DNA of 64,000 nt, from positions 1 through 64,000 of the forward strand of contig CALMQM010000058.1 of NCBI GenBank assembly GCA_937871435.1, written 5' to 3'. This stretch comes from an uncultured Bacteroidota bacterium (GTDB lineage: Bacteria; Bacteroidota; Bacteroidia; AKYH767-A; 2013-40CM-41-45). A program made the translations under genes and the position numbers. The notes under the pieces were generated by a model. The model saw nothing but the letters and a program-made list of their open reading frames with translations. It made no database searches and was not told where the DNA came from. Within the stretch, counting starts at the first letter, position 1. Every line of letters begins with the position of its first letter. Shown here in pieces: positions 1 to 64,000 of the stretch.

Positions 1-1
1 T

Positions 2-61
2 ACGAAACGAGAAATAGTTATGAACAGATTGCGAAAAATGCTTGAATTGCAAGAAAAATAA
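2..61 (+). CDS. C-terminal fragment of a gene cut by the window edge
   Basis: An open frame runs from the left edge to a TAA at 59-61 and ends in a basic, helical-looking tail (NRLRKMLELQEK). Frame 1 is also open from the edge but stops earlier, at 43-45. Only about 19 codons are present, so no function can be given. The tail could belong to a sigma factor or other DNA-binding protein, but that is a guess. Confidence 0.3.
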   Translation, partial: TKREIVMNRLRKMLELQEK

Positions 62-210
62 ATTCAGCGGAATGTTAAATTATTGAAATTACTTCTTTGG
101 TATAATCGTTCTAAATAAAATTCACAGAAAATATATAGCCATTTTGAATAAAAAATGTTAGTTGTGTATTTCTGCACTTGGATAAAATTCTTTGCCTTCC
201 AATGATCGTA

Positions 211-280
211 AATCCTGAAAGGATGAAATTATTATAGAAAATAAATAGAAAGGGAAACAAAACCCTGAAAGGGTGAAATT
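211..280. repeat. Two copies of a CCCTGAAAGGGTGAAAT-type palindromic repeat
   Basis: AATCCTGAAAGGATGAAATT at 211-230 and AACCCTGAAAGGGTGAAATT at 261-280 start exactly 50 bp apart. In each, the short inverted repeat is preserved by paired changes (TCCTGAAAGGA versus CCCTGAAAGGG). That is compensatory variation, as expected for a hairpin-forming element. Short repeats of this kind are frequent between Bacteroidota genes; their role is unknown to me. Confidence 0.7.
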
Positions 281-408
281 TTGCATACCAGAAACAGGAA
301 AAGCAAATACTCAACTAAAATAATTCGGGGTATGAAAATAAAACTAAATCACTTGACTCATTATCACTTGTATCAAACAAATTATTTATACGCTTTCTTC
401 TGACAACA

Positions 409-453
409 TTTTACACCACAGAAGGGCAGAGTAAGGTACAGAGGGACACAGAG
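409..453. repeat. Degenerate ACCACAGA/GGGACACAGAG intergenic repeat
   Basis: A run of purine-rich units around CACAGA (ACCACAGAAGGGCAGAG, then GGGACACAGAGAAG). It resembles a degenerate short repeat found between genes in many Bacteroidota. It has no coding potential. Confidence 0.45.
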
Positions 454-800
454 AAGTTGAAATACATAATGGTTTAAATCATTAAACAGATTTCTATTCT
501 CGGTTCTACTTCTATTTTACTACTCGGGAAATTTATTCACTCCTGTGCGCATGAGCTCATTCAGCTGGGGTAGATTTAATCATTCGTAAACCGTAGGCTA
601 TTGAAAAGTATCTATTTTTATTCAAATCAAGGTAAAAGCACTTTTCATGATAAATATAATTATTTGGCACAGTCATTTGATGACATAAAGGAAATATCGA
701 ATTAAATTAACGGTTTGAAGTCGACATTCCGGACGGAATGATTTGAAGCTGCTGTATTCGTTCAACATTACATCCGAAACTCAATACATTTTAATACAAT

Positions 801-838
801 AAAAAAAAGCCGAAACCCGATAATCCCGGGCTCCGGCC
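801..838 (-). terminator. Rho-independent terminator of the GIN-domain gene pair
   Basis: Two stacked stems, GCCG/CGGC and CCCG/CGGG, surround a 7-nt loop between 809 and 837. A run of eight A on the plus strand (801-808) becomes the U-tract on the minus strand. It lies just downstream of the stop of the minus-strand gene at 865. Confidence 0.75.
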
Positions 839-864
839 TTGTCTGTAAAACCAAGGAAAAAAAA

Positions 865-1566
865 TTATATTTTTTCTATCGATCCTGAACCGGTGATCCT
901 CGATTGAATATGACCGGGTTCATGGACGTATTGTACATTTCCGCTACCGGTTATGTTTACGGTTAGATCATTACTCACATCTACTTTACCCGAACCGCTT
1001 CCGCTGATTGTCACAGCACCAGTAAATGTTTTCATCAACTCAGCATTCACATTTCCCGATCCGCTGATTCTCAAATCCGACTCTTCGGAGCTGCCTGTCA
1101 GATCCATATTCCCACTTCCTGATAATGTTGCTTTCAGTGATTTCGCATTCACAATGGCTTTCATATCTCCTGAACCGGAAAGTCGCACATTCATGTGGTC
1201 ACAGCTAAACTGACTCCTCGTGGTCATACTTCCTGATCCTGTCAGTTCCATGAGACAAAGATTTTTCACAGTGATGTAAACATTGATGGCTCTTTTGGTT
1301 CTGATATTTTCTTTGCATTCAATAATCAACTCATCATTTTTCACTTCGGTTAAAATCAGCGGAACAATGTTGTCTTCCGCTTCAATTTTTACTTCCTGTA
1401 CATCGCCTTGCGTTATGTAAACATTTGCAGTATTACGTAAATCAATTCCATTGAATGTAGTCAGGCTACGTGTTTCGGTTATCACATTTCCGGAACCTTC
1501 AATTCCGCATCCGAAAACGGTGAATGAAACGAAGGCAAAGAGAATGGTGAGGAGGTTCTTTTTCAT
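865..1566 (-). CDS. GIN-domain (DUF2807) lipoprotein
   Basis: 233 residues from the ATG at 1566. An upstream TTG at 1641 would add 25 residues in front of the signal peptide and is unlikely. Residues 1-20 form a lipoprotein signal with lipobox VFGC, so the mature protein should be lipid-anchored. The rest is a GIN/DUF2807 domain (FNGIDLRNTANVYITQG near the front) followed by regularly spaced GSG turns (GSGSM, GSGDM, GSGNM, GSGNV, GSGSGK), as expected for a right-handed beta-helix. The family is abundant in Bacteroidota and has no established biochemical role. It sits 49 bp downstream of a second GIN gene on the same strand and is probably co-transcribed with it, ending at the hairpin at 801-838. 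Confidence 0.88.
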   Translation of the reverse strand: MKKNLLTILFAFVSFTVFGCGIEGSGNVITETRSLTTFNGIDLRNTANVYITQGDVQEVKIEAEDNIVPLILTEVKNDELIIECKENIRTKRAINVYITVKNLCLMELTGSGSMTTRSQFSCDHMNVRLSGSGDMKAIVNAKSLKATLSGSGNMDLTGSSEESDLRISGSGNVNAELMKTFTGAVTISGSGSGKVDVSNDLTVNITGSGNVQYVHEPGHIQSRITGSGSIEKI

Positions 1567-1615
1567 GATGTAAGTTTTACCGGTTAAACAATATATAGGG
1601 AGAATATTTTTGTGT

Positions 1616-3007
1616 TTACCATCCGGCCAATGTGATTCCAAAATTCACCGGATACAATGTGGGACCTTTTTTATCTTTGAATACAGGACTCATATAGTAA
1701 TCTGCAAAGACATTAAAATCACCGTAACCCGCAGCTACACGTACACCATAACGGAACGGATTGAGGTTAAAGCTGTCATAGGACTTGGGCTTGTGTACAT
1801 TTCCATCCTCTTCGTATTTCATTTTCGTATGTGACCCGAGACGAACTCCTACCATTGCTCCTGCTCCGATATGAAAAGCATTCTTCTTGGTTTTACTGGT
1901 AAAAACTTCAAACATGAGAGGAGCCATCAGGTAGCTGGCAACCAGTTTAGATTTTATGTATTTAATATCAGATGTGCTGTCTATAGAAGTTGAGATCGGA
2001 TCAGTGGCATTGAGTGACACATTGTTTTTAAACCGGTAATTGTTCCAGGTCACACCCAATCCTGTCATGAACCAAAAATTACTTTTTCCGAACTGAATAT
2101 TCTGTTGAAGAAGATTCAGACTCACCGACATGGATTTTTCTTCACGAAGATCGAGACCACTGTAACCATCTGGTACTTCAAATTTACCATCCGCATTTAC
2201 CCAGGAATTAAACCCGAGTTCCACTCCACCCCAAATTGGTTTTGTTGATTGTTTCCTCTGAAACCTGAGAGAATCTTTCTTTCCGACAATAAAAATATCC
2301 GTTGAACCAAAGGTGAGATGTGTAGTATCCGCCTTGACGCTCGTAGTATTTACATCCTGAATTTTTCCAACACCGGTCACATTTTTTACAATATTCTTGG
2401 GCGGATTTTTATATGTAACAGTACCACTGCCGCTGATTTGAGCATCGAGGTTATCCGTTACATCAATCAAACATTTACCCAATCCGGAAATTGAAGCAGT
2501 ACATGAAGCAACAGTAAGATCAAGTGCATCCACTTTACCGGAACCGGAAATACTTATATCAGCCTGATCCGCGGTTCCATGCAGAATAATTTTTCCGAGT
2601 CCGGATATAGAAGCGTTCACAGATTTGGCATGGACTTCCATTTCAATTTTTCCGTTGCCTCCGATTTTGAAACTCATCTGATCTCCCTTAAAAGGTGAAT
2701 CACCGATGATCTCTCCGTTACCTTCGATAATGGCTTGCTCAAATGCAGGCATGGTAATAAACAATTCAGCATCCGGACTACCATCAATACGGAGAATGCC
2801 ATTTTTTACATGGAGTTCAACACTGCTCCCGATTCCTTTGTCTACCACCTGAACAAGCTGATTCTGATCCTGGCGAATATGCACTTTGGCAATCGCGTCA
2901 ATTTTAATTCCTGTGAAAGGTTCAACCTGACGGGTATCCATCGACTGAGAAAATGCAGTACTGTAACTGAGTTGAACAAGTGCGGCTAAGATTAATTTAC
3001 GAAACAT
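1616..3007 (-). CDS. GIN-domain protein fused to an outer-membrane beta-barrel
   Basis: 463 residues with an N-terminal signal peptide (MFRKLILAALVQLSYSTAFS, cut probably after TAFS). Residues ~25-215 are a GIN/DUF2807 beta-helix (EPFTGIKIDAIAKVHIRQ, then repeated SGLGK/SGSGK turns). Residues ~255-463 look like a Bacteroidota outer-membrane beta-barrel domain: alternating hydrophobic strands, GVELGFNSWVN near its start, and a final strand ending NFGITLAGW. This would place the GIN head at the outer membrane, probably periplasmic or surface-exposed. It is upstream of, and likely in an operon with, the GIN lipoprotein at 865-1566. Function unknown. Confidence 0.85.
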   Translation of the reverse strand: MFRKLILAALVQLSYSTAFSQSMDTRQVEPFTGIKIDAIAKVHIRQDQNQLVQVVDKGIGSSVELHVKNGILRIDGSPDAELFITMPAFEQAIIEGNGEIIGDSPFKGDQMSFKIGGNGKIEMEVHAKSVNASISGLGKIILHGTADQADISISGSGKVDALDLTVASCTASISGLGKCLIDVTDNLDAQISGSGTVTYKNPPKNIVKNVTGVGKIQDVNTTSVKADTTHLTFGSTDIFIVGKKDSLRFQRKQSTKPIWGGVELGFNSWVNADGKFEVPDGYSGLDLREEKSMSVSLNLLQQNIQFGKSNFWFMTGLGVTWNNYRFKNNVSLNATDPISTSIDSTSDIKYIKSKLVASYLMAPLMFEVFTSKTKKNAFHIGAGAMVGVRLGSHTKMKYEEDGNVHKPKSYDSFNLNPFRYGVRVAAGYGDFNVFADYYMSPVFKDKKGPTLYPVNFGITLAGW

Positions 3008-3089
3008 ATAGATTGATTTTTTAATTGTCTGTTTGTATGAATAGGACGGGTTGAGGTATTGAATAGTTACAGGTGGTCGAGAGAAAAAT

Positions 3090-3232
3090 AGCGAAGGGCG
3101 AAGAGAAGAGAAGTGAAGAGTGAAGGGTGAAGGGTGAAGGGTGAAGAGAAGTGAAGAGTGAAGAGATCTTGATTATTTACTATTTACCCTTCACTATTTA
3201 CTATTTACTATTTACTATTTACTCTTCACTCC
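3090..3232. repeat. Simple-sequence repeats with complementary arms (GAAGAGTGAAG / CTATTTACTATTTA)
   Basis: A left arm of purine-rich units (GAAGAGTGAAGGGTGAAGGG and variants, 3090-3165) is followed by TATTTAC-type heptamers (3173-3220) and CTTCACTCTTC-like segments. The arms are partly complementary, so the transcript could fold into a long hairpin. The last codons of the minus-strand gene ending at 3219 run into this repeat. Confidence 0.7.
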
Positions 3233-4325
3233 TAACATGTGATATGGAAAATTTACCAAGAGCAAGAGCATATCTGGTTGCATTATCTTCTACATCCTTG
3301 CTTTTATCGATAGAAATATCCTTGCCAGTAGCTTTGGTTAGTTTACCGGCTCCTTTGGATGCCAGCGTCCAGAAAGCTGATTTGTCCTTTTGCGGTTCAG
3401 GTTTCGATTCCAGGCCAAGGTCTTTCATGTCCTGATCAGAAAAAATATCAGAAAGATTTTGCTGAGGATATTCTTTGTTGGTTGTAGCAGGGCGATTTTG
3501 CGCATATACATCCTGTGAAACCGGATTCATTTCTTTGTGTACTGAATCGTCTGGTGCGGATGATTTGACAGGCTGGGAATTCTGAGCAAACTGACTTTGC
3601 GAAGGAGTTTCCGCTTTTTCAAACGGAGATGTATCCGGTTTTTTCAATTTCTTTTCATGCACAAGCTGCGGAGCAATTCCATTGACATGATTGGAAGGAA
3701 TTGGCATTTTCATTTTTTTGTCCGGAACAGGGTGATTCACCTGTACAGAATCATTAGCGTACACAGGTGCAGGTGCTACAGATCCCGGTGTGACATTTTT
3801 TTCAGCCATTTGCGGCTCTGTACTGTGTTGCTGACGATATACATATACGGATAACAGCAGTAAGGCGATGGAAGCAGCAACTGCTAATGCACGAATTGTA
3901 GTAGAAGAAAATGAAATTACTTTTCCACCTCTCTTCAGAGAAGTTTTATCCTTGAAAACAATTCGTGTATCCGGAATCAATTTAGTCAGGCGAATCATTT
4001 CCAATTCCGGCTTGATAGCAGGATTGATTTCGAGGAAGCGATTCAGCTCTGCTTTTTCTTCAGCGCTCAGATCATTTTCACAAAAAGCAACCAACCAGGT
4101 TTTGTAATTTCCGGAATGTATACGCTCCTTTTTCCTGAGACTTTCTTTTCCCGTAAATACTGTTTTTGTATCGGGCTCAATCACGATTTCAACAAAACTT
4201 TCGAACTCTTCTTTCAGGTCAGGATTGAGCTCAAGAAATGACATCAACTCCCGACGCTGACTATCAGTCAGGTTTCCCTCGTGATAATCGAGGAAATATG
4301 ATTCGTAGTTTGAACGGGAGAGCAT
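3219..4325 (-). CDS. Membrane-anchored anti-sigma-factor-like protein
   Basis: 368 residues from the ATG at 4325. The frame is open further upstream, but that part only translates the TTGGTTG repeat, so I reject it. Residues 1-~125 contain two copies of a motif with L..FLE.NP.LK.E.E, reminiscent of the N-terminal helical domain of anti-sigma factors. One transmembrane segment follows at ~144-164 (IRALAVAASIALLLLSVYVY). The ~200-residue C-terminal part is Pro/Ser/Gln-rich and probably periplasmic. The ECF sigma factor gene lies 159 bp upstream on the same strand, the usual arrangement for a sigma/anti-sigma pair. The protein is not similar to the standard FecR family as far as I can see, so the anti-sigma role is inferred from the N-terminus, topology and neighbour. 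Confidence 0.7.
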   Translation of the reverse strand: MLSRSNYESYFLDYHEGNLTDSQRRELMSFLELNPDLKEEFESFVEIVIEPDTKTVFTGKESLRKKERIHSGNYKTWLVAFCENDLSAEEKAELNRFLEINPAIKPELEMIRLTKLIPDTRIVFKDKTSLKRGGKVISFSSTTIRALAVAASIALLLLSVYVYRQQHSTEPQMAEKNVTPGSVAPAPVYANDSVQVNHPVPDKKMKMPIPSNHVNGIAPQLVHEKKLKKPDTSPFEKAETPSQSQFAQNSQPVKSSAPDDSVHKEMNPVSQDVYAQNRPATTNKEYPQQNLSDIFSDQDMKDLGLESKPEPQKDKSAFWTLASKGAGKLTKATGKDISIDKSKDVEDNATRYALALGKFSISHVRSEE

Positions 4326-4388
4326 TTGGTTGTTGGTTATTGGTTGTTGGTTGTTGGTTGTTGGTTGTTGGTTGTTGGTTGTTGGGTT
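4326..4388. repeat. TTGGTTG heptanucleotide tandem repeat
   Basis: Roughly eight head-to-tail units of GGTTGTT(G) sit directly in front of the start codon of the anti-sigma-like gene, in its 5' leader. The same unit recurs at about 21303-21388. Confidence 0.85.
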
Positions 4389-4418
4389 GATGAAATGCAG
4401 AAAATAAATTTTCTTTAC

Positions 4419-4487
4419 CATTCACTCTTCACCATTCACTATTCACTATTCACTATTCACTATTCACTCTTCACTCTTCACTCTCTA
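4419..4487. repeat. CACTATT / CACTCTT heptanucleotide tandem repeat
   Basis: About nine units of TTCACTA or TTCACTC run up to, and slightly into, the 3' end of the sigma factor gene (stop at 4485). Related units occur at 3173-3232. Confidence 0.8.
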
Positions 4488-4970
4488 AATCACTTTTTCC
4501 ATCGAACCAATATATTCTTTCAGAAAAAGTCTTGCGCGGTAGATGTATACTTTTACTTGTGACTCACTCATTCCGGTTATCTTTCCAATCTCTTCATAAC
4601 TGTATCCTTCATAATCCCGAAGTGTGAGCGCCGCTTTTTGTTTATCCGGAAGCAGGTTGATGGCTTTGTTTAAGATTTGTTTTAGGTCGGAATATTGTTC
4701 CGAATGAAACAAACTGTCTTCGTTTACTTCTGTGTATTCACTTGTATGCTTCTTTTTCCGGATTCTGTCGATCATCGTATGATAAGCAGTGGTAAACAAA
4801 TAGCTTTTAGACTTGGCACCTTCAATCTTGTCGACATTTCTCCACATCTTTTCAAAGGCATCCTGAACAATGTCACGCGCCTCATCTTCATCCCGCATAT
4901 TTTTGAGGATAAATCGAAACACACCATCGGCGTGCTGGTCTACGCATGTATTGTATTCTGCTGTGGTCAT
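4485..4970 (-). CDS. ECF RNA polymerase sigma factor
   Basis: 161 residues, normal size for an ECF sigma factor. Region 2 is visible at ~12-70 (FRFILKNMRDEDEARDIVQD, then AFEKMWRN). Region 4 is at ~105-155 (LPDKQKAALTLRDYEGYSYE, then EIGKITGMSESQVKVYIYRA, the recognition helix). Translation starts at the ATG at 4970. The gene is followed by the anti-sigma-like membrane protein and, further down, by two GIN-domain surface proteins that could be its targets. It would direct RNA polymerase to an envelope-related regulon; the signal is unknown. Confidence 0.9.
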   Translation of the reverse strand: MTTAEYNTCVDQHADGVFRFILKNMRDEDEARDIVQDAFEKMWRNVDKIEGAKSKSYLFTTAYHTMIDRIRKKKHTSEYTEVNEDSLFHSEQYSDLKQILNKAINLLPDKQKAALTLRDYEGYSYEEIGKITGMSESQVKVYIYRARLFLKEYIGSMEKVI

Positions 4971-5199
4971 TGGTTCCCGTGTGAGGAATCTGATAATGGG
5001 ACGATCTCAGAGCTTCAAAGTTACAGGAAAAATCAGTTTTATTGGCCTGAAAATAGGGTAATTACAAAATTCTGGCCGGTATTCTTCAAGCCTCTTCCAG
5101 ATCCTGATCTTGTAATAGTTCACAACCCGGCTCTAAAAAAAATAATCCTGCAGGGTTGTAAGAATTGTTTCCTCCCTACTTTTACGGTGAGATAAACGT

Positions 5200-6675
5200 A
5201 TGACCGAGCAAGAGCAAATTTCTGTCTTTGACATGTTCAAAATTGGTATCGGGCCTTCCAGCTCGCATACCCTGGGTCCCTGGAGGGCTGCCAAATTATT
5301 TTTGGAATCGCTGAAGAAGCAATCCAAACTCAACTCTGTTCAAGCGATAACAGTTCACTTGTACGGTTCACTTGCCAAGACAGGTCGGGGACATGGAACA
5401 GACATCGCTGTTGAACTTGGATTGTGTGATTTTGATCCGGTGACTTTTGATGTTAACCGCATCACTCCCATGATCAATGAAATTGCACGTGAGAAAAAAT
5501 TACATCTTGCCGGACAGGTACACATCGATTTTAATCCGGAGAAGGATCTTGTTTTTCATCATTCTGAAAGTCTGCCTTATCACCCAAATGCGATGATGTT
5601 TTCTGTAAGGCTGAAAGATAACAGTGTACTCGAAGAAATTTATTACTCTGTAGGAGGAGGATTTGTGGTGAAAGACGGAGAAGTTCCCGGACAATCCACC
5701 ACACGTGTAACACTGAAATTCCCGGTGAACACTTCCGCTGAATTATTACACCATTGTGAGGTGAATAAATTGAGCGTATCGCAAATCGTTTTGGAAAACG
5801 AAGACAGCTGGCGCAAAGAAAGCGAGGTTCGTTCCGGAGTGATGCAAATCTGGAAAGTGATGACAGAATGCATTTATCGTGGCTGTCACGCAAGCGGTGA
5901 ATTGCCGGGCGGATTGAAAGTTACCCGACGGGCCGCGGAGTTGAATAAAAAATTAATTGGCAACAAAACGTATTCCGGCATCGAAGAATGGATGCATCTG
6001 ATCCAATCCGGAGGAACGAATTTCAAATACATCCTCGACTGGGTGACATGTTTCGCGTTGGCGGTGAATGAAGAGAATGCTTCGTTCGGAAGAGTTGTCA
6101 CTGCTCCTACTAATGGTGCTGCCGGAGTGATTCCCGCTGTGTTGATGTATTATTATTTATTCGGCATCCCTTCGATAAAAAAGATGAAGGGAGAAAATAA
6201 TTCATCCGACAGCGAAGCAGACGATGAACTCATTCGTTTTTTATTGACGGCATCTGAAATCGGCAGCATCTTTAAGAAAGGCGCGACAATATCTGCTGCG
6301 ATGGGAGGCTGTCAGGCTGAGATTGGTGTTTCTTCTGCTATGGCAGCTGGCGCATTAACGGAACGCATGGGAGGCTCTCCTCAACAGGCGATGATGGCAG
6401 CTGAGATTGCGATGGAACATCACCTGGGTCTGACCTGTGATCCAATTCGCGGTCTGGTACAAATTCCCTGTATCGAACGAAATACAATGGGAGCAATGAA
6501 AGCGATTACTGCTGCACAACTTGCTCTGAACAGTGATCCGGGCAATGCGAAAGTTACGCTTGATGATGTGGTAAAAACGATGTGGCATACGGCTCTCGAC
6601 ATGAATCACAAATTCAAAGAAACTGCAGAAGGCGGTTTAGCTACAGCTGTGCCGATCAGTTTGAGTGAATGTTAA
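5200..6675 (+). CDS. sdaA: L-serine ammonia-lyase (L-serine dehydratase), single-chain iron-sulfur type
   Basis: 491 residues. Converts L-serine to pyruvate and ammonia in the cytoplasm using a [4Fe-4S] cluster. The N-terminal beta domain (~1-170) opens with the family signature [20 protein letters not shown]. The C-terminal alpha domain (~195-480) has the glycine-rich [34 protein letters not shown], and [12 protein letters not shown], which carries cluster-ligand cysteines. Both domains are present in one chain. Starts at the ATG at 5200, with GGTGA about 10 bases upstream. It is divergent from the sigma factor gene and convergent with the next gene, so it is probably monocistronic. Confidence 0.96.
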
Positions 6676-6760
6676 ATCAGGTTGAATTCAGCGACGTGTG
6701 AGGAGAAATTTCGTTGGATTCATTGATTCTTTCTCACAACGAATAAACAAAAACAGGTAT

Positions 6761-8149
6761 TTACATTTTCATGATTTGTACACTTCGTTCTCCTGATTGC
6801 GAACGCAGGTAATAAATGCCCGGAGACAGATGCTGACCAAAATGAATATTTTCCGAAGTGGCATCAATTTTAAAACTTTCCACACATCGACCGGCAACAT
6901 CAAAAATCCGGAATACTTTTCCTGCAGATCCTTCTCTCTTTAGCATTGAAAAGTCATTGGTGGAAGGATTGGGAAAAACATTTTCCTGAATCTGTTCGAA
7001 TGATTGTTCAACACCCGTTGTCACACAAATTGCTTCTCCGAGTAAAGTACTTTGAACAAATCCGGGAAGACTTAGTCCGGTTGTAATTCCGGTGAATCCG
7101 GGATCCAGATTAATTCCATTGTCAACATAATTGCAAGCAACACCAAGAAATTCCGGATCATTGATAACACTCAAAAAAGTATTGAACGATTTGGTCACAT
7201 AAATTTTTCCGTCCCTCCCCAGTTGCATTCCATAGAGATCACTGGTCTGGCTTAAAACAGTTTTCGAAGCAATTACAGCTGCAGGATTTCCAGCAGCCAG
7301 ATCAAACTGAACAAGTGTTTCAGAAGGATCATAACAGGTGACATACAAAAATCTTCCATTCGCAGAAAATTCCAATCCATAAACGTGATCTGTCATCGGA
7401 ATTGTCAGAGGATTTGAGATGACTCCTGTACTGTTATTAAAATCAAAAACTTCCACGGTATTCAGGTATCCGTCAGCACACGCGATTTTATCTCCACATG
7501 CATTGAACTTCATTTGTCCGTATGTATTCTGAATCTGAGAATTGCTGTGAACAATTCCGGTATTGCTCACAACAGGATTGGGTTGAATTCCGGTGCTGTT
7601 CACTTCATACACATAAAATGCATCGGAACCCCATTCATGCACCGCAACCCAGCAATCACTGGTATTGTCTTTTTGTACAGCAGTTAATTTTTCCGTTACA
7701 TTGGGAAGAACAGGAATATTTTTTACCGAAACATCGCCGGCTCCGGCCAGTAATGTCATATCTACCATCGAATAGCGAAATCCATTTGGTCCGCCATCCT
7801 GATCAACAGTAAAAATGTAGTACAAAGAATTTGATCCTGGCATTGGAACTATTAAAGCAGACTGTGTGCTTGAAGGTCCACCCATTAACGAGTCACCATT
7901 CGGCATCAGTGCATGACTCTTATTCCAAACATTTACACCATCAGTATAAAATAGTGTATTCCCTGCACCATCCGAAATAGAGGAACAGCCTTCTCCTGTA
8001 TTCAGTGCACCGACAGTGATTACATTCACTCCACCGAGAGAAAAATTAAGGCCTGCAAGAACTCCGAAATACCAGTTGTCTGCATTGTGTTGTGAAAAGA
8101 CAGGTTGGTATGATATCAAACATAAGAGAATGGTAATAATTTTTTTCAT
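6761..8149 (-). CDS. Secreted propeller-like protein with T9SS sorting domain
   Basis: 462 residues. Signal peptide at 1-19 (MKKIITILLCLISYQPVFSQ). The mature protein begins NADNWYFGVLAGLNFSLGGV and has beta-propeller-like repeats (for example KFNACGDKIACADGYLNTVE and LEFSANGRFLYVTCYD). This opening resembles Bacteroidota proteins described as hypothetical T9SS-sorted PKD or WD-like proteins. The last ~80 residues are a type A T9SS C-terminal domain (VFPNPSTNDFSM ... IFDVAGRCVES ... LSPGIYYLRS), so export is through the Type IX system. Function unknown. Convergent with the serine dehydratase gene. Confidence 0.85.
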   Translation of the reverse strand: MKKIITILLCLISYQPVFSQHNADNWYFGVLAGLNFSLGGVNVITVGALNTGEGCSSISDGAGNTLFYTDGVNVWNKSHALMPNGDSLMGGPSSTQSALIVPMPGSNSLYYIFTVDQDGGPNGFRYSMVDMTLLAGAGDVSVKNIPVLPNVTEKLTAVQKDNTSDCWVAVHEWGSDAFYVYEVNSTGIQPNPVVSNTGIVHSNSQIQNTYGQMKFNACGDKIACADGYLNTVEVFDFNNSTGVISNPLTIPMTDHVYGLEFSANGRFLYVTCYDPSETLVQFDLAAGNPAAVIASKTVLSQTSDLYGMQLGRDGKIYVTKSFNTFLSVINDPEFLGVACNYVDNGINLDPGFTGITTGLSLPGFVQSTLLGEAICVTTGVEQSFEQIQENVFPNPSTNDFSMLKREGSAGKVFRIFDVAGRCVESFKIDATSENIHFGQHLSPGIYYLRSQSGERSVQIMKM

Positions 8150-8515
8150 CGCAGGAGGGGTTTATGTTGTTTGAGGAAATTGCCTGTAATAAATACTATT
8201 TCATTTCCCTGAATAATAAAGTGATCATTTTACCGATGATTATCACTCCAATTTAGATAAAAATAGATTGCAATTCAATCGAAACCCTGTAAGTGAAATG
8301 ATTTGAGTGTTAAATGCAACATTCCTGTGAATTCCGACCACTCAAGGATCATTTTAACTATCGGGATTTTAACTATCTTTAGGGTAGTTTCAAAATTCAA
8401 CCTAAGTTAAATTGAAATAAAAGATTTAGTATTAGATTCTGTTGAGCACACCATTATAGAAACGAGGTGCTCAATGTGACATTTAATAAATCCCCTGACG
8501 GATCATTTTCAGATT
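8150..8515. other. Divergent intergenic region, promoters expected
   Basis: 366 AT-rich bases between two divergent secreted-protein genes. I find no open frame, repeat or hairpin of note; both promoters should lie here but I cannot place them. Confidence 0.5.
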
Positions 8516-10690
8516 ATGCGGCGTATCATTCTTTTACTTTTTCTAATACCGGGATTTATTAATACTGTGTTTGGCACAAATCCAGACTGGGAATCCTATT
8601 CGGCGGAACAGATTATTTCAACCAGTGTGCATGGATCCACACTGTGGATATTAACCAGTGATAAGGTTATCAAATACAACTTGTCAACCGGATCAAAAAA
8701 TTATTTTGATAAAAACAATACCGGAATTTATTTTGGTTGTTACGGTCAAATTTATGCAGACAGATCGGGCAGAGTGTGGACAAGTGTTTGTTCTCAGTTG
8801 AATCCGGTGACAGGACAAAGCTTTGTTCTTGCCATGTATGATGGATTTACCTGGACTGCATACAGCGCTTCTGATTTAGGTTCCGGATTCAACGGTGGTA
8901 TTGGAAATTTCACAGAAGATGATCCTGGAAGAATTCATTTTTCTACAAGAACCGGATTTTGCAGCTATTGGAACGGAACATTTCAATGCATTGAAATCCC
9001 GCCTTTGAACCTTAATCCACCGCAAGTCCGCAGCATGACGCTTGATTCAGTCGGTCGAGTATGGCTCGCAACGAATTCCGGTTACTTTCATTATGACGGC
9101 TCACAGTTTTATGATTTTGCATTGCCTGGAAAATCAACCTACTCCTCTCTTTCCGGAAATCTGGGAGGTGTAAATACATTAGCATTTGATCAGAATGGTA
9201 CTTTATGGCTCGGTTCTACAGATCAGTCGGACGCGTGCAATGGATTGTATAAACTCGAGAATGGTATATTCACAAAATTCGATTCAACCAATTCTGTGTT
9301 GGCAAACTGGTCTGTGAATCAGATTCGCATCGACAGGAACAATGTAAAATGGATACTCAATAATTCAAGAGTGTATTGGCAAGACAACGGCTCCTTTGCA
9401 AACTTTCCTGCATTGGATTCATTGAGCAGAATATTCAATATTGATATTGACGATTACGATTCAAAATGGTTTTGCAATTTCAGTTCGAAATTTTTGTCTT
9501 TCGACAATCATCTTTTTAAACATTTTGATATCAGAAGCAATACTCTCGAAAGCTACATAAACAGTGTGGCACCTGATACATCAACCGGAATGTATATAGG
9601 AGGTTCGATTTATGGAGCCATCCCATTTTTCGACGGCGTTCATTGGGATACCCTTCGCCTGCCCAATCATTCCAGGTCATCAACTTCAGTGGCAATGGAT
9701 AAAAACAATGTGTTGTGGGCTGTTTGCGAAGGCAAGGATGTGCACCGTTACGATGGGAATACACTTACAACCTTTGATAGTTCGAATGCTTCATTGGGAA
9801 ATTTTGACTTTTACAGAATTTACATTGACGAGGGAAACAGACCGTGGCTTCATTCAAATTATGATGGCATCCTGTATACTTTCACCGGAATCAACTGGCA
9901 GCGTTTCGATCTGGAAAATTTCCTGATGGATCCGAACATCACGATCAGTGGGATGGGTTTTAGCCCGGGTCGTATCACGTGGGTCAGTGTTTACCAGAAA
10001 GGATTGGTCCGTATTGACAGCACAGGCGGAATGTTCGTCTACCAATTACCTGATCTTTTGTATCCGAATGGAACAGCATACAGGATGACCTACTCACCGG
10101 TTTATGGTTTTATGCTATTGCTTGTGAACGGACAATATCATGCGCTAAAAACTTTTGACGGAATTACTGTCACACAACTGGATGACATCACTTCCATCAT
10201 GAACAATTGGTCCGGAACAAATATCAATGCATTCTCTTTTACAGTAGTTGATTCAACGATTTGGCTCGAGGCAAGCGAAGGTATTTTCAGATGGGACGGT
10301 ATTTCTCTTACACAATTCACCCAATACAATTCCGGTTTTTGCGGATATCCGGGGAATGCATTTGAAAGCAATTCGCACGGAGATATTATTTGTGGCGGTA
10401 ATTTCCTGAATATATATCGCGACCAACTTTTGACCGGAACTTCAACAATTCTTCCTGAAAATTTCTCTCTTCAGGTTTATCCTAATCCTTCACATTCCAA
10501 TCTCACTGTAAAATCTGATGAACAGATCCTTGAGTGGAAAATTTATAATGTCGATGGAAAAACAATTTCATCTTCCTATAGCGCTGACAAGCAAATAGAC
10601 ATTCCAGTGGATCATTTAAATCCGGGAATTTATTTTATCCTTATAAAAACATCAAAGACTACTTCCGTTTCCCGATTTATCAGGGAATAA
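8516..10690 (+). CDS. Secreted beta-propeller protein (two-component-regulator-propeller type) with T9SS sorting domain
   Basis: 724 residues. Signal peptide at 1-20 (MRRIILLLFLIPGFINTVFG). The body has many ~40-residue repeats with the Reg_prop-like pattern of a W(L/V)...G.Y...G..F/W core, for example GRVWLATNSGYFHYDGSQFY, GTLWLGSTD and NNVLWAVCEGKDVHRYDGN. These are the repeats of the extracytoplasmic propellers of hybrid two-component systems, but here no kinase part follows. Instead the last ~80 residues form a T9SS type A sorting domain (YPNPSHSNLTVKS ... IYNVDGKTISS ... LNPGIYFILIKTS). It is therefore a free secreted or surface propeller of unknown ligand. A strong terminator follows immediately. 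Confidence 0.87.
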   Translation: MRRIILLLFLIPGFINTVFGTNPDWESYSAEQIISTSVHGSTLWILTSDKVIKYNLSTGSKNYFDKNNTGIYFGCYGQIYADRSGRVWTSVCSQLNPVTGQSFVLAMYDGFTWTAYSASDLGSGFNGGIGNFTEDDPGRIHFSTRTGFCSYWNGTFQCIEIPPLNLNPPQVRSMTLDSVGRVWLATNSGYFHYDGSQFYDFALPGKSTYSSLSGNLGGVNTLAFDQNGTLWLGSTDQSDACNGLYKLENGIFTKFDSTNSVLANWSVNQIRIDRNNVKWILNNSRVYWQDNGSFANFPALDSLSRIFNIDIDDYDSKWFCNFSSKFLSFDNHLFKHFDIRSNTLESYINSVAPDTSTGMYIGGSIYGAIPFFDGVHWDTLRLPNHSRSSTSVAMDKNNVLWAVCEGKDVHRYDGNTLTTFDSSNASLGNFDFYRIYIDEGNRPWLHSNYDGILYTFTGINWQRFDLENFLMDPNITISGMGFSPGRITWVSVYQKGLVRIDSTGGMFVYQLPDLLYPNGTAYRMTYSPVYGFMLLLVNGQYHALKTFDGITVTQLDDITSIMNNWSGTNINAFSFTVVDSTIWLEASEGIFRWDGISLTQFTQYNSGFCGYPGNAFESNSHGDIICGGNFLNIYRDQLLTGTSTILPENFSLQVYPNPSHSNLTVKSDEQILEWKIYNVDGKTISSSYSADKQIDIPVDHLNPGIYFILIKTSKTTSVSRFIRE

Positions 10691-10735
10691 AAAAAAAACG
10701 GGGCATACGATAATTCATATGCCCCGTTTCAATTT
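10691..10735. terminator. Bidirectional rho-independent terminator
   Basis: A perfect 10-bp stem, ACGGGGCATA (10698-10707) and TATGCCCCGT (10718-10727), with a 10-nt loop. It is flanked by an A-run on the left and TTTCAATTT on the right. It sits between the convergent propeller gene and the glucan synthase/phosphorylase gene and can serve both. Confidence 0.88.
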
Positions 10736-10747
10736 GACAGACAAAGC

Positions 10748-13700
10748 CTACACCCACTTTACCAGGTTAAACTCCATTTTATTCGGTAGTAAATGATGTT
10801 TCGGGAAAATTCTGAAACCATATTCAAACACGCCAGACTGCGTGACAGGGAATGTAGTTTCATAGGTGGCTCTTCTTCGTGCGGTATGACCAAGACTGAG
10901 TTCCTTTTTGAAAACAATTTCACGATGTTCATCTTTTCCGCTCTTCTGGATGAATAAAACCTCAACACCGATGTCTTCCGGTTTGAGATATCCAAGACTG
11001 AGAACAATTTCAGCATGGAATTCTTCTCCCAACGGAAGAGGTTTCTGAGCGGAATCGTGAATTATAGTATCGATTATTTTCACCAATCCCCAGTTCGCGA
11101 TCACATGTCGTTTCCATTCTGAAAGTTCCCTGACTTCTTTGAAGTTCTCACGTGAGATTTTTTTACTTCTCTCGAAGAGCGGCACATAGTATTTATTGAT
11201 GTACTCATCAATCATTCTGTGTGTGGTGAAACGAGGAACAATTTCCGCGAATGAATGACGGATCATATCCACCCATTGTGACGGAACGCCATCTTTATTT
11301 CTTTCATAGTACAGCGGAATCACTTCTTTTTCGAGGAGATGATAAATCATTTCGCTGTCCAGTTCATCCTGAAAATCTTTTCTATCGAAAGTATTTTCTT
11401 CCGGCAAGGCCCAACCGGCTCCGGGCAGATATCCTTCTGCCCACCAACCATCGAGTACACTAAGGTTTAGAACACCATTCAAAGACGCTTTCATACCACT
11501 GGTTCCGGAAGCTTCCATTCCACGATCCGGATTGTTCAGCCATACATCGACACCCTGCACAAGGTATTTCGCAACTTCCATATCGTAATTTTCAAGGAAG
11601 ATAATGCGGCCGGTAAATTCAGGCAATTCCGAGATCTCAACAATTTTCTTGATCAGGTCCTGCCCTGCTTTGTCGTTCGGGTGAGCTTTCCCTGCAAAGA
11701 GAAACTGCACCGGGCGCGCCTGATTTCGGAGAATCTCTTTGAGCCTATCGATATTCTGTAACAACAGATGTGCGCGTTTGTATGTCGCGAACCTTCTTGC
11801 AAAACCTATCACTAATACATCTTCACGCAGTGAGTCACTTACTTCAATGATCTCCTTCGGATTTTCATGGCGACGGGTCATGTCGGAACGAATTTTATCG
11901 TGCATAACTTTCACGAGCTCACGTTTCAATTCCTGGCGGATTGTCCAGATACTTTGCTCCGGCATTTTCAGAATTGCCTGCTTCATCTGATCATCCATCT
12001 TGCGGAAAGGAGTATTGCCACCAAACATTTCCTGGAACAGCATCTGCCATTGACGAGCAGTCCAGGTTTGGTAATGTACGCCGTTGGTCACATAACTCAC
12101 ATGCAATTCATTCGGCATGAAGCCCGGCCAGAGATGCTGGAACATTTCCTGGGACACTCTTCCATGAATCTCGCTTACACCATTTACTTCTTGTGACATA
12201 TGTGCAGCAAGATGACTCATTGAATACTTTTCGTGCGTATCATTTTCATCCACACGTCCCAGCCCAACAAATTTTTCCCACTGAATATTGAACAAGGTTG
12301 GATATTCACTCAGATAAGCACGAATCATTTCTTCCGTGAACACATCGTGTCCGGCAGGAACAGGAGTATGTGTAGTGAAGAGTGTGGAAGCGCGGACGAT
12401 ATCAAGTGCTTCATCGTAAGTAATATTTTCCGAAAGAATCAGATCACGAATCCGTTCAAGACCGACGAATGCAGCGTGTCCTTCATTGCAGTGGTACACG
12501 TTAGCTTTGATATTGAGTAATTTCAATAAACGATCACCGCCGATACCCAACAACATTTCCTGTTTCAATCTGTTTTCGTGATCACCACCATACAATTGGT
12601 ATGTGATGAAACGATCATCCTGATTATTCTCTTCGATATCTGTATCGAGTAAATACAGTGGCACACGGCCGACATTTATTTTCCAGATCTTCGCGTACAC
12701 ACGTCGGCCCGGCAAAGCAAGACTAATCTTCATCCAGTTGCCTTCTTCATCCCGAACAGGAAGAATCGGCAGGAATGAAAACTTTTGTGACTTGTATTCG
12801 CTCAGCTGTTCACCGTGTTTCGAAAGAGTTTGCTTGAAATAACCATAACGGTAGAGCAATCCTACACCCACCATATCCACACCGGTGTCGCTTGCTTCTT
12901 TCAGGTAATCACCTGCGAGGATACCAAGACCGCCAGAATACAGACGAACAATGTGATTCAGTCCGTATTCCATACAGAAGTAAGCAACCTTCGGCCAGTT
13001 TTCATTGCGTGGTTGCTCCATGTAACTGCGGAACTTCGCATATACAGACTGAAGCTTATCCAGGAATTCGGTATTCTTTTCGAGACGTTTTAATTTTACG
13101 TAAGGGAGTACATCCAGCATCGCTACCGGATTTTTTTTGTAACGTTCCCACAACTCCGGGTCAATCATTTCGAAAAGTTCAGCTGCTTCCACATTCCAAC
13201 TCCACCACAAATTGCGGGAAAGTTCGTGGAGTGGTTCAAGTGCTTTAGGAAATTCAGATTGAATATATATTCTTCTCCATTTCGGCTGGTTGCTCTTCGG
13301 GTAATTGATGATGCCTTTGTCAAGAGGAGAAACCTCATGTTTATTCCTGTAAAGATATTCTCTGCTTTCACTTTTCTGCAGAGCGATATCGTATGCTTTT
13401 TTATAATAATCGATCAGGTTGTACCACTGAACGGTTTTAGAAAGCTGGAAAGCGGAATCTCTGGCGAGAGAAACTTCATCCTTGTTCTTGTTCGAATAAT
13501 CAAAAACAATTTTGGCAATCTTGGCAGAAGACTCCTCTTCGTCGTGGTCGCTTCTGTCAACAACAAAAATTCCAGTGTTGACATTTCCGAGATTCGTGCG
13601 CATCCATTTTCCGAAACCGGCCAATTGCGTGGTGATAGTGGGAACATGGAATGCCAGGCTCTCGAGTGGTGTGTAGCCCCAGGGTTCATAGTACGAAGGG

Positions 13701-14998
13701 AATGCCGACAAATCGAATCCGATGATCAGATCGTAGTAATGTAAATCAAAAATGCCATCATCGCCATTGAGATATGTAGGCACGAAAATCACTTTTACTT
13801 TATCTCCCGCGGCGTTAGTAAGATTATTACTTTTCAAACGGTTCATGACCGGATCTGAATCGGTATCATAGAGGTAATGAGTGAGGTTTTCCGGTTGAGT
13901 CGGAACTGCGCCGGAATGCATTCGCTCCGCAAGATCTCTTTTTGGTCCTGTATGATGCGCAGGCACCATGATAAACGCGACAACAGTTCTGTTTAGCTTC
14001 GGGTTTGCATTTAATTTTCCCATGGCATCAATGAATACATCGATGCCTTTGTTACGGAATTCGTATCGACCACTTTTGGCGAGGAACATTGTGTCATCAG
14101 GAAGGTCGGCGCCGGTCACAGCTTTCGCTACAGCAAAAAGTTTTCTTCTCGCGATCAATCGCTTCTCATCGAAATCAATCGCATCAGGGACCATTTTCAC
14201 TTCGAAACCATTGGGAGTGATAATATCCGGAGCTTCATCCAAAAATTGCACGCATTCTTTCGCTGTTATTTCACTCACGGTAGTAAAACAATCGGCGAAA
14301 TGCGCCGCCTTTTTTTCAAGGGATTGTTTTGCCAGTACATTGAAATCTTTCGCGACCTGATCGCCGTTGTATTCCTGCAGCTTATCATACAAAGGCCAAC
14401 CGTTTCCCGCGATGGAACGACCAACAACTGTGGCGTGCGTAGTGAGTACGGTTCCGATTTGCGGAACTCTTTCGTGCAGATACAAAACTCCGGTACCAGT
14501 CATCCATTCATGAAACTGCGCGATAATTTTATCTTTGAAAGAAAGATGGAATTTGTAAAAGCTCTCAATCACTTTCCCGGTTGCATAACCAAACATTGCA
14601 GGTTCGATGTAATCCCATTGTCCGGTGAGAGAATCAAGTTTAAATTCAGACCACAGGCCCGCGAAGATTTCATCCCGATTGTGAAAGAAAGGAGTAAAAT
14701 CAACAAGAAAAGCGATCGCTTCATTGGCTTGTTTCCATCTTCCGATTTTTACCCGAAGTCCTTCAGATGCTGCTCTTTCTTTCCATGCAGAAAAGAGTGA
14801 TTGATCTTCGATAAATTCCGGATGCTCTCCGGTTCCATTCCATACATCAGGGCCAATCGTAATGTAATGTTCACCCCATTCCTGCACGACAGTATCTGAC
14901 TTGCTGGTGATGACAGTGTGAATGCCGCCTACTTTGTTACAAACTTCCCAGCTTACTTCAAAGATGTAATCCGGTCGGCTAGTGTGTTTTTCTTGCAT
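10748..14998 (-). CDS. Fused glycogen synthase (GT3) and alpha-glucan phosphorylase (GT35)
   Basis: 1416 residues with two enzymes in one chain. Residues ~10-560 resemble eukaryotic-type GT3 glycogen synthase: FEVSWEVCNKVGGIHTVITS at the start, FHEWMTGTGVLYLHE, and PSYYEPWGYTPLESLAFHVP near the end of the domain. GT3 transfers glucose from a nucleotide sugar onto alpha-1,4-glucan. Residues ~585-1310 are a phosphorylase of the short bacterial/archaeal type. They open with a DUF3417 segment (HELSRNLWWSWNVEAAELFE), then SGGLGILAGDYLKEASDTG and the pyridoxal-phosphate signature EASGTSGMKASLNGVLNLS, whose lysine should bind the cofactor. Phosphorolysis releases glucose-1-phosphate. A ~90-residue beta-rich tail ends the protein. 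It is the last gene of a four-gene glucan cluster, 44 bp downstream of the GH57 gene. A fusion joining synthesis and breakdown is unusual, but similar long annotated phosphorylases exist in Bacteroidota. Confidence 0.92.
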   Translation of the reverse strand: MQEKHTSRPDYIFEVSWEVCNKVGGIHTVITSKSDTVVQEWGEHYITIGPDVWNGTGEHPEFIEDQSLFSAWKERAASEGLRVKIGRWKQANEAIAFLVDFTPFFHNRDEIFAGLWSEFKLDSLTGQWDYIEPAMFGYATGKVIESFYKFHLSFKDKIIAQFHEWMTGTGVLYLHERVPQIGTVLTTHATVVGRSIAGNGWPLYDKLQEYNGDQVAKDFNVLAKQSLEKKAAHFADCFTTVSEITAKECVQFLDEAPDIITPNGFEVKMVPDAIDFDEKRLIARRKLFAVAKAVTGADLPDDTMFLAKSGRYEFRNKGIDVFIDAMGKLNANPKLNRTVVAFIMVPAHHTGPKRDLAERMHSGAVPTQPENLTHYLYDTDSDPVMNRLKSNNLTNAAGDKVKVIFVPTYLNGDDGIFDLHYYDLIIGFDLSAFPSYYEPWGYTPLESLAFHVPTITTQLAGFGKWMRTNLGNVNTGIFVVDRSDHDEEESSAKIAKIVFDYSNKNKDEVSLARDSAFQLSKTVQWYNLIDYYKKAYDIALQKSESREYLYRNKHEVSPLDKGIINYPKSNQPKWRRIYIQSEFPKALEPLHELSRNLWWSWNVEAAELFEMIDPELWERYKKNPVAMLDVLPYVKLKRLEKNTEFLDKLQSVYAKFRSYMEQPRNENWPKVAYFCMEYGLNHIVRLYSGGLGILAGDYLKEASDTGVDMVGVGLLYRYGYFKQTLSKHGEQLSEYKSQKFSFLPILPVRDEEGNWMKISLALPGRRVYAKIWKINVGRVPLYLLDTDIEENNQDDRFITYQLYGGDHENRLKQEMLLGIGGDRLLKLLNIKANVYHCNEGHAAFVGLERIRDLILSENITYDEALDIVRASTLFTTHTPVPAGHDVFTEEMIRAYLSEYPTLFNIQWEKFVGLGRVDENDTHEKYSMSHLAAHMSQEVNGVSEIHGRVSQEMFQHLWPGFMPNELHVSYVTNGVHYQTWTARQWQMLFQEMFGGNTPFRKMDDQMKQAILKMPEQSIWTIRQELKRELVKVMHDKIRSDMTRRHENPKEIIEVSDSLREDVLVIGFARRFATYKRAHLLLQNIDRLKEILRNQARPVQFLFAGKAHPNDKAGQDLIKKIVEISELPEFTGRIIFLENYDMEVAKYLVQGVDVWLNNPDRGMEASGTSGMKASLNGVLNLSVLDGWWAEGYLPGAGWALPEENTFDRKDFQDELDSEMIYHLLEKEVIPLYYERNKDGVPSQWVDMIRHSFAEIVPRFTTHRMIDEYINKYYVPLFERSKKISRENFKEVRELSEWKRHVIANWGLVKIIDTIIHDSAQKPLPLGEEFHAEIVLSLGYLKPEDIGVEVLFIQKSGKDEHREIVFKKELSLGHTARRRATYETTFPVTQSGVFEYGFRIFPKHHLLPNKMEFNLVKWV

Positions 14999-15042
14999 AG
15001 TATTGTTCTTGAATTCGTAGTATTTCTATAGAAGAGATTGAT

Positions 15043-16344
15043 TTACTTTTTCCTGACAACGGGTTCTGCTCCGTTAATTGTTTTTGATTTCACCGTTTTT
15101 ACACTTTTCTTTTTCACTACCGCTTTCTTCGGTTGCACCTTTATTTCAAGAGGTAAACTGACGGTTTTCTCAAGTCGCAGTGTGAAATCACTGAGTACAT
15201 TCATATAGTTAATGAATGCTTCGTAAGGTGTATCGTAAGGATTGAAATACTTATGGACATCTCCGTCAGAGAAGAATTTCGTACACATGTAATAGAAATG
15301 GTCGCTTGTCTGGAGGTATTCCCAGTCTTTCAATAAATTTTTATCTCCGGTATTTCTGATCAGTGTCTCCAGGCGGTACAGACTGTCAAAAGCATCATCC
15401 TGCAAATCATTTCCCAACCAGGCAGTAAGGTCACGTTCTTCATCAGCCCATGAGATAGGAAATGGAACATGAATAGGTCCAACAGGATTAAAACTATCCA
15501 CTGCTTCAGAAGGCGTCAGGAATTTGTAGGTGGAATTGGAGAACAGAGCCTTCGGCAAATGACGCATGAAATCAAAGATTCCTGTTTCAGCCCATTGATG
15601 TTCACCGAAGGTTTCATAATCCATGAAGAGATTGACGATTTCTTCTTCCGGTGGAAGTTGATTGAGCCAGCCGACAAATTTTTCGGATGTAAGCGGCCAA
15701 TCCGGCCAGTCGCGATTGGAAAAACGAAAAGCGATATCGTCGCTAAGGCGATAATTTTTCAGCAGTAATTTTAATTTGGGCCGGCGGGCACTGCAATACA
15801 GATAATTCGGGCTCTTCCAACCGAGGATTTGCTTTGCTCCTTCTGTCAGCTGCGCTTTGAATCCCATCTCCTCCACCATCTCGCTGATATCATCAGAATA
15901 AATCAACTCTGTATTTCTGAAAACGGTCGGATCCTGACCGAAATGTTCTCTTATTTTTTCCCGATGCAATCCAACCTGATTTACAAACTCGTCTTTGCTT
16001 CTCAGGGAACACAATGAATGGGCGTATGTTTCACCAAGAAATTCAACACAACCAGTTGCCGCGAGTTTTTGAAAGCTCTCGAGTGTTTGAGGAGAATATT
16101 TTTCCATTTGCACCAATGCGGTACCTGTAACGGAAAAAGATACTTTGAATTGTTGACCGTATTCGCGGATAAGGTCCAACAACATTTGATTGGTTGGTAA
16201 ATATCCTTTTGCCGCTACTTTCTGCATGATCGTTCTGTTGGCATGATCATCATAATACTGATGATTCTTGCCGATTTCAAAAAAACGGTATCTTCTGAGC
16301 CTTACCGGCTGATGAACCTGAAAATAAAAACAAATTGAACGCAT
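15043..16344 (-). CDS. GH57 family alpha-amylase-like glycoside hydrolase
   Basis: 433 residues, cytoplasmic (no signal peptide). The conserved GH57 regions are visible: YFQVHQPVRL with His11-Gln-Pro; EFLGETYAHS; VFRNTELIYSDD, whose Glu146 matches the catalytic nucleophile; and LFMDYETFGEHQW, whose Asp242 matches the acid/base. GH57 enzymes act on alpha-glucans as amylases, 4-alpha-glucanotransferases or branching enzymes. The clustering suggests trimming or remodelling of intracellular glycogen. Which of these reactions it performs cannot be told from sequence alone. The C-terminal ~25 residues are Lys-rich and low-complexity (KKAVVKKKSVKTVKSK). Confidence 0.92.
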   Translation of the reverse strand: MRSICFYFQVHQPVRLRRYRFFEIGKNHQYYDDHANRTIMQKVAAKGYLPTNQMLLDLIREYGQQFKVSFSVTGTALVQMEKYSPQTLESFQKLAATGCVEFLGETYAHSLCSLRSKDEFVNQVGLHREKIREHFGQDPTVFRNTELIYSDDISEMVEEMGFKAQLTEGAKQILGWKSPNYLYCSARRPKLKLLLKNYRLSDDIAFRFSNRDWPDWPLTSEKFVGWLNQLPPEEEIVNLFMDYETFGEHQWAETGIFDFMRHLPKALFSNSTYKFLTPSEAVDSFNPVGPIHVPFPISWADEERDLTAWLGNDLQDDAFDSLYRLETLIRNTGDKNLLKDWEYLQTSDHFYYMCTKFFSDGDVHKYFNPYDTPYEAFINYMNVLSDFTLRLEKTVSLPLEIKVQPKKAVVKKKSVKTVKSKTINGAEPVVRKK

Positions 16345-16426
16345 GATGCTGGGATAATCGGGTAATCAATCACTCAAATCGTATTCAAGGCCGGGGAAAA
16401 TTCCGGTACAAACACACCATTGTATT

Positions 16427-17734
16427 TTAACTCTGAAATGCTATTGAATTTTTACGTTGGACTACTTCTTCGTATACATTCTTCACTTTCCATGCTGCGT
16501 CATCCCATTTCAGATTTTCTACTTCATCTTTTCCATGATGAATGAACATTTTGGATATACCCTGATAATGGAGCAGTCCGTAGATTTTATCCGCTATATC
16601 ATCGACATCCCAAAAATCTACAGTTAATGCATGACGAAGAATTTCCGCCACACCGGATTGTTTTGAAATGATTACCGGTACATTGGAACGAATTGCTTCC
16701 AAAGGAGAAATTCCGAAAGGTTCGGAAACAGATGGCATCACGTACACATCGCTCAAACCAAACACATGATCCACTTCCCGGGCGTTGAGGAAACCGGAAA
16801 AATGAAAACGTGACCCGATTCGAAGTTGCGCAACTCTTCGGATGATTTTAGGAAGCATATCTCCCGTGCCAGCCATAACGAAACGTACATTTTTATCTTT
16901 CTTCAATACTTTGTATGCTGCTTCCACAAAGTAATCCGGTCCTTTCTGAAATGTAACCCGACCAAGAAAGGTCACCAGTTTTTCCGGAAAATACCTTTCA
17001 GGTCTTTTGTGCTGTTGTGTCATTGGCATCACCGCATTGTGAACAACCTTTACTTTATCCGGATGAATTCCATAACGGGTGATAATGATGTTTCGCGTGA
17101 GTCGGCTTACGGCAATAATTTTATCTGCCGCCTGCATGCCCTGGCGTTCCATATCATAAATATCCTGATTCACGTGTTCACCTGATCGATCGAATTCAGT
17201 AGCATGAACGTGTGCGATAAAAGGTTTTCCGCTAACTTCCCGGGCTGCGATCGCTGCAGGATAAGTGAGCCAGTCGTGGGCATGAATAACATCAAATTCA
17301 TTCGAAGCGGCGATCTTCGCAGCAACAACTGCATAACGTGCTACTTCTTTGAATAAATCATGTCCATATTTTCCACTGAACTGAAATTTCGTTTTAAAGA
17401 CGGAATTCTCAATGTCTGTTTTTTCGAGACTCGCAAACGTGCTGGCTCTCCTGAATTCTTCCGGTGACATGTAAGGTACAAGGATGGAATGCACGCCTAT
17501 GACAGTAAGTTTGCGCCACACTTCGTGGTACTTCACTTCATTCACATCCAGCAACACATCACTTGCATCAATCAGGCGGATACTTTCACCATCTTCATCA
17601 CCATACATTCTGGGAACGACAAAAAGCACTTCTACGCCGTTGTAGAGCAGTCCTTTCGACAACCCATAACATGCAGTGCCTAATCCCCCGGAAATATGTG
17701 GTGGAAACTCCCACCCAAACATTAACACCTTCAT
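16427..17734 (-). CDS. GT4-type glycosyltransferase of the glucan cluster
   Basis: 435 residues with a GT-B fold. The N-terminal half starts MKVLMFGWEFPPHISGGLGT, where the GGLG loop binds nucleotide sugar as in glycogen/starch synthases, and contains DVIHAHDWLTYPAAIAA. The C-terminal half has FLGRVTFQKGPDYFVEAA and the E-x7-E motif SEPFGISPLEAIRSNVP, the GT4 donor-binding signature. No signal peptide or membrane segment. Position between the debranching enzyme (79 bp upstream) and the GH57 gene (82 bp downstream) suggests that it makes or extends alpha-glucan. An ordinary GT4 role in another glycan cannot be excluded. Confidence 0.9.
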   Translation of the reverse strand: MKVLMFGWEFPPHISGGLGTACYGLSKGLLYNGVEVLFVVPRMYGDEDGESIRLIDASDVLLDVNEVKYHEVWRKLTVIGVHSILVPYMSPEEFRRASTFASLEKTDIENSVFKTKFQFSGKYGHDLFKEVARYAVVAAKIAASNEFDVIHAHDWLTYPAAIAAREVSGKPFIAHVHATEFDRSGEHVNQDIYDMERQGMQAADKIIAVSRLTRNIIITRYGIHPDKVKVVHNAVMPMTQQHKRPERYFPEKLVTFLGRVTFQKGPDYFVEAAYKVLKKDKNVRFVMAGTGDMLPKIIRRVAQLRIGSRFHFSGFLNAREVDHVFGLSDVYVMPSVSEPFGISPLEAIRSNVPVIISKQSGVAEILRHALTVDFWDVDDIADKIYGLLHYQGISKMFIHHGKDEVENLKWDDAAWKVKNVYEEVVQRKNSIAFQS

Positions 17735-17812
17735 CCGTTCCTAAGATATCTGAATAAACTAAAATGCAAAGTTCTAATTATTTTGCCGACCTGATGTCCG
17801 GATCGGAACAAA

Positions 17813-19798
17813 TTACAGAGAAGAATTTGCTGACTTTTTTTGCTTTGTGTATTTATTGAGAAGATAATTTATCCGTAACAATTCAGCCACACTCCATGCT
17901 TGTGAAATCGCGCCTTCAGCTCGGTGTGGCGGGTCTCCATCATAAATTTCAGAGATGGATGACATACCATGCTCCATCAGTGTAGGCGCAAAGCCTTCGT
18001 ACAGGTGACGGATAAACGGAATCCCGTTTTTGCCGTGAAGTTTTAAATATCCTTCGGCAAAATGCCCGGTTAACCAGGGCCAGACTGTCCCCTGATGATA
18101 GGCTCTGTCACGGGTTTTCTGATCTCCAAAGTAAGTTCCTTTGTATGCAGGATCTTTTGGGGAAAGGGTACGCAATCCGCGTGGAGTAAGCAGTTCATTC
18201 TGTACTTTTAAAAGCACAGCTGCTTTCATTGAATCTTCAACCGGCGAGTAAGGCAAGGAAGTTACTATCACCTGATTCGGGCGAACTGACCAATCTTTGT
18301 GATCACCATCGACTACATCCGCCAGGTAACCACGTTTTTCATCCCAAAATGTTCTGACAAAAGAAGCCGCAATGATTGGAGGCAGATCAATCCATTGATC
18401 GATGAACTTCTGGTCTCCGCTTTTGTGGGCGAGATGCAATGCAAAACAAATTGCATTGTACCAAAGAGCATTGATTTCAACTGGCATGCCGATGCGAGGT
18501 GTTACCGGTTTGCCGTCTACCACGGCATCCATCCATGTGAGTGCATGACCCTGGACACCTGCGTAGATCAAACCATTCTCCTGCATGTGAATATTATAAT
18601 CCGTTCCTCCACGATAAGCATCGAGAACGGAACGCATTTTTGGACCAAAATTTTTCCATACCGATTCTTCCTGTCCTGTAAACAAACTGTATTGCTGAAG
18701 TGCCCAGAAAAACCACAAGGGAGCATCCACACTATTATAGGCATTTCCCATGTTCGGGAACAAGCCGTTTTTCATCTGAGACGCCATTGTTGCAAGAACA
18801 GCTTTGCAAAGCTCAGGCTTTTCGGTAACGAGGGTAAGACCCGGAAGTGAGATGAATGTGTCTCTACCCCAGCGTCCGAACCAATGATAACCTGCTACTA
18901 CTTCTGTTTTCTTTTCGCGTTGAACAACGAATTGTTTCGCTGTGCCGGCGAGACTTTCTTCAAAATTATTCCGGGGTACACGGTTATCTTCTTCACTTTG
19001 AAACAATGCCTTTAATCGACGAGGAGCCAATTCTTCCAGACTTGCAGAAAAGATAACCTGTTCACCCTTTTTCATGGAGAATTCAAAATATCCGGGTGTA
19101 AAAAGATCCTCTTTGAAATCGTAACCACGTTCCTGTTCGAGAGGATACTCAAAATTGTAATGCCAATCCGGAACAGAAACATATTCCGCCGCTTTTGAAG
19201 TTTGCATGGCGAGTTCTGAATAGCCATTGTACAAACGAAGTTTTACGCCATTGGAGATTTCCGTAAATTTCTTGTTCGCATAGGTATTCGCCTTACTCAA
19301 CGAATGATAATTCCGAAACGCAAGGAATGGCATCAGGCGGAGCGTTGTAGGAGAATGGGCATCCACCAGTGTGTAACGAATCATCACACAATCCATTTCT
19401 GAAAGAAGAATAATTTCTTTTTTCAAAATCACCCCACCAACAGCATAGGTCCAGGTTGGAACAGGGTCAAAAGAAAAATCAGTGACGTACTTGTGTCCTT
19501 TCGGATGAAATACACCGCCAGGAAATTTATGAATGGCTAAATGAAATTCCGCATCACGTTGTAAAACCGTTTCATCCACGGAAGAAAGAAGCACATGCAA
19601 ATCATTGTCAATTTGTGGCTGAGGGGCAACCAGTAAACCGTGGTATTTTCTTGTGTTGCAACCGATAATAGTGGAACTGGCATAGGTCCCACGTTTGTTC
19701 GTGCGCAACAATTCCCTGCTTAGAACATATTGAAGATTAACGAGTTGCTTTTTGTCAAATTGAATGAATGCCTTTTTTACGGAGGCCTTTTCATCCAT
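17813..19798 (-). CDS. Glycogen debranching enzyme (amylo-alpha-1,6-glucosidase, GH133 type)
   Basis: 661 residues from the ATG at 19798; an in-frame TTG at 19828 would add ten. Residues ~15-230 match the N-terminal domain of bacterial/archaeal debranching enzymes (RELLRTNKRGTYASSTIIGC, NTRKYHGLLVAP). Residues ~290-650 match the catalytic amylo-alpha-1,6-glucosidase domain: AGYHWFGRWGRDTFISLPGL, with the conserved Asp near 313; NMGNAYNSVDAPLWFFWALQ; and the C-terminal AYHQGTVWPWLTGHF and EGAISQAWSVAELLR. It removes alpha-1,6 branch stubs from glycogen in the cytoplasm. It is the first gene of the cluster and is followed after 78 bp by the GT4 gene. Confidence 0.95.
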   Translation of the reverse strand: MDEKASVKKAFIQFDKKQLVNLQYVLSRELLRTNKRGTYASSTIIGCNTRKYHGLLVAPQPQIDNDLHVLLSSVDETVLQRDAEFHLAIHKFPGGVFHPKGHKYVTDFSFDPVPTWTYAVGGVILKKEIILLSEMDCVMIRYTLVDAHSPTTLRLMPFLAFRNYHSLSKANTYANKKFTEISNGVKLRLYNGYSELAMQTSKAAEYVSVPDWHYNFEYPLEQERGYDFKEDLFTPGYFEFSMKKGEQVIFSASLEELAPRRLKALFQSEEDNRVPRNNFEESLAGTAKQFVVQREKKTEVVAGYHWFGRWGRDTFISLPGLTLVTEKPELCKAVLATMASQMKNGLFPNMGNAYNSVDAPLWFFWALQQYSLFTGQEESVWKNFGPKMRSVLDAYRGGTDYNIHMQENGLIYAGVQGHALTWMDAVVDGKPVTPRIGMPVEINALWYNAICFALHLAHKSGDQKFIDQWIDLPPIIAASFVRTFWDEKRGYLADVVDGDHKDWSVRPNQVIVTSLPYSPVEDSMKAAVLLKVQNELLTPRGLRTLSPKDPAYKGTYFGDQKTRDRAYHQGTVWPWLTGHFAEGYLKLHGKNGIPFIRHLYEGFAPTLMEHGMSSISEIYDGDPPHRAEGAISQAWSVAELLRINYLLNKYTKQKKSANSSL

Positions 19799-19999
19799 TT
19801 TTACACTATCTGAAATTTGATTTTCCAAGATAAAAATTCCTTTTTTTCAAGCTGAAAGATAAAAATAATGAGGAGTTGCAATCCTTTTTTCCGAGATAGA
19901 TATCAAAAACTTACCCTCAGATTTCAACATTCTTTTTGCTGAAAAAACCTGAATTTCTTTTTATTGTCAAAGGAGAAAAGCAGGAATTGATTTGCCGGA

Positions 20000-21220
20000 T
20001 CAGGCAATCTTTCTGCGTTTACTTTCTTTCATTCCCAGCCAGGCAAATCCCACTGCAATAAGTAAACTCAACACTATAAGGAAAATAAATAAAGTCGGGA
20101 ACCCGGAGGAGCCGGCAATTCCGAGTCCAAGTGAGGGAGCGGAAATTGTAGCCAATCCGTACGCCATCGAATATAGCGCGGAATATTGTCCTTGTCTTTC
20201 CTTCAATGGCCTGGATAAAGCGAAATTCATCATGAATGGCATGGCGAAAATTTCAGAAAAGGTGATGATGATTGTATATAGAATTGCAAATACCATCATG
20301 CTTTTTCCAAAGAGCAGCAATGAAAAAGCGACAGGTAAACAAAGCACACCAGCAACGATGAAAGAAAAAAGTCGTTTTGATTTTTCAAGATAAGCAATCA
20401 ATGGCATTTCAATGACAACAACCAACAATCCATTCAATGCCAACAAAAGGCCTATGGTATCTTCTGTGTATTTACTGACAGTGCTGAAATATTGCGGAAT
20501 ACTGGCGAAGATTTGAAAGAAAGCCGTTCCATACAATGCCACAAGAAGAATGAAAAGAAGATATTTTCCGTCTCTGTAGGCAGAAGTGGTTCTGTCGGCC
20601 AGCACAGCATTCTTCTGCTGCCTGTCATGATTGCGTTTTCGTGGAAGATAATAGTACAACATCACAGCAGCAAGAAAACTTGTGGAAGCATCAATCACAA
20701 ACAGCCATTTGTACCCAAGATAGAGCGCTACAAATCCACCGATAGCCGGTCCAACCGAAAATCCGAGATTGATGGCCAGTCTGATCAGAGAAACAGAACG
20801 CGTACGGTTTTCAGGAGAACTGTATTCCGCAATCGCTGTTGAATTGGCAGGACGAAAGATATCCGCTGTAAGCGCATAGCTGAAGATGATGAGACCTATT
20901 GCCCATACTGAAGTAGCAACCAGCATAAGCAATAAAATAATTCCACATGTAATCAAAGAAAAAAGCATGATGTGAAAATAGTTCATCCTGTCTGTCAGCC
21001 AGCCACCCGTGTATGAACCAAGAACACTACCCATACCATAAAAACTCATCACAAAACCAGCCTGCGCAATGGTAAAATGAAGCTCCTTCGTCATGTACAA
21101 TGAAGTGAACAATAACACCATCGAACCACTGCGATTAATGAACATCGCGATGGAAAGCACCCAGATATTCCGTTGCAGGTTGGAAAATACTTCACGGTAA
21201 AGGCTTAGCAGTCGAAGCAT
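20000..21220 (-). CDS. Major facilitator superfamily transporter
   Basis: 406 residues with about 12 hydrophobic segments. The MFS loop 2-3 motif is visible as GSYTGGWLTDRMNYF after the second helix. It resembles drug/proton antiporters of the MdtH/YceL kind (NRSGSMVLLFTSLYMTKELH at the first helix). The substrate cannot be predicted. It lies 201 bp upstream of the debranching enzyme gene on the same strand, so it may or may not belong to that transcription unit. Starts at the ATG at 21220. Confidence 0.88.
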   Translation of the reverse strand: MLRLLSLYREVFSNLQRNIWVLSIAMFINRSGSMVLLFTSLYMTKELHFTIAQAGFVMSFYGMGSVLGSYTGGWLTDRMNYFHIMLFSLITCGIILLLMLVATSVWAIGLIIFSYALTADIFRPANSTAIAEYSSPENRTRSVSLIRLAINLGFSVGPAIGGFVALYLGYKWLFVIDASTSFLAAVMLYYYLPRKRNHDRQQKNAVLADRTTSAYRDGKYLLFILLVALYGTAFFQIFASIPQYFSTVSKYTEDTIGLLLALNGLLVVVIEMPLIAYLEKSKRLFSFIVAGVLCLPVAFSLLLFGKSMMVFAILYTIIITFSEIFAMPFMMNFALSRPLKERQGQYSALYSMAYGLATISAPSLGLGIAGSSGFPTLFIFLIVLSLLIAVGFAWLGMKESKRRKIA

Positions 21221-21302
21221 ATGCAGTTCAGGTGCGCTAAGATAGGGTTTTCTGGTTCAGAGTTCCTGGTTGTTAGTTGTTCGTTACCATACCGACAACC
21301 TT

Positions 21303-21500
21303 AAATTTGTTGTTGGTTGTTGGTCGTTGGTTGTCGGTTGTTGGTTGTTGGTTGTCGGTTGTTGGTTGTTGGTTGTTGGTTGTTGGTTGATTATTACAAA
21401 TTCACGAACCTCGAATAAGGAACCCGAAACCCAAAACCAGGAACCCGGAACTCGGAACCAGGAACCAACAACCATCAACCATCAACCATCAACTCATTTC
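21303..21500. repeat. TTGGTTG tandem repeat with a complementary CCATCAA arm
   Basis: About eleven units of GGTTGTTG/GGTTGTCG (21303-21388) are followed by GAACCCGGAACC-like units (21416-21468) and then by CAACAACCATCAACC (21470-21495). The last arm is the reverse complement of the first, so transcripts from either strand could fold into a long imperfect hairpin. It lies in the divergent intergenic region between the MFS gene and a secreted-protein gene. Short open frames on it merely translate the repeat. Confidence 0.85.
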
Positions 21501-21556
21501 CTCCTGCCCGTGTAATGAGAAAATTTCTAATTTAGTGCTGCCTCTATTTACAAACT

Positions 21557-22996
21557 ATGAAAAACTGTTTCAATGCCACACTGATCACTTTTATTTTTAT
21601 TGTGATTTTTCAATTGCCATTTAATACAAGAGCTCAATACGGATTCGAAAAGTATTTTGGAAATCAAGGGGCGAACAACAATGGTTTTGGGTTGGTGCAA
21701 ACCACAGATGGCGGATTCATCCTATGCGGAAGTAGCGATAACAATGCTTTGATGATTAAAACTGATCAACATGGAGATGAAATGTGGCATCAGGATTTTA
21801 CAGACGGAAACATGGAATGCATCCGTTTAGTAAGCGATGGCGGTTACATCACAGCAGGAACAAATTATTCCTCTCCCTACTCCGGTGTTTTTCGAAAAAC
21901 AGACAGTCTGGGAAACGAAGAATGGAATTATCAGATAAACAGCGGTGCATTTTCACATTACGGAATTTCAGCTATGCAAATGCAGGACGGACATTTTGTT
22001 TTTTTGGAAAACGACACTTATCCATTTCAGGAATATATGCGTGTGTGGAAAGTTGATTCAGGAAGTCGGGCTACACAATGGACTACAGAAATTAACAAAG
22101 TATCGAATTGCAGTCCGGGAGCGCTCATCCAAACGATAGACTCAGGTATAGTTGTAACGTGCGGTGATTTTACTACTGCTTTCCCCCATCTGATTCTTGC
22201 CAAACTTCACCCCGACAGTCTTCTGGAATGGAAAAAAGATTACGGCTATCCGGGAACAATAAATGCAGGCCTGGCAGGAAATACTGTAATCCAGACTAAC
22301 GACAGCAATTTTCTGGTGATGGGATACAAAGTAACCGGAAGTTTGCAATCTGATTTTTCACTCTTCCTGATGAAAGTAAATGCTTCCGGAGATAGTCTGT
22401 GGAGTAAAACATACATAATGAGGAATTCCAACGACTTTCCCTCTGTCATCCAAACGCAGGACGGCGGATTTGCATTGGTATCAACTGTCGCCTATCCTCC
22501 ATCAGGCGGAAATTTTGATTACAGGATTGTGTTGATGAAAACCAATTCTACCGGTGACAGTTTATGGTCAAAAGAATTTATGGGATTAGGACTGAACCAG
22601 GCACATCAACTTATACAATGCAACGATGGTGGTTACGCGATTCTTGGCACAAGTACAGATCAAAACATTGGCGAGAATTATTTCTATCTGATAAAAACAG
22701 ATAGTACCGGCGATATCCTGAACTCTGCAAATGCATGGATTGATCAAGAAAAGAATCTGCTTCATTTTCCCGGCCTGCTCACCAACCAGGAAAATATTTC
22801 AATCGATATTCCTGATCGTTTCGGAAAAGGTAACTACCGGGTATTTGATCTTTCTGGAAGAATGTCTGCGAAAGGGAATTTGACAGAGGGACGGAACAGC
22901 ATTTCAACTCAGGCTCTGAGTAATGGAATTTTTTTCATTCAGTTTGAATTCAAAAATTACCATGACTTCAGGAAATTCTGTACTCTGAAAGAATAA
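21557..22996 (+). CDS. Secreted repeat protein, probably T9SS-exported
   Basis: 479 residues. Signal peptide at ~1-26, ending in FNTRAQ. The body has about seven ~50-residue repeats of the form TDGGFILCGSS...LMIKTDQHGDEMW (T.DGG.......D..LIK.DS.GD..W), a propeller-like family common in Bacteroidota secreted proteins. The C-terminal ~80 residues (NYRVFDLSGRMSAKGNLTEG ... LSNGIFFIQFEFK) look like a T9SS type A sorting domain, although the YPNPS element at its start is missing. Function unknown. Confidence 0.82.
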   Translation: MKNCFNATLITFIFIVIFQLPFNTRAQYGFEKYFGNQGANNNGFGLVQTTDGGFILCGSSDNNALMIKTDQHGDEMWHQDFTDGNMECIRLVSDGGYITAGTNYSSPYSGVFRKTDSLGNEEWNYQINSGAFSHYGISAMQMQDGHFVFLENDTYPFQEYMRVWKVDSGSRATQWTTEINKVSNCSPGALIQTIDSGIVVTCGDFTTAFPHLILAKLHPDSLLEWKKDYGYPGTINAGLAGNTVIQTNDSNFLVMGYKVTGSLQSDFSLFLMKVNASGDSLWSKTYIMRNSNDFPSVIQTQDGGFALVSTVAYPPSGGNFDYRIVLMKTNSTGDSLWSKEFMGLGLNQAHQLIQCNDGGYAILGTSTDQNIGENYFYLIKTDSTGDILNSANAWIDQEKNLLHFPGLLTNQENISIDIPDRFGKGNYRVFDLSGRMSAKGNLTEGRNSISTQALSNGIFFIQFEFKNYHDFRKFCTLKE

Positions 22997-23029
22997 AATC
23001 TTAGGAGTCTTTTTGTAGGTAATTAAAAA

Positions 23030-23731
23030 TCAATTCTCAAACAAAGCAATTGCTCTCGGAAATAAAGTATTATTTTCAAGATGTACATGAAGGTGCAAAT
23101 CCTCTTCGAATTTTTTCAATTCTTCAAGGCTAAGAGCAAAAGTCATGCATGCACCATCCGGAATGGAGTAATGATTGGTGAGTTGTCGGATTTCAGCCAG
23201 AGCATTTCCTGCAGAATTATGTTCCGCTTCCATTACACGAACCGGCATGGCAATCATCTGAATATCTATGTTTTTTTGTCCATGTTTGAAATCGTATTCC
23301 AGTTGTTTGATAGCAGGAAATAAAACCAATTCTTCTTTCATCATGTGATGTTCCAATTCCGCACGAATTCCGGAAAACAATTCAAATACTTTAATCATTT
23401 CCGGATGATGCGCGCCATGTTTGTATGCGACTTTTTCCAAATGAGCATGTATGGCAGGCATGGAAGTTTTCACATAACTATGATGAGAATGTAAAATGTA
23501 ATCAATCAACTCTGAGAGAGACATGGTATCTGCATCCATGAAGTGGTGTTCTTTTTCCTGAAATAACTGTTCAAGTTCGGCGCTGACTGCTTTGAGTTGT
23601 TCCTCATTTTTTACCTGATCAGACAACTTCATTTTCCCTTTGCAACAAAAATCGAGATCGTATTTCTCCAGTATTGGAGCGGCTTCCGGTTTTGCTTTCA
23701 CCAATTCAGCCAATGTGAAACTTTGTATCAT
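23030..23731 (-). CDS. ric: Iron-sulfur cluster repair di-iron protein (RIC / YtfE / ScdA family)
   Basis: 233 residues from the ATG at 23731; a TTG at 23758 would add nine. The N-terminal ScdA_N domain (~1-70) has YDLDFCCKGKMKLSD with the typical Cys-Cys pair. The C-terminal hemerythrin-like domain (~80-230) carries the di-iron His/Glu ligands: HSHHSYVKTSMPAIHAHLEK, ELEHHMMKEELVLFPAIKQL, EAEHNSAGNALAEI and HLHVHLENNTLFPRA. Family members repair Fe-S clusters damaged by nitric oxide or oxidative stress in the cytoplasm. Length and layout match the full-length family. Convergent with the preceding secreted-protein gene, 33 bp away. Confidence 0.95.
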   Translation of the reverse strand: MIQSFTLAELVKAKPEAAPILEKYDLDFCCKGKMKLSDQVKNEEQLKAVSAELEQLFQEKEHHFMDADTMSLSELIDYILHSHHSYVKTSMPAIHAHLEKVAYKHGAHHPEMIKVFELFSGIRAELEHHMMKEELVLFPAIKQLEYDFKHGQKNIDIQMIAMPVRVMEAEHNSAGNALAEIRQLTNHYSIPDGACMTFALSLEELKKFEEDLHLHVHLENNTLFPRAIALFEN

Positions 23732-23874
23732 AGAATTGTATTTTGATTTTGAATACAAAGTTGGGGCAAATCAAACGGCATAGGCATGACAGCCGTCAGA
23801 GAGAAAAATACGCTTTAGTATTCTGAATTGAATTTGCAATAAAATACAAAAGGAGAATTAAAAGTGACGTTAAA

Positions 23875-24333
23875 TTATTGCCAGATGGACTCCTTCAGGA
23901 TATCTGCAAAAGAATGGTGCATGACAAAATAAACCACCCTGCTGATGTGGTAAATACCGAGCAAAATTCCTGCTGCATAACCAACCCTGACATTGAAAAG
24001 GATGTTTCGAAAATATTCTCTTTTGGTGATCAATTCGAGGCTCAAAAAGAAAATGGCACAAATGCAGAAAAAAACAAAAGCTGGTCCGAACATATGGTAA
24101 CTGATACTTTTACTGAAATCTCCTTCATATAAAAAAACCATGGATTTGGTGAGACCACACCCGGGGCATGGAAACCCGGTGAGCATTTTAAACGGACACA
24201 GAGACTGTGAAGTCTCAATATGTCCATCGGAATGAAGCAAAAACAAAGGCATCGCCAGAGCAATGATTGCTCCGGCGATACCGAGTATTTTTCTTCGTTT
24301 CAAAATATTATTGGTATAATTTGTTGATATCAC
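23875..24333 (-). CDS. DUF2752 membrane protein
   Basis: 152 residues with three hydrophobic helices (~15-35, ~75-100 and ~115-138). The DUF2752 signature is CPFKMLTGFPCPGCGLTKSM, with a CPxCGxT core that looks like a metal or redox site. The start is a GTG at 24333, overlapping the end of the upstream DUF4234 gene by 26 bp, so the two are translationally coupled. No ATG fits better. Function of the family is unknown. Confidence 0.85.
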   Translation of the reverse strand: MISTNYTNNILKRRKILGIAGAIIALAMPLFLLHSDGHIETSQSLCPFKMLTGFPCPGCGLTKSMVFLYEGDFSKSISYHMFGPAFVFFCICAIFFLSLELITKREYFRNILFNVRVGYAAGILLGIYHISRVVYFVMHHSFADILKESIWQ

Positions 24334-24658
24334 CCTGAACGATCATTGCGGCTACCATTGGAAAAAGGAAACCTAATACAAGCAATAAAGTACTTTGATC
24401 CTTGGAAGGCTCACCAATTTTTTCATACACTTTTGGCAAACCTTCTTTTCCTGCCAGATAATAGAAATAAATATTTACCGGGATACAACAGCCGGCAAAT
24501 ATTGCAATGGGCTGAGAAATTACTTCCTTCTCCGCTACGGCGTTCAATACTTGCGCGGTTTTGATGTTCCAATAAATCAGGTACAAGCCACACGTAACGA
24601 TTCCAAGGAGTAACACTACAATCGGTTCATTTTTAAACTGGGGTATTGTTGTTGCCAT
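24308..24658 (-). CDS. DUF4234-like small membrane protein
   Basis: 116 residues from the ATG at 24658; a TTG two codons upstream is also possible. Three hydrophobic segments, with the DUF4234-like opening VVLLLGIVTCGLYLIYWNIK and a C-terminal helix LLLVLGFLFPMVAAMIVQGD. It overlaps the downstream DUF2752 gene, a pairing seen in other bacteria. Function unknown. Confidence 0.82.
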   Translation of the reverse strand: MATTIPQFKNEPIVVLLLGIVTCGLYLIYWNIKTAQVLNAVAEKEVISQPIAIFAGCCIPVNIYFYYLAGKEGLPKVYEKIGEPSKDQSTLLLVLGFLFPMVAAMIVQGDINKLYQ

Positions 24659-25105
24659 AAACAAATTATTTAACAGGTCCTACTCATTTGGCTTTTCGGT
24701 AACGCCCCGTTTGATCTGGTCTCTGGACTCCATTTTATCAATATTCATTACAGAACAAAATTGAACAAGAAAAAACATTTGATCAGAACTCAAATAAATG
24801 ACTCTTGTTGAATAATTCCTGCAAGAATGTAATTGCAAATAATGGATCCAAGATATTAAAATATAGTCCATTTCCAAATAGTCAATTTATCGGGCCTAAA
24901 GGCAATTTTTCGCACTTCTCCCCCGGTAGAAAAAGAAACATTTCGTTAATCAGAGAGTTTTGAATTGGCAACTACTCCCTGGAAGCACTAAAAATATGAA
25001 ATAAATGAATTCTTCTGGCGAAAAGCCCATTGCTTGGTTAGTGTTGCTTTAAATCACATCTCGAAAAATAAGTAACGTTTAGAATACATTAACTTACATT
25101 TGAAT
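24659..25105. other. Intergenic stretch without recognisable features
   Basis: About 450 AT-rich bases upstream of the DUF4234 gene. A 65-codon minus-strand frame at 24680-24877 has no start context, domain or coding character, so I do not call it. No repeat or clear hairpin seen. Confidence 0.5.
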
Positions 25106-26056
25106 TTACTTCTTAATGAAAAGATGCACCGAAAGCACTTCCCCGGATTTTGCCAGACATTGTAAAAAATAAGTTCCTGAACTAAGCTCTCTGATATCAA
25201 GAGGAAGCGATTGTATTCCATCTATAATTGTTTTTCCGATTGCATTCAGTATGCGTACTTCGTGAAATTTGTATGACGGATCAATCATCAGCAAACTTGA
25301 AGAAGGATTGGGATATACTCCGGAATGGTTGGCCGCTATGGGTTGGATTGAATTAGTCAGTGAGTCGCAAACAATGTTCGGTAAAGGTGATGTACAATAT
25401 GCGTAATATGGAGTTGGATTCGAATAAAGCACTTGTTCCTTCACACGAAAACAAGTAAGATCATAACTGTTATCAGACATAAAATAATAAGACGCATAGG
25501 GAAGTCCGAGGCTGCTTCCCAGTCCTTCCGTCCAGGTCTCCCATGGAATTCCATTGGTATCTGCGAGTGTAATTCTATGATGGTACAATCCGCCTATCAA
25601 TATAGAATCTGAAGCCACAACAATATGGTCCATGAAAAGGGTAAAGTTACTCAAGGCCTGAGTACGTATAGTATCACCTATTGTTGTAGATGAAAAATCA
25701 TAGATCAATCGTTCAATTGTATCGTTACACAGATAATCCGAAAAGAAGTATATTTTCTTATTTACTTCTCTCATTCCACCAAGAAAATTGGAATAGACCG
25801 AATCAAATTGTGTACCCGGCGCATGATGTGTTTGTAGAAATAATTTTGTGTACACATGCGAATTGAACAAAGTATCACTTCCATTAACAGATACATTGTA
25901 CTCATCGTGCCAACCTCCCGGATAAAAATACCAACACCGAACAGAACTCCAGGTGCCGTTAAGAGTTGGCATTGGTTGGTATACCTGAGCATTGAGAGTT
26001 TGAATTCCGCTCTGCAAGCATATTAGAAAAAGAAGATTTCTAAGGATGGTATTCAT
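25106..26056 (-). CDS. Secreted protein with T9SS sorting domain
   Basis: 316 residues. Signal peptide at ~1-23 (ending QTLNA, then QVYQPMPTLNGTW). The central part is beta-rich and matches no family I recognise. The last ~75 residues form a T9SS type A domain (GVYPNPSSSLLMIDP ... VRILNAIGKTIIDG ... LSSGTYFLQCLAKSGEV). It is therefore an exported, probably cell-surface or released protein of unknown role. Confidence 0.82.
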   Translation of the reverse strand: MNTILRNLLFLICLQSGIQTLNAQVYQPMPTLNGTWSSVRCWYFYPGGWHDEYNVSVNGSDTLFNSHVYTKLFLQTHHAPGTQFDSVYSNFLGGMREVNKKIYFFSDYLCNDTIERLIYDFSSTTIGDTIRTQALSNFTLFMDHIVVASDSILIGGLYHHRITLADTNGIPWETWTEGLGSSLGLPYASYYFMSDNSYDLTCFRVKEQVLYSNPTPYYAYCTSPLPNIVCDSLTNSIQPIAANHSGVYPNPSSSLLMIDPSYKFHEVRILNAIGKTIIDGIQSLPLDIRELSSGTYFLQCLAKSGEVLSVHLFIKK

Positions 26057-26412
26057 AATTTGGATTTCTAAAATCGGGGTGTCAATTTTTCACAACAAGA
26101 TAAATTCAAATCTCCGGTAATCCGTCTACCATGCCCGACTTTAACATGCAGACTATTTTGTTTGAATATTTCATGACAAGTAAATTAACAAGTACCTGAA
26201 TTTCATTCCGGAAATTCATTTATGAAAATGAAAAAAAAGAATAACATGTTGCAATACCTGAGAATTCAATTGAGAATATTCACGGTCAATTTTCTACACT
26301 GAACATCCAGCATTGATTTCACAATAAGGGTGACAAAACAATCAATCAGAAAAGGACAAAAAAAAATCCGGGAATGCAGTAGCAAACCCGGATACACTAT
26401 TAAATTCTAAAC
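26057..26412. other. Intergenic stretch ending in a terminator
   Basis: About 355 AT-rich bases upstream of the T9SS gene and downstream of the OsmC-family gene. Apart from the hairpin at 26357-26393 I see nothing in it. Confidence 0.5.
26357..26393 (-). terminator. Rho-independent terminator of the OsmC-family gene
   Basis: A 7-bp stem, ATCCGGG (26366-26372) with CCCGGAT (26387-26393). The A-run at 26357-26366 gives the U-tract on the minus strand. It sits 20 bp after the stop of the OsmC-family gene. Confidence 0.78.
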
Positions 26413-26826
26413 TTAATTCTCCAGAGAGGCGTCAACTGTAATTGCAGCTTTGAGCAATTTGCTTACAGGGCAATTCTGTTCCGCATTTTTCACACTTGCT
26501 TCAAATACTTCTTTGGATATTCCGGGAATGTTTGCAACCAACACGATATGTGATTCAGTGATTGTTCCGCTTTCCAGGTTAATGTGTGCAGTGGCTTTTA
26601 ATGAAGTTGGTACAAATCCGGCTTCTCCGAGAACAAAACTCAGTTTCATAGCGAAACATCCCGCGTGTGCAGCTGCAATTAATTCTTCCGGGTTGGTACC
26701 GATACCTTGCTCAAAACGGGAACTCCATGAATATTGAGTCTGGTTCAAAACTGAACTTTGAGTTGTCAAATGACCTTTACCTTCTTTGCCTGAGCCGCTC
26801 CAAACGGCTGTTGATTGTCTTTTCAT
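26413..26826 (-). CDS. OsmC-family peroxidase
   Basis: 137 residues, the usual length. The two redox cysteines of the OsmC/Ohr family are visible in AAAHAGCFAMKLSFVL (Cys ~57) and AEQNCPVSKLLKAA (Cys ~122). The N-terminal TAVWSGSGKEGKGHLTTQSS and EELIAAAHAGCFAM are closer to OsmC than to Ohr. It would reduce organic hydroperoxides in the cytoplasm. Monocistronic, with its own terminator. Confidence 0.94.
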   Translation of the reverse strand: MKRQSTAVWSGSGKEGKGHLTTQSSVLNQTQYSWSSRFEQGIGTNPEELIAAAHAGCFAMKLSFVLGEAGFVPTSLKATAHINLESGTITESHIVLVANIPGISKEVFEASVKNAEQNCPVSKLLKAAITVDASLEN

Positions 26827-27002
26827 AATTTGGATTGAATAAATGATTGATTTGTGGATAAAATGGAAGAGTATTGCTACGATTCAAGCAATACTACATC
26901 CGGGGTAATCTTACAGGCGCGAAGATAAGAAATTTCTTTCATGGTACTTTTATGCGATAAAACACAAATCACATTCCTGTTTTTTTTGTACATTTCACAC
27001 AG

Positions 27003-28187
27003 ATGAAAATAGGAAACTATAAAATCAGTTGCGGCTCCTCCATTTGTCGCTATGCTCTCTTTGGAATTGCTTTTGGATTTTGTTTTCCTGTGCTTGCAAT
27101 TTTATTCGATACACTTGTTCATCTGCATCTGCCATTAACGATGGAATCTGTCCGATATGTACATTCCGTTAATCCACTGCATTATATAATTGATTCCGCC
27201 CCTTTGTTTCTCGGTATTGCATTTGGAGTAGCCGGATATTATCAATACAGCGCGGAAAGTTATAACCGTTCATTGCAAAGACAAGCCACAGTACTCGAAA
27301 ACGCGAATCAGACTTTAAGGAAAACACTTGAAGATTTCCACAATGCTCAGAGCTTGCTTGTCAAATCAGAAAAGCTGGCTTCATTGGGACAGTTGACAGC
27401 CGGAATCGCACACGAACTGAGAAATCCGTTGAACTTCATTACCAACTTTTCAGAATCAAGCAATGAGTTGTTGGATGAACTGGCCTCTATTCAGGATGAA
27501 AAAGAAAGACTGGAAGTGATAGAAATTCTGAAAGGAAATTTCTCAAAAATTCATTTACATGGATCCAGGGCAAACAGCATTCTCCAAAGCATGATGTTGC
27601 ACGCACGATCCGAAAAAGCCGAACGACGGTTATCTGATATCAATGAAATAAGTCGGGATGCCGCTGACATCGCTTTTCACGGGATGAGTTCGGGAATAAT
27701 TGGCTTTACCTGTTCTTTTCAAAAAGATCTCGCGAAGGATCTCCCGAAAATTTTTGTTGTTTATGAAGACATCAGCCGTGTAGTTCTCAATCTTCTCACC
27801 AATGCTTTTTATGCAGTCAACGAGAGAAGGAAAAAGGAAAATGATCAGTATCAGGCCAAAGTATATCTGGGAACACGATGTCAAAGCTCAGGAGAAACGG
27901 ATGAAGATAAATGGATTCAGATAATCGTCCGTGACAATGGCACAGGAATTCCGCAACATATAAAAGATAAAATTTTCAATCCGTTTTTCACTACCAAACC
28001 GAGCGGAGAAGGAACCGGACTGGGACTAAGTATCAGCCATGATATTGTTCTTGTCCATGGCGGAACCATGACTGTCGAATCAGCGGAAAACAATTTTACG
28101 GAATTTTATGTAACACTTCCTGTAAACGACAAATCAGTTTCAGGTCTGGATTCTCTCAAAAAGAAGACAGAAGTTCCGGAAGATTGA
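27003..28187 (+). CDS. Membrane-bound sensor histidine kinase
   Basis: 394 residues. Two transmembrane segments (~17-38 and ~65-82) enclose only ~25 residues, so the sensor loop is very small. A coiled-coil stretch follows (~88-125), then a HisKA domain with phospho-acceptor His137 in LTAGIAHELRNPLNFITNFS. The C-terminal HATPase_c domain (~200-380) has the N box LNLLTNAFYAVNERR, the G1 box VRDNGTGIPQHIKDKI, the F box FNPFFTTKPSGEGTGLGLSI and the final G-rich loop. It phosphorylates an unidentified response regulator; none is adjacent. Convergent with the next gene, 13 bp away. Confidence 0.93.
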   Translation: MKIGNYKISCGSSICRYALFGIAFGFCFPVLAILFDTLVHLHLPLTMESVRYVHSVNPLHYIIDSAPLFLGIAFGVAGYYQYSAESYNRSLQRQATVLENANQTLRKTLEDFHNAQSLLVKSEKLASLGQLTAGIAHELRNPLNFITNFSESSNELLDELASIQDEKERLEVIEILKGNFSKIHLHGSRANSILQSMMLHARSEKAERRLSDINEISRDAADIAFHGMSSGIIGFTCSFQKDLAKDLPKIFVVYEDISRVVLNLLTNAFYAVNERRKKENDQYQAKVYLGTRCQSSGETDEDKWIQIIVRDNGTGIPQHIKDKIFNPFFTTKPSGEGTGLGLSISHDIVLVHGGTMTVESAENNFTEFYVTLPVNDKSVSGLDSLKKKTEVPED

Positions 28188-28200
28188 ATATAAAATGCAC

Positions 28201-31200
28201 TCAGTTTGGTTGAGGAGGTACAGGAACTTCAAGTGAAACAAGTGTTCCTTTTCCCTGCATACTTTCAATTTTCAGATTGCCACCTATCATTTTTGCACGC
28301 TCCTTCATCCCGACTAATCCAAGCGTTTTCTTGCTCAGTATATCTTCCTGATCAAATCCTTTCCCATTATCCTTAATTTTCAAAAGCAAAGATTTATGGT
28401 GTTGTTCAAATGTCGTTTGAATTTTAGATGCTCCGGCATGGCGCGCAATATTGGTTAAGGCTTCCTGGTAGACTCTGAAAATTCCTGTAGAAACACCTTT
28501 TTCAAAGCTGATATCTGTAGCATGAGTAACAAAGCGGCATTGAATTCCTGTACGTTTTTCAAACTCCACACTTGCCCAGTCGAGAGCATCGATTAATCCG
28601 AGATCATCCAAAATTCCGGGTCTTAGATTTGATGAAATACGCCGGACAGATTTCACCGTTTCATCAATCAACCCAACCATCCCGGTTAATTTTTCCTGGA
28701 ATTTTTCATTGTCCGCAGGCAAGTGACGACTCAACCATACAGCATCCATTTTCAAACCCGTTAATTGCTGTCCCAACTCATCATGGATCTCTCTTGCAAT
28801 TGTTGTTCTTTCTTCTTCTCTGACTGTTTGCAAATGCGCCGACAATTCTCTCAACTCTTCATTTGATTTCTTCATTTGTTCGTCCGCATTCACTTTTTCC
28901 GTCACATTATTGGACAAAACAAGTTTTGCCTGCTTTCCTTCATATTCAATGAAATAAAAAATCAATTCAACATAAATTAAAGTACCTGTTTTAGTTTGAT
29001 GCACCTCAATATCAGTACCCAAATCAGGGATGTATGGAGATAAGTTGTTTTGTTTGGTTTTATAATTTTCTCTCAGATACTTTAACGAATCAGACCTAAG
29101 AGTCAAAAACTCTTCAGTACTGTAGCCGTATTGTTTGACGGCTGCTTCATTACAAGCGATAATTTTTTCATTTTCGGCAGAAATAATCCACATAGGAAGC
29201 GGATTTTTCTCAAACATCAGCTTGTATTTTTGTTCAGACAAACGTGTTGCTTCATCTGCAAGTTTGCTGTCTGTTATATCTTCAGCGTATCCGTATTCAA
29301 TCAATTCTCCATTTGCTTTTTTAATCACATTTGTTTTCGCCTGTATCCATCGAATACTACCATCAGTTCTGATGATTCTGAATTCAAGATCATTTTTTGA
29401 ATCCCTGGCTTCAGATTCATATTTCCATACAAGAGAAGGTTTATCCAATGGATGAACACTATTCAGAAAATCATGAAAGTCCAGACACAGATCTTCGCAT
29501 TTCTTGCCGGTTATAGTCTCATAGGAAGGACTCACATAGAGAATTTTCAAAGTATATAAGTCGAGCACCCAGTACACACCGGAAATATTCTCCACCAGGT
29601 TTTGAAAACGACGCTTTGCAACCTGTAATTGCTCACCGGCTTCTACCCGATCAGTCATGTCGATGGCGATACCTTCTATGATATCAGAGCCAAATTCACT
29701 GTTCTTAATGAACGAAACATTTTCAAGAAGGTAAACTTCCGAACCATCTCTTCGTTTTAATTTCGATTCGTAATTCGTAAGAACACTATTCAGAATAAGG
29801 TCAGCTATAAATTTATCTCTGTCTTCTGACTTATTATACAAATCATAGGTATGGTGCGTTAAGAGTTCAGCTTTTGAATCATACCCCATCATTCTGGCGA
29901 AGGCCTCATTACAATCCAGTATTTTTCCGGCCAGAGTTGTTCTGTATACTCCAGCAAGATTTCGTTCAAATAAAAGCGTATAGCGTCTGTCCGTCTGTAA
30001 TTTAGCCTCCTCAGCTTTTTTCCGTTCTGTGATATCACGTGCAATCACCAGTCTTCTTTTATCATCCAGAAGATTGAAATTAGCTTCAACAAAAACTTCG
30101 GCACCCGACCTTTGTTTTAATATTATATTTTCAATGAACGAATTTGACTCCTTAAATTTATTTTCGGATAAAGAAAAATCGGAATTATTTCTTTTGAAGA
30201 CAAGTTCAGCTAATGAATATCCGACCAAATCCTTTTCATTCAAGTCTAAACATGTACATGCCTTTGAATTCACTTCACGGATAATTCCATTTTCGTCAAG
30301 AACAAAAATCAGATCCGAAGCATTTTCTATCAGCGAACGATACCTTGATTCGCTCGCGATTAATTCGGCTTCAGTAAGCTTAAGTTCAGAAATTTCAATC
30401 AAGGTACCGTTCCAGATGATTCCGCCATCATCCGACTTTCTCGGTACTGAATTTCCGCGGATCCATCTTTTTGTGCCATGAAGATCTGTAATTGGAAAAA
30501 TATAAAACCAGGGATTCATCGAAAGAACTGACTCTTCTATGCTTTTATACAAACCTGGTAAATAATCCGGATCGACCAGTTTGAATGTATTCATGGCATC
30601 AGCATAGCAGGCTTCAAGACTCATTCCTGTGAGCCTTTCCATCCCTTCACTCACAAAAGTGAACTTCATTTTGCCATCTTTATCCATAGCAAACTGATAG
30701 ACTACACCGGGCAATGAAGAGCTTATTTCTTTCAATTGTTCAGTGAGTGTGAGAGACTTTCGTTCCGCATTTTTTCGTTCAGTAATATCATTTGAAAGTA
30801 CAAACAACCCCTCCTCCACCGGTTTCATACTCAATTCATACCAACGTGTGCTTCCATCTTTAAAGAGATAAGGCACTTCCACGTGTTCAGCCTTTCTACT
30901 GATCATACATTTCTCCATTTGCCTGAACATCTCCGTTTCTATCACACGTGGATAAACCTCAAGAAAAGATTTACCGGTCAATTCTTCAGGGGTTGTTTCT
31001 CCGTACGAAGCTGCGATTCGATTTATATAAAGATAAATCCAATCATGACTGAACATGATACATCCTGCAAAGGCATTATCGAGAATCGTAGTGATTCGAT
31101 CTGTAATTTTCTCCTTTTCATCTTCCCTTTTTTTAATCGCAGTTACATCCCGATAATATACCGAAACACCATTTTCTGAAGGAAAAATATGGTTTTCAAA

Positions 31201-32256
31201 CCACATCTTTTTACTTGGAGAATATACCCGCTGTCCAATGGCTTTCTGATTGATGAAAGCTGAGTGAAGGAGTTCATAAAAAGGTTCATTCTCTACATCG
31301 GGATTTTCATCCCAAATTTTCTTTCCGATCAGTTCCTCCGCGCTCCTTCCATGTAACTCCGCTGCTTTTTCGTTCAAATAAGTGTAAGTCCAATTCTCAT
31401 CTAAGGCTATAAACGCGTCAGTAATCCGGTCAAAAACAGTTTGAAGTTCCTGTGTTTTTTCCTTCACCTGCTTTTCAAGCTGTGTATTGAATTCAGTAAT
31501 CTGAGCTTTCAGTTTGTTTTGGCTCGTGACATCAGAATTGATCCCAACCAATCCTATCGATTCACCAATTGAATTCCTGATCAGTGTAATTGATGACAAA
31601 ACGTAAATGGAATTTCCCTGCTTATCTCTTTGAATTTTTTCACCTTTCCAAAAACCCTTTTCGAATATCTCGTTAAGGATGCGTTTTCTTTCTTCCGGAG
31701 TAACATTTCCCCTCAGTAATGAGGCTGTAGTTTGTCCAATTGCTTCCTCACTGGAGTATCCATACATTTTTTCTGCACCGGCATTCCAACTTTGTATCAC
31801 AAAATTTAAATCCGTTGAAATTACAGCATCACTTGTCTGTGCGACCAGTGTACCCAGATAGAGCATATCTCTTTCCGACTTGCGTTCCCCGGATATATTT
31901 CTATTGATATATAAAAATCCCCGGACAGCTCCCTCCGTATCATGCAACACAGTAACGGATGATAAAAGTAAAAGGCCGGCTCTATTCCGATGGCGATGTC
32001 TTACTTCCCGTTGAAAAGGACTACTCTGTTGATTTAAAATAATTGCCCGGGAAAATTCTTTTTCTTCTTCGGTGTATTGATGAAGAATGGAATAATGCTT
32101 CCCCAGAACATCATTCGCGGTAAATCCATATAAATTTTCGGCTCCATCATTCCATAGTGTGATGAATCCGTCCGGATCAGATACAATACAAGCATCACTG
32201 ACGGCATTCAAAATAGCATGAATGGAAATATCATTCAGAACTGAATGTGGTATCAT
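28201..32256 (-). CDS. Soluble nine-PAS-domain histidine kinase (NarL/LuxR-partner type)
   Basis: 1351 residues with no transmembrane segment or signal peptide. Nine PAS domains in a row can be followed at ~10-130, 135-255, 270-380, 385-500, 510-640, 645-765, 770-890, 895-1015 and 1020-1140. Most end in a PAC-type segment (for example DITERKKAEEAKLQTDRRY). The kinase core is of the HisKA_3 class: REEERTTIAREIHDELGQQL near 1150-1170, then SSNLRPGILDDLGLIDALDW. The HATPase_c domain spans ~1255-1345 (QEALTNIARHAGASK, DNGKGFD, KTLGLVGMKERAKMIGG). Such kinases usually phosphorylate LuxR-type response regulators, but none lies nearby, so it is an orphan. A short linker (~255-270) is coiled-coil-like. 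Confidence 0.93.
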   Translation of the reverse strand: MIPHSVLNDISIHAILNAVSDACIVSDPDGFITLWNDGAENLYGFTANDVLGKHYSILHQYTEEEKEFSRAIILNQQSSPFQREVRHRHRNRAGLLLLSSVTVLHDTEGAVRGFLYINRNISGERKSERDMLYLGTLVAQTSDAVISTDLNFVIQSWNAGAEKMYGYSSEEAIGQTTASLLRGNVTPEERKRILNEIFEKGFWKGEKIQRDKQGNSIYVLSSITLIRNSIGESIGLVGINSDVTSQNKLKAQITEFNTQLEKQVKEKTQELQTVFDRITDAFIALDENWTYTYLNEKAAELHGRSAEELIGKKIWDENPDVENEPFYELLHSAFINQKAIGQRVYSPSKKMWFENHIFPSENGVSVYYRDVTAIKKREDEKEKITDRITTILDNAFAGCIMFSHDWIYLYINRIAASYGETTPEELTGKSFLEVYPRVIETEMFRQMEKCMISRKAEHVEVPYLFKDGSTRWYELSMKPVEEGLFVLSNDITERKNAERKSLTLTEQLKEISSSLPGVVYQFAMDKDGKMKFTFVSEGMERLTGMSLEACYADAMNTFKLVDPDYLPGLYKSIEESVLSMNPWFYIFPITDLHGTKRWIRGNSVPRKSDDGGIIWNGTLIEISELKLTEAELIASESRYRSLIENASDLIFVLDENGIIREVNSKACTCLDLNEKDLVGYSLAELVFKRNNSDFSLSENKFKESNSFIENIILKQRSGAEVFVEANFNLLDDKRRLVIARDITERKKAEEAKLQTDRRYTLLFERNLAGVYRTTLAGKILDCNEAFARMMGYDSKAELLTHHTYDLYNKSEDRDKFIADLILNSVLTNYESKLKRRDGSEVYLLENVSFIKNSEFGSDIIEGIAIDMTDRVEAGEQLQVAKRRFQNLVENISGVYWVLDLYTLKILYVSPSYETITGKKCEDLCLDFHDFLNSVHPLDKPSLVWKYESEARDSKNDLEFRIIRTDGSIRWIQAKTNVIKKANGELIEYGYAEDITDSKLADEATRLSEQKYKLMFEKNPLPMWIISAENEKIIACNEAAVKQYGYSTEEFLTLRSDSLKYLRENYKTKQNNLSPYIPDLGTDIEVHQTKTGTLIYVELIFYFIEYEGKQAKLVLSNNVTEKVNADEQMKKSNEELRELSAHLQTVREEERTTIAREIHDELGQQLTGLKMDAVWLSRHLPADNEKFQEKLTGMVGLIDETVKSVRRISSNLRPGILDDLGLIDALDWASVEFEKRTGIQCRFVTHATDISFEKGVSTGIFRVYQEALTNIARHAGASKIQTTFEQHHKSLLLKIKDNGKGFDQEDILSKKTLGLVGMKERAKMIGGNLKIESMQGKGTLVSLEVPVPPQPN

Positions 32257-32591
32257 TCTCTTAAAGGATTGTAAGCGCAGTAATTAATTCTTCCCACCCG
32301 GGGGAAATTCAGGGCGTGAAATTTGACACTTTGAATTTAGGAAATCCCGTTGATTGAAAACTGACTTTTGTCTGATTTTACCTTTCTTTTTTGAACAAAT
32401 GAAAACTCATCATTTGAATAAAAACAAGCGAATCCGGAAAAAACTTGATGAAAATGCAGATCTGCGTCCGAGGTAAACATTCGACATAGGGATAATCAAT
32501 CAGTAATACAATTGACAAGAACCACAAAGACGAACCTTAGGTCAGATGTTTCCTACGAAAAAGAATTGTAGCTAAAAAAGCAGTGTCAATA
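32257..32591. other. Intergenic stretch, no gene seen
   Basis: About 335 AT-rich bases between two minus-strand genes. It must contain the promoter of the PAS kinase. A short ACCACAAAGACGAACC segment at about 32520 resembles a fragment of the CACAGA repeat near position 409. No clear hairpin. Confidence 0.45.
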
Positions 32592-34544
32592 TCAGGCTAT
32601 TCCTTCCACAAAATACATATCAATCTCGCCTTTATTTTTTGCCTTCACCTTGCCTCTGTGCTGACAGATAAATTTGTCTTTCACCAGTTCATAAGTAAAT
32701 TCTGAAATGTTCACTTTGCCTGTCTCACCGCTGCTTTCCATTCGGGAAGCAGTATTCACCGTATCACCCCAAATATCATAAGCAAACTTTTTGATCCCAA
32801 CGATACCGGCCACAACCGGACCGGTATGAATTCCCAATCGTAGTTCAAAATATGGTTGTCCTTTTTTGATTCTTTCCTGCATATTCCTCGCTATGAAAGC
32901 CTGCATTTCCAGTCCGGCTCTCACAACATCTTCCGGATGTGTGTCATTGCTTACCGGCAATCCACCTGCACACATATAGGCGTCTCCGATTGTTTTAATT
33001 TTTTCAATGTTATACTTGGTCACGATTCGGTCGAATTCGCTGTAACAGTAGTTAATTTCTTCAACAAGTTCTTCCGCCGACAATCGCTCACTTGCCTGAG
33101 TGAAATTTTTAAAATCGGTAAACAGCACCGTAACCATATCGAAACTTTTCGCTTTCGCGGTGCCGGTTGCTTTTAATTCTTCCGCGGTTTCTTCCGGAAG
33201 AATGTTGAGCAATAATTCGTCACTTCGTTTCTTCTCCTTTGAAATCCTGTTACGTTGTCTGAAAAATATACCGGCAAACAACAATACTACCGCAAACCCG
33301 CCGATGAAGCTGTTTCGAACAACTTTTTGTCTGCTGATTTCTTTCTCCTTCAGCTCCTGATCCTTTGTCAACAAATTAATTTGTCCCTGCTTCTTTTCGA
33401 TATCAAATGTAAACTGAAGGGTTCCCAGTTTTTTATTCGCATCGATATTGTAAATGGTGTCTTTAATTCCAAGCAATAATTCCAGGTATTTATTTGCATT
33501 ACCAAAATCTTTTTCCTTTTTATACACCTGAGCCAGTCCATCGTAAATATCCCGCAATCCATAATTGGAGCCGACTTCTTTCGCAAAATCTTCCGCATCG
33601 AGATAACTTTGCAAAGCAAGTTTGTTGTCACCTTTCTCCAGATATGTTTTTGCCAATCCAATCAGGGAAATCGCAATATCACTTTTTGCTTCAAGATTTT
33701 TCGCTTTCTCAAATGCTCTCTTTTGAATCTCTATTGCTTTGTCATACTGTTTTCTCTCCATGTACAATTGACCAATATCGTTCAGTGTATAAGGCTCATC
33801 CACTGTGTTCTCAACATTCTTCAAAGAAATCTGATAGTAATACAAAGCACTGTCGAGCTTTTGTTCTCTTACCAAAGTATCTGTCCTGCTGTTATTAAAA
33901 TAAATCTCCCCGATATTCACGGCGATTGTACCGATGGATGCGGGGTCCTTTTCAGACATGGATTCACACAAATCATACGCACGGATGAGGTAACTAAGAG
34001 CTTCGGTATAGGTATTTGCTTTAAGTGCATATACTGCCCCAACATTTGACATGCATGTCACCATGCGGAGTGTATCACTAATCTCTTCAGCGATCTTCAA
34101 TGACTTTAAAAATAACTCAAGGGCTTTTACATCATCTCCTTTGTTGAAATAAATGTTACCCATATTACTGTAAATATTCGCCGCTCCTTTCCTGTCACCG
34201 ATAGAGTCATACACAGCTAATGAATATTCATAATTCTGCAGAGCTTTTACATAATCTCCTTTGGTAAAATGACCCATGGCAATGGTCTTATAAGCCAAGG
34301 CATGTCCTTTACTAAAATTCAATTTCTGCGCAAGTTCACTCGCCTGTTCCGCAAAGTGGATAGTCATTTGAACATTAGAGTTCAGGTAACTCTTTGCAAG
34401 GGTCAAGAGTGCTGATACCGTATTTGTATCATTTTTCCCGTTGCCTATAATGGCATTCAAACTATCCTGTTCCCTGTCCTGTGAACAGGTCAAACCGGGA
34501 AGCGCAAGAATTAATGAAAAGGCTATAAAAAGTATCCGATACAT
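32592..34544 (-). CDS. TPR-domain class III adenylate cyclase
   Basis: 650 residues from the ATG at 34544, which opens a signal peptide (MYRILFIAFSLILALPGLTC); an upstream TTG adds only 15 unlikely residues. The LTCS could also be a lipobox. Residues ~35-370 hold about eight TPR-like repeats (for example GAANIYSNMGNIYFNKGDDV). A transmembrane helix follows (~400-420, GGFAVVLLFAGIFF), then a short coiled coil and the cyclase domain (~450-645). Metal-binding aspartates are in VTVLFTDFKNFTQ and IGDAYMCAGGLP. The Lys of IEKIKTIGDAYM and the Asp of AYDIWGDTVNTASRME suggest ATP rather than GTP, and the Asn/Arg of NTASRME match the transition-state residues. It would sense something with a periplasmic TPR and make cAMP in the cytoplasm. 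Confidence 0.92.
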   Translation of the reverse strand: MYRILFIAFSLILALPGLTCSQDREQDSLNAIIGNGKNDTNTVSALLTLAKSYLNSNVQMTIHFAEQASELAQKLNFSKGHALAYKTIAMGHFTKGDYVKALQNYEYSLAVYDSIGDRKGAANIYSNMGNIYFNKGDDVKALELFLKSLKIAEEISDTLRMVTCMSNVGAVYALKANTYTEALSYLIRAYDLCESMSEKDPASIGTIAVNIGEIYFNNSRTDTLVREQKLDSALYYYQISLKNVENTVDEPYTLNDIGQLYMERKQYDKAIEIQKRAFEKAKNLEAKSDIAISLIGLAKTYLEKGDNKLALQSYLDAEDFAKEVGSNYGLRDIYDGLAQVYKKEKDFGNANKYLELLLGIKDTIYNIDANKKLGTLQFTFDIEKKQGQINLLTKDQELKEKEISRQKVVRNSFIGGFAVVLLFAGIFFRQRNRISKEKKRSDELLLNILPEETAEELKATGTAKAKSFDMVTVLFTDFKNFTQASERLSAEELVEEINYCYSEFDRIVTKYNIEKIKTIGDAYMCAGGLPVSNDTHPEDVVRAGLEMQAFIARNMQERIKKGQPYFELRLGIHTGPVVAGIVGIKKFAYDIWGDTVNTASRMESSGETGKVNISEFTYELVKDKFICQHRGKVKAKNKGEIDMYFVEGIA

Positions 34545-34624
34545 CAAGAGAGGGTGTTTAGGTTGATGGAATCGGAAACAAAGAAACAATAAAATACGGG
34601 AACTGAAAAAGGCCTGTATTTCAA

Positions 34625-34668
34625 TAAAAAAACGGAAGTTCAGAAAAGAGCTCTGAACTTCCGTTTCA
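34625..34668 (-). terminator. Strong rho-independent terminator of the giant secreted-protein gene
   Basis: A perfect 13-bp stem, ACGGAAGTTCAGA (34632-34644) with TCTGAACTTCCGT (34652-34664), loop of 7. The plus-strand A-run at 34625-34632 gives the minus-strand U-tract. It is 32 bp past the stop codon. Confidence 0.9.
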
Positions 34669-34699
34669 AAAGTGAATTACCTTTTATAGAAGATGAATG

Positions 34700-37600
34700 T
34701 TACTGCACCACAATGCGCAGAGTTTTGACGTCTTCGCCATCCTGCATCAATACAAGGAAGTAAATACCAACAGGATTTCCTCTGAGGTCAATGTCTTTCA
34801 GATTCGTTCCTTCTGCTGACAGCATTTCTTCACGGTAAACGATATTACCCAATCCATCAGACACCATCAGGATATTCTTCTGCTGATCTTTCGCATCGAA
34901 TGCAACAGTGAATCTTCCTGTAGTCGGATTCGGATAAGCGACAATTTGCGACACTTCATCTTCAACCACATCTTCAATTGTTCTGCAATTCAATCCAACT
35001 GCTATAGACAGAGTGCGAATTGCAGATGCACCGCAGAGGTTATTTGCCTTTACAGACAAGGTTGCAGAAGAAGAGGTAGCGGTAGTGAATTTCACCTTCA
35101 CGCTGGTTCCGGTAGTTGAGCCAACGAAGGTTGCTCCACCAGTAATTGTCCAGGTATAAGAGGTTGCTCCAGTTACTGCGGCAATTGAATAAGTAACCGA
35201 AGTTTGCGATTTGCAGACTGAGGTAGCCCCACTGATATTTCCCGGTTGCAGCGTGAGTGCTGAAACGGCAAGTGTGGATACCGGACTGGATCCGCATGAG
35301 TTGTTCGCTTTCACCGTTACATTTCCGCTTCCGGTGAATGAACTGCCAAACGTTACCTTGATTGTCCTGCCGGAATTGTTGGTGATGGTTGCACCGGAAG
35401 GAACAGTCCAGGTATATGAAGTCGCACCACTCACAGCGGCAATCGAATACGTCTGATTGCTTGCACGGCACACACTGCTTACCGGTCCTGTGATAGCACC
35501 CGGAGCAAGCGGAGTTGAACGTACCGGAAGTGTCATCACAGTTCCATTGCCGCAGGTATTTGTTCCCTGTACTGTGATATTTCCGGAAACAAATCCTGCA
35601 GGGAATGTGATCGTTACTTCGTATTCACCAAAAGGATCAACACCGGTAACAGTAAGCGGATTACCTGTGTGTCCTCGTTTATCAGAAATTATACAACCAG
35701 CCGGAGCAGACCAGATGTAAGTCAGTCCCGGAACTGTATATACTACTTCATAATCATGCGAACTTCCACCACATACTCCGTTCACCTGATTATCAGCACC
35801 ACTGTTTACACTCCAGATCGGAGTTCCAACAGGTCCATAGATTGTCTTGGTCGAAGTACTGCTGGATCCGATACAGTTTGTTGCTTTCACTGTAATCGTA
35901 CCATAGGTAAATGCAGCTGTCATGTTCACAGTCAACGATGTTGTTCCCTGTCCGGAAGCAATTGACAATCCTGTTCCACTAACAGTCCATACGTAGCTGG
36001 TAGCATTCGTAACAGGAGCAATTGAGTATGTGACTGAGCCTGCTGAACAAGTAGTCGCGGTACCACTGATTGCACCCGGTGTCGAAGGAGCTGAAGTAAA
36101 GCGCGATAATGTCGCACATGTGTAGTTGCTGGATCCACAACTATTGATCGCCTTCACACACAGATTTCCTCCACTATACGAAGATGAGAAGCTCAATGTA
36201 ATGGATGAAGAAGTAGATGAGCCTGAAACACCTGAAGGCAAAGTCCATTGATAGGATGTAGCACCGGGTACTGGAGCCACGCTGAATACAATACCGGATT
36301 GACCACGACACGCACCGGAAGGTCCGGTGATTGCTGCAGGAGCTGCAGGAGCAGAACCTGCAATAGTAATTACTGCCAAAGCAGCTCCGGTACAGTTCTT
36401 CGAATCTTTGATGGTTACAGTATAAGTTCCGGCTGCACGACCTGTAATGGTCTGCGTTGTGAGTCCACTTGGATTCCACAGGTATGTGTATGGAGCAGTT
36501 CCTCCGGAAGGAGTAACAGTTGCCGTACCGGTACTTCCGGTACAGCTGGTAGCAGTAACAGAAGTTACTCCTGTAACGGCAGTCGGAACTACAATCGTTG
36601 CAGTTTTTGTTGTCTGACAAAGGTTGGCATCAGTAACAGTATAAGAATATGTTCCTGCTGACAATCCCGTTAACGGGCTTCCGCCATACACGTAGGTAGG
36701 TGTACCACCGCTTGCAGACAAGGCAACACTACCCGTCTGACCAAAGCAATTTGGTTGTGTCGGAGTAGCAGTTAACACGAGTTGAGCAGGTGCAGCCTGT
36801 ATCAGAACTGTTGTACTGCCTGCACATCCTTTACTGTCACTCACAGTATATGAGTATGTACCTGCTGTCAGATTAGTAAGTCCGGCTCCACCATAGGTAT
36901 ATGGTGCAACACCACCCGTTGCAGACAAGGTTACACTTCCCAGTTCTCCAAAACATTTTGGTTGAATTGCAGTGGCCGTCAGAACGATCGGCGAAGGTGC
37001 AGCCTGAATTGTCACTGAAGCAGTTCCGGAACATCCATTGTCGTCAATCACATAATAATTGTACACACCGGCTGTAAGATTAACCGTTGCATCTCCACCA
37101 TACACATAAGGACCAACACCGCCACCTGCACTCAGGTTCACACTGCCTAAAGCACCTGCACAATTAGGTTGAGAAGGCAAAGCCGTAAGCACTACCTGTG
37201 ATGGAGGTGCAAGGATAGTTACAGAGGTAGAACCGCTGCAACCATTACCATCCGTTGCAGTATAGTAATAAGTACCTGCAGAAAGATCAAACTGGCTGTC
37301 TCCACTGTAAGTAAAGTTATTATCTCCACCTGTTGCAGACAATATAACTGCTCCCAATTCACCAAAGCATTTCGGCTGGCTAATAGTCGCTGTTACTGCT
37401 ATCGCATCCGGAACAATCAATGTTCCATTTTGGTAGTCGATCACGTAGTTGGTATCTGCTGCAAAACTGTAATCCGATGGAACAACATTGTATGTTCCTC
37501 CCTGAGTTATCGTATTCACAGGATTGTTTCCGCTATCATAAATAGTGAGAGTCGGTCCTGACAAGGCGTTTACTCCTGTAGAGTCTGCATTCTTAAAGCC

Positions 37601-40600
37601 GCTTACAGTTGATGTCAGTGAAGGAGTACCAAAGCAAGCTGCTGTCACATCATCCGCTTTCACAGTAAGAGTCGCCGGAGTAATGGTGAGTGCTCCGAGT
37701 CCATAAGAGATATCGAAATTATCCGAGAAGAAAGCTCCCGGAACTACAATCCAGGTACCAACAGTGGTACCTGTGATGAGGTTCACTGATTTCAATTCTG
37801 TTGTTGTATCTGTTGACGTTACATCATCTTCATCCAATACAACAGCAATGTTATCACCATTGTTGTTTGTTACCGGAATACTGTCAACATCGGTCACACC
37901 ATTTGTGATGACACGTGGATTTGTGATCACACGAGGGTTGGTAATTACTCTCGGATTGGCCATGGCTCGGGAATGCAATCCCGGTCCCGGGCTTTCAAGA
38001 ATGATAGCAGATGAATCAGCATCAAAGTTGAAGACAGATTCTGTGGCCAGATCTACAATTAAAGTAGAATCAATAACAGTAACTGAATTTGTAATCACGC
38101 GAGGGTTGGTAATCACACGTGGGTTAGCTAATGCTCTGTTCGTTGCAACCAAGGCAAGGTTAGCAAAATCAGAATTGGTAATCACACGCGGGTTGGTAAT
38201 TACACGCGGATTCACCAATACCAGAGCGTTGGACATCGTCAATGTATGTACCTGTTTGATAGAATCAAGGAAATGTTCCTGGTTTGAAGGATCAATCTTG
38301 GATTGATCATACACGTAGTTGAATTGGAAATCACCGATTTTATCTCCGTATTCCATTGTAGTATCCTTCGGAGAAATCAGAATCGGCATGCGTGTAATAG
38401 TGATACGACCCGGCAAGAACACATATTCATAATTAGCATCCAATGTAGAGTCCGCAGGATCATTCAAATCCAATGCATCCATAGTAGCTGCAACCTGATA
38501 GATTCCTACACCGCTTTCAGCTGTTGCAAGAGTCTGGTAATTCAGGTGTGCCAATCCAATGTCTGCGGCAGTCAGATTATGATCCGAAAGCGGTTCTCCA
38601 TTGAACAGGATCGTAGAAGTGAGTTCCGGAAGAACTTCCCCATATCGTTTATGCATATTGTCAACCTGCACAGTGATGATGGTCTTGACAATATTATTAA
38701 AGTAGATACCATTGGAGAATCCTCCGTCATTTCCATTCGGTACAATTGGAGGAGTATACACCTGGAGGATTGGATTGCCAACGAATGTCGGAACCGTTGC
38801 TCCAAGGTGATTGTTGTCGATATAATATGTTGTCAATGGTAAACCGCCAAAGTAAATCACGGATGAATCCATGAAGTAGGAACCACTCACAACCACGTTC
38901 AACGGATCTACACCCGGACTCAGAAGAGGATCAGTGATAGTAAGTGAATCGATCACCGGTTTTGGTAAGGCGAATGTGCTTACAGCTGCTTTGGCATCAA
39001 TCAATCCGGCACCTGAGAAATAATCAAATCCGGTAGGACCCATATCCACAGCGGTGCGTTTTAATAATGAGCGTAAACTATCAGGATGCATGGATTCACT
39101 GAAGAATTTTTTCTTCGCACCAAGAATCAATGCAGCAGTTCCGGCAGCATGAGGAGCTGCACATGAAGTTCCATAGAAATTATAGAGTCCGTCTTTTTCT
39201 TCGTCTTTTGAATAGAAATTCACCGATGTATTTACACCATCAGGAGCAGTGAAATCAGGTTTTTCTCTGACAACACCACGCACAGGAGCACCACCCACAG
39301 AAGAGAAAGGCTCAATCACCGGAGCTGCTCCATTCGTATAAGCAGGAGTTTGTGTATAGCGAGCGGCACCTACAGACATCGCTCCTTCGCTGTTCGCTTG
39401 TCCGATAATAGTAGACTCTCCATTCTGATATTCCTTGATGGTCATATCACCACGGAACACGACGTATTTGAATTTCATCGGAGTGATAGAATCCAAAGTC
39501 CATGTACGCACAATCATGATATTGGCTTCAACATCTGATTGAACAACGAATGGCAATACTTCGATCGGATCTCCCCAGTTATTCTTACGGTTCAGACCAA
39601 ACAATTTGGTGCCTGTAATATCTGTGAGGTAAATATCAAAGTCATTTCTTGCTCCGGGTAATTGCTTCAATGAATACAAAGAATCATCCCATTGTAACAC
39701 CAATGTATATGTACCCTTCTTCAGTGCAATTTTCTGCAGATAATCTCCACCACCAAAGTCATGTGCTTTTCCGGCAATACCGAAAGGCGCAGGCATAGGG
39801 TTAAAGATTCCTTCATTCGATACATTACCAAAGTTTCCTGCAGAAGTAAAGTAAGCTACACCCTGATCTTTTACATAATTCACAGCTTTACTTACGATAC
39901 CATCCTGGAAGAATGGCTCAGTGATATAGGTAACGTCATCGACGATTACATCACATGTATCCTGTTGCAAAGCCACAATACCTTCGGCAAAATCTCCTGC
40001 ACTTATAAATCCTGTGCGGAAAGCAAGGTTTGCTTTTGGAGCAATATCATGAACAATCTGTAACATGGCACGTCCTTCATCAAGACCTTTTCCATACGGA
40101 TAATCCATCAACACTTCCACCTCACGTTGGTTCACAGGATTGCCCGGGCCCGGAAGGTCTTTGTTGCCAATGTCTATCAGCTGTGGATTTCCTGAGATTG
40201 TCTTGTAACTGTCTGACATTACACCCACTTTGATTCCTGATCCGTCAAGACCGAACAATGCACGGGTTGAATCTGACTTCATCGATTTATCACCTTGCGA
40301 GTTGATAAATCCTGCTGCACCTACAGCCGCATAATTCGGCCGGGCAAAATTCACCAGTGTGGTGAGTGTATCCAGAATTGGAAGATTAGCAATCGGGAAA
40401 TCACCGGTAATGATGATGGATGTGTCACCATTGTCGATAAGTCCTGTCATTCCCAGTTGTGTCTGCAAATAAGCAAGAGCATTTGCGTACTGGTTGATTT
40501 GAGGAATAACATCAATGAAAACTGTTCCTTCAATTGAATCGATCAAAAACACCTGGTTATTTGTCGGTGGTCCGATTGAATCCGGATCTTCTTCCAATTG

Positions 40601-43600
40601 TTTCAATTCAGGTCCAAGAATCGTAGATACTTTTCCTGAATCCGGCGCGTTGTAATATGGCAGGATACAGTTGGTGATATACAAATAAGTATTATGTGTA
40701 ACAGTACATCCGTTCGCATCAGTAACAGTGTACTGATAATTTCCTGTCGGAAGATTATTGGTAGGATCCCCGCTGAATGTATAAGGAGCTGTTCCGCCAG
40801 TCGCTGACAAGGATACGGTACCGATGTTTGTTACTTCCAGACAAATGATCAATGTGTCAGGTGCGCCTTCCAGAACTAATTGTTCCGGCTGAGTGATATG
40901 GATTGAATCAATTACTCCACATCCGGCAGCATCACTAACCAGGTATCCGATCACTGTATCTGTTCCGGCAAATCCGGAATAATTGAAAACACCATCACCG
41001 GAGAAAGGAGGAGTACCTCCACCTGCTGTTGCTGTTACGGAGAATGGTTCACCATAACAAGCAATTGCCGGAGATGACAAAGCAACTGTTACAGCAGGAT
41101 TAACAATGACATCTGTTTGTGCACAGGCTCCTAAAATTGAACAACCACCTTCGCCTCTAACATAATAGGTCGTGCTTGCAAAAGGAGAAACAGTGATGGA
41201 ACTACCTGTTCCAATTGGTGTTCCGCCACAACTACCTTCATACCAAGTCCAGTCTGTCGCATCATTTAAATTTCCTGAAAGAACACTCAGCGTTGCAGAG
41301 CTACCGGAAAAGACAATAAATGTTGTTCCCAGATCCGTACACAACGTAACAGTTGGAGTGATGGTGGGTTGATCAGCAGGAGTACAAGGCGCAAATGGCT
41401 GGATTGAAATTGTTGTGTCAAACTGACAAGGAACATCATCGAGAATCCCTACAGTATACAAACCTGGTTCCAGACCACTGAAATAACCTGTGTTGTTGGT
41501 ATCCGCATATGCATCACCGGAAATGAAGTATGTATAATTCGGCGGAACACCTCCTGATGCAGGGCCGATGGTAATACTTCCATCATGCAGATCTCCGGTT
41601 TCATTTGTTACAACGATACTACCCGGATCAATTGCTGCGTATTGGTAAACAGTAATACTGTCTACTGAAACACAACCGTTGATATCAGTTCCGGTTACAA
41701 CATAGATAGATGTATCGGTTGGAGAAACAGTAATAGAAGAAGTCGTTTCACCTGTATTCCAAGAATAAGAAGCAGCACCGCCTGCAGCAAGAACAGTTGG
41801 GGAACCTGAACAAATCACCCAGTCGAAGCTTGGTCCGATGGTTACATGAGAGTTAGTCAGTGTGTATGTAGAACTGGTTACGGTACATGAGCCGGCAGTA
41901 ACTGTTACTGAATAATCACCGGGCGCTGATGGTAAAATCTGGTTCGATGTTTCAAATGTTGACCATGTGTATGAATCATAAGTCACAGGAACCAATTCAC
42001 CTACAGCAACCGCATCAATTTCATTCCAGTCGTGAACGTACGCGGAATTCATAGCGATACGAATACTTGATACAGGATAAGGTGTAGTCGGGAAGGAAAC
42101 ATGCAGTTTTCTTGCCTGATCCGGAGCGGAACCGGCTGTGGCAGTATAGACTGCATCGTAAGAGCTGGTATATGGATTTAACACATAAACAGTATCAATT
42201 GCACCGGGAGAATAAGTTTCATAAATATCTACGAAATTGATCGGAGCAGCTGTATTGAAACCAACCTCAATATATTCACGGGAAGCATCCTGTGACAATG
42301 GAGCCCAGGCATTGGCATTGTCTCCATAAGCCGGATACACATCCGGTGCACCAATAATTTTAGAAGCAGAATAATCCGGATTTGAATACTCACTGCTGAA
42401 TGCAATTACGTGATCAGCATACTGGAAATTCTGAGCCTGGTATGTATACAGAGAATCAATATTGGAAACACAGGAAGGTAAAGTAACTGCACCCACAATG
42501 TATGGCTCCGGAGTGCGAATAGATGCATTCGCATCATTACAATCTGAGAAGTCTGTTACATAACCTGCAGGAACAGCATAAGCCATGGTAGAAACAGCAG
42601 GATTACCGTATCCATCGCCATCAGCATCCTGATAATAAATATCATCTTCGATCGAATAAGCAAAATAATGTGACAATGGATCTTGTCCGCCAAATGCACC
42701 TGCATCGTTACGTGTTCCGTTCACATCATTGTAAATCGGATTTGGATCACCACCATTGAATGCATCACTACCATCAAGAAGGAGACCTTGTCCGTCAATC
42801 GAAGTAGTTGTGCTATATACACTGGTCGGATCAGCAGGAATATATTGGAAGCCATTAGAATTTGTAGTGAAGTTGTATTTAAACTCCGAAAAAGTAACAT
42901 CACCCGGGTTCCATTCACGGTAATTGCTGTTGATGAGCAAATTGTTTCTCAACTCGATAACACCTGATGGCCCGATCTGAAAGAAAAATCCTGCACCCGA
43001 ACCATCATCCATAAGCGTATTGTTGATACAGCAATTCTGACCTAATCCAACTGTTTTCAGTCCTCTGAAATACAAAATAGCATTCGAAGTTCCATGAGTT
43101 CTCAAATAGTTATTGGCAACATACACATACTGAGTATTACCCCAGAATGCAATTGTTCTTCCTCCACCCTGCACATCAAACTGATTGCCTTTGATAATTA
43201 CACTGTCTTCAGAAGGAGTATTAGAACTCAGTACCTGAGTAATTTCATAATAACCCGGAACATACTGCATGATGTAGTTTCCGATCCATTTACCTCTGAA
43301 CAAAGTCATCATCGTAACACCATCTGCGTTCAGGATAGTATCACCTTGTACTTCAAAATTCATATTGGCTGGATGACCGAGTACACGTCCATTGATTTTA
43401 CAATCAAAAACTCTTTCTCCACTTGCAGAATACCCACTGTCCATTACTGTTCCTGTGATATCTGCACCTGAAATTTGCCAGCCGCTATGGAGATAGACAT
43501 CTCCTATTACTCTATACTTAGAGCCCGGAAAACCTGACATGATTACAAGATCAGTCACTGAACCAGTCAGGTCCATAATATTTTCAGTGTAATCCACCGG

Positions 43601-46600
43601 TCCGGGATAAACCACAATTGTATCACCAACTTGTGCATCAGCCATCGCAGATGTGATGTTCGGATAAGTACCGTTGACAAGTAACGCATCAACATTCAGA
43701 CGGGCTCCTGAGAAACAACCGGTATGAATACCTGAGTTATTATCATCACAATCTGTGTTATTGGAAACATATCCTACGAGGAAACAAGGTGAAGTTGTAG
43801 TTGTTGGATTGCCAGGATCACCATAGCCATCACCGTCAACATCCGCAAATACAGTACCTGCGTAACCGCCTTCCCAATTGGATCCGGAAACATCACTTGA
43901 CAATTCAAAATTGTGCAGTGTTCCGTTTAGTCCATTTCCACTTCTGTCAATGAGTGTAGTAACAGGTCCGTTTTCTGAACCCGCGGTACCCTGATCAAAT
44001 GTGTAATATTGCATCAGGTTAGCCTGCCCATTAACATAAGCAACACGATTTTGCATGATCTGAGCTTGCGTTTTAGCCACGTTCCAGAAACGTACCTCAT
44101 CAATTGAACCATGATACCAATCCTGATTTTGTTCAGGCCATCCACCCATTTTCAAGAGATCGTTGCCACTGGTTAAATCTCTTGAATAAGTATCCTCAAC
44201 ATCCGAATTCAATGTTCCATTCAAATAAATTCTGTAGTGCTGCGCTTGTCTTACAATTGCAACATGCGCCCAAACGCCTGTTGATACAGAGGAAGTAGTA
44301 CTTAAAAAGAGTGATTCAGGTGAACCGGAAGCAGCCATTTCCCATTGCAAGCGACCATCCGGTTGAACTGTAAGAGACCAGTAATTTCCGGTTTCTGTTG
44401 TTTCATTTGTCCTTGTAGACAAAAGTGTTCCTCCGAATGAATTCACATTCACCCAAGCTTCAACAGTAAAATCAGATGAACCAAGATTCGGATCACTGGT
44501 TTCAACATAATCATCCACTCCGTCAAAGTTCAGCGAGTTGTTTTCATCCAGAATACCGTTACAGTTCTGATCCACTGCATCACACAAATCGACAGCTCCA
44601 GGATTGATGCTTGCGATGTGGTCTTCACAATCACCACCTAAAGCAACATAATCCAATGGTGGACTGCAAGTGAATATTGTTACTGCATCGTCACCAAATC
44701 CATCTCCATCAAAATCCTGATACCAGGTTTGCGGATGAATTGATGCATCACCATCATTGCAATCGGTATTGTCGGCAACCCAACCTACCGGAACAGAACA
44801 GGAATTATCAAAACTGGCAGAATTGTCAGCATCTCCGTATGAGTCGCCGTCAGCGTCAGCATAATACACAGCCGTAGTAATTGGGGCACATTCATTACCT
44901 GTTGAAACACCACTGTTTGACGACCAGTTAGAGGATGATCCACTAAGCGCAAAATTGTGCAGGTCGCCATTTAATCCAATTCCGGCAACATCATTCAACA
45001 CATCTTCAGCACTGTTGTTAACTCCGTCAAATCCCTGATTGAAATTGTATGCTGCCACTATTTCCGGCTGAGGAATGGTTACTTCACAATTCATGTGATT
45101 GGATACCGCTGCATCACAAAATGCAGTATTCCAGATCTGCACTTCATCCATATAGCCCTGGAAAGTGTTATCGTAACTACCCAAAATCAGATTTTCAGTT
45201 GTGGTAGTCGCTCCGGGTGTTCCTGTCCATGGCATACTCGAAGCAAGCGTGCCGTCTACATATAACCTTCCTCCATCATTGTCAACGACGAATGCGACAT
45301 GGTGCCACAATCCATCGGCAATCATACCGCCATTCAATCCACCATTAATGTCATCGTATACATAGTTGGAAACGTCCTTGAAATAGAATGCACCCAGTGA
45401 GCCGTTTTCGATATAGAGATTATATCCGTTTCTTGAACCTGAATGATATTTTGTAATCACTCCCTGTGTTCCTGAAGTCTGGGTCGTATTTATCCATGCA
45501 GAAATTGTCAATGGATAAATATTAAATGGTACAGCGCCACCGCAATCTACAGAGTCATCCACTCCGTCAAAACTGAGTGATGATGCAGGAGTAGGTGGAG
45601 CTGAAGATCCAATCTGGAAATCACCAAATCCTGTGCATTCAAGCCCGATAAGGGAATTGTTGAAATAACCATCATCACCAACATGAGTCCACACACCATC
45701 CGCAAATTGTGATGCCTGAAGTGTGTTGGGATCAGTTACAGCAGGATCTACTTCATCTACATTCCAGTTGACAGTAAGCAGATAATCTACTACCTCAATA
45801 CCTACCGGTTCGAGATGCCACCATCTGTTAACCGTAGCGGATGGATCAAATCCTGATGAAGCTATTGCCGGATGATCCCCACTGGTTGTGTTAGCCAATA
45901 TTCCTCCACTACTGATGATGGTCGGGTTGATAACGGTGATCGGAGCATAACCATTCGCATCACCAATATCAAAATTGAACAAACCGGAAGCTAAAATATC
46001 TCTCTGCATATTTCCATCCACGTAATCTTCACTTGAACCACCAACTACTGTAGCACTATCACCAATAATGATAGTGCTTGGACCTGTATGTAAAATACCT
46101 GCAGAAAGGTTAAGTTGACTAACGATGTATTGATTTCCAAGAAGGTCAACGCCTTCTCCATTTTCAATACTCAATTTATTAATCGATCCCTCACCACCTA
46201 AGTGCTGACGAACTGTTCCGACAAAATTGAGATTGTTGAGTGTCACAGAGCCATTGTTTAAGAAATCTCCTTCAAAAGATAAGTTCTGTGATCCACCTAA
46301 TGTAGCGTCAGGTTCAACAGACACCTGACCTGCAAACCCGCCGCTGGAATAATTCAGATTCAATGTGCCCGCTAATACCTGTAGAATACCGGTATTCCTC
46401 AGGTCCACTCCATTGATGAATGAAATTGTACTGTTACCTTCCTTATTAAAAGTACCTGTAGATTCATTACTGATGAAAGAAGTAAAAATATTATCACCGA
46501 CAACATTTCCGTTTGCACTCAATGTGAGGATAGAAAAATTGCGAATGCGTGCAGCACCTGTTAAGTTCATATTTCCTCCCGGTCCCGACCACGACATATC

Positions 46601-48196
46601 TCCATAGTTCAACACGTTCAATTGATTTTCAAAGGAAACATCATCACCGTTGGTTGTCATGCCGAAACTTCCTCCGGCCATAACAGTAATTATTCCTGTG
46701 CCGGTGAAGTGGGTCATCGATCCACTGTTTATACTACCTGTATTGGTGACGATAAGAGTACTGTCCAGATTGATACTACCTGTATTGATTGAAATTGATC
46801 CGTTACATACCAGGTCATCTCCGGGACCATCAAGCAAATGCAGCGTGCCTTCAGAAATAAACAGAGATGCGCCAGATTCAATCACCACCTGATCCGCCTG
46901 GATCGGTTGAGAGTTATTAGTGATGTTAAAACCTTGTCGGATAGTAATCACTCCACTGTTTGTACCATTTGGCGCCACAACTGCAGGAACCCAAGCAGTT
47001 CCGTTGAATGTTTCCCAGCGTGTAAAATCATTCCATCCACCAAATGCAGCAGAACGATAATCTCCTGTATTTGGAATAGTTCCCGCTTCTCCGATTTCAA
47101 TCACACCCACATCCGACCCGGTATAATTCACATCAATTGAAGTGGGAGAACTACCGGTAACGTTCAATGGAATCCAGGAAGAACCAGTGTACATGCGGGC
47201 CACAAGGTTGTTGTAATTTGTTCCGGGATCAACATCAGATGGATCCCAGGTTAAAGTCATGTAAAAACCTGTAAGCGTAGCACTCGAGTTATCTATGGTC
47301 CAAGTACGGTTGATGCTTTTATCAGGATCGACTCCGGAAAATACTGCCTGGGGATGATCACCTCCATCAGTTCTCAAAGAGACATTGCCTGGAGTTCCTA
47401 TTAAAGCAGCAAGCTGAACAGGCAAGTATTTGGAAGGCGTACCGATTGGCATATTCAACCCAAGGCTAAACCCAAAATAATACTCCAGCGTACCATCAAT
47501 GTAATGGGTTGCATCCGCGTTGATGAGATTCGCGCCATTTGCTATACTTATTTTACCTGCACCGGAAGTATGAATGATTCCATAGTTGAAGGACAATTGT
47601 GAGGTAATGGTTTGTGTTCCTGTTACTACAATACCACCCGGAGTAAAGGTGAATGGAAGGAATGTCGCAATGCTTCCGTTACCATTGATCGTTTGCGTAA
47701 CAGGAGAATTCATCGCGAAAGATGACATGTTCAAAGATCCATTGTTGATCAAGGTTGTACCCCGATAAAACATATTTACTCCACCATCCATTACGGATCC
47801 TGTTGTCATATTCAAGGTTGCTGAGGTATCCCAGCTGAGACTTCCATCGACGGTAAAGTCCGAACCCGGTCCGTTATTGACAACAAACAAACCTCCATTT
47901 ACAAACAGGGAAGCGGTTGAACCAACATACAACTGGTCAACAATTTTGTTTGTATTTACAGATACCGTGAAAGCAGTATCAATATGAATTTCACCATCAG
48001 TATAGGTTGGCGGAGCAGCAGGAACAACCCAGCCGGTTCCGTTGTATCGTAACCAAATGCTGACATCATCCCAGTTTCCTGATGAAACACAGAAATAGTC
48101 GCCAACCGATTGCGCACCTGCATGCATGAAGGTGAGTACAGTGGCGAATACCGTGACTAAAATTTTCGAAAATCTTCTGCGTAAGAAAGAATTCAT
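34700..48196 (-). CDS. 4498-residue T9SS-secreted multidomain protein with subtilase-like domain
   Basis: Starts at the ATG at 48196, giving a signal peptide of ~28 residues (ending MHAGAQ); the frame extends 26 residues upstream but without a better start. Order of parts: beta-rich repeats with YRSAAFGGWNDFTRWETFNG (~30-860); a LamG domain (~868-1050); MopE-like metal-binding repeats (DADGDSYGDADN, DQNCNGILDENN; ~1110-1215); a second LamG (~1215-1390); a right-handed beta-helix-like part (~1500-1830); a discoidin-like part (~1930-2065); SprB/PKD-like domains (~2070-2510); an S8 peptidase-like domain (~2645-3060) with Asp2662, SAGNFG and the serine of GTSCAAPHAAG (Ser3011); MBG domains (~3180-3600) carrying seven NPRVIT units; SprB repeats (~3600-3930); five PKD-like domains (~3950-4400); and a T9SS type A sorting domain (~4412-4498, AYPNPTTGRFTVAFDA). 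It is probably a surface adhesin or surface protease. The usual catalytic His of the S8 triad appears to be replaced by Glu2707. Confidence 0.92.
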   Translation of the reverse strand: MNSFLRRRFSKILVTVFATVLTFMHAGAQSVGDYFCVSSGNWDDVSIWLRYNGTGWVVPAAPPTYTDGEIHIDTAFTVSVNTNKIVDQLYVGSTASLFVNGGLFVVNNGPGSDFTVDGSLSWDTSATLNMTTGSVMDGGVNMFYRGTTLINNGSLNMSSFAMNSPVTQTINGNGSIATFLPFTFTPGGIVVTGTQTITSQLSFNYGIIHTSGAGKISIANGANLINADATHYIDGTLEYYFGFSLGLNMPIGTPSKYLPVQLAALIGTPGNVSLRTDGGDHPQAVFSGVDPDKSINRTWTIDNSSATLTGFYMTLTWDPSDVDPGTNYNNLVARMYTGSSWIPLNVTGSSPTSIDVNYTGSDVGVIEIGEAGTIPNTGDYRSAAFGGWNDFTRWETFNGTAWVPAVVAPNGTNSGVITIRQGFNITNNSQPIQADQVVIESGASLFISEGTLHLLDGPGDDLVCNGSISINTGSINLDSTLIVTNTGSINSGSMTHFTGTGIITVMAGGSFGMTTNGDDVSFENQLNVLNYGDMSWSGPGGNMNLTGAARIRNFSILTLSANGNVVGDNIFTSFISNESTGTFNKEGNSTISFINGVDLRNTGILQVLAGTLNLNYSSGGFAGQVSVEPDATLGGSQNLSFEGDFLNNGSVTLNNLNFVGTVRQHLGGEGSINKLSIENGEGVDLLGNQYIVSQLNLSAGILHTGPSTIIIGDSATVVGGSSEDYVDGNMQRDILASGLFNFDIGDANGYAPITVINPTIISSGGILANTTSGDHPAIASSGFDPSATVNRWWHLEPVGIEVVDYLLTVNWNVDEVDPAVTDPNTLQASQFADGVWTHVGDDGYFNNSLIGLECTGFGDFQIGSSAPPTPASSLSFDGVDDSVDCGGAVPFNIYPLTISAWINTTQTSGTQGVITKYHSGSRNGYNLYIENGSLGAFYFKDVSNYVYDDINGGLNGGMIADGLWHHVAFVVDNDGGRLYVDGTLASSMPWTGTPGATTTTENLILGSYDNTFQGYMDEVQIWNTAFCDAAVSNHMNCEVTIPQPEIVAAYNFNQGFDGVNNSAEDVLNDVAGIGLNGDLHNFALSGSSSNWSSNSGVSTGNECAPITTAVYYADADGDSYGDADNSASFDNSCSVPVGWVADNTDCNDGDASIHPQTWYQDFDGDGFGDDAVTIFTCSPPLDYVALGGDCEDHIASINPGAVDLCDAVDQNCNGILDENNSLNFDGVDDYVETSDPNLGSSDFTVEAWVNVNSFGGTLLSTRTNETTETGNYWSLTVQPDGRLQWEMAASGSPESLFLSTTSSVSTGVWAHVAIVRQAQHYRIYLNGTLNSDVEDTYSRDLTSGNDLLKMGGWPEQNQDWYHGSIDEVRFWNVAKTQAQIMQNRVAYVNGQANLMQYYTFDQGTAGSENGPVTTLIDRSGNGLNGTLHNFELSSDVSGSNWEGGYAGTVFADVDGDGYGDPGNPTTTTSPCFLVGYVSNNTDCDDNNSGIHTGCFSGARLNVDALLVNGTYPNITSAMADAQVGDTIVVYPGPVDYTENIMDLTGSVTDLVIMSGFPGSKYRVIGDVYLHSGWQISGADITGTVMDSGYSASGERVFDCKINGRVLGHPANMNFEVQGDTILNADGVTMMTLFRGKWIGNYIMQYVPGYYEITQVLSSNTPSEDSVIIKGNQFDVQGGGRTIAFWGNTQYVYVANNYLRTHGTSNAILYFRGLKTVGLGQNCCINNTLMDDGSGAGFFFQIGPSGVIELRNNLLINSNYREWNPGDVTFSEFKYNFTTNSNGFQYIPADPTSVYSTTTSIDGQGLLLDGSDAFNGGDPNPIYNDVNGTRNDAGAFGGQDPLSHYFAYSIEDDIYYQDADGDGYGNPAVSTMAYAVPAGYVTDFSDCNDANASIRTPEPYIVGAVTLPSCVSNIDSLYTYQAQNFQYADHVIAFSSEYSNPDYSASKIIGAPDVYPAYGDNANAWAPLSQDASREYIEVGFNTAAPINFVDIYETYSPGAIDTVYVLNPYTSSYDAVYTATAGSAPDQARKLHVSFPTTPYPVSSIRIAMNSAYVHDWNEIDAVAVGELVPVTYDSYTWSTFETSNQILPSAPGDYSVTVTAGSCTVTSSTYTLTNSHVTIGPSFDWVICSGSPTVLAAGGAASYSWNTGETTSSITVSPTDTSIYVVTGTDINGCVSVDSITVYQYAAIDPGSIVVTNETGDLHDGSITIGPASGGVPPNYTYFISGDAYADTNNTGYFSGLEPGLYTVGILDDVPCQFDTTISIQPFAPCTPADQPTITPTVTLCTDLGTTFIVFSGSSATLSVLSGNLNDATDWTWYEGSCGGTPIGTGSSITVSPFASTTYYVRGEGGCSILGACAQTDVIVNPAVTVALSSPAIACYGEPFSVTATAGGGTPPFSGDGVFNYSGFAGTDTVIGYLVSDAAGCGVIDSIHITQPEQLVLEGAPDTLIICLEVTNIGTVSLSATGGTAPYTFSGDPTNNLPTGNYQYTVTDANGCTVTHNTYLYITNCILPYYNAPDSGKVSTILGPELKQLEEDPDSIGPPTNNQVFLIDSIEGTVFIDVIPQINQYANALAYLQTQLGMTGLIDNGDTSIIITGDFPIANLPILDTLTTLVNFARPNYAAVGAAGFINSQGDKSMKSDSTRALFGLDGSGIKVGVMSDSYKTISGNPQLIDIGNKDLPGPGNPVNQREVEVLMDYPYGKGLDEGRAMLQIVHDIAPKANLAFRTGFISAGDFAEGIVALQQDTCDVIVDDVTYITEPFFQDGIVSKAVNYVKDQGVAYFTSAGNFGNVSNEGIFNPMPAPFGIAGKAHDFGGGDYLQKIALKKGTYTLVLQWDDSLYSLKQLPGARNDFDIYLTDITGTKLFGLNRKNNWGDPIEVLPFVVQSDVEANIMIVRTWTLDSITPMKFKYVVFRGDMTIKEYQNGESTIIGQANSEGAMSVGAARYTQTPAYTNGAAPVIEPFSSVGGAPVRGVVREKPDFTAPDGVNTSVNFYSKDEEKDGLYNFYGTSCAAPHAAGTAALILGAKKKFFSESMHPDSLRSLLKRTAVDMGPTGFDYFSGAGLIDAKAAVSTFALPKPVIDSLTITDPLLSPGVDPLNVVVSGSYFMDSSVIYFGGLPLTTYYIDNNHLGATVPTFVGNPILQVYTPPIVPNGNDGGFSNGIYFNNIVKTIITVQVDNMHKRYGEVLPELTSTILFNGEPLSDHNLTAADIGLAHLNYQTLATAESGVGIYQVAATMDALDLNDPADSTLDANYEYVFLPGRITITRMPILISPKDTTMEYGDKIGDFQFNYVYDQSKIDPSNQEHFLDSIKQVHTLTMSNALVLVNPRVITNPRVITNSDFANLALVATNRALANPRVITNPRVITNSVTVIDSTLIVDLATESVFNFDADSSAIILESPGPGLHSRAMANPRVITNPRVITNPRVITNGVTDVDSIPVTNNNGDNIAVVLDEDDVTSTDTTTELKSVNLITGTTVGTWIVVPGAFFSDNFDISYGLGALTITPATLTVKADDVTAACFGTPSLTSTVSGFKNADSTGVNALSGPTLTIYDSGNNPVNTITQGGTYNVVPSDYSFAADTNYVIDYQNGTLIVPDAIAVTATISQPKCFGELGAVILSATGGDNNFTYSGDSQFDLSAGTYYYTATDGNGCSGSTSVTILAPPSQVVLTALPSQPNCAGALGSVNLSAGGGVGPYVYGGDATVNLTAGVYNYYVIDDNGCSGTASVTIQAAPSPIVLTATAIQPKCFGELGSVTLSATGGVAPYTYGGAGLTNLTAGTYSYTVSDSKGCAGSTTVLIQAAPAQLVLTATPTQPNCFGQTGSVALSASGGTPTYVYGGSPLTGLSAGTYSYTVTDANLCQTTKTATIVVPTAVTGVTSVTATSCTGSTGTATVTPSGGTAPYTYLWNPSGLTTQTITGRAAGTYTVTIKDSKNCTGAALAVITIAGSAPAAPAAITGPSGACRGQSGIVFSVAPVPGATSYQWTLPSGVSGSSTSSSITLSFSSSYSGGNLCVKAINSCGSSNYTCATLSRFTSAPSTPGAISGTATTCSAGSVTYSIAPVTNATSYVWTVSGTGLSIASGQGTTSLTVNMTAAFTYGTITVKATNCIGSSSTSTKTIYGPVGTPIWSVNSGADNQVNGVCGGSSHDYEVVYTVPGLTYIWSAPAGCIISDKRGHTGNPLTVTGVDPFGEYEVTITFPAGFVSGNITVQGTNTCGNGTVMTLPVRSTPLAPGAITGPVSSVCRASNQTYSIAAVSGATSYTWTVPSGATITNNSGRTIKVTFGSSFTGSGNVTVKANNSCGSSPVSTLAVSALTLQPGNISGATSVCKSQTSVTYSIAAVTGATSYTWTITGGATFVGSTTGTSVKVKFTTATSSSATLSVKANNLCGASAIRTLSIAVGLNCRTIEDVVEDEVSQIVAYPNPTTGRFTVAFDAKDQQKNILMVSDGLGNIVYREEMLSAEGTNLKDIDLRGNPVGIYFLVLMQDGEDVKTLRIVVQ
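37908..38216 (-). repeat. Seven NPRVIT hexapeptide-encoding units inside the giant gene
   Basis: Within the giant gene the protein reads NPRVITNPRVITN twice and NPRVITNPRVITNPRVITN once, in blocks at about 37908-37967, 38097-38135 and 38178-38216. Shorter relatives (NRALAN, SRAMAN) precede two of the blocks. The units are not identical at DNA level (for example cacgtggattt versus acgagggtt), so selection is on the peptide. They interrupt an MBG domain. Confidence 0.85.
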
Positions 48197-48572
48197 GTTT
48201 GTTTTATTTATGGTGTGTGTGATTATTTCTTGTTGATGTTTAATAGCTTTATCATGATTTCGCCCAATGGTCAATCATGTTTTGATGTTGCCGGAAAAGG
48301 CTTGAATATTTTTGAATAGAATGATTGAGTGAATAGATATGAATCAGGAGTATGCATTGTTTTCGTTCAAATTTTCAGAATGAACATGCCACGATCAAGC
48401 ATAGCAAGCTCATGCAGGCTGAGAATAATACTGAACAAATATTTTTTAGAGTATTGGGGGTAATACGTGCTTACTAAACTGCGAATTCCAAAATCTTAAC
48501 AACTCATCCACTAATGATAGCCTGAAAAATAGGCAAAAAGAGGGTGATTCGCTAAATGATTTATGTAAACGT
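48197..48572. other. Leader and promoter region of the giant gene
   Basis: About 375 AT-rich bases upstream of the giant gene's start. No gene or strong hairpin. The promoter should be here, but I cannot place it with confidence. Confidence 0.4.
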
Positions 48573-48848
48573 TTATAAAAACTTGGTTTTTGTCATATAA
48601 ATCTGCAAAAACCGCCATTTTCTAAACATTTCAAAGCCCGCAATGGATGCGACTTTCCGCGGATCAGCGTTTTCAAACTGGTTTATCGTATTAAAATACC
48701 ATCGAAAATCCGGCTTCTTTCCTGGCGCTACTGTAAAATTCAATGCGGCAATCAAATTCAGGATGCTCATCAGGATGAGACCGCTGAAAAAGGAAAAGAT
48801 AATCATCGTTCTTTTCACCGATTGAATAAAATTGAACATATCAAACAT
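48573..48848 (-). CDS. Possible small membrane protein
   Basis: A 91-codon frame with an ATG at 48848. It has one convincing hydrophobic segment at ~15-38 (MIIFSFFSGLILMSILNLIA) and a polar tail (RWYFNTINQFENADPRKVAS). I recognise no family. It lies alone between the giant gene and the peptide genes. It could be a real small membrane protein or a chance frame. Confidence 0.35.
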   Translation of the reverse strand: MFDMFNFIQSVKRTMIIFSFFSGLILMSILNLIAALNFTVAPGKKPDFRWYFNTINQFENADPRKVASIAGFEMFRKWRFLQIYMTKTKFL

Positions 48849-49023
48849 TGTGAATCCGGGTATTAGAAATCAGACATACTACTCCCATTAGTTCATGGGA
48901 ACTATTTTATAAATCAACTTATTTTCCGTCAGGAATTATTTTCCCGGGTGGCGTTGTTCAATGAACTCATCCACCACGCTGATGCGGATGATTTTCCTCC
49001 ACATCGAATATTTATCATCGCTC

Positions 49024-49056
49024 CATAAAAATGAAAAGAGAGACAGGAATCTCTCC
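49024..49056 (-). terminator. Terminator of the three-peptide operon
   Basis: GAGAGA (49038-49043) pairs with TCTCTC (49050-49055) around a 6-nt loop. On the minus strand it is followed by TTTTCATTTTT. It lies about 120 bp downstream of the last peptide gene of the operon. Confidence 0.65.
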
Positions 49057-49177
49057 ATTCAATCGTTCTTCGAAAGGAGAAGCACTTTGAACCAAAAGCT
49101 TTAACAGTGCTTCAAACCAGTGATCAATTTTTACTCAATCGAATTGTTGTGACAACAATATCACGCAATGAAACCGA

Positions 49178-49315
49178 TTAAGAAATTCCTGTGCTTGACT
49201 GAAGTTTTGATTTGTTGGATCTTCCAGTAATGTTTTTGCCACCAACAATTGCTTTTGATTCAGATTTGGTAAGTTTCTTTCCAGAAACCGGACCTTTTTT
49301 AGTTGTCTTTTTCAT
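49178..49315 (-). CDS. Double-glycine leader peptide, copy 1 of the NKSKLQSSTGIS family
   Basis: 45 residues, from the ATG at 49315 to the TAA at 49178. The leader part ends KKLTKSESKAIVGG, a bacteriocin-type double-glycine motif. The 19 residues after GG are KNITGRSNKSKLQSSTGIS. It contains no Cys, Asp or Trp, and the core is basic. It is the third gene of a three-gene unit, 60 bp downstream of copy 2. Four further copies with the same core length exist within 5 kb. Expected fate, from double-glycine families in general: export and cleavage after GG by a C39-peptidase transporter. Whether the core is enzymatically modified is unknown. Synonymous differences from the other copies show that it is a real gene. 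Confidence 0.82.
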   Translation of the reverse strand: MKKTTKKGPVSGKKLTKSESKAIVGGKNITGRSNKSKLQSSTGIS

Positions 49316-49375
49316 GACTTGTGAGTTTAAAGTGTGAGATTGTATGAACTTAATTATTACGATTTACAATAGAAA

Positions 49376-49519
49376 TCAGGAAATGCCTGTGTTTGACTGA
49401 AGTTTTGATTTGTTAGCTCTTCCGGTGATATTTTTACCACCTACAATAGCTTTTGCTTCAGCTTTGTTCAACTTCTTAGCAGAAGCAGGACGTTTGGTTG
49501 ATTTGTTGAAAGTTGTCAT
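49376..49519 (-). CDS. Double-glycine leader peptide, copy 2 of the NKSKLQSSTGIS family
   Basis: 47 residues, from the ATG at 49519 to the TGA at 49376. The leader ends KKLNKAEAKAIVGG; the 19-residue core is KNITGRANKSKLQSNTGIS, with one Ser-to-Asn change from the consensus. Middle gene of the three-gene unit, 53 bp downstream of copy 3 and 60 bp upstream of copy 1. The N-terminal ~13 residues vary between copies while the GG motif and core do not, the pattern expected of a secreted peptide with a processed leader. Confidence 0.82.
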   Translation of the reverse strand: MTTFNKSTKRPASAKKLNKAEAKAIVGGKNITGRANKSKLQSNTGIS

Positions 49520-49572
49520 GGCTTTGGTTTTTTAAAATGTTTAACAATTCAATGATTTGATTGAGCTTCGGA

Positions 49573-49716
49573 TCAGGAGATACCGGTGCTTGATTGCAAT
49601 TTAGATTTGTTGATTTTACCTGCGATGTTTCGTCCGCCGGTGATTGCTTTTGCTTCAGCTTTGCTGAGTTTTTTTGCAGTGTGCTTTTTGTCTGCTTTTG
49701 TTTGTGTAGTTTTCAT
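49573..49716 (-). CDS. Double-glycine leader peptide, copy 3 of the NKSKLQSSTGIS family
   Basis: 47 residues, from the ATG at 49716 to the TGA at 49573. The leader ends KKLSKAEAKAITGG (Val-to-Thr before GG); the core is RNIAGKINKSKLQSSTGIS. First gene of the three-gene unit. Its upstream region has the shared AGAGTAAGC and GCTGAAAATCC leader motifs, the TATCTTAG box and paired direct repeats described for 49739-49904. Leu, Gln, Thr and Gly codons in the core differ from copies 1 and 2, so this is not a recent duplicate. Confidence 0.83.
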   Translation of the reverse strand: MKTTQTKADKKHTAKKLSKAEAKAITGGRNIAGKINKSKLQSSTGIS

Positions 49717-49738
49717 CTCTTTTGATATTAGCTTTTAT

Positions 49739-49904
49739 GCTTACTCTGTTGATCCCTGGTTTGGAGGATGGAGGATTTTCAGCTTGTTCCTCTTTTGTTT
49801 AAAAGTTCTTTTTTCAAATTGATGACTCTAAGATAACATCATCATGCTTCCTTTTTCAATCTGAAATGTATAAGTGGAGGACTCTTTGGATAAGTGGCAG
49901 GAAC
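49739..49904 (-). promoter_or_regulatory. Shared upstream control region, peptide operon A
   Basis: Minus-strand order, upstream to downstream: two direct repeats (plus-strand TAAGTGGAGGAC and TAAGTGGCAGGA, starts 20 bp apart, 49872-49904), TACATTTCAGAT (49859-49870), TATCTTAG (49828-49835, close to the Bacteroidota -7 consensus TAnnTTTG), GCTGAAAATCC (49773-49783), and AGAGTAAGC within 49739-49748, 23 bp before the start codon. The TGG of the nearer repeat starts 40 bp from the end of the TATCTTAG box. The same order and the same 40-bp spacing occur at 53720-53900. The repeat spacing of two helical turns fits a dimeric activator, such as a LytTR-type regulator (inference). Confidence 0.68.
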
Positions 49905-50014
49905 CGGACCTATTGTGGCGGGTTTTTTAATACCCGGAAAATCCAAAAACAAGGTTCAGAGGCTTTAGACCTGATTAGAAAATATTCCCGGATTTTAAAA
50001 CAAAGCAGAAATAG

Positions 50015-50866
50015 TCACTTGAAATACTCATAGTCATAACGGTGTTCTGCAGTCACCCGACCGGAAGCTGAAAACTCCCTGGCTGACATACGCAGACCTG
50101 CTGTGTTATAACTATACTCAATCCTGCTTTGAAAACCTGTTCGATTTTCATGAATTTCTGAAATTCTGTTTCCGGCATCGTCGTATTTATAGAGGATTCG
50201 GGAATTAATTTGCCGGTCGGGGTAGCGTTGTTCCGCCAATACCAAATGCCCTCCTGAATCATATACATAGTTCCAAACATAGTGAAACACATCACCGGGG
50301 CCGAGTTCGGTATCCGACATCAATTTAGATCCGGAATACAGGTAAACGTTCTTCGCTTTGAATCCATCCGGCCAATACCAGCTCAACACCATCAATTGGT
50401 TTTCAGAATTGTATTCTGAAACATTCCGGTATTTGTAGGTTCCATCCGGGAGATAAAAAAAGAGTTCCTTCCTCCTGCCCTTTTCATCATAGTCGATGAG
50501 TATGCGATACAACAGGCTGCTGTCCGCGTTCAAAGCAATCGTCGAATCTAAATTGCCGGCGGTATTGTAATACAGTGAAGTGAGACAATCAAGCAAACTA
50601 TCCTTACTGAATTGCTTTTCCGATCTCACTTTCCCATCTGAGTAGAACTCGCGAATGAATACTGGAAATTCATTTTGTTTTATTCCTGCAAAGGTTATTG
50701 CTTTGAATTCTGTCCATTTGCAGATATGATTTTTTCGCATCAGTTCTCTTTCTATCATTTCATCAGACAAAACCGGTGCTGAATCCATACAGGAAATCGA
50801 TAGCAGGAACAGGAACAACACCTGAATCAAAGTACCGTTTCGGAGCAATGCTCTGATTTTAATCAT
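50015..50866 (-). CDS. Lipoprotein with YD/RHS-like repeats
   Basis: 283 residues. Lipoprotein signal at 1-26 with lipobox SISC (VLFLFLLSISCMD). The rest shows ~20-residue units of the YD-repeat kind, such as ILIDYDEKGRRKEL, VWNYVYDSGGHLVLAEQRYP, YKYDDAGNRISEIHENRTGF and IEYSYNTAGLRMSAREFSAS, which form beta-strands in RHS/toxin-antigen proteins. No toxin domain follows, so a surface or periplasmic structural role is more likely. 24 bp downstream of the next lipoprotein gene and probably co-transcribed with it. Confidence 0.8.
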   Translation of the reverse strand: MIKIRALLRNGTLIQVLFLFLLSISCMDSAPVLSDEMIERELMRKNHICKWTEFKAITFAGIKQNEFPVFIREFYSDGKVRSEKQFSKDSLLDCLTSLYYNTAGNLDSTIALNADSSLLYRILIDYDEKGRRKELFFYLPDGTYKYRNVSEYNSENQLMVLSWYWPDGFKAKNVYLYSGSKLMSDTELGPGDVFHYVWNYVYDSGGHLVLAEQRYPDRQINSRILYKYDDAGNRISEIHENRTGFQSRIEYSYNTAGLRMSAREFSASGRVTAEHRYDYEYFK

Positions 50867-50890
50867 AATCGAATTTCCACATTTTCGTTT

Positions 50891-51571
50891 TTACAGCGAA
50901 CTCAGGTACTGATAAAATTCTTTTTGTGTCACCCATTGGTATTCTCCCTTTACTGTAAATAAGCTTGTATCAACAGGAGAACTAAAATCTACTTTCGTCG
51001 CTTCCAGTTTCATGGCGAGATTATTCACTGTATGTGTATATTCCAACATCAGAAATGGAATATTTTTAAAGGGAGAATTTCTATAAGAAAACTGAATAGT
51101 ATCGTTAAAAAATACTTCGGTTTGCAGACCAGAGCCGACATCCGTTACAATCGCTTTTTGACAATTCATGCCTGCAATTACTTTCTGTTCATTTGTGTTT
51201 CTGATCAGAAGGGAATCACTTTGCTCATTCTGTGTTATTTCATCGGGCGTGAGTTTACATCCGATATTTTGCCTCAAACGATCGATAAGTAATGAAACGT
51301 AATTTTTTTTCCCGGCATCCAGCAAATTCACCAATTGGATCATTCCCATAGCCCCGGAAGCAATGAATGCAGCTTTGTCATTTTTAAAAACGAGGACAAT
51401 TTCTCTGGGAAAAAAAGCTGACTTCATTCCATATTTCGCGCTGTCAGGATAGCTTACTTTGTAAACCACCATTCCTTCACCGGGTTTTGCAGCCTGTTGT
51501 TTCCGTGAATTGCAAGCTGAAATCAAAACAACGAACAGGACGCACAGAATCGGAGAAAATACTCTTTTCAT
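50891..51571 (-). CDS. Lipoprotein, DUF4412-like
   Basis: 226 residues with lipobox LISAC (signal ~1-20). The mature part is a beta-rich domain: GEGMVVYKVSYPD, then KNDKAAFIASGAMG, NEQKVIAGMNCQKAIVTD and a C-terminal LEATKVDFSSPVDTSLFTVK. This follows the plan of DUF4412/GLPGLI-like proteins of Bacteroidota (an uncertain match). Likely faces the periplasm or surface. Probably in one operon with the YD-repeat lipoprotein downstream. Confidence 0.75.
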   Translation of the reverse strand: MKRVFSPILCVLFVVLISACNSRKQQAAKPGEGMVVYKVSYPDSAKYGMKSAFFPREIVLVFKNDKAAFIASGAMGMIQLVNLLDAGKKNYVSLLIDRLRQNIGCKLTPDEITQNEQSDSLLIRNTNEQKVIAGMNCQKAIVTDVGSGLQTEVFFNDTIQFSYRNSPFKNIPFLMLEYTHTVNNLAMKLEATKVDFSSPVDTSLFTVKGEYQWVTQKEFYQYLSSL

Positions 51572-51620
51572 GACGAGAAAGATACAGGATTCGGATGAAA
51601 CTTATATTGAATCATGCTAT

Positions 51621-51656
51621 AAAAACAACATCCCGGTGGAAAACGTCCGGGATGTT
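51621..51656 (-). terminator. Rho-independent terminator of the YceI-like lipoprotein gene
   Basis: AACATCCCGG (51627-51636) pairs with CCGGGATGTT (51647-51656), a 10-bp stem with a 10-nt loop. Plus-strand AAAAAC at 51621-51626 supplies the U-tract on the minus strand. It separates this gene from the lipoprotein pair downstream. Confidence 0.8.
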
Positions 51657-51718
51657 GATTATTCACACTAAGCAGGAGATGCTCCGGTACTGATTTCAGC
51701 ACAGGATGAACACTGTGT

Positions 51719-52846
51719 TTAATATTCAGTATTGGTTGCTCCTTTTAATTGTACGTGGCAATTCACGGTAACATCGCCATTGCCAATGTGTGCTGAACTC
51801 ACATAGTAGTCTGCGGCAGGATTGAATTTAAATTGTCCTTCAAAAATAAATGCCCAGTTGTAATTCGCGCCAGACAACCATTTTGTTTTGCCTTCATAAA
51901 CGAAATACATATCAACCGGTTTTTCAATCATTGTATTGAATGGTCCGGTGTAACCAAGAGTAGTGTCAGCAGGATAAATACCACCTGTTGGGTGTTTGTA
52001 GAAAGATTTCAGAATTCCATGGCAAAGATATCCGTCACCATATTTCTCCACTGAAACACTGCGGAAAGTAGCGGTGTCAGTTTCTGGCAATGCTGTAAGC
52101 GCATCAACTGTATCAACACACAGGGTTTTGCGAACACAACCGCCGGCCAATGCATCACGTACAGGTTCAAATGTATTCACAGAAGAAAGCAAAACATATC
52201 CTTCAATTTTAATCGCTGACGGATCCGCTTCGTTGAACACAAAATCACGCACTTCAAATACATTGAATCCGCCTGGTAAAATCGCACCACCTGTATGATC
52301 CGGGAAGGCAAAATCAATTTTACTGTGGATTTCCCAGCTTACTTTACGATATGAAGTATTGGCAGTGATCGTATCCATGGCAATTTTCAAAGTACCCACA
52401 GCAGCCTGATTCACCAATTCGATATTCTGTGTTACATCAACTGATCCCATAGTGATAGCATAACCCGGGTTAGTTGTGAAATTCACTCCGTTCACATAGC
52501 GGTAATTGGTATTTTCAGTATTGTATTTGGCAGTGAGGAAATAAGATCCCGGCAGCAAATAAGGAAGACTGTATGCGCCATTGGCATCCGCGAAAGTTGT
52601 TGCAACAGGATTTCCTGATACAGAAGATCCGACATACAGATTGATAACTGCTCCTTTTGCAGGAGTAGCTGCACCGGTATAATCCGGATATGTTACATCA
52701 CCTGAAATTGCTTTGCCTTTTAGAGTATCGTGTACCGTTACCGTTACTGTTTGTGTTTCGGTGTCTTTTTTACAATACGTTAGAGAAAATACCATTGCCA
52801 CCAGCACTGTCAGTGACAAGAATTTGTATGCGTTCATCGTTTTCAT
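51719..52846 (-). CDS. Lipoprotein with carboxypeptidase-regulatory-like and YceI-like domains
   Basis: 375 residues from the ATG at 52846, which opens the signal; ATG at 52837 is also possible, while 33 upstream in-frame residues are rejected as they lie in front of the signal. Lipobox at SLTYC, so it is lipid-anchored. Residues ~35-140 form a carboxypeptidase-regulatory/CNA-B-like beta-sandwich (FADANGAYSLPYLLPGSYFL). Residues ~160-330 resemble a YceI domain (FNVFEVRDFVFNEADPSAIK, NTFEPVRDALAGG, ATFRSVSVEKYGDGYLCHGI); YceI proteins bind isoprenoid-like lipids in a barrel. It sits between the two peptide gene groups, but a link to the peptides is only positional. Confidence 0.8.
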   Translation of the reverse strand: MKTMNAYKFLSLTVLVAMVFSLTYCKKDTETQTVTVTVHDTLKGKAISGDVTYPDYTGAATPAKGAVINLYVGSSVSGNPVATTFADANGAYSLPYLLPGSYFLTAKYNTENTNYRYVNGVNFTTNPGYAITMGSVDVTQNIELVNQAAVGTLKIAMDTITANTSYRKVSWEIHSKIDFAFPDHTGGAILPGGFNVFEVRDFVFNEADPSAIKIEGYVLLSSVNTFEPVRDALAGGCVRKTLCVDTVDALTALPETDTATFRSVSVEKYGDGYLCHGILKSFYKHPTGGIYPADTTLGYTGPFNTMIEKPVDMYFVYEGKTKWLSGANYNWAFIFEGQFKFNPAADYYVSSAHIGNGDVTVNCHVQLKGATNTEY

Positions 52847-53351
52847 AACTTTTATTTTAGGTGTTAAAAAATAGTAGTGGATAATTGCATACAAATGTTC
52901 ATTATTCTGCATGCCCCCAGATATGACTCCGGTCAGTGGAATCATTGATCTGTATCATCAGAATAATCATCTTTCCGGAAAACGTCTGCGATTTCGCAGC
53001 TATATTAAGTTACTGCGAAAACGCAGGAAAATAAAATGAATCACCGATAATTTGAATTCTCTCTATCTGAAAACTGAAAATGGAAAAATTATTCGGTAAA
53101 GAATTTTCATCGGTAACCTAAAAAGCCCGAAATACTTTTTTGATCAATCATAGTCGGGTAAAAAAAATTCAATGTGTTTTTCAATGCTGAGGAAGCAAAA
53201 AAGATGAATGGACATTATGTAAAAAAGAAAAGAGAGAAACAATTAGTTTCTCTCTTAGATTCATTGAGATGAAATCTCAGTTGAACTTCAAACCAGGGAT
53301 CAGGAAATATTTCCCTGCCGGCAAACAGATATAGGTACCTGTTTTTATTTC
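52847..53351. other. Intergenic stretch with a terminator, no gene
   Basis: About 500 AT-rich bases. It contains the promoter region of the YceI-like gene, which I cannot place, and the terminator at 53221-53257. No further peptide gene was found on either strand. Confidence 0.5.
53221..53257 (-). terminator. Rho-independent terminator of peptide unit B
   Basis: AGAGAGAAAC (53231-53240) pairs with GTTTCTCTCT (53246-53255), loop of 5. Plus-strand AAAAAAGAAA at 53221-53230 gives the U-rich tail. It follows peptide copy 4. Confidence 0.75.
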
Positions 53352-53492
53352 TTAAGAAATACCGGTGCTGGATTGCAACTTGGATTTGTTTGGTCCACCT
53401 TTGATGCTTTTACCACCAACGATAGCCTTTGCTTCATCCTTAGTCAGCTTCTTAGCAGAAACCGGACTTTTTGGGCTTTTTGAGTTTTTCAT
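53352..53492 (-). CDS. Double-glycine leader peptide, copy 4 of the NKSKLQSSTGIS family
   Basis: 46 residues, from the ATG at 53492 to the TAA at 53352. The leader ends KKLTKDEAKAIVGG; the core is KSIKGGPNKSKLQSSTGIS, the only copy with Pro and a second GG in the core. 75 bp downstream of copy 5, with a hairpin in the gap (53541-53560), so it may be expressed at a lower level than copy 5 or read independently. Its N-terminus (MKNSKSPKSP) is shared with copy 5 (MKTSKSPKG), which marks the two as a sub-pair. Confidence 0.83.
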   Translation of the reverse strand: MKNSKSPKSPVSAKKLTKDEAKAIVGGKSIKGGPNKSKLQSSTGIS

Positions 53493-53540
53493 TGTGTAGA
53501 TTTTTGTATGATTAAAAATAACAAAATAATTTAAATGAAA

Positions 53541-53560
53541 ACGGGTTCTTTAAAACCCGT
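53541..53560 (-). terminator. Hairpin between peptide copies 5 and 4, possible intra-operon terminator
   Basis: ACGGGTT (53541-53547) pairs with AACCCGT (53554-53560), loop of 6. On the minus strand it is followed by TTTCATTTAAATTATTTTG. It lies 8 bp after the stop of copy 5 and 49 bp before the start of copy 4. It probably limits read-through into copy 4 or protects the upstream mRNA end. Confidence 0.65.
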
Positions 53561-53567
53561 TGAGCAA

Positions 53568-53696
53568 TTAAGAGAGACCAGTGCTGGACTGGAGTTTTGA
53601 TTTGTTCACTCTTCCTTTGATGTTTTTGCCACCAACGATTGCTTTTGCTTCTGTTTTAGAAAGCTTTTTGCCTTTTGGGCTTTTTGAGGTTTTCAT
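53568..53696 (-). CDS. Double-glycine leader peptide, copy 5 of the NKSKLQSSTGIS family
   Basis: 42 residues, the shortest with a full core, from the ATG at 53696 to the TAA at 53568. The leader ends KKLSKTEAKAIVGG; the core is KNIKGRVNKSKLQSSTGLS, with Leu replacing Ile before the final Ser. First gene of unit B, preceded by the full shared control region (53720-53900). The start at 53696 is supported by the constant distance to the AGAGTAAGC leader motif in all three units. Confidence 0.83.
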   Translation of the reverse strand: MKTSKSPKGKKLSKTEAKAIVGGKNIKGRVNKSKLQSSTGLS

Positions 53697-53719
53697 TGTA
53701 TTATGTGTTTGTTGTTTTA

Positions 53720-53900
53720 GCTTACTCTGTTGATCCCTGGTTTGGGGAGGATTTTCAGCTTTCTCCTCTTTTTAAAAACTTTAATGCGGTATGAATTACT
53801 ACTTGATTTTCTATTTGATGACTCTAAGATACTATCAGGAACTACCGGAATACCATCTGAAATGTACAGTTGGCGGGATTTCCGGATAAGTGGCGGGATT
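53720..53900 (-). promoter_or_regulatory. Shared upstream control region, peptide unit B
   Basis: Two perfect plus-strand direct repeats TGGCGGGATT at 53871-53880 and 53891-53900, starts exactly 20 bp apart. Then TACATTTCAGAT (53855-53866), TATCTTAG (53824-53831, again 40 bp from the nearer repeat) followed by AGTCATCAA, GCTGAAAATCC (53749-53759) and AGAGTAAGC (53720-53728, 24 bp before the start codon). Between the last two motifs the sequence is nearly identical to unit A (the minus strand reads CCAAACCAGGGATCAAC). A long frame on the minus strand across this region ends inside the leader and is not credible as a gene. Confidence 0.72.
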
Positions 53901-54040
53901 GACTTATTTTCCGGTGAGAATTGGTTTCCAATCCGGTTTATTTCCCTCCTCTCCTTTTCCTTTCCTTTTAATACAAAGAACAATATACACTCTTACCTGA
54001 ATTTCCGGTATAAGTTTCAGACAGAAACTTGTTTGAACGT

Positions 54041-54068
54041 ACTCCCTGCCCCGGATGAAACAGGGAGT
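54041..54068 (-). other. Hairpin after the short-core peptide gene
   Basis: ACTCCCTG (54041-54048) pairs with CAGGGAGT (54061-54068), an 8-bp perfect stem with a 12-nt loop, about 40 bp after the stop of peptide copy 6. There is no U-tract, so it may be an mRNA-stabilising stem rather than a terminator. Confidence 0.45.
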
Positions 54069-54106
54069 TAAATTGTTGTCGATTCCCTTTTACAGGAAAC
54101 CCTCAA

Positions 54107-54229
54107 TTACTTTTTCTTTTTGTCAACCATTCCACCGACAACTGACTGTGCCTGCTTTTTGGAAAGCTTGGTACCGCCTGAGATAGATTTCGCATTCTTC
54201 GCGGTAACTTTTTTTGTGCCTTGTTTCAT
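54107..54229 (-). CDS. Double-glycine leader peptide with a degenerate core (copy 6)
   Basis: 40 residues, from the ATG at 54229 to the TAA at 54107. It keeps the leader pattern (TKLSKKQAQSVVGG) but after GG it has only MVDKKKK, without the NKSKLQSSTG(I/L)S core. A second GG occurs earlier (AKSISGG). Its upstream leader carries the same AGAGTAAGC and GCTGAAAATCC motifs at the same distances as the other two units, so it belongs to the same regulon. It is divergent from the cysteine-rich RRE-like protein gene, with a direct-repeat operator between them. Either a decayed copy or a separate product, for example a pheromone or a decoy leader. Confidence 0.72.
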   Translation of the reverse strand: MKQGTKKVTAKNAKSISGGTKLSKKQAQSVVGGMVDKKKK

Positions 54230-54254
54230 TGTATGAAAGATTAAAATATGTTTG

Positions 54255-54476
54255 GCTTACTCTTTCGCTTACCGGAATGGTTGCAGGGATTTTCAGCATG
54301 CTCCCTTCGATTTATTTTATAACGTTTGTTGATTTCGTTTTAGGAAAGTGTATTTTCGAATTTTCCAAACATCAAAATCTGACTCTTAATTTTATTGTAT
54401 AAATGTACACTTCCATTTCACATACACAAACCCAAAATGAATATTGGTGCGGATTTTCCGGATAAGTGGCAGGTTT
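54255..54476. promoter_or_regulatory. Shared control region between peptide copy 6 and the cysteine-rich gene
   Basis: AGAGTAAGC (54255-54263, minus strand, 26 bp before the peptide start) and GCTGAAAATCC (54287-54297) are conserved. A direct-repeat pair lies at 54445-54476 (TGGTGCGGAT and TGGCAGGTTT, starts 22 bp apart, joined by TTCCGGATAAG as in unit B). The TATCTTAG box is not recognisable here and the distances differ from the other two units. The pair is 77 bp upstream of the plus-strand ATG at 54553, so it could control both directions. Confidence 0.58.
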
Positions 54477-54552
54477 GAATGAACCCCTGGTAAAACTCAA
54501 CTCCTCGTTTTTAGATTTCGCCTTCTTCTGTTTTCTATATAAAATACCTGTG

Positions 54553-55662
54553 ATGTCATCTTCTTCTCCCGGCTTCCACGAAAGTTCTCTCCCACTTCGC
54601 TACTCTTCCTGGATCAATGAAATTATACGGGGAGATATCCCAACCGAAAAACTGGCTACCTGTCATGACTGTGCCATGTGTCGGAAAGCGGATGAACCCG
54701 AAGAATCGCAAGGTCTTTATTTTGATCCCAAAGTCCGCTGCTGCTCCTATGTTCCAGAGCTTCCAAATTTCTTATTAGGTCGAATTCTTCTTGAAAAGAA
54801 CAGTAAAAGTGTGCCCGGAAGAGACCTTCTGCTAAATCGAATCACTCAACGAATAGCACTTAGTCCCATGGGACTTGGATCAGGGAAAATGTATTCTTTG
54901 CTTTATTCCAACAGCGAGCACGCATTCGGCAGCAGTTACCACCTGCGTTGTCCATACTATATTGCTGATGGTGATCTGTGCGGAATCTGGAAGCACAGAA
55001 ACTCAGTTTGCTCCACCTGGTTTTGTAAACATGAACGCGGGGAAGAAGGATACAGATTTTGGGCAGCCGTGAAACAATTGCTCAGTACAATTGAAAACAA
55101 CCTGGCTTTGGCTTGCCTAATGCATTTGCAACTTTCCAATGACTCAGTATTCGAAATTCTTGCCCAGAAACAAGCTGAGGCGGAAGGCGGGAAAGCCAAT
55201 CTACTCGCCACTTCTGAACTGGATCAAGTGGTGGATGAAAAAACGTATAGAATTCTCTGGGGAGAATGGGAGGGCAAGGAGCAAGAGTTTTTTATTCGCT
55301 GCGCTCAATTTGTTGACGCTCTCAGCTGGAAAGAGGTTTTAGGTCTCTGTGGACCGGAAGTGAGTCTGATGATTCCTCTTGTTAAAGAAGCCTATTTACG
55401 TTTACAAAAAAAACCCTTACCCGATGTTCTTCTTCCCGGTCCCATAAAGGTTTCACAGGTCAACGAAGAAAATGTATTGGTAGAAACATACAGCGAATAC
55501 AACCCGCTTAGCTTACCTACTTTTATCTTCGAAATTTTATCGGCATTTGATGGCAGCGAAACAAACGAAGTTCTTGCCAGGTTAGCACGTGAGAAAAAAG
55601 TGGAAGTGGAAGAAGATTTTATCCGCATCCTATGCGATTACCATGTCCTTGTTCCGGCCTGA
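54553..55662 (+). CDS. Cysteine-rich YkgJ-like protein with a C-terminal RRE/PqqD-like domain
   Basis: 369 residues from the ATG at 54553. A GTG at 54466 would add 29 residues but lies inside the direct-repeat operator, so I reject it. N-terminal part: C37-x2-C40-x2-C43 (ATCHDCAMCR) and C63-C64 in KVRCCSYVPELPNFLLGRIL. Then a YkgJ-like pattern, C133-P ... C143-G-I-W-K-H-R ... C153 ... F-C158-K-H160 (RCPYY, LCGIWKHRNSVCSTWFCKHE). YkgJ-type proteins are thought to bind zinc or an Fe-S cluster. The last ~70 residues (~300-369; SLPTFIFEILSAFDGSETNE, VEEDFIRILCDYHVLVP) follow the hydrophobic pattern of PqqD/RRE peptide-recognition winged helices. Similar full-length hypothetical proteins occur in other bacteria, as I recall, but without known function. 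Divergent from peptide copy 6. I infer a leader-binding metalloprotein that acts on the peptides. Confidence 0.75.
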   Translation: MSSSSPGFHESSLPLRYSSWINEIIRGDIPTEKLATCHDCAMCRKADEPEESQGLYFDPKVRCCSYVPELPNFLLGRILLEKNSKSVPGRDLLLNRITQRIALSPMGLGSGKMYSLLYSNSEHAFGSSYHLRCPYYIADGDLCGIWKHRNSVCSTWFCKHERGEEGYRFWAAVKQLLSTIENNLALACLMHLQLSNDSVFEILAQKQAEAEGGKANLLATSELDQVVDEKTYRILWGEWEGKEQEFFIRCAQFVDALSWKEVLGLCGPEVSLMIPLVKEAYLRLQKKPLPDVLLPGPIKVSQVNEENVLVETYSEYNPLSLPTFIFEILSAFDGSETNEVLARLAREKKVEVEEDFIRILCDYHVLVPA

Positions 55663-55704
55663 AAAGAAGGATGAAGTATAGCCCCGGAAAAACTCCAGAT
55701 CAGA

Positions 55705-57492
55705 TCAATCCAGTTTTAGCACAGCCATGAAGGCTTGCTGTGGAATTTCCACATTCCCCACCTGGCGCATGCGTTTCTTTCCCTCCTTCTGTTTCTCCAG
55801 AAGTTTACGTTTACGCGAAATATCTCCTCCGTAACATTTTGCTGTTACGTCCTTGCGCAAAGCCTTCACTGTTTCACGCGCGATAATCTTGGAACCAATG
55901 CTCGCCTGGATAATGATCTCGAATTGCTGACGTGTGATGAGTTCTTTCAACTTCTCACACATCTTTTTACCAAAATCAAATGCATGACTGCGATGAACCA
56001 ATGCAGATAAAGCATCTACCGGCTCGCTGTTAAGCCGGATATCGAGTTTCACCAGATCACTCTCATGGTAACCGATGGGATGATAGTCAAAGGAAGCATA
56101 TCCCTTGGAAATGGATTTCAGTTTGTCGTAAAAGTCGAACACGATCTCCGACAAAGGCATATTGAACTGCAGCTCTACTCTGTCAGTAGTAAGGTAGTGT
56201 TGGTTCACAATATTCCCACGCTTGCTGATGCACAATGTCATGATCGGACCAATGTATTCAGCTTTGGTGATGATCTGTGCCTTGATGTAAGGTTCTTCTA
56301 TCTTCAGCAGATAATTCGGGTCGGGCATTTCACTCGGATTGTGTATTTCATGCACTTCGCCGCTGGTGAGGTAAGCTGTATAACTTACGTTCGGAACAGT
56401 GGTGATCACCGTCATATTGAATTCGCGTTCCAGACGTTCCTGGATAATTTCCATGTGCAACATACCAAGGAATCCGCAACGGAATCCAAAACCCAGAGCC
56501 GCTGAACTTTCAGGCTGGAAAACCAGAGACGCGTCATTCAGTTGCAACTTCTCCATAGAAGCGCGCAACTCTTCGTATTCATCTGTATCCACAGGATAGA
56601 TTCCTGCGAAGACCATTGGTTTCACATCTTCGAAACCTTTGATCGCTTCTGCAGTAGGTTTATCCTGATGCGTAATCGTATCTCCTACTTTCACCTCACG
56701 CGCTTCCTTAATTCCGGAAATGATATAACCCACATCTCCTGCTTTCACCACAGTGCGTACTTCTTTATCCAGCTTTAAAATTCCGATTTCATCAGCAACG
56801 TAATCATTTCCTGTTGCGACAAACTTTACCCGGTCACCTTTGCGGATTTCTCCGTCGAAGACTCTGAAGTAAGCAATGATTCCACGGAAAGAATTAAAAA
56901 CTGAATCAAAGATCAAAGCCTTCAATGGCGCATCCGGATTTCCTTTCGGAGAAGGAATACGTTCAATGATAGCTTCTAAAATCGCTTCAATTCCCAGACC
57001 GGTCTTCGCTGATGCCGGGATGATTGAATCCCGTTCACATCCGACAAGATCCACAATCTGGTCTTTTACCATTTCAGGTTCTGCACTGGGAAGATCTATC
57101 TTATTGAGAATCGGAACAATCGTCAGATCATGTTCCATCGCGAGGTAAAGATTCGAAATGGTTTGCGCCTGAATACCCTGCGCAGCATCCACAATCAACA
57201 AAGCGCCTTCACAAGCCGCGATAGAACGTGAAACTTCGTATGAAAAATCTACGTGACCGGGAGTATCAATCAGATTCAAAATATACTCTTCACCCTTCCA
57301 GCTATATTTCATCTGGATCGCGTGACTCTTGATCGTGATTCCACGCTCCCGCTCCAAATCCATATCATCCAGAACCTGGTCCTGCGCCTGTCTGGAAGTG
57401 ATGGTCTTGGTAAACTCCAACAACCTGTCAGCCAGCGTGCTCTTCCCATGGTCAATGTGAGCGATTATGCAGAAATTACGAATATTCTTCAC
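55705..57492 (-). CDS. lepA: Translation elongation factor 4 (LepA)
   Basis: 595 residues, normal length. A ribosome-associated GTPase that promotes back-translocation or initiation-complex maturation. GTPase motifs: G1 [19 protein letters not shown]3 [16 protein letters not shown]4 [10 protein letters not shown]. Then the EF4-specific domains and C-terminus ([40 protein letters not shown]). Starts at the ATG at 57492. Convergent with the cysteine-rich gene (42 bp apart), and separated from the next gene upstream by a region with a hairpin. Confidence 0.98.
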
Positions 57493-57861
57493 TCCGATTT
57501 GATTAATTACTGATTGTTAATGCTTTACCCCATAAAAAACGAGGTCGGAAAGGCTTTCGACCAGGCAATTGTTTCGGATTTTCCGGGGCTTATGGGCGCG
57601 AAGGTAACCTTTTTTCAGGCAAGAAAAAGACTTAATCTTGCTTGTTTGAGATGGTTATGAATGAAATATCCGAATTGAATTAATCGTCACACTTATATAT
57701 ATATGATTGAAAAGATTCTTTGGCAATCCCGCCAGATTTCATTTTCCGGAAAAATCATTCTTTTCCGGGACCCGCAAATGATTTTCGTTTTTATAAAAAA
57801 CAATCAGCGGAATAGCTGACTCGTGTATATTTGTAAACTCCTGTTTAAAGGAAAATTTTCG
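57493..57861. other. Divergent intergenic region upstream of lepA
   Basis: About 370 AT-rich bases containing the promoters of lepA and of the gliding-type protein, plus one hairpin at 57532-57562. No gene seen. Confidence 0.5.
57532..57562 (-). terminator. Terminator-like hairpin in the lepA leader
   Basis: GGTCG (57543-57547) pairs with CGACC (57558-57562), extended by GAAAG/CTTTC-type pairing. Plus-strand AAAAAAC at 57534-57540 gives a U-tract on the minus strand. It lies 40 bp upstream of lepA with no minus-strand gene before it. If transcribed from further upstream it would act as an attenuator; otherwise it is fortuitous. Confidence 0.4.
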
Positions 57862-59901
57862 TTGAAGAAAAATCTCTACCTGTACATTCTTATCACAGCT
57901 TTTCAGTTGCTGCTCTTCTCGCATCAAGCACGAGCAAGTCATGCGGCGGCGGCGGAAATCAACTACACCTGTCTTCCGGGTAACCAAATAAAAGTAACTG
58001 TGAATCTTTTTTCCGACTGTGCAGCTACAGGTCAGCAGGTTTATACAACACTTGATATTCAGTACAACTCCACTTCCTGTTCACAAAGCGGTGCCTACAC
58101 TATTCCACTTCTTAGTGGTGGGGGTGTAGAAGTAGCAACCGGCGATTATCCGGATTGTGGTCCGACAAGTTGCAATGGTGGATCCGCTTACGGAATCCGC
58201 AAGTATGTGTACGAAGGAACATTCACGCTTCCTCAGGCCTGCAGTGACTGGATTCTCAGTTGTGAACTCATCAACCGAAACAACATTATTACCACTATTA
58301 ATTCTGCAAACCTTTATTCTATCTATCTCGAAGCAGTAGTCGACAACCTGAATTATCCAAACAATGCCTCCCCTTTCTTCAACAACAGTCCGGTTGCACT
58401 GACCTGTTTAAATCAATTGGTCAGTTATGACGGACAGGCAACTGATCCCGATCTGGATTCATTGGTATATACACTCATTGCTCCCCGCGGATCACTGGGA
58501 CCGGGTAATCCGGTTGTTGCATTGAGTTACACAGGGACCTATTCTCCAACCAATCCATTGTCGACAGTTTCAGGAACAACCGTCGGCAATCCGGGTGGCG
58601 TGTTGAGTTTTAGTCCGGATCAATTGCAGGTAGCGGTGATTGTAATCCGCATAGATGAATACCGGAATGGAATCCTGATCGGATCCGTTATGCGCGATAT
58701 GCAGATTAATGTCCAGGCTTTGTGCAATATCATACCCAGTATGCAGCAAGCAATAATGACAGCAGTGAATTGCAAAGATTCCATCCTGGATTTACATCTC
58801 GATAAAGTGATACAGTGCTCTTCACTTTCTGCTGATGGCTCCGAGTTTCGTCTGCTTGGTCCAAACAACACACCTCTCCCGGTGATAGCGGCAACCGCAG
58901 TGGGATGTGTTGGCAATTTTACCGATCATATTCAAATCAGTCTGAACAGTCCTCTCGTTCAAAATGGCAATTATGCTTTGTGGACAAAAAACGGGAATGA
59001 CCTCAATGTACTTCTCAATCGTTGCGGCAATGACATGCTCGAAAACGACACATTGTTTTTTTCATTGAATAATTGTTTCAGCGGAACGATGGATTTGCTG
59101 AATGTGAGTGTAAATAACATCAACACCGCGATGGAAATTACCTGGCAGATTCCACCGGGATTGACAGGATCAGATTTTGTAAATTACAAACTATACCGGA
59201 GTGATCTCCCGAATGGTCCCTACACATTGCTCACAACTCTAAATAATCTGACAGATACTTTTTATACAGATGTCAGTGCATCGGTAGAAACTCAGCCCTA
59301 CAATTATTCTGTCAGTGCAACACTCAACACAGGCTATGTAACACCTCGTTCAGATTCAATTCAAAGTATTTTTCTTCAGTGTGTAGAAAACGCGGATTCT
59401 CTCACTATGGATCTCAACTGGACAAATTACCAGGGCTGGAATAATCCCGTGTATGAAGTGGAACAAATCGACAGTTTTGGTAACAGCGCGGTGATCATAG
59501 GTTCAGCGACAACATCATTGAGTTCGCATTATGTGAAGCCGACAAAAAACGGTTTGTATCATGTTCGTGTGAGAACATCCAACCAGGGCAATCCTGAACT
59601 TATTTCCCGTTCCAACTGGTGTGAATTCCGAGTATTGAACACTGAAGTAGTAGTGCCGAATGTATTCACCCCGAATGATGACAAACGAAACGATATATTT
59701 GTAGTCCAAAATCTGGAACAATATCCCAACAGTTCGCTGATCATTTACGACCGTTGGGGAAAAGAAGTATATAAAAACAATAATTATCTGAATGACTGGA
59801 AAGGCAATAATCTCGAAGACGGCACCTATTATTATGTGCTCAAAGTGAATGATGCCAACAAAACACAATTCCACGGCACACTTTCCATTTTCCGTAAATA
59901 A
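57862..59901 (+). CDS. Secreted protein with gliding-motility (T9SS type B) C-terminal domain
   Basis: 679 residues from a TTG at 57862, preceded by AAAGGA at 9-nt spacing and opening a clean signal peptide (KKNLYLYILITAFQLLLFSH, ending QARA). A GTG at 57823 gives 13 more residues and is the alternative. The body has Cys-paired beta-sandwich domains: AEINYTCLPGNQIKVTVNLF; a Cys-rich DYPDCGPTSCNGG; and a fibronectin-III-like segment (~435-520, VNNINTAMEITWQIP). The last ~90 residues are the type B gliding-CTERM domain (VVPNVFTPNDDKRNDIFVVQ ... IYDRWGKEVYKNNNY ... GTYYYVLKV). It is exported by the T9SS and probably attached to the surface, for example for gliding or adhesion. Followed 17 bp later by metF, but unlikely to be functionally linked. 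Confidence 0.88.
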   Translation: MKKNLYLYILITAFQLLLFSHQARASHAAAAEINYTCLPGNQIKVTVNLFSDCAATGQQVYTTLDIQYNSTSCSQSGAYTIPLLSGGGVEVATGDYPDCGPTSCNGGSAYGIRKYVYEGTFTLPQACSDWILSCELINRNNIITTINSANLYSIYLEAVVDNLNYPNNASPFFNNSPVALTCLNQLVSYDGQATDPDLDSLVYTLIAPRGSLGPGNPVVALSYTGTYSPTNPLSTVSGTTVGNPGGVLSFSPDQLQVAVIVIRIDEYRNGILIGSVMRDMQINVQALCNIIPSMQQAIMTAVNCKDSILDLHLDKVIQCSSLSADGSEFRLLGPNNTPLPVIAATAVGCVGNFTDHIQISLNSPLVQNGNYALWTKNGNDLNVLLNRCGNDMLENDTLFFSLNNCFSGTMDLLNVSVNNINTAMEITWQIPPGLTGSDFVNYKLYRSDLPNGPYTLLTTLNNLTDTFYTDVSASVETQPYNYSVSATLNTGYVTPRSDSIQSIFLQCVENADSLTMDLNWTNYQGWNNPVYEVEQIDSFGNSAVIIGSATTSLSSHYVKPTKNGLYHVRVRTSNQGNPELISRSNWCEFRVLNTEVVVPNVFTPNDDKRNDIFVVQNLEQYPNSSLIIYDRWGKEVYKNNNYLNDWKGNNLEDGTYYYVLKVNDANKTQFHGTLSIFRK

Positions 59902-59918
59902 AACATTCTCGTACCTGT

Positions 59919-60875
59919 ATGAAAGTTATCAATCACCTGAACAAGGCAAAAGGCAAGACATTATTTTCTGTGGAGATACTTCCGCCTCTCAAAGGCAAAA
60001 GTATTCAGAGCATCTATGATATTCTGGATCCGATCATGGATTTCAAGCCTAGCTTTGTGGATGTAACCTACCACAGAGAGGAATATGTGTACAAGAAGCA
60101 CAGCAATGGATTGCTTGAAAAGATCAGCATGCGCAAGCGTCCGGGTACAGTAGGAATTTGCGCGGCAATTATCAACCATTACAAAGTTGACACTGTTCCT
60201 CACATTATTTGCGGCGGATTTTCGCGTGAAGAGACAGAGAATGCGTTGATCGATCTGAGTTTCCTGGGCATCGACAATGTGCTGCTTCTGCGTGGTGACG
60301 CGATTAAATCGGAACCGGTATTTGAACCTGATCCGTTCGGACACAAGTACGCATTGGATCTTGTGATGCAGGTGGTGAACATGAATAAAGGCATTTACCT
60401 CGACGAAGATCTGAAAGATGTGGCATCTTCCAATTTTTGTATTGGTGTTGCGGGATATCCGGAAAAACATTTCGAAGCGCCCAATCTGCGCAGCGATCTG
60501 AAATTTCTGAAAGCTAAAATAGATGCAGGAGCTGAGTATATTGTTACTCAGATGTTTTTTGACAACAGTAAGTATTTTGAGTTTGTAGACAAATGCAAGG
60601 AAGCGGGTATCAATGTTCCGATCATTCCCGGACTGAAACCGATTACAACAAAAAAGCAATGCACCAGTTTGCCTAAGATTTTCCACGTCGACCTTCCTGA
60701 CGTACTCTATGACGCGATAGACAGATGCAAAACCGACAAAGAAGTAAAAGAAGTTGGAATAGAATTTTGCATTGAGCAAAGCAAGGAACTCATGAAACGC
60801 GGCGCTCCGTGTTTGCACTACTACACTATGGGTAATGCCGAGATTACATGTAGAATCGCGGAAAAGTTGTTTTAG
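59919..60875 (+). CDS. metF: 5,10-methylenetetrahydrofolate reductase
   Basis: 318 residues, normal for bacterial MetF. FAD enzyme that reduces 5,10-methylene-THF to 5-methyl-THF for methionine synthesis, in the cytoplasm. The TIM-barrel opening is LFSVEILPPLKGKSIQSI (conserved Glu in SVEILPP), then FVDVTYHREE, SFLGIDNVLLLRGDA, and AEYIVTQMFFDNSKYFEFVD with the conserved GAEYIVTQMFFD. It starts 17 bp after the preceding secreted-protein gene and may be read through from it. Confidence 0.96.
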   Translation: MKVINHLNKAKGKTLFSVEILPPLKGKSIQSIYDILDPIMDFKPSFVDVTYHREEYVYKKHSNGLLEKISMRKRPGTVGICAAIINHYKVDTVPHIICGGFSREETENALIDLSFLGIDNVLLLRGDAIKSEPVFEPDPFGHKYALDLVMQVVNMNKGIYLDEDLKDVASSNFCIGVAGYPEKHFEAPNLRSDLKFLKAKIDAGAEYIVTQMFFDNSKYFEFVDKCKEAGINVPIIPGLKPITTKKQCTSLPKIFHVDLPDVLYDAIDRCKTDKEVKEVGIEFCIEQSKELMKRGAPCLHYYTMGNAEITCRIAEKLF

Positions 60876-61180
60876 GAATTTTCTTGATGTTTTTGTTTAT
60901 AATAATCCATTGACTTTGTTCTGAAACCTATATCTGGCTCAATAGATAATATCAGGCAGTCCTAAAATTGAAGGATTCCTGAAAATAAATTACAGTAATT
61001 GTCATTCGCAATAAAGGAATGGTGATTTTTTAATCTGATTAATTTCAATATTCATTCTTGTGAATGGAATACAACCTGAATGCAGATTCATTGAAGAGAT
61101 ACTATTATTTCTGATTCGCAAGCTAAATCCACACCATAATTATTTAATCGCATTGAAGAAAAAATGTTTATCCTGTTTCC
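60876..61180. other. Intergenic stretch, nothing recognised
   Basis: About 305 AT-rich bases after metF. No terminator-like hairpin, repeat or gene that I can support. Confidence 0.45.
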
Positions 61181-61936
61181 ATGAATAAAGTTGCCAGAAT
61201 CTCTCTGCTCTTTTGGCTGATGAAAATTATAGCTACAACACTCGGCGAAACGCTGGGTGATTTTATTTCTATGACACTGAACCTTGGCTATACTGCAGGC
61301 ATCGCGATTACACTTCTTTTTTTCCTGATCTTTTTGATTGTTCAGCTTTCCGTTAAAAAGTATGTTCCGACAATTTTCTGGTTGGTAATCATCGGTACGA
61401 CTACACTTGGCACAGAAATTTCAGATTTCATTGACCGGACATTGCATCTCGGATATACATCGGGAACAATTCTGCTCGTCACTTTTCTTCTCCTAACTCT
61501 TCTGTTGTGGTATCGTCAATATAAAAACTTAGCTGTTTATCCAATCTCAGAAAAACAAAAAGAAATTTACTATTGGACAGCCATTCTTTTCTCCAACAGT
61601 CTGGGTACTGCATTCGGCGATTTTTTAGGTGATTACTTCGGGATGAGTTATGTGCAAGGCGCTTTGATAACCGGTGGAGTAATTTTGGTGGTTGTGGTCC
61701 TGCATTATTTCTCAAGGATCAATCATATCATTCTTTTTTGGATTGCATTTGTTTTTACACGGCCGTTCGGCGCCACTTTTGGAGACTTTCTGACAAAACC
61801 TCATGGACAAGGTGGTCTGGAACTTGGCACATTAAATTCTTCTCTTGTTTCTGTTGCAGCGTTATTCTTCTTATTAATCATTGCTCACCGGCAACATCAG
61901 GAAGACGCAATGAGTTCTGACAGAAAGCTTTTATAG
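61181..61936 (+). CDS. COG4705-like membrane protein with four internal repeats
   Basis: 251 residues with about eight transmembrane helices arranged as four ~55-residue repeats. Each repeat contains a signature at the loop after its first helix: TLGETLGDFISMTLNLGYT, TLGTEISDFIDRTLHLGYT, SLGTAFGDFLGDYFGMSY and PFGATFGDFLTKPHGQGG. The pattern is that of the uncharacterised membrane-anchored protein family COG4705. The conserved acidic residues (E/D in the GDF motifs) within the membrane hint at ion or proton binding, but no function is established. It is an isolated gene. Confidence 0.85.
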   Translation: MNKVARISLLFWLMKIIATTLGETLGDFISMTLNLGYTAGIAITLLFFLIFLIVQLSVKKYVPTIFWLVIIGTTTLGTEISDFIDRTLHLGYTSGTILLVTFLLLTLLLWYRQYKNLAVYPISEKQKEIYYWTAILFSNSLGTAFGDFLGDYFGMSYVQGALITGGVILVVVVLHYFSRINHIILFWIAFVFTRPFGATFGDFLTKPHGQGGLELGTLNSSLVSVAALFFLLIIAHRQHQEDAMSSDRKLL

Positions 61937-62101
61937 TAATTCATCAGCTGCGCGAAATACTAATCAAGAGCCATTAAAAAAAATCCGCGATTCTTTTCAT
62001 TCAGATTGAAACTGAATGGTTCCGTTTTTGTTGAATTCAACTTTTGAAAGAGAAATCAATTTGTCACAATTTCTCCTGAAAATCTCAGGTAAAAATTCAG
62101 C

Positions 62102-63091
62102 TCAATTCATTTCTTTATTGTATTTCGATTTGTATTCATGCGGAGACAAACCGGTTACACGGCCGAATACTTCACGAAATGCCTTGGCGTCGTTGTACCC
62201 GACTTCGTACATTACTTCGGCGACATTTTTTCGTGTGCTTTCAAACATTTTTTTCGCCGCCTCTATTCGTACTCTTTGAAGATATTCCAGCGGACTCAGA
62301 CCGGTTGATTTGATGAAACGGCGGTCAAAGTTTCTTCTCCCGGTTACGAGATCAGACGATAATTTTTCCATTGAAATTTTTTCGCGAAAATTCATCTCGA
62401 TAAACTTTTGCGCGTTCAATACCACTTCATCTGCATGCGATTTATGTCCGTTAAAAATCGAAAACTCAGCTTGCATGTTTCTGTCCAAATCAATCTGAAA
62501 ATATTTCGCGCAATGGATTGCAGTTGCCCGATCGTAAAATTTTTCAACCAGGTACATCAGTAAATGTAAAAATGAATATGCTCCGCCATTTGTATATATC
62601 CCTTTTTCATCGGTGATCAGTTTATCGCTCCGGAGATTAACATCCGGATACATTTCTCTGAACTTATCTGACAAAGCCCAATGTGTAGAACAAATTTTTC
62701 CGGATAATATTCCGGTGGCAGCAAGCATGAAACTTCCGGCGCACATGCTCGCGACTTCCGCACCCTGTTTATATTGCATCGCAATCCAGTCGATCAACAA
62801 CTTGTTATTATTCGTTGATTTATCATAGGTTCGGATGAGTGAAGCCGGAATAATAATCAGACTGGTTTGTTCAAGTTCAGTGACAGAAAGTTGATGGCGA
62901 ATTGAAAAGGCCGAATTATTCAAAAATTGATTGCTGTTCGCGCCAACCAGATCAACTTTAAAAACAGGTGATTTTCCTTTCCTTTCAAAACAACTGTTTG
63001 CCTCTGTGAAGACCTGATAAGACCCTACAATACAAGCAATTGTACCAAATGTGGTTTGTTCATCCGGAACCAAAATGCTCAGATGTTTCAT
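62102..63091 (-). CDS. GlxA-type transcriptional regulator (DJ-1/PfpI plus AraC HTH)
   Basis: 329 residues. Residues ~1-190 are a DJ-1/PfpI-like (class I amidotransferase) domain with the strand-nucleophile-elbow region GAEVASMCAGSFMLAATGIL (Cys in the usual place) and CSTHWALSDKF. Residues ~215-325 are an AraC-family double HTH (SMEKLSSDLVTGRRNFDRRF, then VAEVMYEVGYNDAKAFREVF and FGRVTGLSPHEY). It would respond to an unknown metabolite. Divergent from the DinB-family gene, which it may regulate. Confidence 0.92.
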   Translation of the reverse strand: MKHLSILVPDEQTTFGTIACIVGSYQVFTEANSCFERKGKSPVFKVDLVGANSNQFLNNSAFSIRHQLSVTELEQTSLIIIPASLIRTYDKSTNNNKLLIDWIAMQYKQGAEVASMCAGSFMLAATGILSGKICSTHWALSDKFREMYPDVNLRSDKLITDEKGIYTNGGAYSFLHLLMYLVEKFYDRATAIHCAKYFQIDLDRNMQAEFSIFNGHKSHADEVVLNAQKFIEMNFREKISMEKLSSDLVTGRRNFDRRFIKSTGLSPLEYLQRVRIEAAKKMFESTRKNVAEVMYEVGYNDAKAFREVFGRVTGLSPHEYKSKYNKEMN

Positions 63092-63208
63092 GATTTTTTT
63101 TTGCTAAAATATTAACATAATATGTCTAAATCAACCCGTCATAATGTCTGATTTACACTCGATAAAGTTATGAAATAGACAATATGTTTGCTAAATAAAC
63201 TCAGAAAA

Positions 63209-63703
63209 ATGTCAAACACAGAAATTATTGTAAAAATGGTCCTTGACCGATGGAATGCTTCTATTTCAGCAATGGATAATTTGCTACAAAAGCTAAGTGA
63301 TGAAGAAATCCAGATGGAAATTGCTCCGGGTAAGAACAGGGGAATTTATTTATTGGGGCACCTCATCGCAGTTCATGATGCTATGCTTATACTACTCGAT
63401 ATGGGTGAAGAAATGTTCCCCGAACTGAAGGACATTTTTCTGACTAATCCTGATCATGCGGTAGCGAAAATTCCAGACACAAAGGAATTGAGAAGCTATT
63501 GGAAAAAACAATGTGATGAATTGAATGTAAAATTCAAACAACTTCAACCTGAACATTGGTTTGCTAAACACACTGCAGTATCCAGCGAAGAATTTATCAA
63601 TGAGCCTCATCGTAACAAACTGAATATTATTCTGACCAGAACAACACATCTTCAGTATCATCTTGGTCAATTGAAATTGCTTGGCAACAGGAACAAAAGT
63701 TAA
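63209..63703 (+). CDS. DinB-family protein
   Basis: 164 residues from the ATG at 63209; a TTG at 63188 would add seven. A DinB_2-type four-helix bundle with the metal-binding histidines LLGHLIAVHDAMLI and THLQYHLGQLKLL. Family members include thiol transferases and damage-inducible proteins of uncertain activity. Its divergent partner is the GlxA-type regulator at 62102-63091. Confidence 0.88.
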   Translation: MSNTEIIVKMVLDRWNASISAMDNLLQKLSDEEIQMEIAPGKNRGIYLLGHLIAVHDAMLILLDMGEEMFPELKDIFLTNPDHAVAKIPDTKELRSYWKKQCDELNVKFKQLQPEHWFAKHTAVSSEEFINEPHRNKLNIILTRTTHLQYHLGQLKLLGNRNKS

Positions 63704-63818
63704 TTAGCACTAAGGTCATCACGAATTCATTTTGAAGACAAATAATTTCTCTCCAACAACACAACCGGGAATCCGAAATAAAAATATCAATCATCAACTC
63801 ACAATTAATCCTCATTCA

Positions 63819-64000
63819 ATGACATCTAAAAATTTCTCTTATAGTTTTCTATCGACAAAATCAATTGAAAGTATATTTCCATTGCTTCTGGATGTGCGTA
63901 GTTGGTGGTCAGGTGTCTACAATGAATCTATTACCGGGAAAAGCGAGAAGGTTGGCGATGAATTCCGTTTTGTCGCCGGTGGCGGCGTTCACGATACTAC
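63819..64000 (+). CDS. SRPBCC (START-like) domain protein, truncated by the window edge
   Basis: The first 60 codons of a gene starting at the ATG at 63819. The visible part, FSYSFLSTKSIESIFPLLLD then VRSWWSGVYNESITG and VGDEFRFVAGGGVHDT, matches the N-terminal half of the SRPBCC/AHSA1-like ligand-binding fold (substrate unknown). It is cut by the right edge, so nothing more can be said. Confidence 0.75.
   Translation, partial: MTSKNFSYSFLSTKSIESIFPLLLDVRSWWSGVYNESITGKSEKVGDEFRFVAGGGVHDT

Follow-up and report, generated by a model that had tools for sequence, protein, structure and literature searches.

Double-glycine (GG) peptides are often found with no modifying enzyme that can be recognised, and such cases have mostly been ignored. 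The C39/PCAT-processed GG peptides include the class II bacteriocins, microcins, the ComC/BlpC pheromones and many RiPPs. The published C39 leader consensus consists of GG, GA or GS at positions -2 and -1, Leu at -12, Glu at -8 and hydrophobic residues at -7 and -4 (PMC6363468). Among the Bacteroidota, double-glycine leaders are known from the bacteroidetocins and from other GG peptides (TIGR04149, NF047798). Promoters of streptococcal bacteriocins are controlled by LytTR-type repeats, of which the BrsR repeat reads ACCACTTAT-12bp-ACCGCTTAT, and a spacing of 11 bp has been reported for LytTR-type repeats of Bacteroides (PMC6193735). Two further groups of proteins are of importance here, namely the RRE-containing RiPP proteins such as TbiB1, LynD/TruD, the MccB17 synthetase and TigE, and the flagellin lysine N-methyltransferase FliB with its eight conserved cysteines (PMC8598068). 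Here we compare these systems with a peptide locus in a stretch of 64,000 nucleotides (the window) from an uncultured Bacteroidota bacterium.

The peptide family

Six small open reading frames were confirmed on the minus strand between positions 49178 and 54229, exactly where the initial annotation had placed them. Genes 1-5 encode peptides of 42-47 amino acids, which comprise a double-glycine leader and, as claimed, a core of exactly 19 residues after the GG. These are peptide 1 (49178..49315, minus strand; leader MKKTTKKGPVSGKKLTKSESKAIVGG, core KNITGRSNKSKLQSSTGIS), peptide 2 (49376..49519, minus; leader ending in KKLNKAEAKAIVGG, core KNITGRANKSKLQSNTGIS), peptide 3, the first gene of unit A (49573..49716, minus; leader ending in KKLSKAEAKAITGG, core RNIAGKINKSKLQSSTGIS), peptide 4 (53352..53492, minus; leader ending in KKLTKDEAKAIVGG, core KSIKGGPNKSKLQSSTGIS) and peptide 5, the first gene of unit B (53568..53696, minus; leader ending in KKLSKTEAKAIVGG, core KNIKGRVNKSKLQSSTGLS). 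All five cores end in NKSKLQS(S/N)TG(I/L)S. The core had been called invariant; it is near-identical in the five peptides, with an S/N difference in gene 2 besides the I/L exchange. Likewise, the proposed six-gene family consists of five members that share leader and core, while peptide 6 of unit C (54107..54229, minus) is a leader-only relative, in which the same leader type, ending in TKLSKKQAQSVVGG, is followed by the tail MVDKKKK and the core is absent.

The residues L-12, E-8, I-4, G-2 and G-1 are conserved in all five leaders, and position -7 is occupied by Ala or Ser, not Leu. Judged by these residues, the five peptides carry leaders of the double-glycine (C39) type, apart from position -7. 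The genome contains a single gene for a C39-peptidase ABC exporter (C7:42907), which is situated on a different contig from the peptides and adjoins an HlyD-like partner and a GG peptide of its own. A census of small GG open reading frames in the genome by joint profile search revealed seven GG peptides, i.e. the six described here and the exporter-adjacent one; peptide 6 matched with an E-value of 3e-10 to this profile, of which it is itself a member. The own-genome profile E-values of the peptide family range from 4e-22 to 4e-26, hence the family is not due to chance. In its small precursors, its leader residues and the presence of a C39-ABC exporter with HlyD-like partner in the genome, the locus resembles the C39/PCAT-processed peptides, from which it differs by its five near-identical copies, the unlinked exporter, Ala/Ser at -7 and a core that is unlike the families in the literature searched, as had been stated initially.

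Each of the five cores is devoid of Cys, Asp and Glu and has four or five basic residues; Lys, Ser, Thr, Asn and Gln are among the residues that do not vary. The monoisotopic masses computed for the unmodified 19-mers are 2005.09, 2016.11, 2001.13, 1916.07 and 2044.18 Da. The absence of Cys and acidic residues, which agrees with the initial annotation, led us to reject several RiPP classes. Lasso peptides need Asp or Glu for the macrolactam, and neither B1 and B2 nor AsnB-type C genes were present among the neighbours scanned. Lanthipeptides were rejected, as already argued from the composition, because the cores are free of Cys, which also speaks against ranthipeptides or sactipeptides; no LanB/LanM or rSAM gene was found among the neighbours scanned, which covered part of the open reading frames of the window. 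The same earlier argument held for graspetides, since the cores offer no Asp/Glu acceptors, and no ATP-grasp gene occurs among the neighbours scanned.

Differences between the paralogues fall mostly at silent sites. In the paralogue comparison, mean pS was 0.66 in the 19-residue core, 0.70 in the leader and 0.70 over the last 12 codons, and the corresponding mean pN values were 0.14, 0.12 and 0.05. The peptide family is under selection at the protein level, in line with the initial annotation, which had pointed to different codons for the same core residues; the cited codon variety proved correct, and pS is far above pN at diverged silent sites. The initial annotation had also made the case for a functional family depend on homologues found by profile. 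Searches of 42 genomes of the order and 395 of the class, of viral contigs and plasmids, and across GTDB revealed no homologue of the core outside the source genome. The function of the peptides is supported by the silent-site divergence of the paralogues together with their context. The nearest NCBIfam model is NF047798 ('bacteriocin-like protein', leader_Chryseo), to which the best score was 18 bits compared to a cut-off of 23.5, and TIGR04149 did not match the peptides. Hence, the double-glycine leaders are shared with the bacteroidetocins and other GG peptides of Bacteroidota, from which the peptides are set apart by these scores and by the Cys-free core.

The upstream modules

The sequence CCYGCCACTTATCC occurs exactly three times in the 4.36 Mb genome, once upstream of each peptide unit. 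It is part of an imperfect direct repeat, which in unit A reads GCCACTTAT-11bp-TCCACTTAT. The repeat of unit A (49868..49901, minus; GCCACTTATCC ... TCCACTTATAC) measures 20 bp from start to start with 11 bp between the 9-mers, and that of unit B (53864..53897, minus; GCCACTTATCC ... GCCAACTGTAC) also measures 20 bp from start to start. The site of unit C, CCTGCCACTTATCC (54438..54473, minus), is located in the region that separates peptide gene 6 from the divergently oriented gene for a Cys-rich protein, and its second copy is degenerate. These repeats were compared with the LytTR consensus, i.e. 9-bp direct repeats near ACCACTTAT in two copies, separated by 11-12 bp and located upstream of the promoter (PMC6193735). 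Unit A showed a clear match (9/11; shuffle p 5e-5), whereas unit B agreed less well (7/11, p 0.03) and unit C poorly (6/11, p 0.07).

Between repeats and coding sequences, a conserved 5'UTR follows in unit A (49722..49796, minus), with a hairpin GAGGA...TCCTC and then CCAAACCAGGGATCAACAGAGTAAGC, and in unit B (53716..53772, minus). The 5'UTR of unit C (54251..54304, minus) has the hairpin AGGGA...TCCCT, in which, compared to units A and B, two pairs are changed on both sides and thus compensated. Matches in an Rfam scan of the region were all below gathering scores. From these alignments, a common upstream module consisting of a candidate LytTR-type direct repeat and a 5'UTR hairpin precedes all three units. 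The initial annotation had mentioned neither this module nor the divergent gene and the single C39 exporter. The direct 9-mers near ACCACTTAT, their equal orientation and the distance of 11-12 bp are reminiscent of the streptococcal BrsR/HdrR promoters; the differences are the degenerate repeat of unit C and the lack of a recognised LytTR gene beside the peptide genes.

The divergent Cys-cluster protein and its relatives

The gene at 54553..55662 on the plus strand encodes a protein of 369 amino acids with eight invariant cysteines (C37, C40, C63, C64, C133, C143, C153 and C158), a YkgJ-like motif and a C-terminal predicted RRE fold. This gene and peptide gene 6 are oriented divergently, hence do not form an operon, and share the upstream region with the third repeat. 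Its distance is about 0.9 kb to unit B and 4.8 kb to unit A. Searches against Pfam, NCBIfam and PDB gave nothing above cut-off (in NCBIfam, nothing at E<=0.001). The C-terminal domain (residues about 284-369) was modelled with a pLDDT of 92.9, and its eight best PDB fold matches in Foldseek are all RRE-bearing proteins, namely TbiB1, LynD/TruD, McbBCD and TigE, with probabilities of 0.80-1.00 and a best E-value of 0.013. Since a comparison of the C-terminal domain with two lasso B1 proteins by hhalign gave no match, its assignment as a predicted RRE is purely fold-based. The N-terminal domain had no fold match in PDB, and a search of a viral fold library gave no match. The protein shares its predicted C-terminal fold with the known RRE-containing RiPP proteins, and its relatives occur inside RiPP clusters, but its predicted RRE is fused to an eight-Cys domain, not to a cyclodehydratase or rSAM barrel.

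The Cys-cluster signature is also found in YkgJ (PF03692) and FliB. Without realignment, hhalign aligned a 23-column motif with YkgJ (score 29; 30 column shuffles reached no more than 16.7), in which CPYY...C.IW.HR..C of the Cys-cluster family corresponds to CPFL...CSIYEHRP.AC of YkgJ; with realignment nothing was found. Membership in PF03692 was rejected, because matches were below the gathering score (23 bits), only 8 of 27 family members matched (best E 0.05) and the window protein did not. By sequence, the resemblance to YkgJ is remote and restricted to the motif. Eight conserved cysteines are a further likeness to FliB, which was compared by its published description; NF038110, the NCBIfam model for FliB, did not match in any genome searched and is uninformative for this comparison. 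Unlike YkgJ and FliB, the first cysteines of the Cys-cluster protein are spaced CxxC...CC and the protein carries a predicted RRE domain. The combination of Cys cluster and predicted RRE is apparently of an undescribed kind, and the family is not mentioned in the two RRE surveys searched.

Five relatives from other phyla adjoin GG-peptide genes. GG peptides and a C39 exporter are nearby in two of them (L043, L068), GG-peptide genes with rSAM/SPASM in L050, GG-peptide genes with TfuA and YcaO in L045, and GG peptides alone in L051. The four other Bacteroidota relatives found are all inside or beside lasso-peptide genes. Near about 18 of the 28 relatives, mainly from Myxococcota, neither GG peptides nor lasso genes were recognised. 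None of the 41 other genomes of the order carries the gene, and the window protein groups with Acidobacteriota/Myxococcota, not with the other Bacteroidota. Lysine methylation as the obligatory reaction is weakened, since the predicted core of one lasso precursor (L041) contains no Lys.

Discussion

In our view, the locus is rather probably a LytTR-controlled, RiPP-type system for secreted peptides with an undescribed Cys-cluster/RRE partner, whose chemistry and role we infer. Because export-tagged, near-identical peptides adjoin a Cys protein whose relatives in other bacteria are RiPP-associated, their synthesis, chemical finishing and secretion are probably coordinated for the whole set. A LytTR regulator would switch on all three units together, the RRE domain may bind the precursor leader, and the Cys cluster, which by analogy with FliB probably holds Fe-S or another metal, would perform or assist the modification of the core. 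The unlinked C39-peptidase/ABC exporter and its HlyD-like partner could then cut after GG and secrete the product. With one core encoded several times over, the locus would seem to raise the dose of a single product, not to supply a diversified cocktail. Counting against a RiPP reading are the unlinked exporter, the location of the Cys gene outside the peptide operon, an RRE match that is structural only, the N-terminal domain with no PDB fold match, the weaker LytTR repeats of units B and C, and the majority of relatives near which neither GG peptides nor lasso genes were recognised.

The peptides could also be unmodified class II-type bacteriocins or microcins, i.e. C39-cut cationic 19-mers that kill competitors, the Cys-cluster protein being an unrelated neighbour or serving immunity or regulation. 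Short cationic GG peptides exported by C39-ABC transporters are classic bacteriocins, LytTR-type repeats govern streptococcal bacteriocins, and the weak sub-cut-off match to NF047798 points in the same direction; but five near-identical cores are ill-suited to a diversified toxin set, the core is polar and without Cys, no immunity gene was recognised and in several phyla the Cys-cluster protein is again found near GG-peptide or lasso genes, which makes this explanation unlikely. A secreted pheromone, i.e. a quorum signal that acts back on its own promoters through a two-component pair of the LytTR type, as known from the competence and Blp systems, appears slightly less likely still. The GG leader, the C39 exporter and the LytTR-like upstream repeats resemble the Blp/Com architecture, the genome harbours 15 LytTR domains and near-identical cores would suit a single receptor, whereas neither a receptor kinase nor a LytTR gene was recognised next to the peptides, five copies are rare among signalling systems and the known pheromone systems have no RRE partner. 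Such a signal would be compatible with the RiPP explanation if it is modified.

It is very improbable that the peptide genes are non-functional remnants which still bear leaders, stem from a cluster acquired by lateral transfer and are maintained by duplication. The absence of the Cys-cluster gene elsewhere in the order and its grouping with other phyla, the unlinked exporter and gene 6, which lost or never had a core, would fit such remnants, but not the intact reading frames, the conservation at the protein level despite near-saturated silent sites, and the conserved upstream modules with their compensated hairpin pairs.

Within the preferred RiPP-type explanation, we tentatively consider, and would rather doubt than assume, that the eight-Cys/RRE protein founds a class-independent RiPP tailoring family: a FliB-like metal or Fe-S catalyst, whose own RRE guides it to GG peptides or lasso precursors depending on the host, and which here modifies the co-induced Lys/Ser/Thr-rich core. 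The GG peptide leads to a family in which a Cys cluster is combined with a predicted RRE and which recurs, across phyla, with GG arrays, YcaO/TfuA, rSAM/SPASM and lasso genes. If the Cys-cluster/RRE protein is an enzyme, it would provide a new chemistry of peptides and a means to search for RiPP clusters that have gone unrecognised. Moreover, the streptococcal-like LytTR repeats in a peptide regulon of Bacteroidota make peptide regulation in this phylum testable.

Peptide family, leader and export

Five small ORFs on the minus strand (49178-49315, 49376-49519, 49573-49716, 53352-53492 and 53568-53696; GG peptides 1 to 5) encode what on sequence evidence is a single family of precursors with a double-glycine leader, 42-47 aa long and sharing 23 invariant positions. 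In all five, exactly 19 residues follow the GG and end in NKSKLQS(S/N)TG(I/L)S; these cores are devoid of Cys, Asp and Glu and contain four or five basic residues each. GG peptide 6 (54107-54229, minus strand) has a related leader and ends in MVDKKKK. A profile search of the 4.36 Mb genome retrieved exactly the five (E 4e-22 to 4e-26). Silent differences among these paralogues are near saturation and replacements are few (pS 0.66 and pN 0.14 in the core codons, 0.70 and 0.05 in the last 12 codons), which bears out the proposal of the initial annotation that selection acts on the protein. Searches of the order's 41 other genomes, of 395 genomes drawn from the class, of IMG/VR and of PLSDB, together with a pattern scan in which each GTDB species was represented by one genome, brought up no relative of the peptide; at the sampling available, it is lineage-restricted.

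The five leaders match the C39 recognition consensus described for GG leaders (PMC6363468) at L-12, E-8, I-4, G-2 and G-1, but depart from it at position -7, where Ala or Ser stands. A single C39-peptidase ABC gene is present in the genome; it lies on another contig (C7), with a GG peptide of its own (MKNSASNKKAVAKKAIEKIDKADLKKIKGG|QTPTHRVNYAKGKGAIA) upstream and a HlyD-like gene downstream. According to a joint profile, only seven such GG peptides exist genome-wide, and the C7 exporter may also serve the peptides of the window. Of three TPR plus adenylate/guanylate cyclase proteins, one is encoded in the window (32592-34589, minus strand), one within a few kb of the C39 exporter locus (L007:6088-8064) and one on the window's contig (L008:6310-8364).

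Shared upstream module

The peptides are organized in three transcription units, A with genes 3-2-1, B with genes 5-4 and C with gene 6, whose upstream regions align with one another. Genome-wide, the motif CCYGCCACTTATCC has exactly three occurrences, one ahead of each unit. In unit A, this motif supplies the first half of the direct repeat GCCACTTAT-11bp-TCCACTTAT (shuffle p 5e-5); unit B has GCCACTTAT-11bp-GCCAACTGT (p 0.03), and the second half is degenerate in unit C (p 0.07). Published repeats include ACCACTTAT-12bp-ACCGCTTAT for BrsR and, from pneumococcus, ACCACTTAC-12bp-ACCACTTGC; LytTR-type operons of Bacteroides are reported to have a spacing of 11 bp (PMC6193735). With 15 LytTR domains, the genome offers several candidates for the putative LytTR regulator. 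The 5'UTRs have a common 5-bp hairpin, two pairs of which are altered on both sides in unit C; no Rfam family scored above its own gathering score in this region.

Between units A and B lie three lipoprotein-like genes (50015-52945, minus strand), one weakly GLPGLI-similar and one with a weak carboxypeptidase-regulatory domain, among which there may be immunity or accessory genes. A 4524-aa ORF (34700-48274, minus strand) directly downstream of the peptide locus has repeated NPRVITN motifs, and visual inspection suggests stretches similar to LamG, subtilase and MBG.

The divergent Cys/RRE gene

The gene at 54553-55662 (plus strand), starting 80 bp from the third CCYGCCACTTATCC site, encodes a protein of 369 aa with an eight-cysteine domain and a predicted C-terminal RiPP recognition element (RRE). 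Sequence searches of Pfam, NCBIfam and PDB gave no match, and the gene was not found in the rest of the order. A GTDB scan yielded 27 relatives in Acidobacteriota, Myxococcota, Pseudomonadota, Planctomycetota and other phyla, the closest being a Blastocatellia protein (42%), and a later profile search added one more. In the tree, the other Bacteroidota form a clade apart from the window protein, which groups with Acidobacteriota and Myxococcota; this placement is compatible with lateral acquisition, though short of proof.

Among PDB folds, the whole model (pLDDT 86.7) comes closest to the leader-bound lasso RRE TbiB1. Modelled alone (pLDDT 92.9), the C-terminal domain has as its eight best fold matches RRE-bearing proteins of four kinds, namely TbiB1, the LynD/TruD heterocyclases, MccB17 synthetase and TigE, with modest E-values (0.013-0.13) that are expectable because the domain has only 86 residues. 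When its profile was compared with two lasso B1 proteins, no similarity emerged, and the N-terminal part had no PDB fold match. The family alignment has eight cysteines that are the same in each of its 27 rows. The 23-column stretch CPYY..D..C.IW.HR..C scored 29 against YkgJ proteins (maximum of 30 shuffles 16.7), and PF03692 matched weakly in 8 of 27 members. The [4Fe-4S] lysine methyltransferase FliB likewise has eight conserved cysteines, and a motif likened to PF03692 (PMC8598068); this analogy is the sole basis of the proposed chemistry. In the freely accessible papers searched, we came across neither the core nor a YkgJ-like protein in RiPP clusters, and the main text of two RRE surveys mentions neither YkgJ, PF03692 nor an iron-chelating domain.

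Genomic context of the relatives

Five relatives adjoin GG-peptide genes: at L045 with at least eight peptides, TfuA and YcaO, at L068 with five and a C39-ABC gene, at L043 with two, C39-ABC and HlyD, at L051 with three, and at L050 with two and an rSAM/SPASM gene. With a strict leader pattern, the forward loci gave 19 peptides, of which two are probably spurious, and the reversed sequences one. Three of the four other Bacteroidota relatives (L041/L067, L064, L094) lie inside lasso clusters with B1, B2 and AsnB genes; the fourth (L065), at a contig edge, adjoins a lasso-like precursor. The family's link to RiPP-type peptides is recurrent, but not universal, because about 18 relatives, mainly Myxococcota, have no recognised GG-peptide or lasso neighbour.

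In the Pyrinomonadaceae cluster (L045:2263-8478), GG peptides with the leader TKKRTQVKDLPKKEKKLSAKDMKKVKGG, and often with K/P-rich core tails, occur together with the Cys/RRE protein, TfuA and YcaO, an arrangement resembling a thioamide-type RiPP cluster. For the Bacteroidota lasso clusters, the Cys/RRE-family gene is an extra one, as in Runella aurantiaca (precursor MKNKSLLKPKRKYATPVLKHYGSVQKLTFGMGSGGGDGMSTMMDV). One L050 peptide (3521-3808, minus strand), next to the rSAM/SPASM maturase, contains TGIS repeats (...KTGISTGISTGISTGIK...CGCG), a likeness to the window core that is probably coincidental. Immediately upstream of the closest Cys/RRE relative, two tandem paralogous small ORFs (L042:7236-7974; MP(I/L)SEY(I/F)LLA(L/M)LASGG...QPNGGALSSVY) are candidate precursors of another type.

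Interpretation

Sequence establishes the precursor family, its leader type, the upstream module common to the units and the repeated occurrence of the partner, whereas the RRE is a structural prediction; binding of the leader, its role in modification, the way of export, the regulator and the function in the cell we infer. The simplest account of the locus is a co-regulated RiPP-type system, in which leader-bearing precursors would be made from several gene copies, the RRE-guided Cys-cluster protein would act on them, and a general C39 exporter would secrete the product.
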